Assembly (NCBI RefSeq): GCF_000006445.2
Contig: NC_006045.2
Coordinates: 1 to 64,000, forward strand
Origin: Debaryomyces hansenii CBS767
Taxonomy: Eukaryota; Ascomycota; Pichiomycetes; Serinales; Debaryomycetaceae
Length of the DNA: 64,000 bases
Reading direction: 5' to 3'
In this document: positions 1-64,000 of the stretch, in pieces
Layout of the letters: every line of letters begins with the position of its first letter
How positions within the stretch are numbered: position 1 is the stretch's first letter
Made by a program: the position numbers and the translations under genes
Notes under the pieces: model-generated
What the model was told of the DNA's origin: nothing
The model's database searches: none
Seen by the model: the letters and a program-made list of their open reading frames with translations, nothing else

Positions 1-1030
1 AAACTTCAACATATACTCACCTTTTCTATTACTCCTTCCCATTATTCTATTCTTAACCCATTCATACACTCAATTCAACCTTTTTCAACCCTTAAATTTA
101 AACATCTCTCCATCTCCATCCCAACGGCCTATTCTTTCAATTTCATTTATTTTTCAACACACCGCTAAATTCATTATAAACTTCATATTTTACTCCAACT
201 TCTCCCATTTTTCAATTCCCCTTAATCCTCCCATATTCAACTCAATTCCACATCTTATCATTTTCCTTCTCTTACCTCATCTCAAATACTACTACTTCTG
301 CTAACTCTACTTTCAACTCCAAATAAATAAATCTAATCTAATAAACATCATTTTTCAATTTAAATTTCCTTTCTATAAATTAATCAGCCCCACCAATTCT
401 TCTCCGGCCCTCTTACTTATATATAAACACTACCAATTCAACATTCCAATTTCATTACTCACAAACCTACTCCATCAAAATACATTATAATTCTTAACTA
501 TATATATCATATCACGCCAATTCATTAATTTAAACTATCCCTACACCGCTAATATCACCAACCGCCTCACTTTATCTTCTCATTCTTCATATTCTATTTC
601 CGCTCCTCATTCCAACCTCCCTAACTCAAACAAATTAATACTCCATTTTATTTACAATATCAACGCACTTTATCTAAATCTCCTCCATACCCGCTTACTA
701 CATCACCTCTCATTTCCCACCACTTATCATTATTCACGCCTCATCCTTTTCCCATCGGCTATTTATTTCAGCTCCATAACAATAACATCAGCATAATTTC
801 TACAATCCATAACGCTTAAATAACGCATACCAACTTATACCCCTTAACTTTAATATTCCATCCCGCTTCAACCTTATCCTTCTCCCCTTCTCCCCCCCTT
901 CATACACCTCAATATTCTATAAACTATCGGCCACATATTAATTTATACGACACCCATTCTATCGGAATATCATCCTCGCTTCACTAAAACACGCCATCCA
1001 CGACATTCTCGCACGATCGCCAACTTCTTA
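1..1030. other. G-depleted, strand-asymmetric noncoding tract
   Basis: By hand count the + strand carries about 32 G in the first 1020 bases (about 3%), and only 13 in the first 720, while C stays near a quarter of bases. Up to about 945 the surviving G bases are followed by C or lie in GGC; GA and GT steps are nearly absent. No long reading frame is present. G frequency recovers abruptly from about 1000-1040, just before the end of the neighbouring gene. The bias is on one strand only, so it is not RIP-like mutation of both strands. It looks like loss of minus-strand C outside a GpC context; the cause is inferred, not seen. Confidence 0.85.
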
Positions 1031-1264
1031 TCATCACATGACCAGCGTTATGAGCATTGCTATTTATGCCAACTTCTCTCCCCGATATACCACCCCATAT
1101 ACGCCTATCCGAAGAGGAAGCTACCCATTTCATCTACTAATACTCTTCTCTACACTATGCTGCCCTTTTTCTGGCTCAAATAATTTTTTTTATATTTTCT
1201 ATATATTTAACAATTTTCTGAGATTTTTCCAATAATATAATTATCTATTCTTATATATTCCCGA

Positions 1265-4200
1265 CTAATCTTCATCCAGATAATCCAGCTCCAGATAATC
1301 CAGATCATCTACCACAGGATCATTCTTAGGGATCTTGGGCCCTTTCCGAGCAACGCTTTTAGGGGAATCTGACGGAGCAAAGAACCTTCCCAACGGCGAT
1401 GCCTGCAAACTCTCCGTTATTCTTTGGCGGAGATGCTGGGGAGAAAGCAAGGACCGGCGCGGCGTCTCGGGAAACGAGGGAGGCGATCCTAAAGAGCGCG
1501 CGCTGGGAGGCTGCTTTGGCTGCTTTGACTGCTTTTGCACGCGCGTTGGGTGGGAAGACCCAGGAACGGCCAGGCTTTGCGTGCTCGATTGATAGATAAG
1601 GGGGTGCACCCGCCTGGCACTCAGATTCGGCGTTGGGGGACCCGATGGCATGGCTCGAGGACTTGAGGGGCCTGAGGGGCCTGATGGGCTTTCGCTACGG
1701 AATAACCGTCCACTCGTTGCAGACAGATATAGATGGACGTCTTTGACTTTTAGGGTCCTGACTGGGGTGACAGGAGAAGCTAGGGCTGCACTTTCTTTTT
1801 CTCGTTTCTCCTCTGCCCGTTTTCTTTCCCTTTTCTCTCTCTTCTCTCTTTTCCTTATCTTTTCTTTCTCCTCTCTTTTTCTGATCTTTTCCTCTCTTTT
1901 CCTGATATCTTCCTCTCTTTTACTGATCCTTTCTTTCTCCTTCCTCTTCCTTTCCATTTTTCTCTCTTTTCTTTCCTTTTTTTCTCGACTATGGCGTTTT
2001 CTCGCTCCCAGAAGCACTTCTCGAGACACATGCGCATCATATAACGGCGCGCCTAGATATGCATCTTGCGGAGGTAAAGCAAACCCAGAAGATGCAGGAG
2101 CGTGATATGGAGCAATGGGTGCGTGGTAGGGAGGTGAGAAGGGAGGACGATAACCTGGGAGCTGGTGAACATAAGGGGACGAAGCGTGGTTTGGGGAGAG
2201 GCTCGAATCGTTCCACGAAACAGACACTGGAGGGGCGTCGGGAGCTGGAGGTTCAGAAGGTGGAACAGCAGAAGGTTCAAGCGGAGGAACAGGCGTAGGA
2301 TCAGAGCCTACAGCCCTATTATAATCTATGCGAGGAATTTCCATAAGCATATCCGAAATAGAATCAACCTCGTCATCTGCATAAACAGGATTCCCGCCAA
2401 TATCATCACGCAAGGGTTCAACTTCCTCAACCTCGTCATCTTCATAAACAGGATTCCCGCCAATATCATCACGCAAGGGTTCAACTTCCTCAATCTCTTC
2501 ATTGACAGGGCTAGCCGGGTCAATTGAAACATCAGATGCCACCACCTCATCCACATCACCCGGCTCACCCTCCGGCTCAACAACCTCACCCTCGAAACCG
2601 ATAAACTTCCGACGCAACCCCAGCCGATGCCAGACCTGGCCCAAATGACGGGACCGGAGCACATCGGCGGCGTTGACTGATGGCGGATAATTCGCAATCG
2701 TCCCGTAATGCTCCGTGGACGTGGCCACCGAATGGCCCAGGGTCCGCGCAATGGTCTCGTAAACCAGACGGTACATGTCGAGATCTGCAGTCACGCTTTT
2801 GGTGTAATGGAACTCGATGCACCGCTTGAGGATCTGGCGCACCTCACAGAACTTATACTCGCGCTGGTTATCCATGCCGTACGTGAACCAATACAGGACT
2901 CCTCTCCGGATCTTGTCCGGCAGCATCGCATCAAACTGGTACAACTTCTCACTGCTCTCCACACGCGACAGCTCCACGTACATCCGCCTGAAGACGAGCA
3001 CATACCACAAAAACAACAACGACAATTCAGGACCGATTTCCCGGATGATGGGGTCTTTCGAATTGGCCGACTTGTTATAGTTATAGCAAAACCCAAACGT
3101 GGGGCCAAGAAAGTACACACCCCGATACTCCTTGGACGTGCCCTCCACCGATAATCGGTCGATCTCAGTTGACCGTGCCGGCAAGCACAGGATATGGAGG
3201 AGCGTGATGAGGATGAGCGACAAGTTGGTGTGTGCTTTCCGGAACAGGTCGATGTTGTTGTTATGGATCGAGAGCAATCGGTGCTTATATCGCGAATACA
3301 GCGGTACTCTCACGCACTCCGTAAACGAAACCATCCCGTCGCTGAGCCGAGCGTTGTCAACGGAGTAGTCCAATTCTTCACCATTCGACAAATCCTGGAT
3401 GGTTTCCTGTGCAAGGTCGTACAACCGGCCGAATATCTTGCTGATCATATTCGTGTGGCCCACAACCACGTTGTCGCTGTTGAAGATGTCTCCCGTGGAA
3501 AAGTTGAGGCGAAAGAGATTACCCTCGCTTCGAGCCAACGATAGCCCGAGATATGTATAATGGGTGCGCACCTGGGCCAATATGCGGTACAGACCGGTGT
3601 CCACAACAGACGGATCCTCAGCGTCTCGAAGCGATACGCGGCGGGTGCGCGCCCGTTTGATGATATCCAACAAAACACACGTCTTGGCCACATAGCATAT
3701 TCCGCTCAACGACCGGCAATACTGCTTGGTCGGATACTTAGCCCCTAGGTACCCGAGGTACACCACAAACGCATTTTCGTTTGACGTATTTTGTTCTTCT
3801 TCTTCTTCGGCATTATTGTTGACGCCATAGACCGGATAGTACAAACTGGCCAAAGACTCAGCAGCTGTTTGCTGCTGCGAGGACGACATTGTTGTGTTCA
3901 TGGCCTCCAAATACACCTCTGGGGTTTCATTGTTGTCGTCGCCGTCCTCATCCAAGATACCCGCGGCTATGGCATCACTCTCAATATCGATATCTGGCTG
4001 CTGCTGCTGCTCATCCCCCGCCACAGAAAGGTTTTCGTCGAACTCCTTTCTTATGCAGTGGTCCATGATCCAATGCACGAGCTGGTCGATGTCACGAAGG
4101 GACGACTCGGTAAACGTCTGGTCCAAGATCCGCGTGCGCTCCTCGGCCGTGATGAACTGCGAGTAGCCTGTCAAATTGTGATAATCACGGGAATTGACCT

Positions 4201-4663
4201 CCAACACAACTTCATCGTCTCTATACTTATCAAGCATCTCAGTGAGCGCCAAGGAGGCCGCAGGTTTGGGTCCGTACATCAATACCATGTATACTAGCTC
4301 GGCCATGTACTTGCTGTACTGCACGCACGTCAGGTATGTCTGGACTGCGCGGAAATACGTAGATGGGCGGCGGTTAAAGTTATTGGAGGCGCGCCCGGTG
4401 TTATTGGCGGCGCCTTTGAAAAGTCGCACCACTTCGAGTCCCGCAAGATTGACATGGTTGATGTTGGCGCTGAAAAGTGTCATGGCACCCACCAAGAGCT
4501 GGGCTATCTTTGGAACAAAATTGGCCTCCTTCATACCTTTGACCTGGATGTCCACCATTTCTCGGTCCACCTCCTGGAGAATCTTTTTCACCAACGGATG
4601 GTGCTGCAGGTCGGGCACAGTGGTTGTCCGCAGGTTCTGGACGGTTGTCGCAGTCCCTGATAA

Positions 4664-4702
<39 letters not shown>

Positions 4703-5410
4703 AGGACCATCCCTGGCGCGGGCCTCCACATAGCCGTCGTCGGTGGGACAATAAACCTCAAAGTTGGCAGGCCGGAGACCATACCTCTGCGGGAACTTTT
4801 GGAACGCCATGGGTCGGATCGAGTCCCGCTGGATGCATGAGTGGCGACTCAACTCGCCATACCTTCTTCTGATGATACCGCAGCCGCAGCCAAAACCAAA
4901 GTGGATGGGCACGGCCTGGAGCGGCATGCATTGTGGACTGAGCTTGCCGCGGGCGTGTTCGAGTCCTGGCTCACCCATCTCGCAACTGAGCACAAGCTTC
5001 AGACTGAGCTCGTCCTTGGCCCGCAGCAACTGCAAGGCCCCGCGGAACAGTGTCATCTTGCACATGATGGCCTGTGCGTACCTCTCAAATAAAAGCGACC
5101 GGATGATATAGTTTTTCCGGGGGTCTCGGTGGAACACCACCACAAGTCCGATCTCCTTGTGAATTCCCAACCCTAGCTGGGGGTCAAAGTAGTAATCACT
5201 GACATCATAGTTGATGGGTGTTTCGGACACATCACGGAGCTTGGTGTCTTTAGTCAGCCCGAATTCGTAGCTAAATTGCGCTGCGTACGTCTCCTCGTAT
5301 TCCTCATGCAGCATGTAATGTTCGTCTCGGGGTTCCTGGACCCCGTCATCACCGTACCGTTCGAAAAACTCCTCCATCGAGGGGAAGTTAGCATCATCAA
5401 GAACAGACAT
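1265..5410 (-). CDS. Tyrosine-recombinase-like subtelomeric protein
   Basis: Intact frame of about 1381 aa from the ATG at 5410; an in-frame start at 5461 would not be ATG. Two blocks resemble the tyrosine recombinase/integrase fold: LPARSTEIDRL (around 3165, Arg box) and YRLVYETIARTLGH...STEHYG (around 2700-2780, Arg, LGH and candidate nucleophile Tyr). The spacing is closer to the domain found in large fungal subtelomeric RecQ-associated proteins than to XerD, and the HxxR His is not evident. Other features are a Ser run, a twice-repeated 21-aa acidic segment, a Pro-rich stretch and a Lys/Arg/Glu-rich charged region (about 1790-2020). GC is about half, well above the neighbours. Five decayed fragments occur in this window. 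The recombinase role is inferred. Confidence 0.6.
2375..2500 (-). repeat. 63-bp in-frame tandem duplication
   Basis: Two nearly identical 63-bp units inside the recombinase-like gene each encode a 21-aa acidic segment containing VEPLRDDIGGNPVY. The near identity suggests recent expansion by unequal exchange or slippage. Confidence 0.85.
4665..4700 (-). repeat. Trinucleotide repeat (GAC)12, encodes poly-Ser
   Basis: Twelve uninterrupted GAC units on the + strand, read as TCG Ser codons in the minus-strand gene. Length variation here would stay in frame. Confidence 0.9.
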
Positions 5411-5537
5411 GGTTTTGTGTTGTTGAAATAAAAAGAAATAATAAAGTTGGGGAGGAAACATACTGGCTTTAAGAGGACTGGAAGTGCTGGATTGAATGGC
5501 TGGCTCGGCGCAATCGTGCTGGTCCAGAATCCTGATC

Positions 5538-5604
5538 GGCTCAGACGCTGGCTCAGACGCTGGCTCAGACGCTGGCTCAGACGCTGGCTCAGACGCTGGC
5601 TCAG
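5538..5604. repeat. 12-bp tandem repeat, about 5.6 copies
   Basis: Perfect direct repeats of GGCTCAGACGCT, five full units plus a partial one, about 130 bp upstream of the recombinase-like start codon and abutting an inverted repeat. Possible promoter or recombination-site structure. Confidence 0.9.
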
Positions 5605-5634
5605 TTTATGGTGGTATCCGTTGACCACCATAAA
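5605..5634. other. Perfect 10-bp inverted repeat (hairpin)
   Basis: TTTATGGTGG and CCACCATAAA are perfectly complementary around a 10-base spacer. It begins immediately after the 12-bp tandem repeat and about 200 bp upstream of the recombinase-like gene. It could be a protein-binding palindrome, a recombination site or a hairpin; none is shown. Confidence 0.8.
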
Positions 5635-6179
5635 AAGAAAAAAGTTCACACCCAAAACGGTAACTTGCAGCGCGCCGCATCAACAGATGAATCCTTAGCT
5701 TGGACTAGCTTAGCCATATCCAGCTCTTTCTACACCCTAGACACTTCCCAAAACGGCAATAAACCCCCATAAACCCTAGACACTCGACACGACACCCCAA
5801 AAAGCGTCCCTGTGTTGACTATGTATAATTTTTCAGTGACTGGAGATATAGAAGTACTTCGTTTGATCAGTACTTTGTTTACGATCCGATCTCATTACTG
5901 AAAATAGCTCTGTAGATAATACCTACTAAACATGCAGCAAAGAAAGCTAGAAGAAAATTCGTTAACATTGTTTTCGCATTATCAGAAAGCATATTTGATA
6001 TAGCAGTGACTTAAGTCGGAAATCGAAATACCTTGTAAATCATTGTAAATTAAAGGTGTCTTTTTCTCGAAGCGATGGTATGTATAACTCTCACATTATC
6101 CGCATAATGATAATGTTAGAGTTAATTTGTACGTATAGAGTGTGACGTGAGTTTGCATTAGGCGCTTCTTCCCGTCAAA
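5635..6179. other. Intergenic, no gene seen
   Basis: AT-rich sequence between the recombinase-like gene and the family A upstream module. No convincing frame or RNA gene was seen. The end of this stretch shares a short segment with about 35060-35170. Confidence 0.5.
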
Positions 6180-6500
6180 CGCATTGAATATTGTTGTAGA
6201 AACTTTTCTAAGCTTTATCTCTATCAAATAGGTTTGCACACATTTATTCTTGATTTAGGCTTTTCGAGCATCAAGTTAGAAATTCATTTGTTGTGTCATT
6301 GAATGGTCACAGGATTATAAACACAAGAGCATTTGAAAATAAAGTAGATAGAATAAAATTTACAACAGAGCTGATGTAATACAATCTTACCTTTACTGAA
6401 CAAACATTTACGACATTGCACCCGCGACATTGCACCCAATCGGGTGTGCACCTTAACTATGAGAAAAACGCCCAATCTTCAAGTGCAGGGTATAAAAGTC
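6180..6500 (+). promoter_or_regulatory. Family A upstream module with TATA box
   Basis: Conserved with 39370-39745 and, in its last ~80 bp, with 11995-12075. Recognisable pieces are GCGACATTGCACC, GTGTGCACCTTAACTATG and GTGCAGGGTATA (6483-6494), the last running into TATAAAAG about 175 bp before the ATG at 6671. The same order occurs before both intact family A genes, which supports a promoter role. It belongs to a wider set of (T/G)GCAGGGTATA motifs in this window. Confidence 0.7.
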
Positions 6501-6670
6501 TTTTCTGACGATATTTTAATGCGATATTTCACTGTTGTTCATCTTTGCGACTTAAGACATTTCATTATGTAATGATTCTCGAAATTACGTAAGTAAATAT
6601 ATAAGGAAGGGTAACCCAATCAAAGATTAAGGGATGAACAATAAACATCTTATTGAATATCTATAACATT

Positions 6671-8596
6671 ATGCCACGAATGTATTTTTCAGGGGTAGAT
6701 AGTGATATTATCACATACGATGACCCTGAGAATCGATGCATTAGGGTAAATCTTGATCTATTTATTAGGGTTCTCAATAACAATGAACAAAACACGAGAG
6801 TCTTCTTGGACACTCACTTGCTTAAGATTCGGGGTAATGAAGATGGGCAAGAACCTCGTGCAGAGAAATTAGTGTCTAAGGGTAATGCATCAGTGGGTCT
6901 AGGGAATATGCCTTCTATACCTATTGTTGTGTATACTAGTCGTGCATTGATTACTGCTGAATTTAGGGAGATGAGTAGTGATGATTTCAAGGATAGGTAT
7001 CTTGCTCCTCTTGATAGTGTTCTTAGAGAATCGAATATTTGCCGTCTACCTTTAGCACGAGAATATGCTTACCCACGGGGAGATGCAGTGCATATGGAAC
7101 AAGCTATCCAAAGCTACTTTAATGAAATATCAATCCCGATCAGGGGACTTTTTCAAGACCTTGGTGATAGAGAAAACAATTTTGGCTATGTATCGTTTAT
7201 AAGACCCCCATTAGATCAAAAAAGAATGATACAACCAGATATCATTCATATGTTAACTAGGTCGAATTTAAATACACAATATCCGGAAGATGTTTTTGGA
7301 ATAGGTGATTACAAAACGGGAATATATAAAATGACGCAAGGCTTTGAAGAATTCAAGACAGCTATTCTGAACCGAAGAAGATTGAGGCTGCATTCCATTG
7401 GGAATTTCTTCCCAGATAGAGAGTGGTCGCCTAGAGTATTATTTGCGTTGGTTCTAAGCAAATATATCTACCAAGCTTTCCTCTGTGGAACCGATAGGAT
7501 TCTTATTTCAGACCATCAAACATTCTCAGGATTCTTTAGGTATGAAATAGTGGATGGCGAAATGATTATAGACTACTATGTCATTAATAATCCAGAAACT
7601 GTGGAGAATGGCATCACTTTAAGGTCGGCTATAGCAGGATTTTTTTATAAGAATGTTGCCGATACAGCTGATACGAAGGCCAGGTTGATGAAAAGTTTTG
7701 ATATAGCCAACAACACCGGGATAAAAAAACTTGAAGAGCTGGATCCATTTTTCAACGTTCGTCCTAGAGATCCTTCTGGATCTTCGGGAAAATTAGCGAG
7801 ACGTGGATTTTCAGGCAACTTAGATTCGGTAAAAGAAAACGACGCCAGTGATAACTTTGATGCTATTGATGGTAACACATATTGTCGAGTTATATACGAT
7901 TCCGCAGAATTTTATCCTGATTTGAAACTTCCATCGCCAGTTTTTGTCAAACTATACTACTACTCTAGTCGATTGTGGGAAGAGAATAGTTTGATGTGTT
8001 TGGAGATACCGGAAAAAGAGGGGTATTATGGCATGTTTTTCAACGAGCTTTTAATTAATGAAAGAATTGCTAAGTCAGAATTCGCTTCTAATTTCCCAAA
8101 GCTCCTTGTGTCTGGTTATTGGAACGGGCTTTCTGATCATCCGATGCATATATTTGAATACCTTGGGAAGGAGGTCCCAGAAGAAAAGTGGAATAACAAA
8201 GAAGTGTACAAAGTTATCAAATCAAGACTCGAAGAGCTTCATCTGATAGGAATTTCGCATAATGATATTAGGCTAGCCAACATTCATGTGTCTGTTTCTG
8301 GTAAGATATCTTTGATAGATTTTGGATTATCGGACTGCACAAATAATGAAGAACACAAGAAGAATGATTTTGAGACTCTTGACTACATATTGAGAGCAAA
8401 TGGTTCTAATGAAAATTATAAGCATGCCAATCGAGTTAGTAGCGAAGCTATATCTGCTGATAGAGCAGATGAAGATGACAAATATGGAAATGATAGTAAT
8501 CCTTCTAGTGAAGAAGTATTTGATGAAGGGAGTTCAGGAACTTTTGGTACCCAAATAACGATAGAAGATATTGCTTCAAAACCATCACGAAGATAA
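6671..8596 (+). CDS. Family A nuclease-kinase fusion protein (A1)
   Basis: 641 aa from the ATG at 6671, chosen because it aligns with the start of the paralogue at 12236; the longer frame opens at a TTG. The N-terminal half has a PD-(D/E)XK-like signature: PD at residues 189-190 and GDYK with D213 and K215. The C-terminal half has protein-kinase hallmarks: Lys 427 in VFVKLY, HND with Asp 532, Asn 537, and DFG at 550-552. All main catalytic positions are present. The acidic tail looks disordered; there is no signal peptide or membrane segment. This resembles REase-kinase architectures known among fungal FunK1 and Crinkler-type proteins (family knowledge). About half identical to A2, so an old duplication with both frames kept. 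CTG at 8243 fits Ser. Confidence 0.75.
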   Translation: MPRMYFSGVDSDIITYDDPENRCIRVNLDLFIRVLNNNEQNTRVFLDTHLLKIRGNEDGQEPRAEKLVSKGNASVGLGNMPSIPIVVYTSRALITAEFREMSSDDFKDRYLAPLDSVLRESNICRLPLAREYAYPRGDAVHMEQAIQSYFNEISIPIRGLFQDLGDRENNFGYVSFIRPPLDQKRMIQPDIIHMLTRSNLNTQYPEDVFGIGDYKTGIYKMTQGFEEFKTAILNRRRLRLHSIGNFFPDREWSPRVLFALVLSKYIYQAFLCGTDRILISDHQTFSGFFRYEIVDGEMIIDYYVINNPETVENGITLRSAIAGFFYKNVADTADTKARLMKSFDIANNTGIKKLEELDPFFNVRPRDPSGSSGKLARRGFSGNLDSVKENDASDNFDAIDGNTYCRVIYDSAEFYPDLKLPSPVFVKLYYYSSRLWEENSLMCLEIPEKEGYYGMFFNELLINERIAKSEFASNFPKLLVSGYWNGLSDHPMHIFEYLGKEVPEEKWNNKEVYKVIKSRLEELHLIGISHNDIRLANIHVSVSGKISLIDFGLSDCTNNEEHKKNDFETLDYILRANGSNENYKHANRVSSEAISADRADEDDKYGNDSNPSSEEVFDEGSSGTFGTQITIEDIASKPSRR

Positions 8597-9558
8597 TGCA
8601 TACTCACAAGCTATTTTTTTATCTTATTCATTTGAATCTTGATATTTGCCAGGTATTATTTGACCAAAGACTCGACACAAGTGTTGTGCTTGTTTTTCCT
8701 TCTCGGTATAAGCATTCACCTGCCTGGAACTTATCTAATGCCTTAAAACTATCACTCTCATCTTTCAACTCCCTAGCACTTCCACACTTTCTCTGTTAAC
8801 TATTTATTAGCTAGAAATGACTTACTACATAACTTGCTTGCATCAAACTCGTAATTGCTGGATATGCTGGTTTCAAGGGGACTACTGTACTTTACATAGT
8901 TAATTGATTAAATAGCATGTCGATCCCACAAAGCGTAACCTGCGAATCGTAGCGTGCGACCCATCAGAAACAACAAAATGCAAGTTATGGTTGTGTCAAA
9001 TAGAAGTGATACTTTATATTCGAATTTTACAATGTTGCATTTTATCTATCATAGAGTTGCACACGTTAAGTTTTGATTTATGCCTTTCTAGTCATTTGTG
9101 CTAACTTCGACCAGTTTAAAATAGCTTTCATGCATAGGAATGGTTTATTGAATAGGTATCTATGGTCCACATATTGGATGCCTCTGCATGCGCAACTGGT
9201 TACATTTTTCTAGGAACAATTAATTGCGACTATTTCACTTGTTAGAAGCAAACCGCTAAGCTTTAACAATTTCATGTGCATTATTAATTTAAATAATATG
9301 ATACATAGTCCTTCTATTGATTGGAGCATGGCTATTTAAAATTATCAATATTCTATTTTTTGCTCTGTTTATTTGTTTGGAAGTATCATGACGTCATGTT
9401 ACTCTCAAAAGTAAATAAAAACCAGTTTGATCATGGGCTTACAGGTTATAGTTGAGTTGAAGCGGTCTTGCATCCCTCTCGCCTAAACCTAATATTCTAT
9501 TCCATTTCTAAGAAATACGAATATAGATCGCGCCCAATTGTAGGGTATAATCATTCTT
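8597..9558. other. Intergenic between A1 and B1, repeat relics
   Basis: This lies between the convergent 3' ends of A1 and B1. 8905-9110 resembles 39240-39430, part of the larger family A upstream module. 9361-9423 is a copy of the dispersed palindrome element, and CAATTGTAGGGTATA lies near 9535-9549. No gene was seen. Confidence 0.6.
9361..9423. repeat. Dispersed palindrome element, copy 1
   Basis: GTTTATTTGTTT, then a near-palindrome at 9382-9403 with arms AGTATCATGAC and GTCATGTTACT (one mismatched pair, centre TGACGTCA), then CTCTCAAAAGTAAATAAAAA. The same order recurs at 16.7, 33.1, 43.0 and 48.6 kb. Confidence 0.75.
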
Positions 9559-11523
9559 CTAATATCTATATTTTTCTGGAATAGGCTGTTCAAATACTTC
9601 GCACAATTCTCTGTGTTCACTCTTCTTAGTCTCTTCATTAGCAGTTATAGGCCTAGAACGCTTTTCGTCGTTATCATCATAATTAGAATACCCAAAATCG
9701 ATAAAATAGACTTTCCCTTTGTAATAGAGAATATTTCTCAAATTAATGTCCCCGTGTATTATCCCATTTAAGTGGATTATTTCCAATTGTTCTTCAGCCT
9801 TTTTATAAGTTTCCTCGTCCAATGGACATTTCGTTTGACCCAAATACTTTAATATGAGAAATGGTCCCAAAGCGTGGTAGTGTTCGCCGATATTGAACTT
9901 ACCAAAAACACATTGCTGATCAATGTAAATGCTGTTAAATTTTAGATTAGATATTAGCTTTTCATAGGCTTTCTTCTCACACAGATATGCTCTTCGGCAT
10001 TTGCCGAAAATATCAGTTTTGTCGACCGTATAACTATCATGTTTTCTCTTGGCCTTGATTGGATCAAAGACCTTAACAATCAATTTGTCGCCTATCCCAA
10101 TATTTTCTCTTAAATAATCTTTTACCTCTTTAATATCTACTTTGAAAAGTTGAGAATTGAAACTAAACCCACTTTGCACATCAATTTTGTCAAACTTTCC
10201 AAGACTTATACTTGTATCAGAAAGGCAAAGGCGTTGCTCTTTAATCCTATAAGCATCGATACAGAAATTTCTATAAGCTGCTTCATATTTCTCGGCTAGT
10301 CCATCAATATAAGTCAAGTATTCTTCGTCTGTCTTACGAATATACTTATAGATCTTTTCTAGTCCTCTCTTAATCTCATTTAATAGAATCGCATCGACGT
10401 TGAATGCCTCATAGATAAATGAAATGAGTCCACCTCTCAAAGTAAGTCCCGACGAGTGACAATCCAAGATCTTATAATTGAGAGCTATATGCTTGCTGGA
10501 ATCCAAAAGCTCTGTACTATGCTTGATTGCCTCCAAACTCCTCTCGATATCTATTTCAACCAATATCGTTGTATAAGAGTCTGTTAGCATGCCTTTGTTA
10601 GTGTGGTTAGAAAACATTTCCGCGACAACTTGAACGAAGAATCTAACCATTTTTGAATCATTAAAGTTTATCACTTTGTTTCCCTTCAAAAGTGGTAATT
10701 TTTTGACCTCCACAATAGCTAATGATCGGCAATGTATTTTCTCCGTATAAGCTACAATATCCGGATGAGAATAAAATAAATCATTTGTTGTGTGAGGTAC
10801 TCTGGTTTGCACTCCTGTCTGACCAACTGTATTTCTCTCCTCAACTTCTATTTCAAAGCCCAATAAAGCAGCAAGATATTCACTTAGGGGTGTAAACAAA
10901 TATTTCAGAAAATTATCTCTGTAAGTTGCTTCAGCCTTCGACCCAATATGTTTAACAAGTTTATGCTTTGATTGAAAACCAACACAGAGCAAATTTATAA
11001 TTACCCTTTTTCTTTGATCTTCATTAAAAGTGCTTGAGAATATATTTGTTTTCAAAATACTTTGCAAATTATCTGCAAGCCTGTCATTTGGAATTTCTTG
11101 GTTCAGCGATTCAAATTCTATATTTGAAAAAGTCCCAATTAGAAGGTTGTCAGTAGCTTCACTCGGACAAGCAATACGAAGAGTATCGGGATTCAACAAA
11201 TTTCCATCTTTGCCTTGGAACTCGTACTCCGTGAATGGCATAACACAAAAGAAAATAAATAATTCTTTCCATTTATCTGGATGATCTTTATAATGCAACC
11301 TCACATGCTCCATATCTAAGTCAAATACATTCTCAATTTCAAACATTTTGCGTAAAATTTCTTGATAACTCACATTCTGAATCGCTCTCTTTTCGAATAT
11401 TTTTCTGTAGTCGAATTTCGTAATCTCAAATTTATCAATATCCATATCAATATCCATACCAGTATCCTCATCACCTCCTAAAATATATCTCCTAATATTA
11501 TTGCGAAAAGTATTGTTGTTCAT
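9559..11523 (-). CDS. Family B nuclease-kinase fusion protein (B1)
   Basis: 654 aa, ATG at 11523. The nuclease-like half contains HPDIV (Asp 255) and IVEVKK (Glu 272, Lys 274), a textbook PD-(D/E)XK pattern, followed by LTLRGGLISFIYEAF, which parallels LRSAIAGFFY in family A. The kinase-like half has LIVKVFD (Lys 484), HGDINLRN (Asp 592, Asn 597) and DFG from 609. It is strongly diverged from family A but shares the domain order. It is divergent from A2 across about 710 bp. Decayed relatives lie at 55.5-57.2 kb. Function is unproven; an effector, selfish or defence role is only inference. Confidence 0.75.
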   Translation of the reverse strand: MNNNTFRNNIRRYILGGDEDTGMDIDMDIDKFEITKFDYRKIFEKRAIQNVSYQEILRKMFEIENVFDLDMEHVRLHYKDHPDKWKELFIFFCVMPFTEYEFQGKDGNLLNPDTLRIACPSEATDNLLIGTFSNIEFESLNQEIPNDRLADNLQSILKTNIFSSTFNEDQRKRVIINLLCVGFQSKHKLVKHIGSKAEATYRDNFLKYLFTPLSEYLAALLGFEIEVEERNTVGQTGVQTRVPHTTNDLFYSHPDIVAYTEKIHCRSLAIVEVKKLPLLKGNKVINFNDSKMVRFFVQVVAEMFSNHTNKGMLTDSYTTILVEIDIERSLEAIKHSTELLDSSKHIALNYKILDCHSSGLTLRGGLISFIYEAFNVDAILLNEIKRGLEKIYKYIRKTDEEYLTYIDGLAEKYEAAYRNFCIDAYRIKEQRLCLSDTSISLGKFDKIDVQSGFSFNSQLFKVDIKEVKDYLRENIGIGDKLIVKVFDPIKAKRKHDSYTVDKTDIFGKCRRAYLCEKKAYEKLISNLKFNSIYIDQQCVFGKFNIGEHYHALGPFLILKYLGQTKCPLDEETYKKAEEQLEIIHLNGIIHGDINLRNILYYKGKVYFIDFGYSNYDDNDEKRSRPITANEETKKSEHRELCEVFEQPIPEKYRY

Positions 11524-12235
11524 CGTAATTAATATTGTGATGAATAAAAATTCGGTATTCTTTTTTCTTGTGGAGACTCCATCAATTTATGGGAAATCGA
11601 ATAAAGTTAGCATAAAAGAAATAATTGTTTCAGAATTCTCATTGAAGGAAGTATTGTGATTTTGTGGGGTTTTCGAAATGCGAACATCACGAAAAAAACT
11701 GATAATATCAAGATTAATTAATGAGTTAAGTAATACCGCAGATGTTAAAAACAGGAAGATATTGATGTAGTGGGAGATAAAAGAAGACAGATAATTGCAT
11801 AAACAATTTCGATATTGATTCTAAGCAGCCACCCTATTTTATATATTCATAAATTGATCAAATGGATGACGGTATCAGACTGTGTAACAACTTGCAATCC
11901 TACAGTGCGACTATACCACATGAAAACAATTTGCAAGTTGTAGTAGTGCCTACAATTCTGCTCTCCCCACCTCTCTTAGTTACTAGTTTAGCAAACATTG
12001 CGACATTGCACTACGACATTGCACTATACCACTTGTGTGCACCTTAACTATGGGAAATCTCCAAGTGCAGGCGATAAGTCATATGCAGTACATGTAATCT
12101 CACAATCCGTTTTTCTTTGTAACACTTACCAATTCGTTCAAGACGGTTTATTACATAATCAAACTCGGGGTAACCCCATATCAATAAATAAGGGATGAAA
12201 TTACAACCACAGCTCTCAATACTTAACATATTATC
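11524..12235. promoter_or_regulatory. Divergent B1/A2 intergenic region
   Basis: About 710 bp between the B1 and A2 start codons. 11995-12075 carries the family A block: GCGACATTGCAC (with GACATTGCACTA repeated), GTGTGCACCTTAACTATGGG and GTGCAGGCGATA (12063-12074), about 160 bp before the A2 ATG. A shared region would allow coordinated expression of a B and an A protein, but that is inference. Confidence 0.65.
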
Positions 12236-14188
12236 ATGCCATGTATGTACTTTTCGGGCGAAGATAGTAACAATATTACGTATGATGACCCCGCAAATAA
12301 ATGCATTAGGATTAATCCATCATTATATGCTAGGGTTCAAGATGACAATGAACAAAACATAAGAGTTTTTTTAGACACTCACCTTTTGAAAATAAGAAAT
12401 ATCTCACACAATCAAAAATTACCTACGTTGGAACATATAATATCCAAGCATAATGCTTCAGTTTCCACTGGATCCACGACTGTGATGCTGGCCCTAAATT
12501 ATGTTACGAAAGCGATGATGACGGCAGAATTTAGAGAGATCAGTAGTGATAAGTTCAAAAATACATATTTGGCTCCTCTTGATAAGGTTATGAAAGATTC
12601 CAATTTGAATGGTCGATTCCTATTGCCTGAATATTATTATCCGTTGGGAGATGCCAGGCATGTGGAAGATGATATTCAGATATATTTTAATGAAGAAATA
12701 GCTAATTCAATCAAGCGTTTTTATCGTGACATATTGGATGAATACCACCATTTTGGTTACGCATCAAGTATCACACCTCCGTTGTCGATAAATCCAAACT
12801 TTAAGCCCGATATTGTCCATGTGTCTTGGGATGAGGCTTTAACTCGTCAAAATCCAGATATTTGCTTTGCGATAGGAGATTATAAGACAGAAAACTATTT
12901 TTTAACTAAAGGACTTCAAGAATTGAAATTAGCTATAACGGACTTTGTAGAAAAGCGCTTGAACTTGAAACAATTGAGACTGCATGAAAACCAGCACATA
13001 TTTGAAGATCGAGAATGGTCGCCTAGAGTTTTATGCGCATTAGTTTTAAGAAAATATCTTTATCAAGCCTTTCTCTGTGGGACAGACAGAGTGTTTATCT
13101 CAGATCATCAGTCATTTTCGGGGTTTTTCAAATATGAGATTATGGATGATGGAAAAATGATCATAGACTACTATGTTATTAATGGTCCCGAGACAGTGGA
13201 ACATGGCATAACTCTAAGGTCAGCGATAGCAGGCTTTTTTTATAAGGATAATACAGAGGCGCTCAGTACAAAAGAGAAATTAGCAGGACTAATTGAAATA
13301 AGTCAGAAAACCAAAGGGCCAGATCCATTAGCGAATGTGCTTCCTCGACTTGTGGAAGAACCCACACCAAGTCGTAAACGGAAACGTAGTAAGATTTCTG
13401 GAAGTCAACTTCGAGAAAGATTGATAACTATAGAAGAAAGCTATGAAGTTGACTTTGATGCCATTCGAGGTAACACATTTTGTCGCATAATATATAATCC
13501 TGCTGCATCTTTTCCTAATTTGGGATTGTTGCTTCCGTCCACAGTCTTTGTTAAATGGTACAACTATTCTGAGCAGGCTCAAGAAAATTTTCCAGATAAA
13601 GATAGTTACTACGACATGTACGTCAATGAACTTGAAATTAATGAGATACTTGCAAGTTCTCGCTTTGCTGCAAACTTTGCAAAGCTTATAGTTTCTGGGT
13701 ACTGGAATGGTATTCCAAGCCAGCCGATGCATATATTTGAAGATTTGGGAGAAGAAATGCCATCTACTGAATGGGATAAATTTAGGGTGCATAAAGTAGT
13801 TAAGGAGAGGCTCACGGAACTCCATCTGTTGGGAATTTCGCATAATGATATTAGACTCGACAATATACATGTTTCAATATCGGGAAGGATCACTTTGATT
13901 GATTTTGGGTTAGCTATTTACCCAAGTAGTGAAGAGCGGAAAAGAAGAGACATTGAAGCTCTTAACGAGATTATTCCTATTGTTGGTCATGGGAATAACG
14001 GCCAGTATGAAATACAAGATGGTATTCTATGTGCGGACAAGGATTCGGAAAGCAAATATAATGAAAGCAGGTGGAATGATCATGCAAATTCTAGTATTGA
14101 AATGGTTTTTGACGAACTGGTTTTAGAGTCTGATGATACCCAAGGGTCTACTAAGGTTGATTTCCATTCGAAGTGTGATGAAACTTGA
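12236..14188 (+). CDS. Family A nuclease-kinase fusion protein (A2)
   Basis: 650 aa, ATG at 12236, intact. Collinear with A1 over nearly its whole length. Nuclease-like residues: PDIV (Asp 192) and GDYK (Asp 215, Lys 217). Kinase residues: VFVKWY (Lys 440), HND (Asp 538), Asn 543 and DFG from 556. A basic patch (SRKRKRSK, about residue 380) between the domains could be a nuclear signal. CTG at 13826 sits in the position of LH-x-(I/L)GI where kinases commonly have Ser, as in A1. Preservation of both active-site sets in diverged copies suggests selection. Confidence 0.75.
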   Translation: MPCMYFSGEDSNNITYDDPANKCIRINPSLYARVQDDNEQNIRVFLDTHLLKIRNISHNQKLPTLEHIISKHNASVSTGSTTVMLALNYVTKAMMTAEFREISSDKFKNTYLAPLDKVMKDSNLNGRFLLPEYYYPLGDARHVEDDIQIYFNEEIANSIKRFYRDILDEYHHFGYASSITPPLSINPNFKPDIVHVSWDEALTRQNPDICFAIGDYKTENYFLTKGLQELKLAITDFVEKRLNLKQLRLHENQHIFEDREWSPRVLCALVLRKYLYQAFLCGTDRVFISDHQSFSGFFKYEIMDDGKMIIDYYVINGPETVEHGITLRSAIAGFFYKDNTEALSTKEKLAGLIEISQKTKGPDPLANVLPRLVEEPTPSRKRKRSKISGSQLRERLITIEESYEVDFDAIRGNTFCRIIYNPAASFPNLGLLLPSTVFVKWYNYSEQAQENFPDKDSYYDMYVNELEINEILASSRFAANFAKLIVSGYWNGIPSQPMHIFEDLGEEMPSTEWDKFRVHKVVKERLTELHLLGISHNDIRLDNIHVSISGRITLIDFGLAIYPSSEERKRRDIEALNEIIPIVGHGNNGQYEIQDGILCADKDSESKYNESRWNDHANSSIEMVFDELVLESDDTQGSTKVDFHSKCDET

Positions 14189-14693
14189 GAAAAATGACTT
14201 TGGAGAGGTTCAGAAGTATTTTTGAAGGATGTGTACGTGGATTCTTGTGTTTTACAGTGTTATGACTTATTAAACCTAAGATATGCGATTAAGATTATGT
14301 AATAACTTCAAAACTATAAACAATGGAGCAGAGGAACTTGCAGAAAGTCTATATATGTTTATGAATGAAATTCCATGTCATCGTGATTCACCATGATACA
14401 ATTGAATATTTACTAGTTAATAAATTATATATATCAAAAAGACGAAGTAATACATTTGTTTTGGTTTTGAAGTTTATGAAGTGATGTTCTTAAAAAAATT
14501 AGTTCATTTCGTGCATTATACGTATGGTATTATTGCATTAAATCCGCTGCGAGAGAGAATTTATTCTCTTGAATAACCGAAATTTCCAGAAAAAAAAGAG
14601 TAATCCTTTTTATGTCAAAATTTAGGATTTAAAAGTTTAACGATCTTACCTATATAATTTTCACGATGAAAAAAAAAAAAGGTTTCTAGAGAT
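14189..14693. other. Intergenic, no gene seen
   Basis: AT-rich region between A2 and the toxin-like pseudogene, with A runs near 14588 and 14668. No supported feature. Confidence 0.5.
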
Positions 14694-15753
14694 ATGCTTA
14701 ATACCGCATTATTTACAGATCTAGAAAGAGATGAACATAACGAAGGGAATCAAAATATCGTTGCAGCTATGAGAGCAATTCAGAAAGCTATTAAGGCTAT
14801 CATGATGTGGTTGACACTAGTGAGTTTTATGTTGGTAGTACACGTAATTTTTAGTGGTGTTTATGCTGGAGATGTCTACATAGGAAATAGTAATGTTAGT
14901 TGAGAACTTCAGCTGGGTCAAACCTATGAATCAACCGGCGTAGTAGATCACCCACACTTTGACTCACTGCATATCAGCCCTTTTATGATGCCAGCCGATA
15001 CATCTAATGGGACCCAACTCGGTATATATTATGAGGACAATGTTGTCAATTTGGATAAAAGATATGTTTGGTGGTTTCTAACGGCAGCAAAGTTAATAGA
15101 TGCAGGGTTAGCTCTATATGAATTGGCTACCTCATGCCAGGGCTGGTCATCTGGTGGTGCTAATGCTAAAATTGGTTGTGTACATGGAGCATTGAGTACG
15201 GCATTTACTGTAGCTGGCGATGGCTGGTATGCTTGGAATAAATATATCGAGATAGGTAACCAGTTAATATCGTTAGGTAAAAGAGACAGTGCGACAAATT
15301 ATCAATCACATTTAGAGTATTGGGGATACTATGTCAAAATTACCAACTTACCAGCCGCACTTGTTTACACTCTTGATGGAGAATTGCATTACAGCGATTC
15401 CGGAGAAACTCCAGTATTATTAACATACAGCTAGTAGGTTTAACGATACCACATTTATGGGCAAAATTTATTAGCAGGTGGGGCAAAATAGATACTATAT
15501 CGTCAAAAGAGAGATGAGCAGTTTAATGAGCAGGATTTCACTGAAGGGGGTATAGAATTCTCCCATATAATCATGTTTATTTGGGGATAAGCCTGATAAC
15601 ACATACCAATATCAAATATATGATAACAACCACAAATCTACGATTACTGGAGGGATTATTAAAGCTTTCCAGTATGATACTTATGATACCAGTGCTTTGA
15701 CAGGCGAGTTTGCGTCAGGCACGTCAGAAAACCAAGCATGTGAGGTATCTTAG
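14694..15753 (+). pseudogene. Broken killer-preprotoxin-like gene
   Basis: The ATG at 14694 opens a frame with one hydrophobic segment (about residues 38-57), interrupted by an in-frame TGA at 14901-14903. The same frame resumes and stays open to 15434, with a DKR dibasic Kex2-type site and then a hydrophobic, Gly/Ala-rich segment with two Cys. A further coding-like segment in another frame ends at a TAG at 15751. Signal/anchor, dibasic site and hydrophobic chain resemble secreted yeast killer precursors; the specific family is not identified. At least one nonsense and one frameshift make it inactive as written. A smaller ORF of similar layout lies at 54100. Confidence 0.5.
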
Positions 15754-16633
15754 TCGCTGAGATAGACAAATCGTTTTCTGACATCTGTCAAATGGGGGTT
15801 TCAGTGCGGGAACTGTCAACCTTTTATACCATAGATGTGTCAAGAATCCATTTAACAGAGGTGTAGGGTTTTGACAGCACTTTCTTTTGCCTAATTTTAA
15901 ATTGAAGGTGTAGGGTTGTATCGACAGACCATAGTTATCCGGTAAACTATCATTGAATAAACATTTGAACCATAAATATTTAGAACACTAAATGACATGG
16001 CCGATAGTCGTATGAGTATCATTTTTTAGTCCGAATAAGGCGGGCTCAATTTAAGCCCGATAACCATCGCTAAATAAGAACCGGCTAAATTGGTGATTGC
16101 ATACATATGCACATAATAACCAGTTTATCGGAATTTCGGGTAAGAGGTATTTATGTATAATAGACCTTGATTATATGCACAAGTCAAAAAATAAATTTTG
16201 AATAATAGTAAGTTGTAGTAGTGTGACAGGAATCCGGGTTTGTTATTTCCGAAACCTCCCATCACTATCAGCGACTAGCGAATATATTGTGTGCGACCTA
16301 ACAAGAACTAACCTGATAATTGCAACACTTATAACACCACTAACTTTGGAAATATAAGCTGAAGGTCACCATATTTCAATAATAGATTTAGTATATAATA
16401 TTTTGACAAAATTTTAATGGAAAAAAACTATTTTATCGTTATCGGGTAGTATTAAGCTTCTTATATACTAAATCTCAGCCTCAGAACATGCGTCGCGCGC
16501 AGCGTAAGAAATGTTAATTGTATTGAAGCCTAATTATCAACATAGTAGTTTTCTATTATCGCGCATATTTTGTGTAAGTCAACAGTATAGTTTTCATATA
16601 TAACCCGCATTGAAATTTTCTTATTAAGAGTTC

Positions 16634-16722
16634 GAGGTCTGCACTCACGCTCTTGGTGTAATAGAATACGATGCACCGCTTGAAGATCTCGCACCTCGCA
16701 AACTTATACTACGCTGGTTAAC
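16634..16722 (-). pseudogene. Recombinase-like gene relic within R1
   Basis: Matches about 2785-2872 of the intact recombinase-like gene in the same orientation, including ATGCACCGCTTGA and TTGGTGTAATAGAA. Noncoding remnant. Confidence 0.8.
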
Positions 16723-16740
16723 TATATTACATAATACTAT

Positions 16741-16806
16741 GTTTATTTGTTTTGGTTCAGAAGGAGCCATAACATTATGGCTCCCTCAAAAGTAAACAAA
16801 ACCACG
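16741..16806. repeat. Dispersed palindrome element, copy 2
   Basis: GTTTATTTGTTTTGG, then arms GGAGCCATAA and TTATGGCTCC (16763-16784), then CTCAAAAGTAAACAAAACCA. The arm sequence differs from the 33.1-kb copy but pairing is kept. Confidence 0.8.
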
Positions 16807-16859
16807 CTTCCAATTGCAGGGTATAGGATCCCAACGTCTATTTCTTTTGACGCTGCAAA

Positions 16860-17519
16860 ACCTTTACCATGGTAATCCAAATTCCGTAAGTCCTTCATTA
16901 TCTACCCCTATGTGATGACTTAATATTCTAGATATTCCTAAGGCGTTTGAGTTTTTGGAACTACATATATATAAATGTGGCTCTTTTCCTGTTTGAATGC
17001 TGTCATTTGAAAAATTTCTCGGTAGCGCATATTTTTTCCTTTGGGATATTGCAGAATGCATTTTTAGATTTTAAAATGCCTTGTTTCTCTTTGACAGGGT
17101 TATTCAATTGCAATAAGCAATAAATTCCATCATTTTTTACCACGATTATTCACAGTTAATCAAAAAAGAAGTTAAAAGGAATTTACTACCACCTATTCAA
17201 ATATCCTAACTGAAAAATTATATATCTCACTAGCAATCCCGATTAGGATGTAGTATCTGGAAAGGATGGAGCTCTTATCTCCTGATTCCGTGAAATACGA
17301 ATTATGACGAATAACTTTGAAGTATTAATTGAATGAGGCAAATTCAGCCTCATTCTCATCCTTACGGGAAAAATAAGAACCTCAAGGTTTATAATTTATA
17401 ATAGAGAACGCCACAGTTTTCGAACATTGGGTATATAAAGAGATGAACCGTGTAACAATGAAATACAATTAAAACTATGAACCGAACTGGGTTGTTTTAA
17501 TACAGTGATACGTCCAAGA
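16860..17519. repeat. Diverged inverted repeat, left copy
   Basis: The reverse complement matches about 22865-23545 over the whole length, including the promoter and leader of the transporter at 17520. It also covers a minus-strand 65-codon frame (16864-17061) whose counterpart in the right copy shows similar peptide words (NSNAL, LTEF), so it may derive from the end of a lost protein. The two copies bracket about 5.4 kb containing two transporters. Confidence 0.75.
17429..17439 (+). promoter_or_regulatory. TATA box of the Dal5-like gene
   Basis: GGTATATAAAG lies about 85 bp upstream of the ATG at 17520. The corresponding site in the inverted copy near 22980 is degraded. Confidence 0.5.
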
Positions 17520-19106
17520 ATGGCTGAAAAGCAAACTGAATCTGAGTCTCTTTCTCAAGCATCTGCAGCTTCTTCTGTAGATGCGCTTAACAGCGACGAA
17601 GACGCTATAGTCAGTACTAAATATGCTGATGTAGCAGTTTCATTTATGCAAGCTCATGATTCCCAAACTCCTATTATTACTCCTGAGCAAGATATGGCGC
17701 TCAGTAGAAAATTGTTATGGCGCGTCTTGGGTCTTACTTTTTTAATCAACATGATTATGTATATGGATAAAGCTACTTTATCATACAGTTCCATCTCTGG
17801 ATTCTGGGAAGCTACTGGATTAGACCAAAATAAATATAATAATGTTAACACAATTTTTTATGTTGGGTTCATCGTCGGTCAATTACCAGGTACTTATTTA
17901 ATTCAAAAATTATCAATCAGTAAATTAATTTTTGGTATTACATTTTTTTGGTCCATAGATATTTTCTTGCATTGTGCGGCTTATAATTATGCGGGTGTTA
18001 TAGTGTTAAGGTTTTTCCTCGGATTACTTGAATCGGTTGCAATACCAATTATGCTTACCACCAATGGTATGCTTTTAAGTCAGCATGTTAGAGAACTGAC
18101 TCAACCAGTTTTCTACGCTTCATGTATGGCATCACCTATTCCAATTGGGTTCATAAGTTACGGTGTCTTGTACGCTGGTGCTGACATTGGTGATTGGCGA
18201 GTCTTGAATATTATTATAGGTGGATTAACCTTAATCTTATCTGTATTTGTTTTCTTCTCATACCCAGATAATCCAATTAATGCATCTTTTTTGACCACAG
18301 AAGAAAAAGTCTGGGTCATTAGAAAAGTTCAAAATACTTCCCACCAGTCTATTGAACAAAAAATGTTCAAAAAGCATCATGCAATTGAAGCTTTCAAGGA
18401 TCCAATTTCTTGGTTAATCGTTGGTTTCTTCCTTTTACAACAGTTAGCTAATAACTTACCTTATCAGCAAACAATCTTATACGAAGAAATGGGTGGATTA
18501 AGTAATTTAAACTCAACTTTAGTGACAGTTGCAGGTGCTGGATTTGCTGTACTTTGGTCATTAGCTGCATGTCTTTTTATGATATGGAAACCAAGAAAGA
18601 CTTGTCTCACAATTATTTGGACCACCTTACCATCCCTTGCCGGTTCAATTGCAGCTGTTTCCCTTCCATTGACTAATGCTATAGGTGTATTGGCAGCTAT
18701 TTCCTTAGCCTCACAATCCTTTGGTGTTGGATGGATTTGTGCATTTGGTTTAGGACAAACGACTGCAGGTGCAAGTTATACCAAGAGATTGGTCAGAAAT
18801 GCAATGTTCATGGTTTCATATTCTGTTGCAAACATTATCTCACCACAACTATGGAGAGCTAAGGATGCTCCTAATTATATCCCTGCATGGGTTGTTCAAA
18901 TTGTGCTAAGTTTTTTCACTGCCCCAGTTTTGATTGGTACTGTATGGTTTATTTTACATAGAAGAAACAAAGAGAGATTAACAACTTTGGATGAAAAACT
19001 GAAGGTTGGTCATGTCAAGAACGATGAAGGTGAAGTTTTCGAAGTTAACGTTGTTGCTTTAGACCTTACAGATTTAGAAGATAAAACTTTCATTTACCCA
19101 ACTTAA
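17520..19106 (+). CDS. MFS anion:cation symporter, Dal5-like
   Basis: 528 aa from the ATG at 17520; the upstream in-frame GTG is not preferred because TATA spacing and the duplicate copy support this ATG. After a Ser/Ala-rich cytosolic N terminus there are about 12 hydrophobic segments, with YMDKATLSYSS in TM1, VGFIVGQLPGTYL, LRFFLGLLESVAIP and FFSYPDNP in the central region. This pattern belongs to the allantoate/carboxylate permease group (Dal5, Thi73, Yct1 relatives), plasma-membrane importers of organic anions. The substrate cannot be read from sequence. A decayed 5' end of a second copy lies at 22865. Confidence 0.8.
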   Translation: MAEKQTESESLSQASAASSVDALNSDEDAIVSTKYADVAVSFMQAHDSQTPIITPEQDMALSRKLLWRVLGLTFLINMIMYMDKATLSYSSISGFWEATGLDQNKYNNVNTIFYVGFIVGQLPGTYLIQKLSISKLIFGITFFWSIDIFLHCAAYNYAGVIVLRFFLGLLESVAIPIMLTTNGMLLSQHVRELTQPVFYASCMASPIPIGFISYGVLYAGADIGDWRVLNIIIGGLTLILSVFVFFSYPDNPINASFLTTEEKVWVIRKVQNTSHQSIEQKMFKKHHAIEAFKDPISWLIVGFFLLQQLANNLPYQQTILYEEMGGLSNLNSTLVTVAGAGFAVLWSLAACLFMIWKPRKTCLTIIWTTLPSLAGSIAAVSLPLTNAIGVLAAISLASQSFGVGWICAFGLGQTTAGASYTKRLVRNAMFMVSYSVANIISPQLWRAKDAPNYIPAWVVQIVLSFFTAPVLIGTVWFILHRRNKERLTTLDEKLKVGHVKNDEGEVFEVNVVALDLTDLEDKTFIYPT

Positions 19107-19276
19107 TTTCAATTCGTAATAGATCGTACATATAAAAGAGTTTACTAGAAACTAAATATAGAGTAGCTTAGCTTAAGAATTACCTAATTTAGATACAATT
19201 CCTTAACGCCAACACTTGTGCAATACTATCTGCGATATACATCTCTATGATATACTTTTCACTCACCAGCTCTAAT

Positions 19277-19470
19277 TAAATGAATATCTGGTTCTCTTTC
19301 CGCCGGCCGAGCTTATACATAAACGTGAGAATCTTAAATTCATCCCCCCTTGAAAGATTCTTGGCCGCAAACAAGCTAGCCTCGTCTTCCAGTTCGTTGT
19401 CATCCAGCTCATTAACCTCGTCATCTTCCCTCAAGTATTTATCTCACTCATATCACTCTTGGAATTAGTC
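19277..19470 (-). pseudogene. Fragment of an acidic protein C terminus
   Basis: One minus-strand frame reads about 55 codons with an acidic Asp/Glu/Asn stretch followed by a mixed-charge end with YKLGRRKENQ and a stop near 19278, but it is closed just upstream by a TGA. Parent gene not recognised. It is followed by another relic at 19693. Confidence 0.3.
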
Positions 19471-19692
19471 CACTCGTACTCCACCACGGTTGCAACCTCC
19501 TAATTATCTTCATTTTTATCCTTCATTTTCATGATTTGATATTGGGTTTTATCCCTTTCATTTAAAGAATTAGTTTTAGATCCTTAAACTAATATTATTT
19601 TCATATACTTTTTTTCAATATATCACCTTATAATATAAGTATAATTATATTATAAAATATTTACGTATCAAGTCCATGCCATTAATATAACA

Positions 19693-19938
19693 ATGTTCAA
19701 GGTATTTTTCGTCGATATTAGTAGTGGAATTGTTCCACAGGAAGACAAGTATGCTTTATTCATCCAAATGAGTACCAAGTTCATCAAAACAAGATTAGGA
19801 ATACGAGGTTGGAGACAGATCATGGTCGAATTTGTTAAAAAGAACGTCTCTACTACTAGTATGTTAAGTTGCTCATTCATCCATAGGTTTTTAGAGATGC
19901 AAGCAGGACATGGATCAACAGTAGCCTTAAATAGTTAA
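19693..19938 (+). pseudogene. Fragment related to subtelomeric RecQ/recombinase-type domain
   Basis: An 81-codon frame contains LGIRGWRQIMVEFVKK and later MQAGHGST. The spacing of WRQ and QAGH resembles the Arg-His-Tyr domain found in giant subtelomeric fungal proteins, and weakly parallels YRLVYETIARTLGH in the gene at 1265. The Tyr is missing and downstream frames are broken. Confidence 0.35.
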
Positions 19939-20461
19939 GAAAAAACTACCACCAGATATTATGAAAATGGTACATATGAAGAACAACTGTTGATGTCAGA
20001 AAGTGGCACGAAATCATCAACCCTCCCTTATCGCTTAACGAATTAGAAAATTCCAATAACAATATCCAACTTTCCAGCAATGAAATAAACTGATGAAGCC
20101 ATCTATGTACTTACATACTGACTATTAAACGATATTATATATAATGACCGAGAAGATCAAGCGTCAGAATAAACCGATATTGTCATGTAAAAGTACGTAA
20201 TAACATTGTGCGGAATACAAGAAGGTTCTTGGATACACATATATTTAATCATTAGCATACTCACGAATAGAAGTTTATTTTTCAGTATATAAAAGCGATG
20301 TAAGCAACTAAACTATAAATATTATAATAATTAGATCTTCTTCTCTTCAAGTATTTCCTAATTAAAATTCAAAATCTTTGGCTTAAAATAACCTCTGTAG
20401 AACATTATCAGTTGCTATCAATAGTAGAAAATAACTAGAGCCAAAAGCTTTCTAATGTTCC
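19939..20461. other. Intergenic, no gene seen
   Basis: AT-rich spacer beyond the relic and the 3' end of the next minus-strand gene. No supported feature. Confidence 0.5.
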
Positions 20462-22066
20462 CTACTTTTCAGATACTACTTTTACTTGAATACTTGAACC
20501 CATTTTATCGGTCTCGTGCGTATCCTCAAGCGACTTTTCAAGTTGTTTCCGGTCAAATCTATCACCAATATAGCCTAAAATGGGCAAAAATAACATCACG
20601 ATCGCACCAACTAAAGATACAATAAAACCTTTTCTAAACTTTGGGGCATCACTTGTAGGATAAAACACGATGTTTGTCCAAACACTTATTGCTTGAGATA
20701 CAGCATCAGAAAAGCCAAGAACAAACGCTCTCTCTTCATTATCATGTCTACAACTTCTATTCGCCCAACCTGAGATTATAGCTTGATTTACTCCGTCAAA
20801 ACCGATAATCAAAAAACATACCCATCGCCATCCATCAGGAATATTCCATGCAGCGAGAGAAGAATAAGAAATTATAAAAAGGCACTGGGTTATAGTCAAA
20901 AAAGGATAAATAGAGAACGTGTCAGCAAGTCCTGCAAAAAAAAATTGTGCAATAATCCCAACGGCCGATTGAATAGTCGGATAATTATTAACCTGGGAAA
21001 TTGAAAACCTTTCAGGAGAATTTGCCAGTAACCAGAGGGGGAATGCGGTGCCATCCGGCAAAGCTAAAACATTCAAGAAAACCCAAAAAGCAGTGAAATA
21101 ATGTACGTGCCATCTTAAAAAGACTCTCTTCACTAAACTAAAATTCAATGTACCAGGCGTTGCAATTCCTGAAGTTTGAGTCCTTTCTTTAGCGAGCCTT
21201 AAGTCATCGACTGAAAGCCACCATAGCTTCTTAACCTGGTAAGGTGCACCTGGAAACATAAAAAAGCCAAACAAAGCAATAGGTACAGTAAAAATACCAT
21301 CAATAATGAAACCCCATTTCCATCCAGCTAACCCACCTTTACCACTTAAATGTTCATAAGCTGCTGATTGTAAATACCCAGAAAACATACCACCCACACT
21401 AGAAGAAATTGAGAACACCATCATCCTACGATATATCTCATCTCTTTTATACCAAGACCCCAAAATGTGTACGACTGTACAGAATATAGGACCTTCTGCT
21501 AACCCAATTAAAAATCTCAAGGCAAACATATCACTCGAAGTCCTGACAGCAGCCCCACAAAAAGTCAATACACCCCATATTAGTTCCAAAATAGGAAGCA
21601 TGTAACGGGCCCAAGGTCTTGTGACAAATAACATTCCAATGCACATTGATACTATATAGCCAGCGGAATATAATGATTTAGCATAACTCAAGTCATCACC
21701 TGTAAATTCAATATCGTTTCTCATTCCAGATACATATGCATTAGTAATATTAGACTTGTCCAATGATTTTGTAAAGTAAGAACAACAGACATAAGTGAGA
21801 ATAAAAAAATCCAACTTTAATAGTAACTTCTTCTCCTCTCCATCTAGATATGAGGGATACCATAAAAATAGACGAACAAAGCCATCATACCAATGTTTCA
21901 ATATCCTTCTTTCTTCTTCATCAGCGTTACATGCTCTATCATCAAATGTGTTCAGTGAAATATAGAGGATAGAATATTCATACCCCAAACCACCTTGTTT
22001 GTTTGATACTTCAGTATTAATTCTAGTCTCCTCAACACTATTTTGAAGGCTATTTTGTTCGCTCAT
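20462..22066 (-). CDS. MFS vitamin/organic anion symporter, Fen2/Vht1/Seo1-like
   Basis: 534 aa from the ATG at 22066; the longer frame begins at a TTG. The segment WYPSYLDGEEKKLLLKLD followed by FFILTYVCCSYFTKSLDKSN is typical of the Fen2 (pantothenate), Vht1 (biotin), Liz1 and Seo1 group of plasma-membrane MFS symporters. About 12 membrane segments, with RFLIGLAEGP and GWRWVCFLIIGF. Frame intact. Convergent with the Dal5-like gene and enclosed with it between inverted repeats. Substrate undetermined. Confidence 0.82.
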   Translation of the reverse strand: MSEQNSLQNSVEETRINTEVSNKQGGLGYEYSILYISLNTFDDRACNADEEERRILKHWYDGFVRLFLWYPSYLDGEEKKLLLKLDFFILTYVCCSYFTKSLDKSNITNAYVSGMRNDIEFTGDDLSYAKSLYSAGYIVSMCIGMLFVTRPWARYMLPILELIWGVLTFCGAAVRTSSDMFALRFLIGLAEGPIFCTVVHILGSWYKRDEIYRRMMVFSISSSVGGMFSGYLQSAAYEHLSGKGGLAGWKWGFIIDGIFTVPIALFGFFMFPGAPYQVKKLWWLSVDDLRLAKERTQTSGIATPGTLNFSLVKRVFLRWHVHYFTAFWVFLNVLALPDGTAFPLWLLANSPERFSISQVNNYPTIQSAVGIIAQFFFAGLADTFSIYPFLTITQCLFIISYSSLAAWNIPDGWRWVCFLIIGFDGVNQAIISGWANRSCRHDNEERAFVLGFSDAVSQAISVWTNIVFYPTSDAPKFRKGFIVSLVGAIVMLFLPILGYIGDRFDRKQLEKSLEDTHETDKMGSSIQVKVVSEK

Positions 22067-22859
22067 TTTGCTTATTGAAGAGAATATATCTCTATCATAA
22101 TCAGAAGGTAGAGAGCATTTATGTACCAATAAATAGGGCTATTCTCTTCTTGATGTAAGATAATTTCAGTGGCTTCAAGAAAACACATTTTCTGCATGAA
22201 AAACATCATTTCCAATACATAGTGCTTAAGAGAAGCCATATATAAAATTTCAATCAAACAGTGCCTCAATTTCTATCACAGGCAAATATACGCAGTCCTA
22301 GAATCATCTTCACGTTTAATTCTTGTATCACCTTCCTAATACGTTCCCTCAATGGTGATATTCCTCATAGACAGGTTTTTTTACCGTGTAAAAAAACCAA
22401 GATTTCAGACAATAGAAGTGAAATTCATGACTGGTAATTGTCAGCTGTCTAGTATATTATAATTTATTCATTCCAGCATGTACTTAATTGAATTACAAGA
22501 TAATAAGCTATAAAATTTTATTTCGAGTTAGAGAAAACATAATAAGTTTGGTACTTTTTTACTCATCAATTACACCCCTTTAGCTTAGCGCTTAACGCAT
22601 ACAGCGTGGCGACTTACTAAAAGAGGCTCAAAACCTCAACGCTTCATATGCAATTTCCAAGCGACTAATATTTCTATTGAATTCAACGAGTAAGTTGTGA
22701 ATGTATTAAATCTTGTACATTTGTAATGTCTTAACTGTATATTGCTACTATTGATTTAACCTTCTATTAAAGAACTATAAAAAAGGCATAAAAAATAGAT
22801 TATTAACTGTTCTCTATTACATTTGTTTGTTTCAATACTCTAACTTGACATATGCTTGA
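22067..22859. other. Upstream region of the Fen2-like gene
   Basis: About 800 bp, AT-rich, with no gene seen. Short inverted pieces flank TTTTTTTACACGG near 22380-22400. Confidence 0.4.
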
Positions 22860-22925
22860 GAGACAGAATCAGAGTCAATATGCCTTTCAGATATTCTTGA
22901 GCGTATCACTGTATTAATTCAAGCC
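22860..22925 (-). pseudogene. Decayed 5' end of a second Dal5-like gene
   Basis: The reverse complement aligns with the leader and first ~15 codons of the gene at 17520 (shared words include ACAGTGATACG and CTCAAGCAT). The initiator is ATA instead of ATG, and similarity stops near 22860. The rest of the gene is absent. Confidence 0.7.
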
Positions 22926-23620
22926 CTGTTCGGTTAATGTTTTGATCGTTTTTCATTGTTACATGGTACATCTCTTCATATACCAAAACTTGAAAACTGT
23001 GGCGTTCTCTATCGTAAATTATAACCGTTAGGGTTCTTATTTTTTCCGTAAGAATGAGAATGAGGTTCCAATTTTTAATTCATACTTCAAGGTTATCTGT
23101 CATAATTCGTATTTACGGCATCAGGAGATAAAAGCACCGTCTTTTTCCGATTCTACATATTAATCGGAAAAGGATGATGTATAAAATTTATATTAGGATA
23201 TGTTGAATAGATGGTAGCAAACTCCTTTTTAACTTATTTTTATGATTAGCTTTGAAGAATCGTGGTAAAAAAGGACGGACTCTTTTATCTATTGCAATTG
23301 AATAGCCCCGTCAAAGAGAAACAACATTTTCTAAAGTTTAGATAGCATTCTGCAATATCCCGAAGAAAAAAAAAATGCGTTACCAGAAACTGTTCAATTG
23401 GCTGCATTTAAAACGGAAAAAGAGCCACAGTTATATATACCCTGTTCCACCAATTCAAATGCCTTAGAAGTATCTAGAACATCAATTCATCACATAGAGC
23501 TAGAGCATGAAGAACTTACCGAGTTTCGGTTACAATGGTAACGGTTTTTTTGCGGCATTAAAAGAAAAAGAGGCTAGGGATCCACAATTATTTACATATT
23601 CAAGCTTTTCAGAAAAGCCT
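22923..23620. repeat. Diverged inverted repeat, right copy
   Basis: Reverse complement of about 16860-17490, with shared blocks such as ACTGTGGCGTTCTC and ATTGCAATTGAATA. On the + strand at 23350-23510 a frame reads words also seen in the left copy, so both ends once carried the same coding fragment. Now noncoding. Confidence 0.75.
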
Positions 23621-23789
23621 TAAAAACCAGTATTTAATATACTAAATAGTCTGCTGTAGAATTCTTCTCAAACTCTCAATTAGATACCTACTATTCAGGC
23701 AAAAAATTGGTTTTCTGAATCTATTCTTAATTTTTTAGCGCGTTATCTTCATAGTTTAACTGAAGCTTTAAGATTTCAACTATTTATTC

Positions 23790-25325
23790 ATGGTTTTAGA
23801 CGTTGAGTCGATTGCTATTATAGGGGCAGGTCCTTCAGGATTGGCTGCTCTTTACGAATTTCTACATACGTCTAAAGACGGTGCGAGTTCTTTCGGTGGT
23901 AAGGAGCCTGAAGAGAAAGCTTTTAAAAAAGTAGTCGTTTTTGAACAGAAATCTAATCCTGGAGGTGTATGGGCAGTCCCGGATGAAGAAACAATATCTT
24001 ATTTGAAGGACCTTTATCAATATAACTCACTTAAGGACATAATAAAATCAAAAGAAGCCAACTTGCAAAACGCACTTAAGAATTCCGATACGAAATACCC
24101 CTTGAAAGTTGATAAATCGAAAGACTCAGTTTCTTGGAAGGGAACACCGTTATACAAGAATCTTTTCACAAACGTACCGAAGAGATTCACAAGATTTTCA
24201 ACCAGTCCATATAAACCTATTGGTGATGATAGGGTCATAGACCCATTTTTGCGAGATTATGAACTAAGGAGTCATATCCAGAATTACGTATCTGCGAATG
24301 ATTTGGAAAAGTATATTCAGTTTAATACAGAAGTAGTTAAGGCTGTAAAAAAGGGTAGTAAATGGCAGCTTACCCTCAAACGTGAAGAGAAAGAGGCTGG
24401 TGATGTCGAGTTTTATCAGAAAGAGTTTGATGCTGTTGTGGTAGCAAATGGTACTTTCTTGCTTCCTTACATTCCACCAATAGAAGGTTTGAAAGAATAC
24501 GAAGAAGCTTATCCTGGTTCTATCTTGCATTCCAAATTCTTCAGGGACTACGAGGACTATGCGAACCAAAAAATAGTTGTTTTGGGTAGCTCGGTGAGTG
24601 GAATGGCTCTTTCTCAATATTTAAAGCCGCTTGCAAAAGAATTTATTCTTTCGCGTAAAGATAGGAAGGAAACTTTAGAATGGATGAATGACATAATTTA
24701 TTCAAAAGAATTTACTGTGAAACCATCAATCAAACGCTTTATTTCTTCAAGCAGAGAAATTGTGTTCGATAATGGTTCTAAAGTTAAGAATTTTGACAAG
24801 ATACTATTAGCGACGGGTTATTATCCTTACTATCCTTTTTTTGAAAAGAACTTTTTATCTCTCTCGGTTTCTCCAGATAAGAATGGACCTGCCAATAATT
24901 CTAGGGTCAAGAATCTATACTACAATATTTTCAAGATAGATGATCCAACATTAGCTTTTGTTGGTTTAATTAAAACTTCCCAACTCTTCACTGTATTCGA
25001 ATCACAATCTGCTGCAATTGCAGGAGTATGGAGTAACGCTAAACAGTTACCTTCTCTAGTTGAACAATATGAGTGGGAACGCAAAACATTAGAACACACA
25101 CCTGATACTTCACGCTTCTACGTATTTTCAAATGAAGATGTCAAGACTCAATACCTTGACAGGATTAAAACTTTCTTTCCTTTCGAAAGAAAAGGTCCTC
25201 TTAATGAAAATTATTTTGAGCACTTTGAAGATTTCAAAAATGGAGAGAAGAAGCTTACTAAGCTTTCGCTATCTATGATGAAGAAGCAAGTTGTCTTCGA
25301 AAATGGTGAGTACATAGAGAAATAG
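23790..25325 (+). CDS. Flavin-containing monooxygenase
   Basis: 511 aa, ATG at 23790, intact. It has an FAD dinucleotide-binding motif GAGPSG (residues 12-17), NPGGVW, the FMO signature-like YPGSILHSKFF and a second, NADPH-type motif VVLGSSVSGMAL. Related to yeast Fmo1 and larger fungal FMOs, which use NADPH and O2 to oxidise soft nucleophiles such as thiols. No membrane anchor is evident. Substrate unknown. Confidence 0.85.
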   Translation: MVLDVESIAIIGAGPSGLAALYEFLHTSKDGASSFGGKEPEEKAFKKVVVFEQKSNPGGVWAVPDEETISYLKDLYQYNSLKDIIKSKEANLQNALKNSDTKYPLKVDKSKDSVSWKGTPLYKNLFTNVPKRFTRFSTSPYKPIGDDRVIDPFLRDYELRSHIQNYVSANDLEKYIQFNTEVVKAVKKGSKWQLTLKREEKEAGDVEFYQKEFDAVVVANGTFLLPYIPPIEGLKEYEEAYPGSILHSKFFRDYEDYANQKIVVLGSSVSGMALSQYLKPLAKEFILSRKDRKETLEWMNDIIYSKEFTVKPSIKRFISSSREIVFDNGSKVKNFDKILLATGYYPYYPFFEKNFLSLSVSPDKNGPANNSRVKNLYYNIFKIDDPTLAFVGLIKTSQLFTVFESQSAAIAGVWSNAKQLPSLVEQYEWERKTLEHTPDTSRFYVFSNEDVKTQYLDRIKTFFPFERKGPLNENYFEHFEDFKNGEKKLTKLSLSMMKKQVVFENGEYIEK

Positions 25326-25791
25326 AAATTATTTATTCACACTTAGTCTTGAAATAACAATTACAAGATAAATATGAAAGCCATCTTAACTATGACATAT
25401 GGTGGTAGAGTAGAACCATGATAGTGTGAAAACAAAAAAGTGGATTATACAAAATTTTTAACTGTACGCTTTCAGATAGCCAACACCGTTAGACTTATAT
25501 ATAACAAGGATTGTCTGCAAATCTTTCCACAAAAATCTTTTAGCAAAATGGATCTAACAACGTGAATTCTAACCATTTCTGAATCTAGCAATTCTATCTG
25601 AATATTATTACTACCTAGATTTCCCCTCAACATCTAGATATTTTCTAGAATGGCAAAACTCCAATAATAAGTGCACACATCAAAACCCAGTAGATTTCTA
25701 CTATCGATTAGTTCGATTATATATTGCCAAAATATAAAGTCTCTATTAAGGAATACTTACAAAGGTAATAGTTAAATATATAATATCAATT
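25326..25791. other. Intergenic between convergent genes
   Basis: AT-rich sequence between the FMO stop and the downstream frame of the sugar transporter relic. Nothing else recognised. Confidence 0.5.
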
Positions 25792-27389
25792 CTAATAATT
25801 TTCCTTATTTGTGGCGACTTCTACCTCTGAAACTTCTGCATTTTGTTTGTCAATTGAAGAAGGCATCTCAGTATTATTATCTCTAAACGAATGTATGGAT
25901 GGAACAAAAACACGTGAAGTCCATGCATGGTTAATTGCGTTGTACATTTCATCAATTTGTTCTAAAGATAAGCCCTTGGTTTCATAAATAAATAAATCAG
26001 TAAAAATAGCAGCAATTAAATTGAATGAACCCCAATAAAGAATAATTTTGTTCCTAAATTGGCATTGCCTTTACCTGAATCTACCATGTATGGAGTTGCG
26101 TAAGCAATTGCCCAATTCCAAAGCCAGTTTGAAGCCACTGAAATTGAAACAGACTTTGCCCTAGTCCTGAGCGGAAAAATTTCTCCCACGACAACCCATC
26201 CAATTGGACCCCAAGTTGAAGCAAAAAATCCAATAAAAATGCAAACAAATGCAATCAAGACATTATTAGATGTATTACTATCTGTACTAATACCAACTAT
26301 GGAAACAATATACTGAGAAAGAGACATTCCCAAAGCTCCATATAATAACATAGAACGACGTCCGACAAACTCAATTAATAGAATCCCTGGAACAGTTAGT
26401 CCGACATTAACAATATTAGTTGCTAAAGATATAAGGAACTCATTTTTAATACCAGCGTTTTGAAAGAATGCAGTCCCAAAATAAAATACAAAATTAACAC
26501 CCGTTAATTGTTGCAAAGCTTGAATCATAACACCAGTAAATAATCTCTTCAATTGTTTATTCTTGGGAGAAAATACATCAGTCCAGATGACTTTTCCAAA
26601 AGAACATTCGAAATCATAGGCAGCTTTGATATCTTTATATTCATCAACTGGGTCTGGATGATCAATAGGCAATTTTCTCAATATTCTCAATGAGTCTTTT
26701 GCCTTATCTTCTCTTTCTTTGTGGAGCCAGAAACGTGGCGTATCAGGTAAGAAACGCATACCAGTGCTTAATATTAATGACCATACTAATTGTATGGCAA
26801 TTGGAATTCTATATGAACCAGAATTATTTCGTGTATGTGTGCCTTGGTTAACTACTGCTGCCAAAAGTAAACCAATAGTGATTGCCCATTGGTAACAAGA
26901 AACAATGGCTCCTCTGACCCATTTCGGTAAGGCCTCTGATTGGTATAATGGAACAACAGCAAATACTATACCAACACCAAGTCCAGCTATGGCTCTACCC
27001 GCACAAAATAATGGAATACTGGTAGCAATAGCCTGCAAAATAACACCTAGGTTAAAAACAATGAACGTAGCAATAATTAAAGACATCCTTCTCCCTAAGG
27101 TATCCGAAAGCAATGGCGCCAATAATGCCCCAAAGAAAGTGCCAGCAGATAAAATCGACACGATTAAAGAAGATTCTTCGGATGTAAAGGATGAACCATT
27201 CGCAGGGAATTCTTTCTTAACATAATCCATTGCCATTATCCCAGAAATTGTACCAGTATCATGCCCTAATAACACCCCTCCGAAAGCTGCTGCAAAAACT
27301 CCCACAAATATGCCCATGGTTGCAGATCCAGCTCCTTTTTCATCCACTTTGATGTATTTCTTAATAATTCTATTTTCTCTGAAATTCAT
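25792..27389 (-). pseudogene. Sugar transporter (Hxt/MFS type) with C-terminal frameshift
   Basis: The ATG at 27389 opens 457 codons with sugar-porter marks: GHDTGTISG in TM1, DTLGRRMSL, GLGVGI, RFLPDTPRFWL, QQLTGVNF and VEFVGRR. The frame stops at 26016, but a single-base shift at about 26032-26037 leads into another frame carrying the family's hallmark YETKGLSLEQIDEMY and ending at a TAG at 25792-25794. The gene is therefore one base short near its last membrane segment. Either a recent pseudogene or an assembly error; function would be hexose or polyol uptake. Confidence 0.8.
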
Positions 27390-28104
27390 TTTACTTGTTA
27401 CTAAAGAAATATCTATTATTAATTTAAGATCTGGAAGTAGGGAATTGTTATTCTTTTATAAGGAAGAATTACGAATTCACATCTGCAGTGGTGTAGAGTG
27501 ACCGGTAAAACAGTATTTGAAAGCATACCCCAGAATATTTTGTTTCTGTATACAGTAACAATAATAACTGGGGTTGGGTCTTTTCCATTATTACGAAACA
27601 GATGCGGGCTAATTACAAGTTATACGGCTGTAGTAAGTGATGTTAAAATTTTCACTTCTACGTATAATATTGGTACCAAGGAAGTCGCACCAATAAATTA
27701 GTTGTTCGGTCGACATACTTGAGGGGCTTGCGGTGCATATATTGGACGGGATACTAAAAATGGATAGAATGATAAAAAATAAAAATATCAAATACGTAAA
27801 TTAACAGAAAAAATGTAGACTGAATAATAACATTACATAATCAGGTGGGGAACAAGATGTTGAGGTGTGCTGGAAAACGCGGGATCTCCATGTGCAGGGT
27901 TAGGAAACCATTGATGTGGGAGGCATACTACATTAGGCGACTAAAGTCGTTGCGGATTACTGAAACAAGTAACAGGATGATATGCTCGCGGTCATTCCAG
28001 AGTACGTAAACTCCTATTCCATAAGTTCGATACTAATATATAACAGACAACAATTCTGGTTAGAAAACACATAGGAACATTTGATAAAAACGATTTTCAG
28101 AAAA
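27390..28104. other. Intergenic with telomere-like word
   Basis: No gene seen. ATGTTGAGGTGT at 27857-27868 matches the start of the 16-bp telomere unit I recall for Debaryomyces hansenii, and GTGCAGGGTTAGG lies about 25 bp further on. Probably repeat debris. Confidence 0.4.
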
Positions 28105-29524
28105 ATGCCAACAGCTCAAAACGAAACGAAACAAAATAAGACACAATACCGTCAATGCGATATTTCCAAGCAAAGGCTAGAGGTGAGGGTGATATATCAT
28201 CGGTATTTTCTTCTTTCGGAAATGGTGGTAACTCTGCTCTTCCTGAAAAGTATGCTGAAATAAAGAAAAACTTGATTGAAAATAAAGATGAACTCAAGCC
28301 AGCTGGCATAGATTGAAGCGCGCATTAGCAGATGGTACCAAAGATATCAAACAAGCTGGTCCTGCAATTATCCCATCAGTCACATTTTCAGAACTTCAAA
28401 ATCTAAGTAATGAAAGGAGAGTAGAAATTATCAAGCGTGGTGCCTTGATAGTTAAGAATGTTATTCCTACGGAAGAGGCTGCCCAATTAAAAAATGATGT
28501 TATTGAATATATTGAAGCCAATCCGAATACAACGGGATTTCCTAAAGATAAGAAGGTTGTTTATGAATTATATTGGTCGATGTCACAAGTTAGAGCTCGC
28601 TCCAATCCGAGTTTGATGAAAACTTTGTCGTACATGAACCATTTATGGCATGCTTCACCGGAAGCCGAAGTCTGCTTCGACCAAAATATATCTTACGCAG
28701 ACCGTCTAAGAATTAGACATCCCGGTGATGCCCTTTTTTCCCTTGGGCCTCATGCTGATGGCGGATCCTTAGAAAGATGGGAAGATTCCGAATATAGTAA
28801 ATGCTACGAACCAATTTTTCAGGGACGTTGGGAAGACTTTGACCCATACGATGCAACTCACAGACTTGGTGTTGATATGAGTTTGCACGATTCAAACGGG
28901 AACTGTAGTATATTTAGATCTTTTCAAGGATGGTTAGCTGTTTCTGAGATTGCTCCAAAAGAGGGCACTATTCTTTTTGCTCCCTTAGTAAAAGAAGTTA
29001 CATCCTATTACATGTTGAAACCTTTCTTCGATGGAAACGATCTATTCAAGCTCGATTCTGATATACCTGGAGCATATCCTGGAAAGGCACAAGAATTTAA
29101 TAAGGAAACCCATCCTGATTTAAACCTTGATGATTTAATGGTTCTGATTCCTAAAGTTGAACCGGGTGATATGGTATTTTGGCATTGCGATTTAATTCAT
29201 GCTGCTGATTCGGTGCATATTGGAAAAGCTGATTCGTCGGTATTTTATACTCCATCGGTACCATTGTGTGGTGCCAACGTAGATTATGTTTTTCTTCAAA
29301 GGGAAGCGTTTTTAAGAGGATTGGCCGGTCCAGATTTCCCAAGTTTTCCTAACGGCCTAGCAGAAAAAGAACATATTGGTAGGGCAAAACTGGAAGATGT
29401 GGAACAAACTGGAGGAAGATCTGCATTGCAGGAATTTGGGTTGGAAAAATTTGACGAAGAGTCAGGGCATACAAAGGGAGCTAAGGTAGCTATAAGAAAG
29501 GCTAACGATTTGTTATTTTATTAA
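28105..29524 (+). pseudogene. DUF1479 (YbiU-like) gene, two N-terminal frameshifts
   Basis: From the ATG at 28105, frame changes near 28170 and near 28303-28306 are needed to reach the long open frame 28313-29524. The main frame has a cupin-like dioxygenase pattern: GPHADGGSLERW (candidate His-x-Asp) and WHCDLIHAAD (candidate distal His). DUF1479 proteins are predicted Fe(II)/2-oxoglutarate-type oxygenases of unknown substrate. The N-terminal part is recognisable by comparison with the copy at 31324. An ATG-started internal product is possible but would lack the N terminus. Confidence 0.75.
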
Positions 29525-31323
29525 TCACGTTACCAAATAACTATTCATAAGTCAACTTAGCATATACTCTTTTCTGGCCTTTAATCTTTTGAACTAAGGT
29601 TTCTATGCGGAAGAGTTACATAGTACATTTTTACCAAATAATTGAACATGTTAATGTCTTAAAAATTCGACTTTTCAAACTTACTGTCCTTAGTCACAAT
29701 AGAAATTTTTTATTTTTGATATAGATGATTCTATAGTTATAAATAAAAGTACATCAATTAAATTTGAATGGAAAGAATAATACATCAGCAATATAAGTTA
29801 CGCTTCCAGCAAAACTCCCAACAATTAGATAGAAGAGATAATTTCTATTCTAGTTGTCAAAACTTCCTTCAAAAACCTTAAATCGACCATCTCACCAATT
29901 TTTCTCTGAGATATTGTGACATTTTAATTTACCAAGATTTCAGTATCTTAATTATTGTTTTGATACCAAAAGAATATCCTCTTTTAATATGACACAAAAA
30001 ACAGTTATGTGCCTTGGTAGCTCCTTCATTTCGATTTCATTATTCAATTATATACAGTTGTCCCTTATCTCTTGTGAACCTCAAGCTCGATAGCTGCTGC
30101 ATAATAATCTACGGAGAAAATCCTAAATTCGGAATAATTAAGACGCCCCAATTTTAAATGATAAAGCAACTAATAAAATATCAAAATAATTAGAAGCATC
30201 CCTTAGATCTCCCTGACTAAATTGATATTTTCTTGTTCTGCGTAAGAGAGCAGTAACTACATATATATGATTAAGTTGTGGAATAAAAGCATTGAGGTAT
30301 TCTCAACTGACAAGTTTATTGTAAATTGGGAACTTAAATATCACGTTGCAGACCTTACGAATTGGAAGTTTAGAAAGCAATTTTCCTGCACTCTATTACT
30401 TGGTTGCATGTTTTCCAGTGACAATAGCCCCTCAGTTAGGAGTCTGGTGCGTACGAAAGAATTATCTCTGAGTTTTCGGTTACAAAAACCTACCTGAATT
30501 AACCGAAACTCATTTTTTGATTGGGTTTGCAGTGCGCATTTAGATTGCCACCATTGAATGAAGATGAAGACAGACTACCGGTATATATATAATAAGCCTG
30601 TTAATTGCTTCATTTTTCAGCTGGGAATGCAGCTGCAAGAAATATCTAAGCTTTAGATGTCATTCGTTTCTATCCAAGTATTTTTGGGAATATCTCTTAT
30701 TAAATGCAGTTGTGCGTATAGCTGGTATGTTGGAAGATGACAAACTGACGATTATGTTCCCAATTTTGGTGTTTCTGAATTTTCTAGCTGTTAATATTAA
30801 CGTATCAGCTATTAACTGGAAATACTACTAATGATAATAATTCTAAGTACCTTTAAATGGAAACAGTTATCAATTTTTAGTTATTTTATTTAGTTTGGTA
30901 GTAAATTTATATCTTTAATATGAAGTAGATCCTTACGATATTCAATACCTGATACTCAAGATTCAAAACATGAAGCTATTACTATACCCATATGTTCAAT
31001 TGAATTAACAATGCAGATCGTTAGACATAAGTGAAAATGAGATATATTTGCGAATTTCATAATAAGACTAAGGACGGGCTGCCGATTTGAGCTACTTTAA
31101 AATACAAATTAATTTTTATTGTGATCCTCACTCAAAATCTTCAATATTGAGGGAGGGATACTTAATTAGGTAAACCGGTAGATAGGAAGGAATACAAAAT
31201 ACATTACGAGACTGGCCTTTTCTATTTTATTTCCAATGTATTTAAGAGATACCGATAGTACCTCTTTTCAATGTTTTAGGTATACTCATTATCCAAATCT
31301 AACATTTGATAAAAAACATTACT
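29525..31323. other. Long intergenic region with faint MFS relic
   Basis: About 1.8 kb. A 76-codon frame at 30267-30497 reads IVNWELKYH...LTNWKFRKQFSCTLLL, reminiscent of the N-terminal NPLNWS-R-K segment of DHA1 transporters, but nothing continues it. Otherwise no feature seen. Confidence 0.35.
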
Positions 31324-32747
31324 ATGGCTCAAAATCACTCAGTTGAAAATTCTCAATCTAACCCTAGCTTTCGTGTTTATGACATTAATAAATCAAAGGT
31401 AAAGGGAGCTGGTGACATATCATCGGCTTTTTCAACATTTGGAAACTCTGTTATCAAGGGCCTTCCAGAAGTATATGCCCAAATTAAGAAAGATTTAGTG
31501 TGCAACCCAGAAGAGCTTACAGCTAGTTGGTTGAGATTGAAAAGCTCTTTACGAGAAGAAATCAAAGAGATCAAGGAGCTTGGACACAATGGGATTCCAT
31601 CGGTTGAGATTTTTGACCTTCAGAACCTAAGTGAGAACGATAGAAAGAAAATTTTAAAAAGGGGTGCATTCTTAATCAAGAATGTGATTCCAAAAGAAGA
31701 GGCTAAAGCTCTCAAGGCTGGAGTGTTGGACTATGTAAAAAGAAATCCTTGTACAACTGGCTTTCCCAAGGAGGATCCTGTTGTATTTGAGTTGAATTGG
31801 TCAAAGGAGCAATTAAATGCCCGCTCACATCCAAGCTTGAGGAGAGCCACCAACTTTGCAAATAAATTATGGCATGTATCATCAGACTCTAAAGTCTGTC
31901 TCGATCAAAATATTTCGTATGCTGACAGGTTGTCTATCAGAAATCCAGGTGATACTTTGTTCTCACTCGGACCTCATGCAGACGGTGGATCCTTGGAAAG
32001 ATGGGAAGATCCAGAATACAGTAAATGTTATGAACCCATTTTTGAAGGTCGTTGGGAAGATCACGAACCTTATGATGCTACTCATAGAATTGGTGCAAAT
32101 ATGAATTTACATGAATCTATTGGGAACTGCAGTATATTCAGAACATTTCGGGCATTCTTGAGTCTCTCTGAAACTGAACCAATAAAGGAGGAATGAAATT
32201 CGCTCCATCTGTCAAACTTGTCACTGCGTATTACATGTTGAAACCATTTTTTGATCAAAATGATCAACTTAGGTTCGACTCAAATATTAATGGTGGCTTC
32301 CCAGGTAAAGGGTTGGAATTTAGCGATGAAACTCATCCTGAATTAAACCTTAAATCTATTATGGTTCCTCCACCTAAAATTGAGCCAGGTGACATGCTTT
32401 TCTGTCATTGTGATTTAATACATTTGGTAGATCCGATTCATACTGGCCAGAGTGATACATCAGTATTTTATATACCTTCTTCTCCATTGTGCGATCTCAA
32501 TGTTGAATATGCGTTCTGTCAAAGAGAGGCATTTTTAAAAGGTTTAACCGGTCCAGACTTTCCAGGTTTTCCATATGGGACAGCAGAAACCAAACACAAG
32601 GATAGAGGGACTTCATTAGATGTTGAAGAATACGGTGGTAAAAATGCTTTACAAGAGTTCACTTTAGAAAAGTTTGATGAAAAAGTCGAATATTCTACAG
32701 GAGCAAAAAAGGCTATACGTGCAGCAAATGAATTATTGTTCTACTAG
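31324..32747 (+). pseudogene. Second DUF1479 (YbiU-like) gene, one frameshift
   Basis: ATG at 31324. Collinear paralogue of 28105, with the same GPHADGGSLERW and a CHCDLIHLVD site. The first frame ends at a TGA at 32194-32196; one missing base within AAAGGAGGAATG (about 32188-32193) would connect it to the frame ending at 32747. The two copies are clearly diverged, so the duplication is not recent, yet both are broken at different places. Confidence 0.78.
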
Positions 32748-33329
32748 GTTCCCTATAGTTTTATATTATCAATTTATGTTTTTATATTGTGAAGCTTGGA
32801 GGAACTAATGTGGTTAGTTTACTAATCGTAGACCTTCCAGAGGCTTGGATTCGAAGTGGTACATAATCCAATTACTACTTTTATAAAGCGTTACTAACTG
32901 AAGTACATAAACCTTCTTGACACATATAACTCGGTAATTAGTTCAACTTTCTTTGCAGCTTCTAATCCTGTGCAGAATATACCGTAAATGTTTTTACACT
33001 GGAAATCATTGGAATATCTTTGAAATATGTTTTATGTTAAGCATGTGATGAACATATAAATTATAGGTATTATATTGTTAAGCTTTGTTTATTTGTTTTG
33101 ATTTAATAGTACCATGACGTCATGGTACTCTGAAAATTAAACAAAAACCAGTTTTCAATTATAATATGGGGTTGAACAATTATCACGCAGTTGCAGGGTA
33201 TAACACCTTAACTGTGGGAAAAACTCGCAATCTTGAATGGGATAGTCCGTTTTTACATCATTTTTGTCGACTACTTAACTTTTGCTTTTAAAAATTTACT
33301 TTATTAAATCTTTACTCTTTACTTTTGCC
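32748..33329. other. Intergenic with palindrome element and TTGCAGGGTATA
   Basis: Contains palindrome copy 3 and TTGCAGGGTATA at 33191-33202, followed by ACACCTTAACTGTGGGAAAAAC, which resembles the family A upstream block. No gene seen. Confidence 0.65.
33085..33149. repeat. Dispersed palindrome element, copy 3
   Basis: TTTGTTTATTTGTTTTG, then a perfect 22-bp palindrome at 33108-33129 (arms AGTACCATGAC and GTCATGGTACT, centre TGACGTCA), then CTCTGAAAATTAAACAAAAA. Best-preserved copy. Confidence 0.85.
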
Positions 33330-34148
33330 CTAACTAGCTCGCATGCAATCAAGATCCCATATATTTGCGTTGGTAATTTCCGGGTGCATCACACGGATAT
33401 CTGCATTAAAATCACCACCGTTCCAACCGTTCAAACAGAATGATGCCATCTGCCTTTTATTAGCCTCTTGCACACTATTGTCACATGGTTCTGAAAACAT
33501 ACTACCTGTCCCTTTAGTATAACACTTCTTTTTGCCGGAAGTAGTCCATGTGGCTACAGCACATGTCCAGTTTAATCCATCTACCTCGACCCAATTAATG
33601 TAGCCCTTACATTCTGGGCCTGATGAACCAATTATCATATCTGCTATCGCTGTCCCCAAATATGCAAAGCCGGTAATGTTATTCATGAAGGAAGCTTTAG
33701 TGTCATACCAGTTCTCTATTAACCATACATGAGCGGTCCCTGATCTATACTTGGTTACAAAACTATACTTTAGCCTCGTCGCTGTTACCCATACTGGTAG
33801 ATCAGCCGCTCTCTGTACCACACCTGTTGCGTCAGCACTGTAATTAGTCAAGATTCTATCAAAATCTTCGAACCCAAATGCTAGATCATTAAAATTCTCA
33901 TTTTTTTTCTTACTGTTAACCGCATTAATAAATTCCTGAGATATTTCTAACTGATTAAATAATGTATCTGGCATTCTATTACCATTACCGGACCGTAGAT
34001 ATTCATGTGCTTCTGACGGTATGTTACTTATTAATATGGTCACTTTAGCAGTTGAGTTATGTTTTTCTAACCCGGCCTTCAAGGGGAATGTCTCAGTTAA
34101 CCCTACGCTGAGACATAACAAAAATAACCCGACGAATGATTTTAACAT
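33330..34148 (-). CDS. Secreted Cys-containing protein, function unknown
   Basis: 272 aa from the ATG at 34148; the longer frame begins with GTG. Starts with a signal peptide (MLKSFVGLFLLCLSVGL), then a Ser/Asn-rich region, and a C-terminal part with six Cys, several Trp/Gly motifs (GYINWVEVDGLNWTC) and an NKR dibasic site. Intact. Signal peptide, disulphide potential and subtelomeric location suggest a secreted effector or killer-like protein, but I do not recognise a family. Confidence 0.6.
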   Translation of the reverse strand: MLKSFVGLFLLCLSVGLTETFPLKAGLEKHNSTAKVTILISNIPSEAHEYLRSGNGNRMPDTLFNQLEISQEFINAVNSKKKNENFNDLAFGFEDFDRILTNYSADATGVVQRAADLPVWVTATRLKYSFVTKYRSGTAHVWLIENWYDTKASFMNNITGFAYLGTAIADMIIGSSGPECKGYINWVEVDGLNWTCAVATWTTSGKKKCYTKGTGSMFSEPCDNSVQEANKRQMASFCLNGWNGGDFNADIRVMHPEITNANIWDLDCMRAS

Positions 34149-34449
34149 TATGATTATCTTTGACAGATTTTCAGGTGATATGTCTATTGTAGAATACACG
34201 GGCGAAATTGAACCAATTATCTTCAGTGATAATTTCTCATAAAAAGTCGTATGAGGAGGTTAGCAGACTATGTAACAAAGTTATGTATTTTATTTTTGTT
34301 AGAGGGGAGTGTACCAGCTTTTTATTTTATTCTCGAAAATAGTGCTTTCATACATTCTAACAACCTTAGCAGCGTGACAGGCTTTTACAAGCGCGACTTC
34401 ACATGGATAATTAGCTGTAACCTGCAATTTACAAGAATTTTATCAATTT

Positions 34450-34675
34450 CGGTTAACCGGGGCGGCAAGCTCAGGATATAGAAGAGCGTGATGATAATCA
34501 TCGATAACTCGGTATGTGCGGCTGGAAAGCGACGCATGTCATTGCCAAATAGCGCAAGCAACTGGCGCTTATGCCTCGAATACTGCGGGACGTCAATGCA
34601 CTAGGTGAACGAAGCCATGCCGTCGTTGAGGAGTGAATCGTCCACCGAGTACTTCAACCTCTCAATATTCTACCA
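34450..34675 (-). pseudogene. Recombinase-like gene relic
   Basis: Corresponds to about 3175-3395 of the intact gene, same orientation, with shared words GAGCGTGATGA and AGCGATAAC-type blocks and several substitutions and indels. It covers a different part of the gene from the other relics. Noncoding. Confidence 0.7.
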
Positions 34676-34680
34676 TGAGA

Positions 34681-34865
34681 TTATTTAATCATAATCACTA
34701 ATTCTAATATTTCCTGTCACAAACATCACAATTTCTTCGTTATTCCACCCATATATCTTCCTCTTTTATCAATAACATTATATACACTTTTCATAAATAC
34801 ATATATTATCCTATTCATCTCTTCCCATTTAAATATCCATTCCAGAAGCCTCCTCATATAATTTT
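34681..34865. other. Second short G-depleted tract
   Basis: About four G in 180 + strand bases with many C, similar in composition to 1-1030, and directly beside a recombinase-like relic. Too short to judge the base context. Confidence 0.5.
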
Positions 34866-35565
34866 TAAAATATTATATGATATTATTAAAAGAACATGTT
34901 TAACAATTATGAACCTTTATATAAAATATTGCATTACTCCAGTGTAATAGTAGATCCGTAGAACTTAACATAAACTGTGCCGCTACATTGACTATATGTA
35001 GAGGTGTAGATTTGACGTCTATCGCACCATCGCAGTCGTAGTCATATTTGATGACGCACTTATGACGTAAACTATAACTTGAGTTTGCGTTTCCTGTTAA
35101 ATGCATGGTTATGAATATTGTTGTAGAAATATTTTTAGTTACATGCATAACTGTCAATCATGTTTTTTCTTCGCTTATTTGGCTTCTTGTCAATTACGAA
35201 AATGAATCATGTCGATAATCCGGTTTTTATTCACCGTCGATATGGGTATCTTATACTTTCAGCCCAAAAAGCTTTAAGTTATAGTTTCAGTTCTAGTTCT
35301 CCCTTTGTCTTACTAAACCTAAAGATGGTCTTGTTATCATAAACAAATCATATAAATATTTGACCCGGAGGGGAAGATAATTGTGAGGTATTAGATATTA
35401 TGAATACGACACGAAATATACGGAACCTTTCGGGATTTTTTGATAGTATTATCGGTTTAGAAAAAAAAACCACATATCTTCTACAAAACTGTTCGCAATT
35501 AATAAATTTTTGTTTAATTTTTTCCAAGGCTTTTTATTTTCGGTTTACTACAGTACTAATTGTGA
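34866..35565. other. Upstream region of the mannosyltransferase gene
   Basis: Includes a piece near 35060-35170 resembling about 6130-6205 (shared GAATATTGTTGTAGAAA) and GTAGAGGTGTAG near 35002. No gene seen. Confidence 0.45.
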
Positions 35566-37335
35566 ATGTATAGCTTAAGAATGTCAATATCTACAATAAG
35601 ACCCCAAGAGATGCTCTTAAAGACAAGACATAAACACAAACTCTTCTGCATTTTCTCAGCATTGGTGTTAAGTTTTATCATCGCCAATCTATACTTCGAA
35701 CAAGCATACAATTATGTTTCAGGAAATACTGAAAATAACAAAGTAACATCACTTGATAAGCAATATTCATCTATAACAAGTGGTGAGTCTTCTGATCTTG
35801 TTGAGAAATTGTCACATAAATTTTGGAACCATACTTTCACCATCATGAATAATAATGGATTAGATTTTAATAGCAATGAAATAGAAGGTGTCATTCATTA
35901 CAATGATAAATCAGAACAAGATTTAAAGACGTCTTCCAAAGATGGCTTGCTTTCTAAAGCAAAAATTTCTAAAGAAACGTTTAAGGAATTCAAACAGAAG
36001 CATGATTCATTATTGAATGAATTACCGCCAGTGATATCTGAATCAACATACAAGCCGAACTCTAGCGGAATAATTTATGTTGGGGGAGGTAAGTATTCAT
36101 GGTTGTCATATATTTCACTTTTGGGGTTAAGAGAAACAGGATCAAAACTTCCTGTTGAAATCATGCTACCGACAATTAATGACTATGAGAAAGAATTAGA
36201 ATTTTGCGATGTATTACTTCCAAAACTCAATGCTTCATGTGTTGTTATTCCGAATTCCTTAGGATCATCAGTTCTGCTGTTCTGGTCTAATAAATTTAGG
36301 AGTTATCAATTCAAATCCTTGGCATTAATGACGACCTCTTTCCAGAATGTATTGTTATTAGATTCTGATAATATTGTGATTGAAAATCCAGATACATTCT
36401 TTGAAAGTAAATTATTCAAGGAATATGGTATGATAACCTGGCCCGATTATTGGGAAAGGACAATTTCACCACTTTTTTACAACATATCAGGCGTTAAAGT
36501 TAACGAAAGAAGAAGAATCAGATACAACCGTCTCCCGTTGCAAGTTTCACTTGAAGATAATCTTACAGAGAAAGAGTCCAAAGAAGTTCCTTATCATGAT
36601 TTAGATGGAACAGTACCAGATTTGTCAACTGAATCTGGCCAATTATTTATTAACAAGGCAACTCATGGAAGAACGTTATTATTATCATTATATTATAACA
36701 TATACGGGCCTAACTTGTACTACAAACTATTTTCATTGGGCGAAAAAGGAGAAGGTGACAAAGACACTTTTGCGGCTGCAGCGACAGTTTTGAAACAAAC
36801 TTTCTATCAATTGAAGTCTTCAATAAAGGCTATTGGTCATTTCGACAGTGATGTCCATTTTCAAGGAAAAGCTATGGCACAAAAAAATCCCGTTGTCGAC
36901 AATGAAATATTCCAGGATACGGTATTAAACACTTTTGATAATAATAAAAAAGCATTAGAAAAACCTTTGAATGAGAAGATTACAGAAAGGAAACAAATTA
37001 TTGAAGAATATTTCAATTCTAACAATAACAATCCAATATTCGCAATGCATTGTCACTATCCAAAGTTAGATCCTTCAGACTTGATGAAGAGAAAAGATAT
37101 TTATGACGAAGAAAGGATGCAACTACACTATAGGATGTATAATAATTTTACATTCAAAAGGATGGGTCAAGATGAACAAATTGATTTTGAATTAAGACAA
37201 TGGCAAAATATGCACAAAAGTTTATGCGAAGATAACTTGTATTTCGAGCATTTTAACAACACAAATAGAAAAGAGCTATGCGAATTTATCAACAACCAAG
37301 TAAGATGGTTGTCCCAAGGAACTAAACTGTTATAA
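35566..37335 (+). CDS. Mnn2/Mnn5-type alpha-mannosyltransferase (GT71)
   Basis: 589 aa, ATG at 35566; an ATG five codons later is also possible. Type II Golgi topology: short cytosolic N terminus, one signal-anchor (about residues 27-46), luminal stem and catalytic domain. The region VLLLDSDNIVIENPD followed by WPDYWERTISPLFY matches the Mnn2/Mnn5 family, whose DxD-type motif binds GDP-mannose and Mn2+. Family members add alpha-1,2-mannose branches to the outer N-glycan chain. Frame intact. Confidence 0.82.
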   Translation: MYSLRMSISTIRPQEMLLKTRHKHKLFCIFSALVLSFIIANLYFEQAYNYVSGNTENNKVTSLDKQYSSITSGESSDLVEKLSHKFWNHTFTIMNNNGLDFNSNEIEGVIHYNDKSEQDLKTSSKDGLLSKAKISKETFKEFKQKHDSLLNELPPVISESTYKPNSSGIIYVGGGKYSWLSYISLLGLRETGSKLPVEIMLPTINDYEKELEFCDVLLPKLNASCVVIPNSLGSSVLLFWSNKFRSYQFKSLALMTTSFQNVLLLDSDNIVIENPDTFFESKLFKEYGMITWPDYWERTISPLFYNISGVKVNERRRIRYNRLPLQVSLEDNLTEKESKEVPYHDLDGTVPDLSTESGQLFINKATHGRTLLLSLYYNIYGPNLYYKLFSLGEKGEGDKDTFAAAATVLKQTFYQLKSSIKAIGHFDSDVHFQGKAMAQKNPVVDNEIFQDTVLNTFDNNKKALEKPLNEKITERKQIIEEYFNSNNNNPIFAMHCHYPKLDPSDLMKRKDIYDEERMQLHYRMYNNFTFKRMGQDEQIDFELRQWQNMHKSLCEDNLYFEHFNNTNRKELCEFINNQVRWLSQGTKLL

Positions 37336-39234
37336 ACCAAGAGTCAGCGTTAAGAAATTTTACACCAGGAAAAGCCTTGTATCAGGGAGTATTGATAAAT
37401 GTTAATCCCATGAAATGTTAATCCCATGAAATATGATAGTGTTTCATTTATTTTCAAACTGAGCTATCCTTTCTCTTCTTTTTCTTTTACTTTCTTATAT
37501 ATTTTAAATTATCTGCACACTAATAGATTATCTCAAAATTTATCATTCATGCCTACTATACTATAGAAATATAACTCACCAGCTAGGGATCCTTGTATGT
37601 TAGTACCCCATTCTATCCCATTAAGTATTTATTAAGGATTCGTTACCTATCCAGTCAACCAGGTTCCCAGTATTTGGCCCATCACCAATCCCTTCACCCT
37701 AATTCCGACAGCCTCATGGACTTATTGATGAAACTTATGGCTGCATGGATTTATTCTTCATGGCCCTCTTGTTGCAGATAGATTTATGAGGATGTCTCTG
37801 ACCTTCAAGTTCGTTTCTCCATTCTCATTTTTCTCGGTTACGGCGTTTTCTTGTTTTCCACATAGACATCACGCCACAAATATCATGTACACTACCATGA
37901 TGAAACTCACTAAGGTCAACCAGATCATGATAGCCTTAATAGCTCTCTGAGTTGTTCTTATTATATTATTGCTGCAATGATATTTTGATTTCTTCATTTT
38001 CCTCGCCTCTTTCTAGATCTGTAAATATTGGAGTATTAAGCATATTCCAACTTATTGACTCATTATGAGATTCCAAGAAAGAAATATCCTTTTTCCAGTT
38101 TGAAATCTATTATGGTAAAATTATGAAACCTCTTATGGAAACCTGGAAAGTTACTCTTTAGTTCTTTTGTGGGAAATAGCGATTTTTAAATTTTTTACCT
38201 CGCGTCTGATTGAATACAATAATATCATGCATATAATGCATACATAATAATTCGATGATATCTTCATGCTCCATGATATCATGCAATTCCAAAACAAGTA
38301 AAATAAAAGGTTTATTAATAGCAAATAAATCTGAAGTCGTATATACAACTAAGTCTCAAGTAACATATATAGAAATTATATTCTTTTGAATAGCTTGTAA
38401 GTGGGTTTTTTAGTTCTGCTATTGAACTAACAACAAACAACAACAAATCAAATTATATTCGACAATTGGCTGCCACTTTAAGTGTTGACGTTAAATAAAA
38501 GACTTTAATCATATCGTTTTAGCGCTTATCTGCATTCTCATAAGTTCAAAGTCAAGATGAACTATTACGAAGAACTGTAGGACGAGTAAATTGCCATTTT
38601 GCGTCATCTCGTATTGAAAATACCTTTTGATTAAAATTATACAGGATCGGAGCAATAAGTTCAGATAAAGCTATAATAATAATAGTGTCCTTCATGAAGT
38701 TACGCAAAAGGTTGTGGTATTGAAAAGAGAGAATGCAAAGAGCTGTCAAGTGTAACTTTCTCAAAATTATAATACTCTACTGATTCTATTAAAAAAAATT
38801 GTCCATTGATGGACGAGTAACTATGTACCTCTTTTCGCGTTAATTGAATTCATTACTACCTAGGTTTGATATACTCCAAATAGACGAAAATTTTTCTTTT
38901 CCAAGTAATTGTCGGACGACCCGGATTAATTCTGAATTAAAGGTTTTATGATCGTTACCATAATCTAGATAAATTTTGCATTACGTCATTTAATAATAGG
39001 TTCCATAAACTTGAAATAGACTGTGCCGATAAATGCACGGCTGTTTGCCGAAAACGAAAAAGAAACTTGAAGATAAATAATTTGAGATGATGTCAAATGT
39101 ATAATCGCGTATTTCTTGTTCAAAATCATGTAATGTGATTGTTATATATGCTAAACAAAATGCAGACTGCACATTCCGTATGGACTCGGACATATCGTAC
39201 CCATAGGCAGGATATAAGTATTTAAATGATGAAT
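37336..39234. other. Long intergenic region, nothing firm
   Basis: About 1.9 kb with only short frames. TGTTAATCCCATGAAA is directly repeated near 37400. No recognised coding or RNA feature. Confidence 0.45.
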
Positions 39235-39750
39235 GTTAATTGACTAAATGGTATGACGATCCAACATAGCGTAACCTCCAAGACGTAGTGTGCGACACAT
39301 CAGAAACAACAAATTGCAAGTTATAGTTGTGTCAAATAACAAAAAATTAGGATTTTACATTCGCATTTTACGACGTTGTATTTTATCCATCATATAGGTT
39401 TGCACTCTTTAATTTTCGAGTTTCAAGTTGGAAATTCATGTGTTGTGGAGTTGAATGGTCACAATATGAAAAGCAGAAGTGCATTCGAAAATATTTTAGT
39501 GGAAGCTCATCAACAAATAAGATAGATAAAATATTTCAACAGACCGAACAACCATAAAGGACTTCGTTCCTAATGTGCGGTTATATGCTTGACTAAAATT
39601 CTTCGATAACGTAATACAGTCTTACCTTCTTTTTTTTTATACCAGTTTGCAAACATTTACGTCATTGAACCCGCGACATTGCACCTAAACGAGTGTGCAC
39701 CTTAACTATGGGAAAAACACGCTAACTCCAAGTGCAGGGGATAGTTCGAA
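39235..39750 (+). promoter_or_regulatory. Orphan copy of the family A upstream module
   Basis: Matches 8905-9110 in its first part and 6180-6500 in its last, ending with GCGACATTGCACC, GTGTGCACCTTAACTATGGG and GTGCAGGGGATA (39732-39743). No family A reading frame follows; the next gene-like feature points the other way. Probably left by loss of a family A gene. Confidence 0.7.
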
Positions 39751-40099
39751 GCCAGTTAACATCACTACACTTTGCGATAGTTTGATAATACCTTTCATAT
39801 ATATCTTGTGAAGAAAGGGGTCAAATGTCATATTCGCCTTAGACTAAAACAGGTGTAAGGATATTCTAATATTTATAGATAGCGCAATACTTGAGGCGTA
39901 AAAAGAATTAACGGTAAAAGATATAAAAGAAGACAACAAATTTAGGAGTCCTGTTATTCTACATATATACTGTAAAGGGTTCAGTGCTAGCAGAGTATCA
40001 CGAATACTACTTCACCGTAAATGAATAATTAGTTGGGCTTCTCCGTGTACGTGGTAATGAACAGTCTTACATCCGTGAAATGGTTTGGAACACATAGCA

Positions 40100-40175
40100 A
40101 AACATCTCGAGGTCCGCGTTAACGTACTGAAGGAACAAGATGCACCGCTTGAGGATCTGACGCAATTCGTAATAA
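40100..40175 (-). pseudogene. Recombinase-like gene relic, short
   Basis: Matches about 2775-2850 of the intact gene, including ATGCACCGCTTGAGGATCTG. Same orientation; noncoding. Confidence 0.75.
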
Positions 40176-40181
40176 TTATAT

Positions 40182-40706
40182 TCAATCAAGCGCTTTTTCA
40201 CTAGCTACATCCTCATCGTACATATTTCTTGCCATTAATAAGGTCTTTTCCCAATTAGTGAAGTCGTTAATTGACTTTTTATTCTTCTTGCAAGCTCGAA
40301 AAAAATTATTCATTATTCCGAAAAATCTATCCTTTACTGCGTCGATGTCGTCCATTTCATAATTCTTGTTGTTCACTCTAGCTTTTACTTGTCTATTGAT
40401 GTCTGCAATAATTTCTTGCCAAACTTTTTCACCTTTATATGAACCTTTAATATATCTGAAAGGTCTCTTCTTAATCATATTAGTTACCAAAACCAGTTCG
40501 ATTACTTCTTCCGATCCCTTTCTTAATTTGTAAAAGTGGCTACCTTGAAATCCAAATATTGACACTAAGTGTAAGAACAAATTATTATATGTTTGTTTTT
40601 CATATCCTTTTAATCAAGCGTATCCCTCATAAAAAATACAAGTGACACAGAAAATCATGAGTGGCTTGAAAGAAAGGTTAGCGTAAACATATTTCAATGT
40701 AGCCAT
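40182..40706 (-). pseudogene. DUP240-like membrane protein gene with in-frame stop
   Basis: From the ATG at 40706 the frame is interrupted by one TGA (40616-40614) and then open to 40182. Two hydrophobic segments flank the stop, followed by a cytosolic part with VTNMIKKRPFR and WQEIIADIN. The order of two membrane segments, K-(R)-P and W-xx-I-xxx-(I/M)N resembles the DUP240/COS family of small yeast membrane proteins; this rests on pattern memory and is tentative. A paralogue sits divergently at 40907. Confidence 0.45.
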
Positions 40707-40906
40707 GGTTGTTTATCTTATGAAATACGTTTTGGGAGGGAAAAAGTTTGAGCTACTATTTAAATTAAAATTTCGGATGAGTCTGTCCCAATCATTTGAT
40801 TCCTGTATCTAAACGTTTAAAAGAACACTTCTGCTCCTTGCGAGCCATTTTTATTTCGTCGCAAACTTTACAAAGGCTCTTCCTAGACTTACAAAAAGTT
40901 TAAACT

Positions 40907-41527
40907 ATGTCATATTTGGACAAAATTAGTTGGATACTTAAAGTGCTTATATCTTTTTATGTTATTCTTATTGCTGGTGAAATATTTCTTATTTATGATG
41001 ATATTATTAAAGTCAGTTCAAGTATAGTCTTAGGTCAAATCTTCTTTGGACTAATTTTATCCTATGGTACTTTTACTTTCTAATTGATATTCGCCGCAAG
41101 AAAACTTTCGGAATTTCTAGTTTTAGAAACTATAGAAAAAAGACCATTTAGAGAATTACATTCAAACAAACAGGTTGAAATTTGGAATGATATCTCCTCT
41201 AGTTTTATTAGTAAGTGCAAGAAGTATACCCTATTTCGTTACCTGCCACTGCCAACCATCTACAATTTAGAGCTTAGTTTTGAAAGAAGCATGGCTTATA
41301 TTGATAAAAAGTTAAACACAAAATATAAAGGTAAGACCGAAGATGAGATTAATGGAGCGGATGCTGTCCTTGTTACCGCCAAGAAAATTTACGATAAGGA
41401 TACTAATGATCACTACAATGAAAACATTTTCAATAAAGATGACAACTGGAAATGGTATGGTACAACTTTACCATTACAATCACTGAGCCTACCAAATTCG
41501 AAGAACATGAAAAATGGGTTTCTATAA
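40907..41527 (+). pseudogene. DUP240-like membrane protein gene with in-frame stop
   Basis: The ATG at 40907 encodes 58 codons with two hydrophobic segments and then a TAA at 41081-41083; the same frame continues for 147 codons. The second part has LETIEKRPFRE and IWNDISSSF, parallel to the divergent gene at 40182. One nonsense mutation separates the membrane and cytosolic parts. Stop-codon readthrough is an alternative but unsupported. Confidence 0.5.
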
Positions 41528-41807
41528 CTAGAAAAGGACTCACAACTATCCTCAGTGTTTTATATTTTGCTTCATTATGGTTTGCGACCCAATAAAGATT
41601 GCAAGTTTTGAATAACTTGAAACTAATAACAAATTAATATTTTACAGCTATAATTGAATCATGGTTAGCTATCGAGAAGAACTTACGTATATATTTTTCG
41701 AATGTGAATAAAATTCAGCTTGTGCATCCCCCTATGTAAGTAAAGATAGAGTAGAGGCCTGATGCTTTAATTCCTATGAAGATTATTGAAAGTTTTCTGA
41801 GCGCTTA

Positions 41808-42065
41808 TTATATATCTGAAACTGCTTCATAACTTGACACAAACCGAGTATATTCAAACTGTTCTTTCCTGACTTCGGTTAACAAACTATACTCCAAGGC
41901 AGAACTTAAAACTTTCGACTGCTGAGAATATCTCGTATCACGAGGAAGTTCTTTAAAGGGGATATTCTTCAACTTCTGGAGCCTCACAAACGCATCGTTA
42001 TTGAGTTTTTTTACTGACTCATTCACCAGTTTGGCATTAAATTCTTCTAAGAGTTGTTCTGACAT
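41808..42065 (-). CDS. Small protein starting at the R1 edge
   Basis: 85 aa, charged, no membrane segment, ATG at 42065. Contains PFKELPRDTRYSQQ. The start codon and MSE context lie at the edge of R1; R1 copy 1 also begins with a leftward ATGTCAGAA but continues into a different short frame. R1 may therefore supply a leftward promoter. Family unknown; could be a fragment. Confidence 0.4.
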   Translation of the reverse strand: MSEQLLEEFNAKLVNESVKKLNNDAFVRLQKLKNIPFKELPRDTRYSQQSKVLSSALEYSLLTEVRKEQFEYTRFVSSYEAVSDI

Positions 42066-42873
42066 CTGTTATATGGGAGTTTCGCAGCGCGGCAGCTGTC
42101 AACCTTGTATACCGTAAATGTGTCAAGATATCCATTTAACAGAGGTGCAGGGTTTTGACAGTACTTTCTTTTGCCTAATTTTAAACTGAAGGTGTAGGGT
42201 TTTGACAGTACTTTCTTTTGCCTAATTTTAAATTGAAGGTGTAGGGTTGTATCTACAGATTAGAGTTATCTGGTAAACGATCATTTCATAAACATTTGAA
42301 CCATAAATATTTAGAACATTAAATGACATTGCCGGATAGTCGTATGAGTATCATTTTTTAGTCCGAATAAGGCGGGCTCAATTTAAGCCCGATAACCATC
42401 ACTATCAACGACTAGCTAATATCTTGTGTGCGACCTAACAAGAACTAACCTGATAATTGCAACACTTATAACACCACTAACTTTGGAAATATAATCTGAA
42501 AGTCTCCATATTTCAATATTAGAATTAGTGTATAATATTTTGACAAAATTTCAATGGAAAAAACTATTTATAATTTTTGTTCAATCTCGAAGATATTGGA
42601 ATATTTTATAAATTAACTGATATTTGAAATGGCTACAACTTGACAAAAACAAGATTCTTACATTACACTATATTTTATCGTTATCGGGTAGTATTCTGCT
42701 TCTTATATACTAAATCCCAGCTTCAGAACATGCGTCGCCGCAGCGTAAGAAATGTTAATTGTATTGAAGCCTAATTATTAACATAGTAATTTTCTATTAT
42801 CGCGCATATTTTGTGTAAGTCAACAGTATAGTTCTCATACATAACCTGCATTGAAATTTTCTTATTAAGAGTT

Positions 42874-42962
42874 CGAGATCTGCACTTACGCTCTTAGTGT
42901 AATAGAATTCGTTGCACCGCTTGAAGATCTCGCACCTCGCAAACTTATACTACGCTGGTTAA
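42874..42962 (-). pseudogene. Recombinase-like gene relic within R1 copy 2
   Basis: Same gene segment as at 16634-16722 (about 2785-2872 of the intact gene), with few differences between the two R1 copies. Confidence 0.8.
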
Positions 42963-42980
42963 CTATATTACATAAAACTA

Positions 42981-43040
42981 TGTTTATTTTGGTTACGGAG
43001 GAGCCATGGCGTCATAGCTCCCTCAAAAGTAAACAACACT
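42981..43040. repeat. Dispersed palindrome element, copy 4
   Basis: Arms GGAGCCATGGC and GTCATAGCTCC (43000-43021) pair at 9 of 11 positions, followed by CTCAAAAGTAAACAA. Flanks as in copy 2. Confidence 0.75.
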
Positions 43041-43099
43041 ATGCTTCCAGTTTTTGTATGGGCTTTTGTCGCACTTCCACCCAATTGCAGGGTATAGTT

Positions 43100-45405
43100 T
43101 TAATTCAGGTCATAATCTAACTTATTAATTCTTACAATAGACTAAAAAGTTGTCATTCCTTCGAAAGAATAAAAAACGTGTTTCTATAAATAAAACAATG
43201 ATTATTCGTACTATTTGATACCTATATAAGCATAGGTTGCTAGTGGAGTGCCTTGAACAACTCGCTAAGATTACCTGTCAACAAATGAGTGAAGGATTGA
43301 TTAAGGTTTAATTACTAAAGTGCTTCTCATTGAATAATAAACGTATCCATGTTCTTGAAGATGTATTCCTTATGTACACATTTTGTTTCGTCTCAACCGG
43401 ATCATCGTGCAAATTTGCAGTTGTTTATAAGTATTATAGTAAAGCTGAATATTCATAATTATTAGTGAATAGTTGATGTGATTCCAGTCATCCATACTCA
43501 TGACAGAGTATTTCTCCCAGAATCCTTGTATAAAAACCCCTGGTAGAAGAATAAAAAGTCAAATACAACTGTCCTTGAGTTTCCTAATATATATGGAAGT
43601 TCCTTGACAATTAAGTTGGATTTTCATCACCATATACAAAATCACAACTCGTCAAAATGGATAATGAATAAGTTAAGTTCCTAATTAATTATCCTAGGTC
43701 AATAGCACTATGATGTCAATACCGAATTTGGCTTAATATCATTAAGTGACCAACTTACTATCAATATTTCTGAAAGGAGTCTTTTTTAATGTGTTTACGT
43801 GATAAAATAGTGATTATAACGACATGCCATGCAAATAGCCTGGTTGGTGTAATTTGTCCCCTGAATTATCAGATGCTACGTTATCAGCTGCTACGTTATC
43901 AGTAATTGAATACCTCAACCCATGTCATATTAGCTCAAAATCTTCTCTTTCTAAGTACGCTGTATTGAACATTTCATCTCTTTTTGACTTGTCCTGCTTG
44001 TTTCCCATGTCCGCCGTAAATTACTACACAAAAAGCATTCTTCTACTTCGAAATTCTCTTAACCAAGTATTATAAATTGACATGGGACCATAGGAAATAA
44101 GAATTTGGCTAATTATTAAGTAAAATTGTATTATCAGATTGTATTCGGTCACCATGGAAAATTAGATAGACCTTAGAAGTTTTGAATAAAATGTTCCGAG
44201 TCCTCTTATTAGTGGAATAAATACCTACAGGTGCATCTGGTATCATCAAGTTCAATAAAAAATTAACCTAAGGTATTGGAGTTTGTGTCATAACTACGAG
44301 TTACGTAGTTATTAAAAGTTCAAGTCTATTTTTAGAATATCATTTCAAGGCAATATGATGTCATGAGTCCGAATAGATTGTCCTTATTCTCCTAAAGTGC
44401 TAATAAATTCCGATATAAACAGATAGTTTGTTTATTTTTATGTTAGATTGAATTTCTGAGTTTTGGTTTAACCCTTTAGATGTGAAAGTGCTCTCTAAAC
44501 TATTTTGATATTTTATAGGGTTTGTTGGAACTAGCTATTTTTCTTTCACTAATATGTAGTGCGACAAGAAATACTACCGACACATAAATTAATGGATTTT
44601 TGGTACTGCATGATAGTGTAAATAAAACTGTTTGAATGTTCAGCAATTAATATTTTATGTCGTAATTCAAGACAAGAGCGGAGGAAACTAAGTTGTAAAG
44701 CTTCCGCAATATAGAAAAAAACCAGCAGACTTAGTGACATAAATTCGCGAAGTCACATGATCCATTATATTCTACTCAAGTAAAACCACAAAATAAATTG
44801 AAAGCATTATACGAAAAGTACAATGCTATATTCTCTGAGGAACAATTATTTTTTCGAATGAAAGTTACATAGCCGAGTTATCACACTAATTTGACACTCG
44901 CATAAGAGTGATTATTGGCTAATCAATTTCGTAATTATGACACATGCATATACTGTATATTGAATTAATTGCTAAAGCCTTGCGTTATGATAGGGATTTA
45001 TTTACCATTTCATAGATGAAGAGTCACAGTGCGTATACATATTCTCATTTTGCCTCTAGTAGAACAAACGATTCTTAAAAAACTAGTGGATGAAAAGCAT
45101 CTATTTAAAAAGAAAGAAATGTCAAAAGATATTTTATCGTGCACAGTATTTTATTATGCATATGTTTTAAGCGCCCAGCTGCTTTTGATTCAGAAATATA
45201 TTTTCAGCCACCAGACTATTCTGGGAAAAGGCCTACTCAAATAAAATGGAGCCTCGTACGGCACGATAATTTCGACCAAAAAGATTTAGATAAGCTATCA
45301 CAGTAAGAGAACAGAAAAACTATTAAAATGTCTCCTCTAGGCTTCGATTTTTAATTCTAAATATATTAGACTAATTTACTTTTGCATTAAGACTGGTATA
45401 AAGAG
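43100..45405. other. Long intergenic region, no firm gene
   Basis: About 2.3 kb of AT-rich sequence with short frames only. GCTACGTTATCAG is directly repeated near 43873-43902. Nothing convincing on either strand. Confidence 0.45.
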
Positions 45406-47167
45406 ATGCCTCAACTTCAAGCTATTACTTCGGCTGCATCGACGGTATTGTCTACAAATGGAAGAGTGTTTGATAATATGGCTAGAGAGAATGGAGAGGA
45501 AAGATTTCAAGATGTTAGTTTAGAAGAAATTCTATATGAAGCCAAGTTACAAAGAGAAAGGGAAAAATCTACGGAATGGGGGGAGGCTGCTCCAACTGTT
45601 CCGATGATAAATCTTATTAAAACCATTTTCATGGGTAAGACCAACAAAAAGGAACCAACAGGACAAGACAAAGAAAAACCAACAGGCCAAGACAAAGAAA
45701 AGAATGTGGTTCTTGAAAATGAGGTAACTCAAGATTTGATTTCAGAACCAACTAATACCAGTATCGATAATGCAAATAGAATGGTAAAGTCTGCTTCTTG
45801 GGGCTCAGTCTTTTTTTTTAATTACAACTGATATTCTTGGACCTACTAGTGCGCCTTATTCTATCTCTCAACTAGGATATGTTCCTGGAGCATTATTGTT
45901 TTTCTTATTTGGTATTGCTGCTATGTACTGTGGATATCTTTTATGGAAGATATATTTAAAACTTGACTCAGAAAAGTATCCTTTAAAAACTTATGGTGAT
46001 ATCGTTGGCCGTATTTATGGCCCTCGTGTAAGATACGGTGTTGATTTCCTTCAGTGTCTTCAATTATTATGCAGTGTTTCTGTTATTATTCTTGGTAATG
46101 GCCAAGGTTTATCACAGATTACAAAAGGAAAAGGCTGCTACACGGTATTAATTTTAGTCTGGTCCCTTGCTGGTATGATAATTGGTCAAATTAGATCGTT
46201 GCAAAGATTTGGTTTCTTAGCGAATTTAGCCATCTGGATGAATGTTTTCGTTATTATTGCAACAATGGCTTCTGTTTCACATTCAGCGCCAAACTATGTA
46301 GCTGCAGCAGGAACAATGGGTATAAAAAAAGGGCCAGTTATTACTAAAATTATCATGAGTGGGTCTGGTTCAACCGCTTTCACAAATCAATTATCTGCAT
46401 GTATGAATGTGGTATACTCTTATGGTGGTGCAATGGTTTTTGTAGAGCTCATGTCGGAAATGAAACGTCCTTGGGATTTCTGGAAAGGAATGATAACTGC
46501 TCAAGTATTTATAAGTATTGTTTACCTCTTTTATGGTTTATTTGTATATTCTCAGCAAGGGCAATTTGTGGTTAATCCTGCAAATCAGGGTATAAGTGCA
46601 TATACAATACAAACAGTTGCTAACATAGTTAATTTGGTTTCAGCTCTTATTGCTGCTGGACTTTATGGGAATGTCGGTATCAAGGTTTTTTACCAAACAT
46701 TCTTCCAAAAGGTTTTCCACACTCCAGATATTACTTCTAAAAAGGGAAGATATATCTGGTGTATTGCTATTATTATGTATTGGGGATTTGCATTTATTCT
46801 TGCTTCTGCAATTCCGCAGTTTTCAGCTTTAACAAGTCTTGTGGGTGCTGTATGCATTTTGCAATTCACATATACCTTTCCAGCAATACTTATCTTTGGC
46901 ATAGATTTGCAAATTGGTGCACTAGCAGGAGATGGTGAATATGATCCTATAAGTAAGTCAACAAATCGTGTGGATTCTTGGAAGAATGCATCAAGGTGGA
47001 TTCGTGCGTTCAAGGCGAAATGGCTTTTAAATACCTGTCACATCGTTCTTTTTCTTGCTTCATTAGCTACAGCAATTCTTGGTATCTATTCAAGTGCTGA
47101 ACTTCTTAAAGAATCGTTTGCTAGTGGGATAACCACTTCTTTTACTTGTAAATCTCCAGTTGCATGA
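45406..47167 (+). pseudogene. Amino-acid permease (AAAP, Mtr-like), frameshift at a T run
   Basis: The ATG at 45406 opens a soluble N-terminal part with a duplicated PTGQDKEK motif. At the run of nine T (45811-45819) the frame exits to a stop, while reading eight T would enter the frame continuing to 47167. The downstream part has about ten membrane segments and AAAP features (VVYSYGGAMVFVELMSEMKRP, GLYGNVGIKVFYQ) as in fungal neutral/aromatic amino-acid permeases. A one-base homopolymer change is also the commonest sequencing error, so the gene may be intact. Confidence 0.75.
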
Positions 47168-49165
47168 TATAATATGTTTGATCCTACTTCACTCATTAAT
47201 GACAGCCAGAGATCGTTAGACGTCCAATAAACCTATCAACATTGATGCTCAAAATTCAAGTCATAAGTTACACATTTCTTGATTATTGGCTTATGCTCTT
47301 CTATATAAGGTATTTTTAGTTCTTACAAACACAACGAATAATCTCCGTAAACAAATTTACTTCAATTAGTTTGTTTAATTCTAGGGTCATTATAGTAGAA
47401 ATTCTTCCTCATTCACTCATTATCTCTATCCTTGAATCCAGCGACGGCCTGAAAAGGCAACTGTTCGCGTAAGGGATATCGCAGCTAGTTATCGCCTATC
47501 TATAATTAGTGGTTTTGATACCCTGCTGATAAGAGGAGTAGCGCATAGAACTATATATATGTATATGTACCTAAAATTTGACAATTAATGTAAAACTAGT
47601 GTTGCCCTGATGATTTATCTTTAATTTTCTCTTTCTGAGCTTGGTTATCTAAAGCTTTTAGGGACAGATGAATTCCTTCAATCAGAAGATTCTTTTGAGA
47701 ATAGACAAGTGTAAAAATGACAGTAATGAAACTTTTAAGATTTAATCTTAATGAGTTGAAACGAAACAAGAATATAAATTAGGAATGAATCTCCAAGAAG
47801 AAGATGAATTTTCTAATTAACGAACAGCGATTAAGCAGAATATACTTAATTAAGACTATCCTAAAAAGTCATCGATAGGTAGATCGATCGCTTAACTACT
47901 TCTATAGTAGCGAATATTGATATATAAGGCCAGTATATCTATAATACTAATACATAAGTATTCTTCCCTATATATTTGAGGTATTTACACGACCTTTATC
48001 ATAGTCCCAATGAAAAAGAATATACTCTACTCAAATCCCCTGCAATAGCAATGGACTATTGAGATAATTATATTTTAACCAATACAATAGTCATATAATT
48101 CGTGTAAGTGAATTATGTTAAAAAAGGGAAGGAATATATCTCTACACATAACAAGAAAAGAATGTAACTTTGCAATAAAGATTGATAGCTCTTGATCAGA
48201 CATTAACAATTCAAAGTGTGCATATAATCCCTTGCTTTAAACGGGTGCTTTAATTTGAGTTCGAACTTTATACATGAGATTCATTGCGGTGAAATGAAGC
48301 CACTATTACTAATGTTAAAGTATAAGAACGATTATCTGAATCTAAATTAGTAGAATCAAAGTCTCCTTCATAAAACAAAAATGTCTTCAACACCTGTATT
48401 TCAAATTATGAAACTAAGAATAACAATTCGATCTTTCACTACTCCAGAGCAGCCAGAATCGGGCCATCGATCAAGTGTGTAGGACAAGGTGATACCTCGA
48501 GCAAATTGCAGGATAAAAAATCGTACATGAAGCTTACGTTGTCACTTGCGGCATTATTAGTAATCACTTAGCTCTGTTTATTTGTTTTAATTTAATATTA
48601 CCATGACTTCATGGTGCTCTCGAAAGTAAATATGAACCAGTTTGAACTTTTAGTATGGGGTATAACAGTTATTATGAGCTTGCAGGGTATAGTCTCCTAT
48701 CAAAATTTACAATTGAAAGCTCAAAATTGGAAACATATATTTGGGCCGTGATTAATACAATATATACTTAATTATTAGGTGCAATTTGAATCATTATTAT
48801 GGAAATTTATATTTAAATAATAGAACGGAACAATTGAAAAGATGAATTAAATCCTTTAACAATACACAAATGAAAACTTTTGAAGGTTTAAATATAAATA
48901 ATATTTTATCTACCTATTCAATAGTAATGTTTTCTATAATCAAGGATATTTAGGAACAGATTCACAAGCGGGGTGAATCACGAGGGGGTTGAATAACGAG
49001 AGAGAGACATTTGGTAACCCAAATATTTTCTCAATAATTAGACTTTGACCAAATTATAGCTCAAAATTCAATATATCTATATTGTTTTCCTGACTTTAAA
49101 AATAATTCTGCAATAATTCTTCGTTCTACAATAGAGGAGCATCAATAACATAATCACTTTCCTAA
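47168..49165. other. Long intergenic region with palindrome element
   Basis: About 2 kb. Only the palindrome element (48573-48642) and TTGCAGGGTATA at 48680-48691 are recognisable. Confidence 0.5.
48573..48642. repeat. Dispersed palindrome element, copy 5
   Basis: CTGTTTATTTGTTTTAA, partly decayed arms ATTACCATGAC and TTCATGGTGCT, then CTCGAAAGTAAATATGAACCAG; TTGCAGGGTATA follows at 48680. Confidence 0.7.
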
Positions 49166-50482
49166 TTACACTAAAACAATATCGGAAGAGAAATTCGAGT
49201 ACTGTGGAGATTCTTCTATATTTGATGCAATTCCCAACAGTAAATCAATTGTATGCGTTAATTCCAAAGCACCACAAGCACTACTGTAATTAGGACCTAG
49301 TAGTATGGAGCTCAAATTCATTTTTTCGTTGCTGAATAGTTTCTCAATCGGAATTTTCCATTCTCTTACAAGAGGATCATTGATACTTGGCAAAAAATCT
49401 ATCAAATCAAAAGTCAATTCGTAGCCGTAAAACTTTTTGAGTATTGGCGTAGTTCTTTTCACGAACCCCCTATGGCCTTGCGCAAATATAGAATAGTTGC
49501 TTGTTATTGAAAGCGAAATATCTGTAATAACAAAAGAGCCCAACTGTGACGATTCATCACAATATAATAAAAAGTTGGGCCTCAAATCTTCAATTCGACT
49601 ACGGATAAACAATTTTAAAGTATCAGATATATTTGTCGAATTATTGAATAATTTGGAAACTAGAATCAACTCTACTTCTAATTTAACATCACCTACTAAT
49701 TTGTCATAAATTTCAGATCTATAGTTCTTATTAAAGATTCCTCTAATTGCCCTGGTATTTCTATGTGGTTTTCTTAGTGGGCTTGAAATTGACATAAGTG
49801 ATGAAATTGTACTAGAATCTTTTATTTCATGATTATCATCATAAAGCTCTAAATACCTTTCATCTACAATTTTTTTCAATTTAGATCTCCATACAACTGT
49901 CTGCTTTGGTATCTCTGAGGAATTTCTAAGCACCGTTATCAAACTTTCATCTCCAACTGGTTGAAAGTTTAGGATCTTCTGGCATCTACTTGATGTACTA
50001 AAGCGTGAATCAGGCACAACTTCAGCTTCTAGCGAATAGTATGCACTTAAAATCATAGAATCACCTTCTACTCGATTAATAGTCGGAGGTAGTGTAGAAT
50101 GCTTGCCACATTCATGACATGTCGCTGACAGAGGAAATACAAAATTGAAAGAATACTCTTTTATTTCGTCCTCGGCAAATCTCTCTAGGTTCAACGTAGA
50201 ATTAAATTTTTCAGTTTCCATAAACAAATGGTGAGGCTCTTCATGATGAATGTATTTCGTTCGTGTATTAGTGTCTATATTCCCATTTTCTTGAGAATAC
50301 GTATCTCTAATAACGATTCTTTCGATATAGGTCGTATGTAACATACCAAAGAATCGTAGGCTTATTACCCGAAGGTCAAAACTTTTTTTCGCTTTTATTA
50401 TTAAAGAGCCTGTTACTGTATCATTTGGTTTGTATATGATGCTATCATCAACTAATATTTGTAACTGTACTTTGGAAAACAT
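49166..50482 (-). CDS. Arrestin-like protein
   Basis: 438 aa, ATG at 50482, intact. The N terminus (VQLQILVDDSIIYKPNDTVTGSLII) and ISLRFFGMLHTTY match the start of the fungal arrestin N domain, followed by EYSFNFVFPLS. Alpha-arrestins act as adaptors recruiting Rsp5 ubiquitin ligase to plasma-membrane transporters. No clear PPxY motif was seen, so the adaptor role may differ. Several transporters lie nearby, but no functional link is shown. Confidence 0.65.
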   Translation of the reverse strand: MFSKVQLQILVDDSIIYKPNDTVTGSLIIKAKKSFDLRVISLRFFGMLHTTYIERIVIRDTYSQENGNIDTNTRTKYIHHEEPHHLFMETEKFNSTLNLERFAEDEIKEYSFNFVFPLSATCHECGKHSTLPPTINRVEGDSMILSAYYSLEAEVVPDSRFSTSSRCQKILNFQPVGDESLITVLRNSSEIPKQTVVWRSKLKKIVDERYLELYDDNHEIKDSSTISSLMSISSPLRKPHRNTRAIRGIFNKNYRSEIYDKLVGDVKLEVELILVSKLFNNSTNISDTLKLFIRSRIEDLRPNFLLYCDESSQLGSFVITDISLSITSNYSIFAQGHRGFVKRTTPILKKFYGYELTFDLIDFLPSINDPLVREWKIPIEKLFSNEKMNLSSILLGPNYSSACGALELTHTIDLLLGIASNIEESPQYSNFSSDIVLV

Positions 50483-50679
50483 GGCTTACCCAGCCTTTAG
50501 GGATATAGTAACCAAAAGAATAGTATATATTCATTCCAGAGTATTTTTGTCAATATTTGCATAAGCGATTGAAATTATTTAAAAGCAAATAATAAACATA
50601 AAAATCCGATGCTCAATTCTTATAAAAACGGGTATAGAGCTTATGTAATAGATGCATAAGCGTTACCTCATCAACATCC

Positions 50680-51055
50680 ACATCCGCATCAACAACAGGA
50701 TCAGGTGCAGGTTCAACAATCTCACCCTCGAAACTAATAAACTGCAGACGCAGTCCCAGCCAATGCAATCGTCCCGTAATGATCCGTGGACGTGACCACC
50801 GAATGGCTCAGGGTCCGCGCAATGGTCTCGTAAACCAGAAGGTACATCTCGAGATCTGTACTGATGCTTTTGGTGTAATACAACTCGATGCACCGCTTTG
50901 AGGTGTGTCTGCCGCACCTCACAAAACTTATCTCGCGCTTGTTATACTGTAGGTGAACCAATACAGGATTCCTCTCTGGATCTTGTCCGGAAGCATTGCA
51001 TCAAACAACTTCGCACTGTTCTATACGCGTGACAGCTCCATGTACATCCTGTCAC
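50680..51055 (-). pseudogene. Recombinase-like gene relic, longest fragment
   Basis: Aligns with about 2560-2990 of the intact gene in the same orientation, roughly four fifths identical by eye. It lacks about 65 bp near 50766 and carries several small indels. It includes the LGHS region but no open frame. It lies between the arrestin-like and DHA1 genes. Confidence 0.85.
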
Positions 51056-51331
51056 TTTGAAAGGGCTAATCCCTATACAGTATAAATGCAGATGTCAGCA
51101 TCATCTTTAAGAAAAAAAAGTACTCAAATTGGGTAAATGCGTGATTTCCGATTCCGAATTGGATCGGTTCAGTACACGCGAGCGGCAAATCAGAGCATCG
51201 GATCGGACCTTACTTTGAAGTAAAAACCTTACCAGAAAGTTTTAACCTACATTAATTTTTACTGATATAAAGTCTGTAATTCTCGTCCTTGCTGCGTGTT
51301 TACTTTTTGTTCTATTAATTATAAAGCATTA

Positions 51332-52801
51332 ATGGACTCCATTAACTTATACAAGGAAGAGTATAGTGTTCTAAGTAAAGAGGTTGATTTTATTGTGAAT
51401 TGGGGACCAGAAGATGCTGCTAAGAATCCATTAAATTGGAGCAAGCGGAAACGTTTTGGTTGCACCGTAATGCTTGCTTTCATAAGCTTTCTCGTTACAT
51501 TAGCTTCATCTATAGGTTCCGGTACCTACGAATCAATTATGGAAGATTTCAAAGTCACGAAGGAAGTCGCCGGTATGACCACTTCTCTTTTCCTAGTTGG
51601 TTTCGCAATGGGGGCACCAGTGCTCGCGCCTTTGTGCGAAGAGTTTGGGCGACTTCCTATATATATTGTCAGTATGTTTGTATTCTCCTGCTTTCAAGTT
51701 GGTGCCGCAACATCCAAAAATATGGCATCGTTAGGAATCTGTCGATTTTTTGCTGGGTTTTTTGGGACAACCCCCCTTTCAAATGCAGGTGGAAGCATTG
51801 CAGATATGTGGCAACCTGACAAAAGAACTCTAGCTTTTCCTTTCTTTGGTGTTTCAGGCTTCCTTGGACCATGCTTAGGACCTGTAATAGGAAGCTATTT
51901 GACAGTATCATATTTAGGATGGAGATGGACCAACTATATGGTTGCTATTCTTGCCTTTGCTTTCTCTCTAGCGTGTTTTTTCTTTATGCCAGAAACTTAC
52001 TGCCCTATTATTATGGATTTAAAAGCTGCCAGTATACGACAAATGACAGGCGATAAAAGATATATTTCATACCACGAGTTTCAAAGAGAAGGAAAGTCTC
52101 CCTTTTCTTTATCAGTTTTTATGAGGCCCTTCCTTTTTGCTGTCGGAGAGCCCATAGTGACGTGCTTTACTATCTGTATTAGTATCACCTATATCGTCTT
52201 ATTCTCAGATTTTGAATCATTTCCTATTATATTTGCAACTTGGGGGTTTAGTACGGCGAAGAGCTCACTTCCATTCATTGCGGTGACAATTGGTATTCTA
52301 TCCAATTTGTTTATAGTGGCTCCTATTGCATATATAATTTACATGAAAGAAGTCAATGAAAATGGGTCCATTGAGAAGGTAGATCCAGAATCGAGGTTAA
52401 TTCCACTCATGTTTTGTTGCTGGCTCATTCCAATTTCACTCCTTTGGATTTCTTGGACCACTTATGATACCATTTCTCCCTGGTCCTCTATAGTTTCGAC
52501 CTTTTTTTTCGGAGTGGGCATGATGCAAGTCTTCCTCACCACGTATTCTTATATTATCGATGCGTATGGAGTTAACTCGGCTAGTGCTTTGAGCTCCCTT
52601 ACATTAGTGAGATATAACGTGTCAGCAGCAATGATTCATATAACAGATCCTATGTATAATAATCTAGGTATTCATTGGGCTGCAAGCTTATTGGCATTCT
52701 TGAGTCTCATTATTTGTGCAGTCCCTTTTGTGTTTTATGTTTTCGGTCCCAAAATAAGGTCACATTCAAAATTCACTGATCCTGCCAAACATGAAGATTA
52801 A
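51332..52801 (+). CDS. MFS drug:H+ antiporter, DHA1 type
   Basis: 489 aa from the ATG at 51332; the longer frame opens at a GTG. NPLNWSKRKR precedes TM1, and GAPVLAPLCEEFGRLPIY, a C-type motif region VSGFLGPCLGPVIGSY and WRWTNYM follow, as in the Tpo1/Flr1 DHA1 family of plasma-membrane drug and polyamine exporters. About 12 membrane segments, frame intact. Substrate unknown. Confidence 0.83.
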   Translation: MDSINLYKEEYSVLSKEVDFIVNWGPEDAAKNPLNWSKRKRFGCTVMLAFISFLVTLASSIGSGTYESIMEDFKVTKEVAGMTTSLFLVGFAMGAPVLAPLCEEFGRLPIYIVSMFVFSCFQVGAATSKNMASLGICRFFAGFFGTTPLSNAGGSIADMWQPDKRTLAFPFFGVSGFLGPCLGPVIGSYLTVSYLGWRWTNYMVAILAFAFSLACFFFMPETYCPIIMDLKAASIRQMTGDKRYISYHEFQREGKSPFSLSVFMRPFLFAVGEPIVTCFTICISITYIVLFSDFESFPIIFATWGFSTAKSSLPFIAVTIGILSNLFIVAPIAYIIYMKEVNENGSIEKVDPESRLIPLMFCCWLIPISLLWISWTTYDTISPWSSIVSTFFFGVGMMQVFLTTYSYIIDAYGVNSASALSSLTLVRYNVSAAMIHITDPMYNNLGIHWAASLLAFLSLIICAVPFVFYVFGPKIRSHSKFTDPAKHED

Positions 52802-54099
52802 ACCTAGACCTAAGAATTGCGTTTACGTATATTTGTATATATATTAATTGATAGAAATTGAATACATAATGTAATAATGATGTAATTTCCGAAAATTGCG
52901 AAAAAAAAATTTCATGCCGAAGTCGAGGGCCGAGATATTTATAAGAATAATGGGGTCATTTAAGTAATATTTTGTTACCAAACTCTACAACAACATGTGA
53001 GCTGTGAACTGTGACCGTGAGTCCTCGTACAAAATAATTAGGCTCAGGCCCAAACATCTCCTCTCCTATGATAATCTTCGGTAAAGACTCCCATGTTTAC
53101 CCGTAGATATTTAATATATAATAAAAATATGAACGAATGAATACTTATATTGTTAGCAAATCTCTCTATTGGAATATAAATTGAAATACGGGGGAGGTAT
53201 GGGCTATTTTCCTTGTAGAGCGTTCAGGATTTAGCCTCCAGAGAGAAATGTATAGGTAACCCATGTTTCCTATTGGATGTGTGATGCATCTATAAACTAC
53301 TGGATTATTATTATTATGTTTTGTTTATTACATATTTTGATGGAACTCTCAAAATGAACGAAGACAGATTAACACATTTTGTACGGGGATAACCAGTCAT
53401 AACCATGCCGCCAAAGACAATACGTATGCAGTATGCTTCCATTTTTGTTGCAAAAGATGCAGGGTTGAATATTTTTCAGAAAATGACAGCTCATCAGCGC
53501 GCATAGTGCATGCGAAAGGTTTTTCAGCACAGCGCGGAAACGAACACAAAACGACTTTATTCAGTTCTTAAAAACCATTATATACAACATTATTTAAGTA
53601 CAAAATTATATATTTGAAATTATCAGTTCACTTGAAAAAATGAAATAAAATCTTAAGTATTTTTAGAATAGATTACTATTTCTAATAAATTTGACTATGT
53701 AAAACTATGCAACTTGGAAAATAAAGTAATTGATATGCAAGCTTTTCCTTTTGAAGGCTACTTTGAACCAATTGAAATGTTACTCATAGTTACACTGTGT
53801 TTTAGCCTACCGTTCACTGTTTTCCTTCACAATCACCATCAATTCCTCCAAAGTCCTATGAATATACCTCAACATAAATGTGTCACTGCCAGTATTGGGG
53901 CTACCTCACCATGCCATGCATAATTTCCTTGGTGCTTGTTTGTCACCATCTATGCTATCAACTTAGTGGAAATCGTCATCCAACTCATTAATATTTTGGT
54001 AATACTTTTGTAAATCCCCTTATCTATATCAATGAAAATGCTAATCAAACATTATGAAATGCATAAGCCAATCCACAATAGGAACAAGCGTCTGTTAAA
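52802..54099. other. Intergenic with decayed palindrome element
   Basis: 53318-53370 keeps TGTTTATTACATATTTTGATGG and CTCAAAATGAACGAA of the dispersed element without its palindrome core; ATGCAGGGTTG at 53457 is the matching terminal motif. No gene seen. Confidence 0.5.
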
Positions 54100-54531
54100 C
54101 TAAGGATTTATCAAGCTATCTAATAAAAGGAAAGCCAATAAAGACAGTACAGATACTGATAGCAATGTTATACCGGCCCAAAACAAAATATATTCAACGC
54201 CGACAGAAATCGTAAACACGGCTAGTCTGGCTAGTATTGATGGCGAACAAGCAATTTTTGTTAATTGATAGGATATGACCGCTATTCCTGCGAATAACGT
54301 TGACCCGCCTGCTAGAACTGCTGGTGCCCAGTTACGTTTTATAAGGTCACTACTAATACTGTCTGGATGCTCGACATCTGGTACCACTTTTACTGGCATC
54401 AGAACGTCATGCAGGTCATTTCTTGCTTGAGCTACTACTAGTATAGCAAGGCATAACATGGTAACACAAGTTATCTTAAGGGCCATTGCTAGTTTTGGGC
54501 CAAATGGTTTAAGCTTACTTATTTTATTCAT
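54100..54531 (-). CDS. Small secreted/membrane protein, killer-precursor-like layout
   Basis: 143 aa from the ATG at 54531. A hydrophobic signal/anchor (about residues 14-32), a polar propeptide-like stretch, a KR dibasic site (about residue 73) and then two long hydrophobic segments. The layout and the words after the dibasic site resemble the broken gene at 14694, but the long C-terminal part is absent, so it may be truncated. Family not identified. Confidence 0.45.
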   Translation of the reverse strand: MNKISKLKPFGPKLAMALKITCVTMLCLAILVVAQARNDLHDVLMPVKVVPDVEHPDSISSDLIKRNWAPAVLAGGSTLFAGIAVISYQLTKIACSPSILARLAVFTISVGVEYILFWAGITLLSVSVLSLLAFLLLDSLINP

Positions 54532-55550
54532 GAATAATGAAAAGTAAACGAATGCGACCTCTGGCAACTAAAATTTCCTAAACACCTTCAGCGTGCGCAA
54601 ACCGCAAAGAAGTATTTTTAATGACTGGCGCGATTTTTTTTATGATTCGAGGTCAGTTAATTATACCTGATTCCACTAGTGTAGTATAGTTTCATAAATA
54701 TCTCGTGGTTAGATTGTGTTTTGACGAGCTGTCTGTAGAATATGATGACATCACAGGGCCTATGAAGGTATATTTCAATTAAAAAGCATAAAAGTGATAC
54801 TGAGCGTATTCAGTGATTAGGAAGTCGTCCCTAATAAAACTATTTTCTATAATTCTAAATGCATCTTTCACCGTTCCAATAGCTTTATAAATATCTCAAG
54901 TAAAAAGAAGAAACGCTAACTGTGGAGAACCCTTTCTGCATAAACTTCTCTCGATTTACCTGTAATATTTGAGTCTAATCGCTTAAATAATCCATATATA
55001 TACTGTACAGCTTAGTTTGCACTATATAATCTCTCATTAATACACTGACACCAGTACTTTAATACAGGGGCAACGTTTATCTTGAAATATTTTAGCGGAA
55101 AGCGTATTGCCTAATTTGATGCTTTCAACCTTAACAATTCTAAATTTTCTGAACTGTCTTTTCAATGAAGTATGTTTTAGTATCTATAAGCCAGTGATAT
55201 TAATGTCTACTTATGACAAGAGTAAATAACTCTTCTTAGCTTCTTTACTGACATTTTGGGTATCGTGTCGTAAATCCGTAGTGCTGTTCCAATGTTTCAA
55301 AATGCGGTGTTACAAAAGACATTGGAAAATAATTATCGGTTTTAGTGTAGGGATATGGTGTCACCGCATTCCCTGGTACTAATATTGCTTCCGACTGGTA
55401 TTTTTTTTTGTTTTCCATTACGGGAATTGTGAATTGAAAATTGCCTAGCATTCGCATTTAGTAGGTTGCAGCAAATTGGCAGCTACAGGATATCTCTTCT
55501 CTCCTACTCTTCAGAGTCGATTATTCTTAATATATACATCTATATAGTTA
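54532..55550. other. Intergenic with one short frame
   Basis: About 1 kb. A minus-strand frame at 55245-55457 (70 codons, ATG) reads MRMLGNFQFTIPVMENKKK at its start; it could be a gene end or small protein but is not recognised. Confidence 0.35.
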
Positions 55551-56735
55551 TCAACTCATACTTTCTATATTTGATAATTCATGTTCCTTTGGAGTTGGCG
55601 TATCAAATATACTGCACAACTGTCTATGCTCACTCTTGATCCTCCCAGGATTAGCACTCACTGGATTGGAACCTAATTTGTCTTCTGTGTATTCTGAGTA
55701 TCCAAAATCAATAAAATATACCTTCCCATGAGAATATAAAATATTCCTTGGGCTTATATTCCCATGTATTATGTTATAAAGGTGGATTATATCCAATTTT
55801 CTTTAGCTTTCTCATAGGTTTCTATATCACTTAGTAGCGTGTTTTCCTCTTGAGCCAAATACTTTAATATGATTAATGGTCCCAATGCGTAATGAGTTCC
55901 TATAAAGAACCTCCCATACACAGATTTTTGCGCAATATAAATGCTGTTAAACTTGAAATTAGGTACAAGCCTTTCATATGCACGCTTCTCACATAAATAT
56001 GCCCTTCGACAGTTTTCAAATATGTCTTGCTTTTTTATCATGTACTTATTATGATCTCTCTTTGCCTTTGCAGGGTCAAAAACTTTAACATTTAATTCAA
56101 CAGCTTCATCGATGTCTTCTCTGAGATAAATTCTTACGTCTTTACTCTCGACTTTGAAAAGTTGAGAATTGAACGTAACGCCACTTTGTACATCGATACT
56201 TTTGAAGTTCCCAAGTGCAGTCTTTGGTGTAATAACATGGAGCTGTCTCATAAATGCATTGTAATTATTTTTGAAAAATCTACCGGCTTTCTCGCCTAGA
56301 CCGTCAAAATATGTCAAAGTACTCCTCATTTGACTTACGAACATAGTCATAAATTGCATCTAGTCCTCTTTTAACGTCATTTAATTGGTATTCGTTAGCA
56401 CTAAATGCCTCATAAATGAATGAAATTAGCCCTCCTCTCAACGTAAGGCCAGATGAGTGACAACCTAGAAGTCTATAATTCAATGCTATGAATTTGCAGT
56501 TTCCAGAGCCTGTAAGTTTTTGATTGACTATATCCATGCTTCGTTCTATATCTATTTCAATCAAGATAGTTGTATATGAGTCGGCCAACATGCCTTTATT
56601 TGTGTGGTCAGAAAACATTTCCGCGATAACCTGAATCATAAAACTTACCCTTCTTGGTTCCGTAGAATTTACTACCTTTTCACCTTTCAAGATTGGTAAT
56701 ATTGCCTTGTGAATAAAGAATATTCCGATCACAAA
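55551..56735 (-). pseudogene. Family B nuclease-kinase relic (B2), catalytic Asp lost
   Basis: Collinear with B1 from LPILKGEKVV, just after the nuclease ExK site, to the C terminus. It has frameshifts near 56310 and 55795. Kinase Lys is kept (VKVFDPAKAK) and DFG is kept, but the catalytic loop reads HGN instead of HGD. The nuclease N terminus is missing because the right end is fused to the B3 fragment. Confidence 0.8.
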
Positions 56736-57172
56736 TATCTCCATGAAGTATTCTACAACTATGAATAATTTTCAATTGCTCTTCGGCCTTCTCATATGTA
56801 CTTCTATCTTTGGGCGATCTATTATATTCTCCTTTTTCGGGCTCTTATATTTTAATATGATAATTGGCCCTAGCGCATTATAATGTTCACCTATATTGAA
56901 TTTAACAAATACATATTTTTGGTCAACATAAACCCTATTGAATAACCCTTCATCTGAAAGAATCTCATATGCCAGTTTCTCGCACAGATAGGCCTTGCGA
57001 TATGTGTCGTAGGTATTTCTGTTCGTTCTGTCCTCTAATTATGATCCCTTTCCGCTTTAATGGGGTCGAAGACCTTTACAATCAATTGATGGTCATCATC
57101 AAAAGGCTCCTTAAATAAAGCCTCTACATCTTTCTTTTTCACCTTGAAAAGTTCCGAATTGAACTTAGACCC
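56736..57172 (-). pseudogene. Family B kinase-domain fragment (B3)
   Basis: Begins abruptly with KFNSELFKV and runs through LIVKVFDPIKAERDH, AYLCEKLAYE, FNIGEHYNALGP and HGDICDRNILY, with a stop and frame change near 57040. It then joins B2 directly. It keeps HGD, so it derives from a different B copy. The start lies about a dozen bases from the acetyltransferase relic. Confidence 0.75.
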
Positions 57173-57184
57173 ATACTATTGCGT

Positions 57185-58688
57185 TCATACGTCCGGAAAC
57201 AGTAGCACTCTTTCTGTAAACATTATTAGAAATTCATCAAGGAGTGGCTTGCTTGCGCTATTGTAAAGATATTCGTATTCAGAAGCATAACAGAAAACTA
57301 AATTCAAACATTTTTCTTGAGTTGTAACTAAATTCAATATAAAATGATACAAAGAGCCTGTAGACCAAACCATATATTTTCAAATTTCCAACCAGAATTT
57401 GCTTCATTCCTAAAAACCCCTAAGTTGGAAATTACAAGCGTGGTTTTTCCTTCAAGCTTACCAATTCTCTCCGAATAAAAGCTCCAAATATTTTTTTTTT
57501 TTTGAAGACCTTTTGATAGAAAGCAATTTTTATTACGGAGGGATGTAGACAATCTCAGGTATGCTGCTTTCATATAAGCCATTGTACGAATCTTGTTTGA
57601 AAAAGATGGCATTGGACCAAAGTTTAAGATTTCAGCTCCAACTAAGGTGCCATAAAGAAAATAAGGTAAATCATAGTATCTCCTTCCATTGACAGCAACG
57701 CACGATGATGTAGAAAACATCCCCATGTTGGGATCCTTAACAGCTGCAAACAAAGTTTCTTGTAGACATTGAAGGGCTATAATGTTAAAATATGGTGTAA
57801 GTGTTAAGTTTGATTTCTTACAAAAGCTAAGCATTTTTTCAACTTCTGCATTATTAAATGTCAAAGTTTTAAATTTTGTGGAAAGGTCTTTAGAAATTGG
57901 TTTGTATGTAAACGTGCTGTGATTCAGTAAATCAAGATAATATGGATCGAAATCTTGAGCCAGACTACCTCCAAAAAAAATTAAATTTCCTCTTGAAAAT
58001 GTTAAAAAAGAGGATACCCATTTGTATACAAAAAAACTTCTAAAACAATTCATCAACCTATAACGCAAAGGGACATCAAATATGTCAAGCATTTCTTCTC
58101 GCGCTTCCTCAATCTCACAGATATCTAATGTAGGGGTTTCATTGTTTTCAAATAATATAGACAATAACTTTAAGTCATCAGTATGTCCATCACTGGATAA
58201 ATTAGATAGTTCTCTTAAGAGTTCTTTATGAAATTCTAGACCAGAAATACCGTCGAATAGAGCATGGTCACAATAAAAACAAACGAACTGTTCTAAACGA
58301 TTATATCTATTTTCAAATATAATAACACGCCAAAGAGGGAGTGTTGGCTCATTCATCGGACACGTTAACTTATTTACTTCCTCCAAACGTTGCCATCAAA
58401 AGTAGATTCAATCGATTTGAAGGAAACGATGTCTTCAAATTTTATACTTCTTACCTTCCTTACTTCAAAATTTTCACCATTCATTATTTCATCCATATCT
58501 GACGAGCCAATTCGATAAAAGTTGAGAGTGAACCATGAATGTTTGCTAATTAATGCCTTCAACCCATGAGATAACAATTCAGCTGTAACTCTATGATTCA
58601 ATTTTACAGTCAAATTGAAATTGGTATAATATTTACTTGTATTTCGGCAAATATAGCTTCTTTCATTGAACCCAGGTCGCCTGGACAT
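57185..58688 (-). pseudogene. Alcohol acetyltransferase-like gene, two frameshifts
   Basis: ATG at 58688. The first frame ends near 58374 and resumes after a one-base shift at a T run (about 58385); a second shift lies near 57375, and the last frame ends at 57185. The middle part has the acyltransferase motif CDHALFDGISG (HxxxDG), as in the Atf1/AATase family that makes acetate esters from acetyl-CoA. N-terminal MSRRPGFNERSYI also fits. Recently decayed, or assembly errors. Confidence 0.72.
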
Positions 58689-59604
58689 TTTTTAGATTTC
58701 TATCACACTTTATAAGTCTTAATTAATTTTTCCAAACTAATTATACGATTTCATGTTAGAATATTTAATATCTCTGATTCCTAATCGAGGGATATGAGAA
58801 TTTTCGTACACAAACTTGAAGTGCTTCGGCATAGAAATATGAGTCAGAATACATTCTACATCAAGATCCAAATAACAAAAGTACTTTTCAGATAGTAACT
58901 TAAAACGAGAAATTCCCGGCGAGCCTATGATATCATTGGCCAAATCACGTAATTACAAGGGGTATAAACTCCTTTTAATAATGTAGATCTAATTATAGCG
59001 AGTTGAAAACTCTTAAAGACTAAGGGAACGATTTTATTCTTACGATAGAAAACACTTCGATCGAAGATAGATACTGCAAACACCAGCGTTAAATAACCGA
59101 ATATTAATAGTATACTATTGCAAATATTGCTACTTCAAAATGTCCGCCCAAGTTTTCTATTGATATTTGACCTATCACGATATTACACGACAAACTTAAC
59201 TTCACGATAATAGTTCAATAACAATACCAAATTTTTCACATCCATCCTCTAACACTAGAACCTCGTCATTAAAATGTACAGACAGACAATCGTCTCCGGC
59301 CACAGACCACAGTAGACCATACTTTTATTCCAATAAGATCATGAAAAGTGCTAGGATATCACATTGTAATACAGTATAACCAGAAAGAATTGTAAATTAA
59401 CAAAAATAACTCAATTTAAAAACTCACTGAGATGCAATTTCGATCTCAATGTAGAGCCTCAGCCAACCCCGAAGCCTTATTGCTCTCGGATCGTTCCGAT
59501 GGCCTTTATGTTATTGAGAAATAAAAGTGAATTCAAATCTAGACATTTAAATCTGCAGATATCTATTAAATATAAAAACATCGCAATTTTTTATACCATC
59601 TGAA
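58689..59604. other. Intergenic, no firm gene
   Basis: A 68-codon minus-strand frame at 58737-58943 is unsupported by any recognised motif. Nothing else seen. Confidence 0.4.
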
Positions 59605-61914
59605 TCAGTTTTCAAAAGTATCAAAACTTGTATTCAAATCATTTAAAAAGGGATCCAAATTATATTGCATATTTGTGAAGAAATAGTCGAAGTCGAATAT
59701 ATGATCAGGATCAAGTTTATTATTCAAGAAATCATCGCCATGCATTGAGCCTACACCGATCTCCTTAGTCTGTATATCTTCTGTATTTCCTTTCATGTCG
59801 TCATTATCGGTTAATAGTTGTGGATAAAATTCTTGTAAGTAATTAAAAATAATTTTGAAGGTAAAACAAACACGATAACAATGGAAAAATTTAAATGTCA
59901 AATATAAGCATTTTGAATTTAATTGCTCATATATCGCTGAAAGATTTTTAACACATTTCTTTTCACTTTCGTAATTCAATTGAGCCCATGCAATTAGCCC
60001 TGAAGAATCTGGTGATTTGAAGCATTTTGAAAATTCGATTAGGGAAAATTCACCTGTTAATACTCTCAACAAAATACTGTACAAAGTTGGCAATATTTTG
60101 AAAAATGGCGTCCAAATGTAAGGAGCAATAAAAGTTTCAAGTTCAGAACCAAATTTTGAAGAAGTATTTTCTGCAAATTCAAATGCTAATTTTGATATAA
60201 TTAACCCTTTTTCTAAAGCAAACATCAAGTAAGATTTTCTCAAGTCTGGTTCTCTCTCTTCATCTGCAGTCAAAAACAATATATAATACAAGGTATATGA
60301 TTTAGAAAATAATTCCATTCTTAGCATAAACTCTTGTGCCCGGTCAGTGATGTTTTCGTCAATAAAACTACCATCTGAATTACACAATTGGTCGAAAGTC
60401 CTCATTTTGTTATAAATCAATTCATTCATCTCAACAACCAATTCATCTAAAGCCGATCTTTTGAAACTTCTGTACATTTGACTTGTAATAAGTAAGAACT
60501 TCCTTGTCAACGTTGTTGCCATATGTGATAATGCAAACTGCCTTGTTATTAGAGTGTCTTCAATTTGGAGATTAAAGCTATCATTATACGTGATAAAAGA
60601 TCTCTGATTATTAAACTCGTCATCAGATACCAATAGAGGTGTTCCATTAGCAAAACTTTGCATTGCATCAAGGTATAATAATTGGGTCCAAATCTTCTTC
60701 CATAATTGTATATCATTCGCATTCACAAGTCCTTTATCCGATTCGACGGCGTTTCTATGAAAACCATGCAATCTAGCCATTTGAATGAGAATCCCCAACA
60801 ATATATCATTGTCTGTTGCTATGTCATCATCCTCAGGACATTGCTTTTTATAAACTCTCAAAAACAAACCAGCCTGAATTGTACTGAGAGTCATCTTTCC
60901 AAGACTGCTTGGTGATATGATGAGATGCTTTGCATATTCCACATAAGACAGAGGGATATTTGTTTCCGAAAGCGCCAATTGTTGAACCAAATCAAATTTG
61001 GTCTCTGACAGTCGATTTGAATTTTTTTTAAAAGGCAAAGTTATATACGAATATCTTAACATTATTAGAAATAATGCAAAAGTACTTTCTTGGCGAATGT
61101 TTAAATTGATTTTATTGTTCTCTTTTGTTAAAATAACTTCAATGTCTGCCATAAAACTTTTCTCATCAATGAAAGGAAATAGCGGATAACAAAAGTCGAA
61201 AAACCGACGAAGGAGTAAATTTATTATTTCGAAAGAAGGAAGCTCAGGAAAATTACCAGCAAATGATGGCCTATATGAAGAACAGTCGCCCTTTTCTCCA
61301 TCAGTATCATACTTTTTGATTCCTAAGTCTCCATGCTTAGCAGAAATCTCTTTGAAATTCTTGTTTTGTTCTTTGAAATATTTGGAATATATTGCAGAAG
61401 CATATATATCATTTCGTATAAGCGCAACGGATGAAGTGGGACCAAAATATCTTAATCTCAGGTCTTTTACAACGAGGCAATCAAACCTTTCTGCCAAATC
61501 TAATATGGTTGTATCTCCTTCATCCAGACTTTTTCTATAATCATTCTGACTGCTATTTGTAGATGTCACCGAAGAACGAAGGCTTGTCTCCGACCTGGTG
61601 TCTAGTTCCAACTGTTGTTGTTCAATATTCTTCTCGAGTGATTTTATTTTCAATCTCAAATCATCAACTTCTTGTTGCCATGGTTCTTTATTACTAGTAT
61701 CAAAATACTCCTTTGACCACGGCTTTATCTCATACTTACATAGATGAGATGTATTGTTAGTTAAACACCCACTACAATGGGGTCTTTTTCTATCGCATTT
61801 TATTTTTCTTTTTCTGCATAACAAACATGACGTCGGAACTCTAGTTCTCTTACTTTTCGTATTCTTAGAAATATCGAAGTTGTGGTTACGGGAAGATATA
61901 TCGCCTCCGTTCAT
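59605..61914 (-). CDS. Zn2Cys6 zinc-cluster transcription factor
   Basis: 769 aa, ATG at 61914, intact. Six Cys of the binuclear zinc cluster at 30, 33, 40, 47, 50 and 59, followed by a linker and a coiled-coil dimerisation segment (about 85-105, LKSLEKNIEQQQLEL). The spacing and the HLCKYE...W ending recall Hap1-type members. The long middle homology region and acidic C terminus are typical. Binding site and targets unknown; nearby transporters and enzymes are possible targets only by location. Confidence 0.85.
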   Translation of the reverse strand: MNGGDISSRNHNFDISKNTKSKRTRVPTSCLLCRKRKIKCDRKRPHCSGCLTNNTSHLCKYEIKPWSKEYFDTSNKEPWQQEVDDLRLKIKSLEKNIEQQQLELDTRSETSLRSSVTSTNSSQNDYRKSLDEGDTTILDLAERFDCLVVKDLRLRYFGPTSSVALIRNDIYASAIYSKYFKEQNKNFKEISAKHGDLGIKKYDTDGEKGDCSSYRPSFAGNFPELPSFEIINLLLRRFFDFCYPLFPFIDEKSFMADIEVILTKENNKINLNIRQESTFALFLIMLRYSYITLPFKKNSNRLSETKFDLVQQLALSETNIPLSYVEYAKHLIISPSSLGKMTLSTIQAGLFLRVYKKQCPEDDDIATDNDILLGILIQMARLHGFHRNAVESDKGLVNANDIQLWKKIWTQLLYLDAMQSFANGTPLLVSDDEFNNQRSFITYNDSFNLQIEDTLITRQFALSHMATTLTRKFLLITSQMYRSFKRSALDELVVEMNELIYNKMRTFDQLCNSDGSFIDENITDRAQEFMLRMELFSKSYTLYYILFLTADEEREPDLRKSYLMFALEKGLIISKLAFEFAENTSSKFGSELETFIAPYIWTPFFKILPTLYSILLRVLTGEFSLIEFSKCFKSPDSSGLIAWAQLNYESEKKCVKNLSAIYEQLNSKCLYLTFKFFHCYRVCFTFKIIFNYLQEFYPQLLTDNDDMKGNTEDIQTKEIGVGSMHGDDFLNNKLDPDHIFDFDYFFTNMQYNLDPFLNDLNTSFDTFEN

Positions 61915-62525
61915 TTTCGCAAGATATATGAAGATAATATAATGTTAAAGTTGCTTGTAACTCCTATTCAAGTTGAGTATGATGTCACGGGGCAAAAATA
62001 TAAGCTCAAACTTTCGGAAATATGAAGACCGAAACCACTTGTATGTTGAAAATACTGGGGACGATAGGAATTTTTTTATTTAAGTTCTGCATGTAATTAA
62101 GATATAGAATTTTACTTGATACTTAAAGTCTTAACTAACCGGCTAATGTATCTATAATTTCCTAATTCTCTTTCTATCTTTCTCGAAACTACTCCAATTT
62201 TTCAACATATGTACATATGTATATTTGGGTTCTCAATATTTGGTGATTTCAGCCCGATCTTCTTATTTTAAGTAATTATATATTAAAGATATCAAATAGA
62301 ATCGATACCGTGATGTTCCTAAAACATGCGAAGGTATCTGACAAAACCATTGTCGATAATTTTATAATCTCTTTCACTTTCTAAAATATTGCTGCATTTT
62401 GATTCAAAAGATAGAATTATAGAACAATCATATACAATCATATTTAAAGTCGTATTCGACCACAAATCTACTGTCCATGATCATTACCATAAAAGAATAT
62501 ATATATTAAGATATTGTCAAGAAAA
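61915..62525. other. Intergenic between two minus-strand genes
   Basis: AT-rich promoter region of the zinc-cluster gene and 3' flank of the CFEM gene; an ACATATGTACATATGT palindromic run lies near 62206. No gene seen. Confidence 0.5.
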
Positions 62526-64000
62526 TTAAAAGAGAGCAATAGCAAATAAAGCTATTAATGAAGATAAACTCCATTGTTTGTTAACAGGCGATGAACCTTC
62601 GAACACACTTGGACTGAAGGTAGCGGTTTCAAATGCATTAGAAATTGAAGATAAGCTGTACTCACTGGAAACTGAGATAGAAGAAACTAATTGGGAGTCT
62701 GGAGAACCTGAATCTGATGATTCGTTTGCGATTGCAGTAGAACTAGAAGACGACAATAATTCATTTGTACCTGAAGTTGCGGCCGGGTTGATATCAGTTT
62801 CTGTTACATGGCTGTTTGCATGCTTTGAAAGTTTAGATTGCGTATCATATTCGCTTGTGATAGCTTTAGCAGTTGTAGTTGGAATTGACTTACTAGTATT
62901 TCTGTCACATGAAACGATTGTTGTGACAATACTTTCTGATTCTGTTGGAAGAGGGCAATAGGTAGTATAGGATGTGTGCTCTTCCGTGACAACGGTAAGA
63001 CCTGTTGTTTTTAAGATATTCGAACATTTGTTTGATTCACAGGATGTTATTGTAACAACAGTAGTAGATAATTCAACGTTGGTAGCATCACTACCAATTA
63101 CCGAAGTAGAAGTGTAATCTGCATTGGAGTCGGAGGATGTAAAGATTTCACCTGTTTTAGTGACAACTGGCCCATTAGATTTGGTGGAATTGAAGGTTGT
63201 CCTGTTATTAGTACAGGAAGAGCAAGTCGTAGCTGTTGTTACTGACTGATTTGTAATTGTGGAAGTGGCATTAGTGTGTCTTCCATCAGGATTAGTTGCA
63301 GCTACAGAAGAAACCGAAGAAGGAATTCCTGAAGCTGAATCAGTAGTGGCTGGCCCTGAAGAAGCTGAATCAGTAGTGGCTGACCCTGAAGAAGCTGGAT
63401 CAGTAGTTTCAGTAGCGGACGAAGAGTTTGCTGTACCAGTAACGGTAGAAGCGGCAGCGGCAGCTTGCAGTAAGTCAGCAGAAGCAGAAGCTGGAATATA
63501 CCAATAAGGACTTGGCACACCTGCACTGGAACAGACAGAAGTGGCTAAACTGGTAGCAGTTGAAACTCCACTACCTTCACAGTTTTCAGCAATACATTCG
63601 GCAACTTCACCACCCCAGTTTGACATAACGCAAAGACAGCCTGGGTCCCAGTATGGACATGGAGTAATACCGGTATCTTCTTCAACACATGGCTTGGCAC
63701 ATTCTGGGAGTTGATCGTAAAGCTTATCAGCGAAACCGTTAATAGATGCGGTACGTGCAACAGTAGGGAAAGTAGCGTATGGGTTTTCAGCTGTATCGGA
63801 GGTGGTTGGATCAGTGGTAGCTGGTGCTGAAGAAGCTGGTTCGGAGGTGGCTGGATCAGTGGTGGCTGGTGCTAAAGTAGTTGGTTCGGAGGAAGCTGGT
63901 TCAAATGATGCTGGCTCGGAAGAAGCTGGTTCAAAGGAAACTGGCTCGGAAGAAGCTGGTTCAAAGGAAACTGGCTCGGAAGAAGCTGGTTCAAAGGAAA
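62526..64000 (-). CDS. CFEM-domain GPI-anchored wall protein (5' end beyond window)
   Basis: The frame is open through the right edge, so the N terminus is missing. In reading order: Ser/Pro-rich 10-aa repeats (EPASSEPVSF type), a Thr/Pro linker, one CFEM domain at about 63500-63740 with eight Cys and DPGCLC, whose Asp is the expected haem ligand, then a long Ser/Thr stem and a hydrophobic C-terminal GPI signal. Candida Rbt5/Pga7/Csa2 relatives bind haem iron or act in the wall. Here the domain follows repeats; further CFEM domains may lie upstream, as in Csa1-type proteins. Confidence 0.82.
   Translation of the reverse strand, partial: SFEPASSEPVSFEPASSEPVSFEPASSEPASFEPASSEPTTLAPATTDPATSEPASSAPATTDPTTSDTAENPYATFPTVARTASINGFADKLYDQLPECAKPCVEEDTGITPCPYWDPGCLCVMSNWGGEVAECIAENCEGSGVSTATSLATSVCSSAGVPSPYWYIPASASADLLQAAAAASTVTGTANSSSATETTDPASSGSATTDSASSGPATTDSASGIPSSVSSVAATNPDGRHTNATSTITNQSVTTATTCSSCTNNRTTFNSTKSNGPVVTKTGEIFTSSDSNADYTSTSVIGSDATNVELSTTVVTITSCESNKCSNILKTTGLTVVTEEHTSYTTYCPLPTESESIVTTIVSCDRNTSKSIPTTTAKAITSEYDTQSKLSKHANSHVTETDINPAATSGTNELLSSSSSTAIANESSDSGSPDSQLVSSISVSSEYSLSSISNAFETATFSPSVFEGSSPVNKQWSLSSLIALFAIALF
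63860..64000 (-). repeat. 30-bp tandem repeat encoding EPASSEPVSF
   Basis: At least four 30-bp units, the last ones nearly identical, continuing past the window edge. Length variation is likely among strains. Confidence 0.85.

Follow-up and report, generated by a model that had tools for sequence, protein, structure and literature searches.

Spok genes, known from Podospora, Fusarium and other filamentous ascomycetes, encode a single intracellular protein in which a PD-(D/E)XK nuclease precedes a kinase. As reported in PMC6660238, they are multicopy, with gene conversion and pseudogenes, have homologues in filamentous ascomycetes, and include a killing-deficient allele that keeps resistance despite mutations in its nuclease domain; a preprint (PMC12930445) describes homologues in multiple filamentous lineages. 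The same preprint presents the tdk drivers, which carry a Mug135_C domain, as putative killers, with nine proteins in D. hansenii. Crinkler-type proteins also combine a REase with a kinase: according to a review (PMC5289972), about one in six Crinkler-type C-termini is such a fusion, and the REase is regarded as the toxic part (PMC5289972, citing Zhang et al. 2016). The wtf drivers of fission yeast, in turn, are numerous, and recombination within their family can give rise to a driver that is new and not cross-protected (PMC13160552).

Nuclease-kinase genes at a chromosome end

Our window—the whole 64,000-nucleotide stretch of DNA that was analysed—is the left chromosome end of Debaryomyces hansenii CBS767. 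Three genes described here in an initial annotation are indeed intact, with reading frames open at 6671..8596 (+; A1, 641 aa, copy L012), 9559..11523 (−; B1, 654 aa, copy L031) and 12236..14188 (+; A2, 650 aa, copy L001), and each encodes a PD-(D/E)XK-type motif in the same protein as a kinase that has its catalytic residues. This group of yeasts translates CTG as Ser, so code 12 was used in later translations; the three frames are the same under it. B1 and A2 lie head-to-head and share the 712 bp between them (11524..12235, no strand assigned), the region proposed initially as a divergent promoter. A tandem CGACATTGCAC box precedes A2 (12001..12026, +) and another precedes A1 (6411..6437, +), and a degenerate B-family relic is present at 55581..57199 (−).

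The two families extend far beyond these three genes. The genome has 20 A and 9 B ORFs of at least 520 aa, plus 10 B-like ones internal to the chromosomes, alongside many broken A and B copies; 23 of the 29 full-length A and B genes are subtelomeric (lengths of contigs C1, C2 and C7 being inferred from annotated records). For dN/dS, box and motif searches we used 38 distinct ORFs, one of three L055 ORFs being left out. A head-to-head A partner was found for five of nine B ORFs; since B lies head-to-head with both A1-type and A2-type partners, we rejected A and B as a cognate pair.

A1 and A2 (51% identity) are two subgroups of one family, whereas B, initially described as a diverged subfamily, is a separate, second family whose homology to A is clear in the kinase alone: pairwise A–B alignment (E below 1e-7) is confined to that domain, at about 30% identity. 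DUF3698 (PF12479), an uncharacterised Pfam family for which we found no paper under its name or accession, matches all 64 of 64 A rows (A1, 142.6 bits; A2, 159.9 bits; cut-off 25), covering only residues about 184-289 of A2, and had no match in B1 in the Pfam scan. Global profile alignment of the A and B nuclease regions failed; local hhalign gave a probability of 8.6% (P 0.0039) around the TLR helix, with the motif residues unaligned, which is suggestive only of nuclease homology. Searches with the B alignment recovered close relatives only, the viral contigs searched yielded no match, and 12 loci in prokaryotic contigs matched in the kinase part only.

The kinase domain of A2 (residues 395-590; 13418..14005, +) carries K440, E465, H536-x-D538, N543 and D556FG, and that of B1 spans residues 451-625 (9649..10173, −); catalytic K, E, HxD, N and DFG, as well as the fold, are those of the protein kinase-like superfamily. 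TCAD9 and RIO1 were rejected for B1, their matches spanning the kinase core only. So was DUF5898 (Pandoravirus), which ranked third in Foldseek over 546 columns but with TMq 0.24 and rmsd 13.8; the one Pfam match examined was to a kinase loop (E 0.11), and a genome search for this family found nothing, though its controls were silent too.

The motifs read initially as PD..DYK in A1 (PD189-190 to D213-Y-K215; 7235..7315, +) and A2 (PD191-192 to D215-Y-K217; 12806..12886, +), and as PD..EVK in B1 (PD254-255 to E272-V-K274; 10702..10764, −), were all found, and their key residues do persist in most A and B rows, beyond what chance would give. At the K217 position of the 64-row A alignment, 59 of the 63 non-gap rows have Lys; at D215, 55 of 63 have Asp and two more have Glu. 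D255, E272 and K274 are each retained in 23 of 24 B rows. The AF2 model of A2 is good and gives the nuclease domain the right topology, with the conserved PD and (D/E)xK of family A predicted at the right strands of the PD-(D/E)XK superfamily. For B, whose model is weak (pLDDT 62.7), the nuclease assignment is by residues only. Of the two folds expected from the initial annotation, the kinase was recovered both in structure prediction and in profile matches to kinase families. The nuclease was recovered as a predicted topology in A2, with no match in the structure-database searches, where the rows shown were kinases; because kinases filled these lists, the absence of a nuclease means little. 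Nuclease-region profiles against PDB returned chance-level rows only (E 0.038 and 0.063 at best, with an HNH endonuclease at E 1.2), as did a PDB search with the telomeric ORF. Motif and, in A2, predicted topology, rather than a structural match, support a predicted nuclease domain in A1, A2 and B1. The three genes belong to two families, both largely subtelomeric, of intracellular proteins that join this predicted PD-(D/E)XK nuclease to a kinase.

Variable modules in the front part of the predicted nuclease domain

Where the flanks of A2-type paralogues differ by 4%, two short modules that open the nuclease domain differ by 29%. V1 covers residues 113-136 in both A1 (7007..7078, +) and A2 (12572..12643, +), and V2 covers residues 147-188 in A1, where it ends at the PD motif (7109..7234, +), and 149-190 in A2 (12680..12805, +). 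Paralogue groups independent of one another, and different species, show this hotspot again, in a comparison limited to pairs that had enough columns and whose flanks differed by no more than 40% (13 of 45 pairs in D. tyrocola and four of six in Priceomyces); its permutation test left out L007 and L009. V1 and V2 reassort between copies (L002 and L007, for example, have the same V1 but a different V2), their alleles are common to D. hansenii, D. tyrocola and D. fabryi, and their synonymous divergence is also raised, so that the modules look like old, shuffled alleles. Their dN/dS is 0.43-0.66, below 1. That module pairs are all distinct is not significant alone (0.23 and 0.26).

The explanation we favour, while holding it open to doubt, is that A1, A2 and B1 are selfish, single-protein toxin-antidote genes of the Spok kind with combinatorial specificity. 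In the scheme that we infer, the nuclease domain would damage nucleic acid, the C-terminal minimal kinase would neutralise the nuclease of the same protein wherever the gene is present, and cells or spores that hold the protein but not the gene would die. Two modules, V1 (about 113-136) and V2 (about 149-190), predicted to lie ahead of the first nuclease-domain helix and within it, would set the matching of kinase to nuclease, and their shuffling between paralogues could yield new, non-cross-protected versions. It is conceivable, if doubtful, that the 29 full-length genes form a combinatorial arsenal of selfish killers with specificity in the nuclease-front modules, drawing on a small trans-species set of module alleles such that each subtelomeric A copy is a different combination. 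Few spores form per ascus, which would limit meiotic drive. If the toxin-antidote explanation is true, a Spok-like family in budding yeast would be a natural experiment on how one protein both kills and protects; near-identical copies differing mainly in two modules would bear on the origin of non-cross-protected versions, with V1 and V2 together offering about 60 residues as specificity candidates.

Like Spok, A and B have the nuclease-type part N-terminal to the kinase and are multicopy, with gene conversion and pseudogenes; no Spok was named among the sequence-search matches. The Spok cluster C-x3-C-x13-C upstream of the kinase is absent: no C-x3-C-x(10-16)-C occurs in any of the 38 distinct ORFs, and we therefore do not class A and B as Spok. 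The Spok QxxxY, about 54 residues past the catalytic lysine, is not at the matching place in A, where it occurs only in L017 and L019, at 240-241, nearer the lysine and in a loop; in the L051 pair it is at 289. Unlike Spok, A has two shuffled modules at the nuclease front and a budding-yeast host; literature searches on Spok or drive in yeasts gave no such Debaryomyces genes among the matches listed. Spok, the closest characterised system, did not figure in the initial annotation, nor did the shuffled modules.

A family with many copies, largely subtelomeric, whose modules are hypervariable, old and shuffled would also resemble an immune repertoire. The genes could accordingly be guardians against plasmids, viruses or transposons; invaders would be recognised through the modules, and the nuclease would be held back or set off by the kinase. 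We consider such host defence unlikely: Pfam scans revealed no sensor domain, and defence by itself gives no reason to expect copies that lose nuclease residues while their kinase is retained.

Lesions and selection in the two domains

Point lesions in A proteins affect the nuclease in 11 rows versus the kinase in one, each row being counted separately, relatives included. The ratio is 9 to 1 (p 0.02) with L021, P0059 and P0054 counted once, and 7 to 1 (p 0.07) with two K-to-E rows (P0016, P0072) also removed. For this count 21 of 104 rows were set aside for gaps and P0001, identical to L001, was left out; the database rows include copies from the D. hansenii genome (P0059 being 99% L021). Three of the set-aside rows (P0062, P0063 and P0067) keep their nuclease residues and lack part of the kinase, and including them brings the ratio to 9 to 4 (p 0.27). 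P0077, also set aside, is 88% identical to P0064 and has kinase lesions, and P0057 has lost the His of HxD, yet was counted as kinase-intact. P0013 is identical to intact P0009 (565/565) and hence looks like a gene-model artefact. The 24 rows of family B contain one nuclease lesion (L055:2145-4007) versus two kinase lesions (P0096, L056).

An excess of nuclease over kinase lesions, seen in A but not in B, is what a nuclease toxin with a kinase antidote would predict, although the kinase-less rows weaken the fit. Together with the specificity-like shuffled modules, it lends indirect support, for family A, to the toxin-antidote idea that the initial annotation had raised. L021 is full-length and lacks the nuclease residues, as do its relatives P0059 (99%) and P0054 (82%); it is a candidate protection-only gene.

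The selection suggested initially proved to be purifying, with a ratio of mean dN to mean dS of 0.34 for close A paralogues and of 0.18 for B (computed between paralogues, saturated pairs dropped). By group, dN/dS is 0.09-0.25 in the kinase and 0.13-0.43 in the nuclease. The A1-type C-terminal tail exceeds 1 (1.42; 2.65), on very few synonymous changes.

The lesion asymmetry is also compatible with a protein in which what matters is simply the kinase. In a kinase-led regulatory family, the kinase would work, the nuclease-like domain would mainly bind and the modules would be interaction specificities, and the low dN/dS of the kinase and the full-length proteins without nuclease residues, including the three above, are compatible with this. 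Yet D, D and K are all retained in 19 of 20 own A ORFs, which makes a pure binding domain unlikely, and two of the five groups show no tighter constraint on the kinase than on the nuclease (kinase / nuclease dN/dS of 0.17 / 0.17 in A distant and 0.24 / 0.21 in internal B-like). We judge this account improbable.

Remaining alternatives and family B

Old shared alleles and combinatorial diversity recall balancing selection, as would be expected if mismatched copies caused death on cell fusion or mating in the manner of fungal het genes. Many paralogues and many broken copies, however, would be more typical of a driver family than of single-locus recognition, and we give allorecognition little chance. 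An ordinary subtelomeric family, with copies kept alike by gene conversion and modules that are just a stretch under weak constraint and poor in conversion, would explain the homogenised flanks among paralogues and a module dN/dS that never rises above 1; it seems comparably remote in view of a hotspot recurring across independent paralogue groups and species, and of alleles that reassort, cross species and show raised synonymous divergence. A secreted, Crinkler-kind host effector is very improbable: D. hansenii is free-living, no LxLFLAK-type motif occurs within residues 1-80 of any of the 38 distinct ORFs and the three proteins checked have no strongly hydrophobic stretch. Of the Crinkler-type likeness drawn initially, the REase-kinase combination, seen in about one in six of the reviewed C-termini, matches the literature. 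The likeness to FunK1 fell away, this family being absent from all 21 Pfam families listed for the 64 A rows and from the best 25 of 28 for the 24 B rows.

Family B shares with A its architecture, location and a shuffled N-terminus; a toxin-antidote mode of action is less supported here. The variable N-terminus of B1 comprises residues 1-120 (11164..11523, −): against L034, residues 1-40 are 95% identical versus only 61-64% for 96-195, 196-400 and 451-625. A second variable stretch, residues 181-210 (10894..10983, −), would correspond to the start of the first nuclease helix, predicted at 198-221 in the weak model.

As in the wtf drivers, A is a large family with recombination, while the wtf proteins themselves are different. 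The tdk drivers differ in having a Mug135_C domain rather than DUF3698 and a kinase, and this domain is absent from the A and B Pfam lists (for B, the best 25 of 28 families). It has 10 matches in the D. hansenii genome, and only the one at C4:1572010 has a listed A or B match as near as 10 kb or less.

Domain anatomy of the three genes

The window, bases 1–64000 of contig C3 in an eight-contig genome of 12.18 Mb, is probably the left end of a Debaryomyces hansenii chromosome. The initial annotation described three intact genes, and ORF analysis of the window bore this out: A1 (6671–8596, + strand) and A2 (12236–14188, +) of family A and B1 (9559–11523, −) of family B all have open reading frames. 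In a Pfam scan, A1 and A2 matched DUF3698 together with kinase models and B1 matched kinase-type models only; clear alignment between the families is confined to the kinase. No paper carrying the name DUF3698 or its accession, PF12479, was found in the literature searched. The nuclease motif (PD and DxK/ExK) is kept in relatives: this motif and the kinase residues are conserved in nearly all rows of a 64-row A and a 24-row B alignment, and in a larger A set 69 of the 83 rows having all sites retain eight of eight checked residues.

Of the two folds expected at the outset, structure searches confirmed the kinase and were silent on the nuclease because the matches listed were filled by kinases; nuclease-region profiles gave only chance-level rows against PDB sequences. 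PD-(D/E)XK enzymes have a canonical order of structural elements around their motif, and this is the order predicted around PD and DxK in the good AF2 model of A2 (mean pLDDT 78, pTM 0.67). The B1 model is weak (pLDDT 62.7). As modeled, the A2 kinase is a minimal lobe, stopping shortly past DFG with a helix at residues 566–579 and low confidence beyond. A Kdo kinase model was also matched by 39 of the 64 A rows (E up to 5); Spok kinases, too, have been placed nearer to eukaryotic-like kinases (PMC6660238).

Genomic copies and their arrangement

Searches with A2 and B1 returned at least 62 and at least 75 genome matches, respectively—lower bounds that each include kinase cross-hits from the other family. 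Open ORFs of ≥520 aa in the fetched loci comprised 20 A (L006 is a shortened one, and L007 starts at the edge of its contig), nine B and ten chromosome-internal B-like ORFs; many remaining A/B matches are broken. Fifteen of the 20 A and eight of the nine B ORFs lie no more than about 70 kb from the end of a contig, the lengths of contigs C1, C2, and C7 being inferred ones. The internal nuclease–kinase ORFs (L051–L056) share about 27–30% identity with B1; some are tandem, including near-identical pairs. Named database relatives come from D. hansenii, D. fabryi, D. tyrocola, Priceomyces, and Scheffersomyces, and many others are unnamed. Two DUF3698 proteins (P0011, P0018) assigned in the database to a metagenome bin of Staphylococcus equorum are probably yeast contamination, and D. 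fabryi P0013 equals P0009 without an internal stretch (shared residues identical, 565/565), probably through a false intron in the gene model.

Five of the nine B ORFs stand head-to-head with an A ORF (≤5 kb) and four tail-to-tail, two of the latter also being head-to-head with another; two have no A partner. Tandem copies of a CGACATTGCAC box precede both A1 and A2, the only sites genome-wide with the exact tandem (1–4 bp spacing). When up to one mismatch is allowed, seven of the 20 A ORFs have a box upstream, as do seven of the nine B ORFs with the box on the opposite strand; some of these boxes lie in an intergenic region common to an A and a B ORF and count for both. None of nine stored internal B-like ORFs has an upstream box.

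Module shuffling and asymmetric decay

Near-identical A copies diverge strongly at residues of about 113–136 (V1) and 149–190 (V2), at the front of the nuclease domain. Among A2-type copies, 15-codon blocks 121–135 and 151–165 differ by 37% and 27%, many blocks by 0–3%; a lesser peak in the C-terminal tail (586–600, 18%) is due largely to A2 itself. Synonymous differences are elevated in V1 and V2 too, and relaxed constraint alone is therefore not enough to explain the modules. The hotspot recurs in A1-type copies, L017–L019, and D. tyrocola, and more weakly in Priceomyces. With classes defined at 80% identity, L002 and L007 share V1 and differ in V2, L005, L006, and L007 share V2 and differ in V1, and A1-type copies reassort likewise; V1 alleles are also common to D. 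hansenii and other species. All 15 own subtelomeric A copies carry distinct V1–V2 combinations, which is not significant alone. Incompatibility tests, with L007 and L009 excluded, detected recombination in three of three groups (0/1000 permutations each). Family B varies at residues 1–120 and 181–210: over residues 1–40, L031 (B1) and L032 match L034, and L033 matches L035 and L037, at 95–100% identity, falling to about 55–65% past residue 95. Mean dN over mean dS, saturated pairs dropped, was 0.34 for both A2-type and A1-type copies; distant A gave 0.21 and family B 0.18.

Of the A rows in which every site is present, 11 have lost nuclease residues and kept those of the kinase, one (P0064) shows the reverse and two have lost both. 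The ratio is 9 to 1 (p 0.02) when the related L021, P0059, and P0054 are counted once, and 9 to 4 (p 0.27) on adding the set-aside rows P0062, P0063, and P0067, which keep the nuclease and miss part of the kinase. Given this drop, and nuclease-to-kinase lesions of 1 to 2 in family B, decay is a suggestive line of evidence for A only. The internal, full-length A gene L021 (G000:C6:1753254–1754960) has lost its nuclease residues (N, N) with kinase residues intact, and the motif is likewise missing from a match at 99% identity and a relative at 82%; L021 is a candidate protection-only gene.

Comparison with drivers and neighboring features

Spok is one polypeptide whose nuclease kills and whose kinase protects, with DNA as the SPOK1 target (PMC9972908); some Fusarium homologs are reported to act both as toxin and as antidote when tested in yeast (PMC12693581), and a new, non-cross-protected driver arose by recombination between wtf drivers (PMC13160552). 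Family A is consistent with Spok/wtf logic: it joins a putative nuclease to a kinase, is multicopy and mosaic, varies most where nuclease specificity could lie, and has its point lesions mostly in the nuclease. The Spok cysteine cluster is absent here and likeness was judged by domain architecture and motifs, so we consider the family Spok-like in its probable working and do not call it Spok. Mug135_C (tdk-type) domains occur at ten places in the D. hansenii genome, only one of them (C4:1572010) being less than 10 kb away from any of the A or B matches listed.

Nearest the chromosome end, where bases 1–2000 are strongly G-poor (GC skew −0.43), lies a GC-rich 1398-aa ORF (1265–5461, −) with no Pfam match above cut-off; by its signature, the middle part may be a tyrosine recombinase. 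Five open full-length copies (97–98% identity) lie near contig ends, and many relics elsewhere. A 272-aa ORF (33330–34148, −) matched no Pfam family at E 0.1; with its hydrophobic N-terminus it looks, by eye, secreted. Two duplicated genes (28168–29366 and 31391–32589; 68% DNA identity) comprise a Gig2-like copy and one broken into two ORFs, respectively, and an inverted repeat of about 740 bp (16826–17565 and 22849–23583; 79% identity) lies near transporter-like genes.
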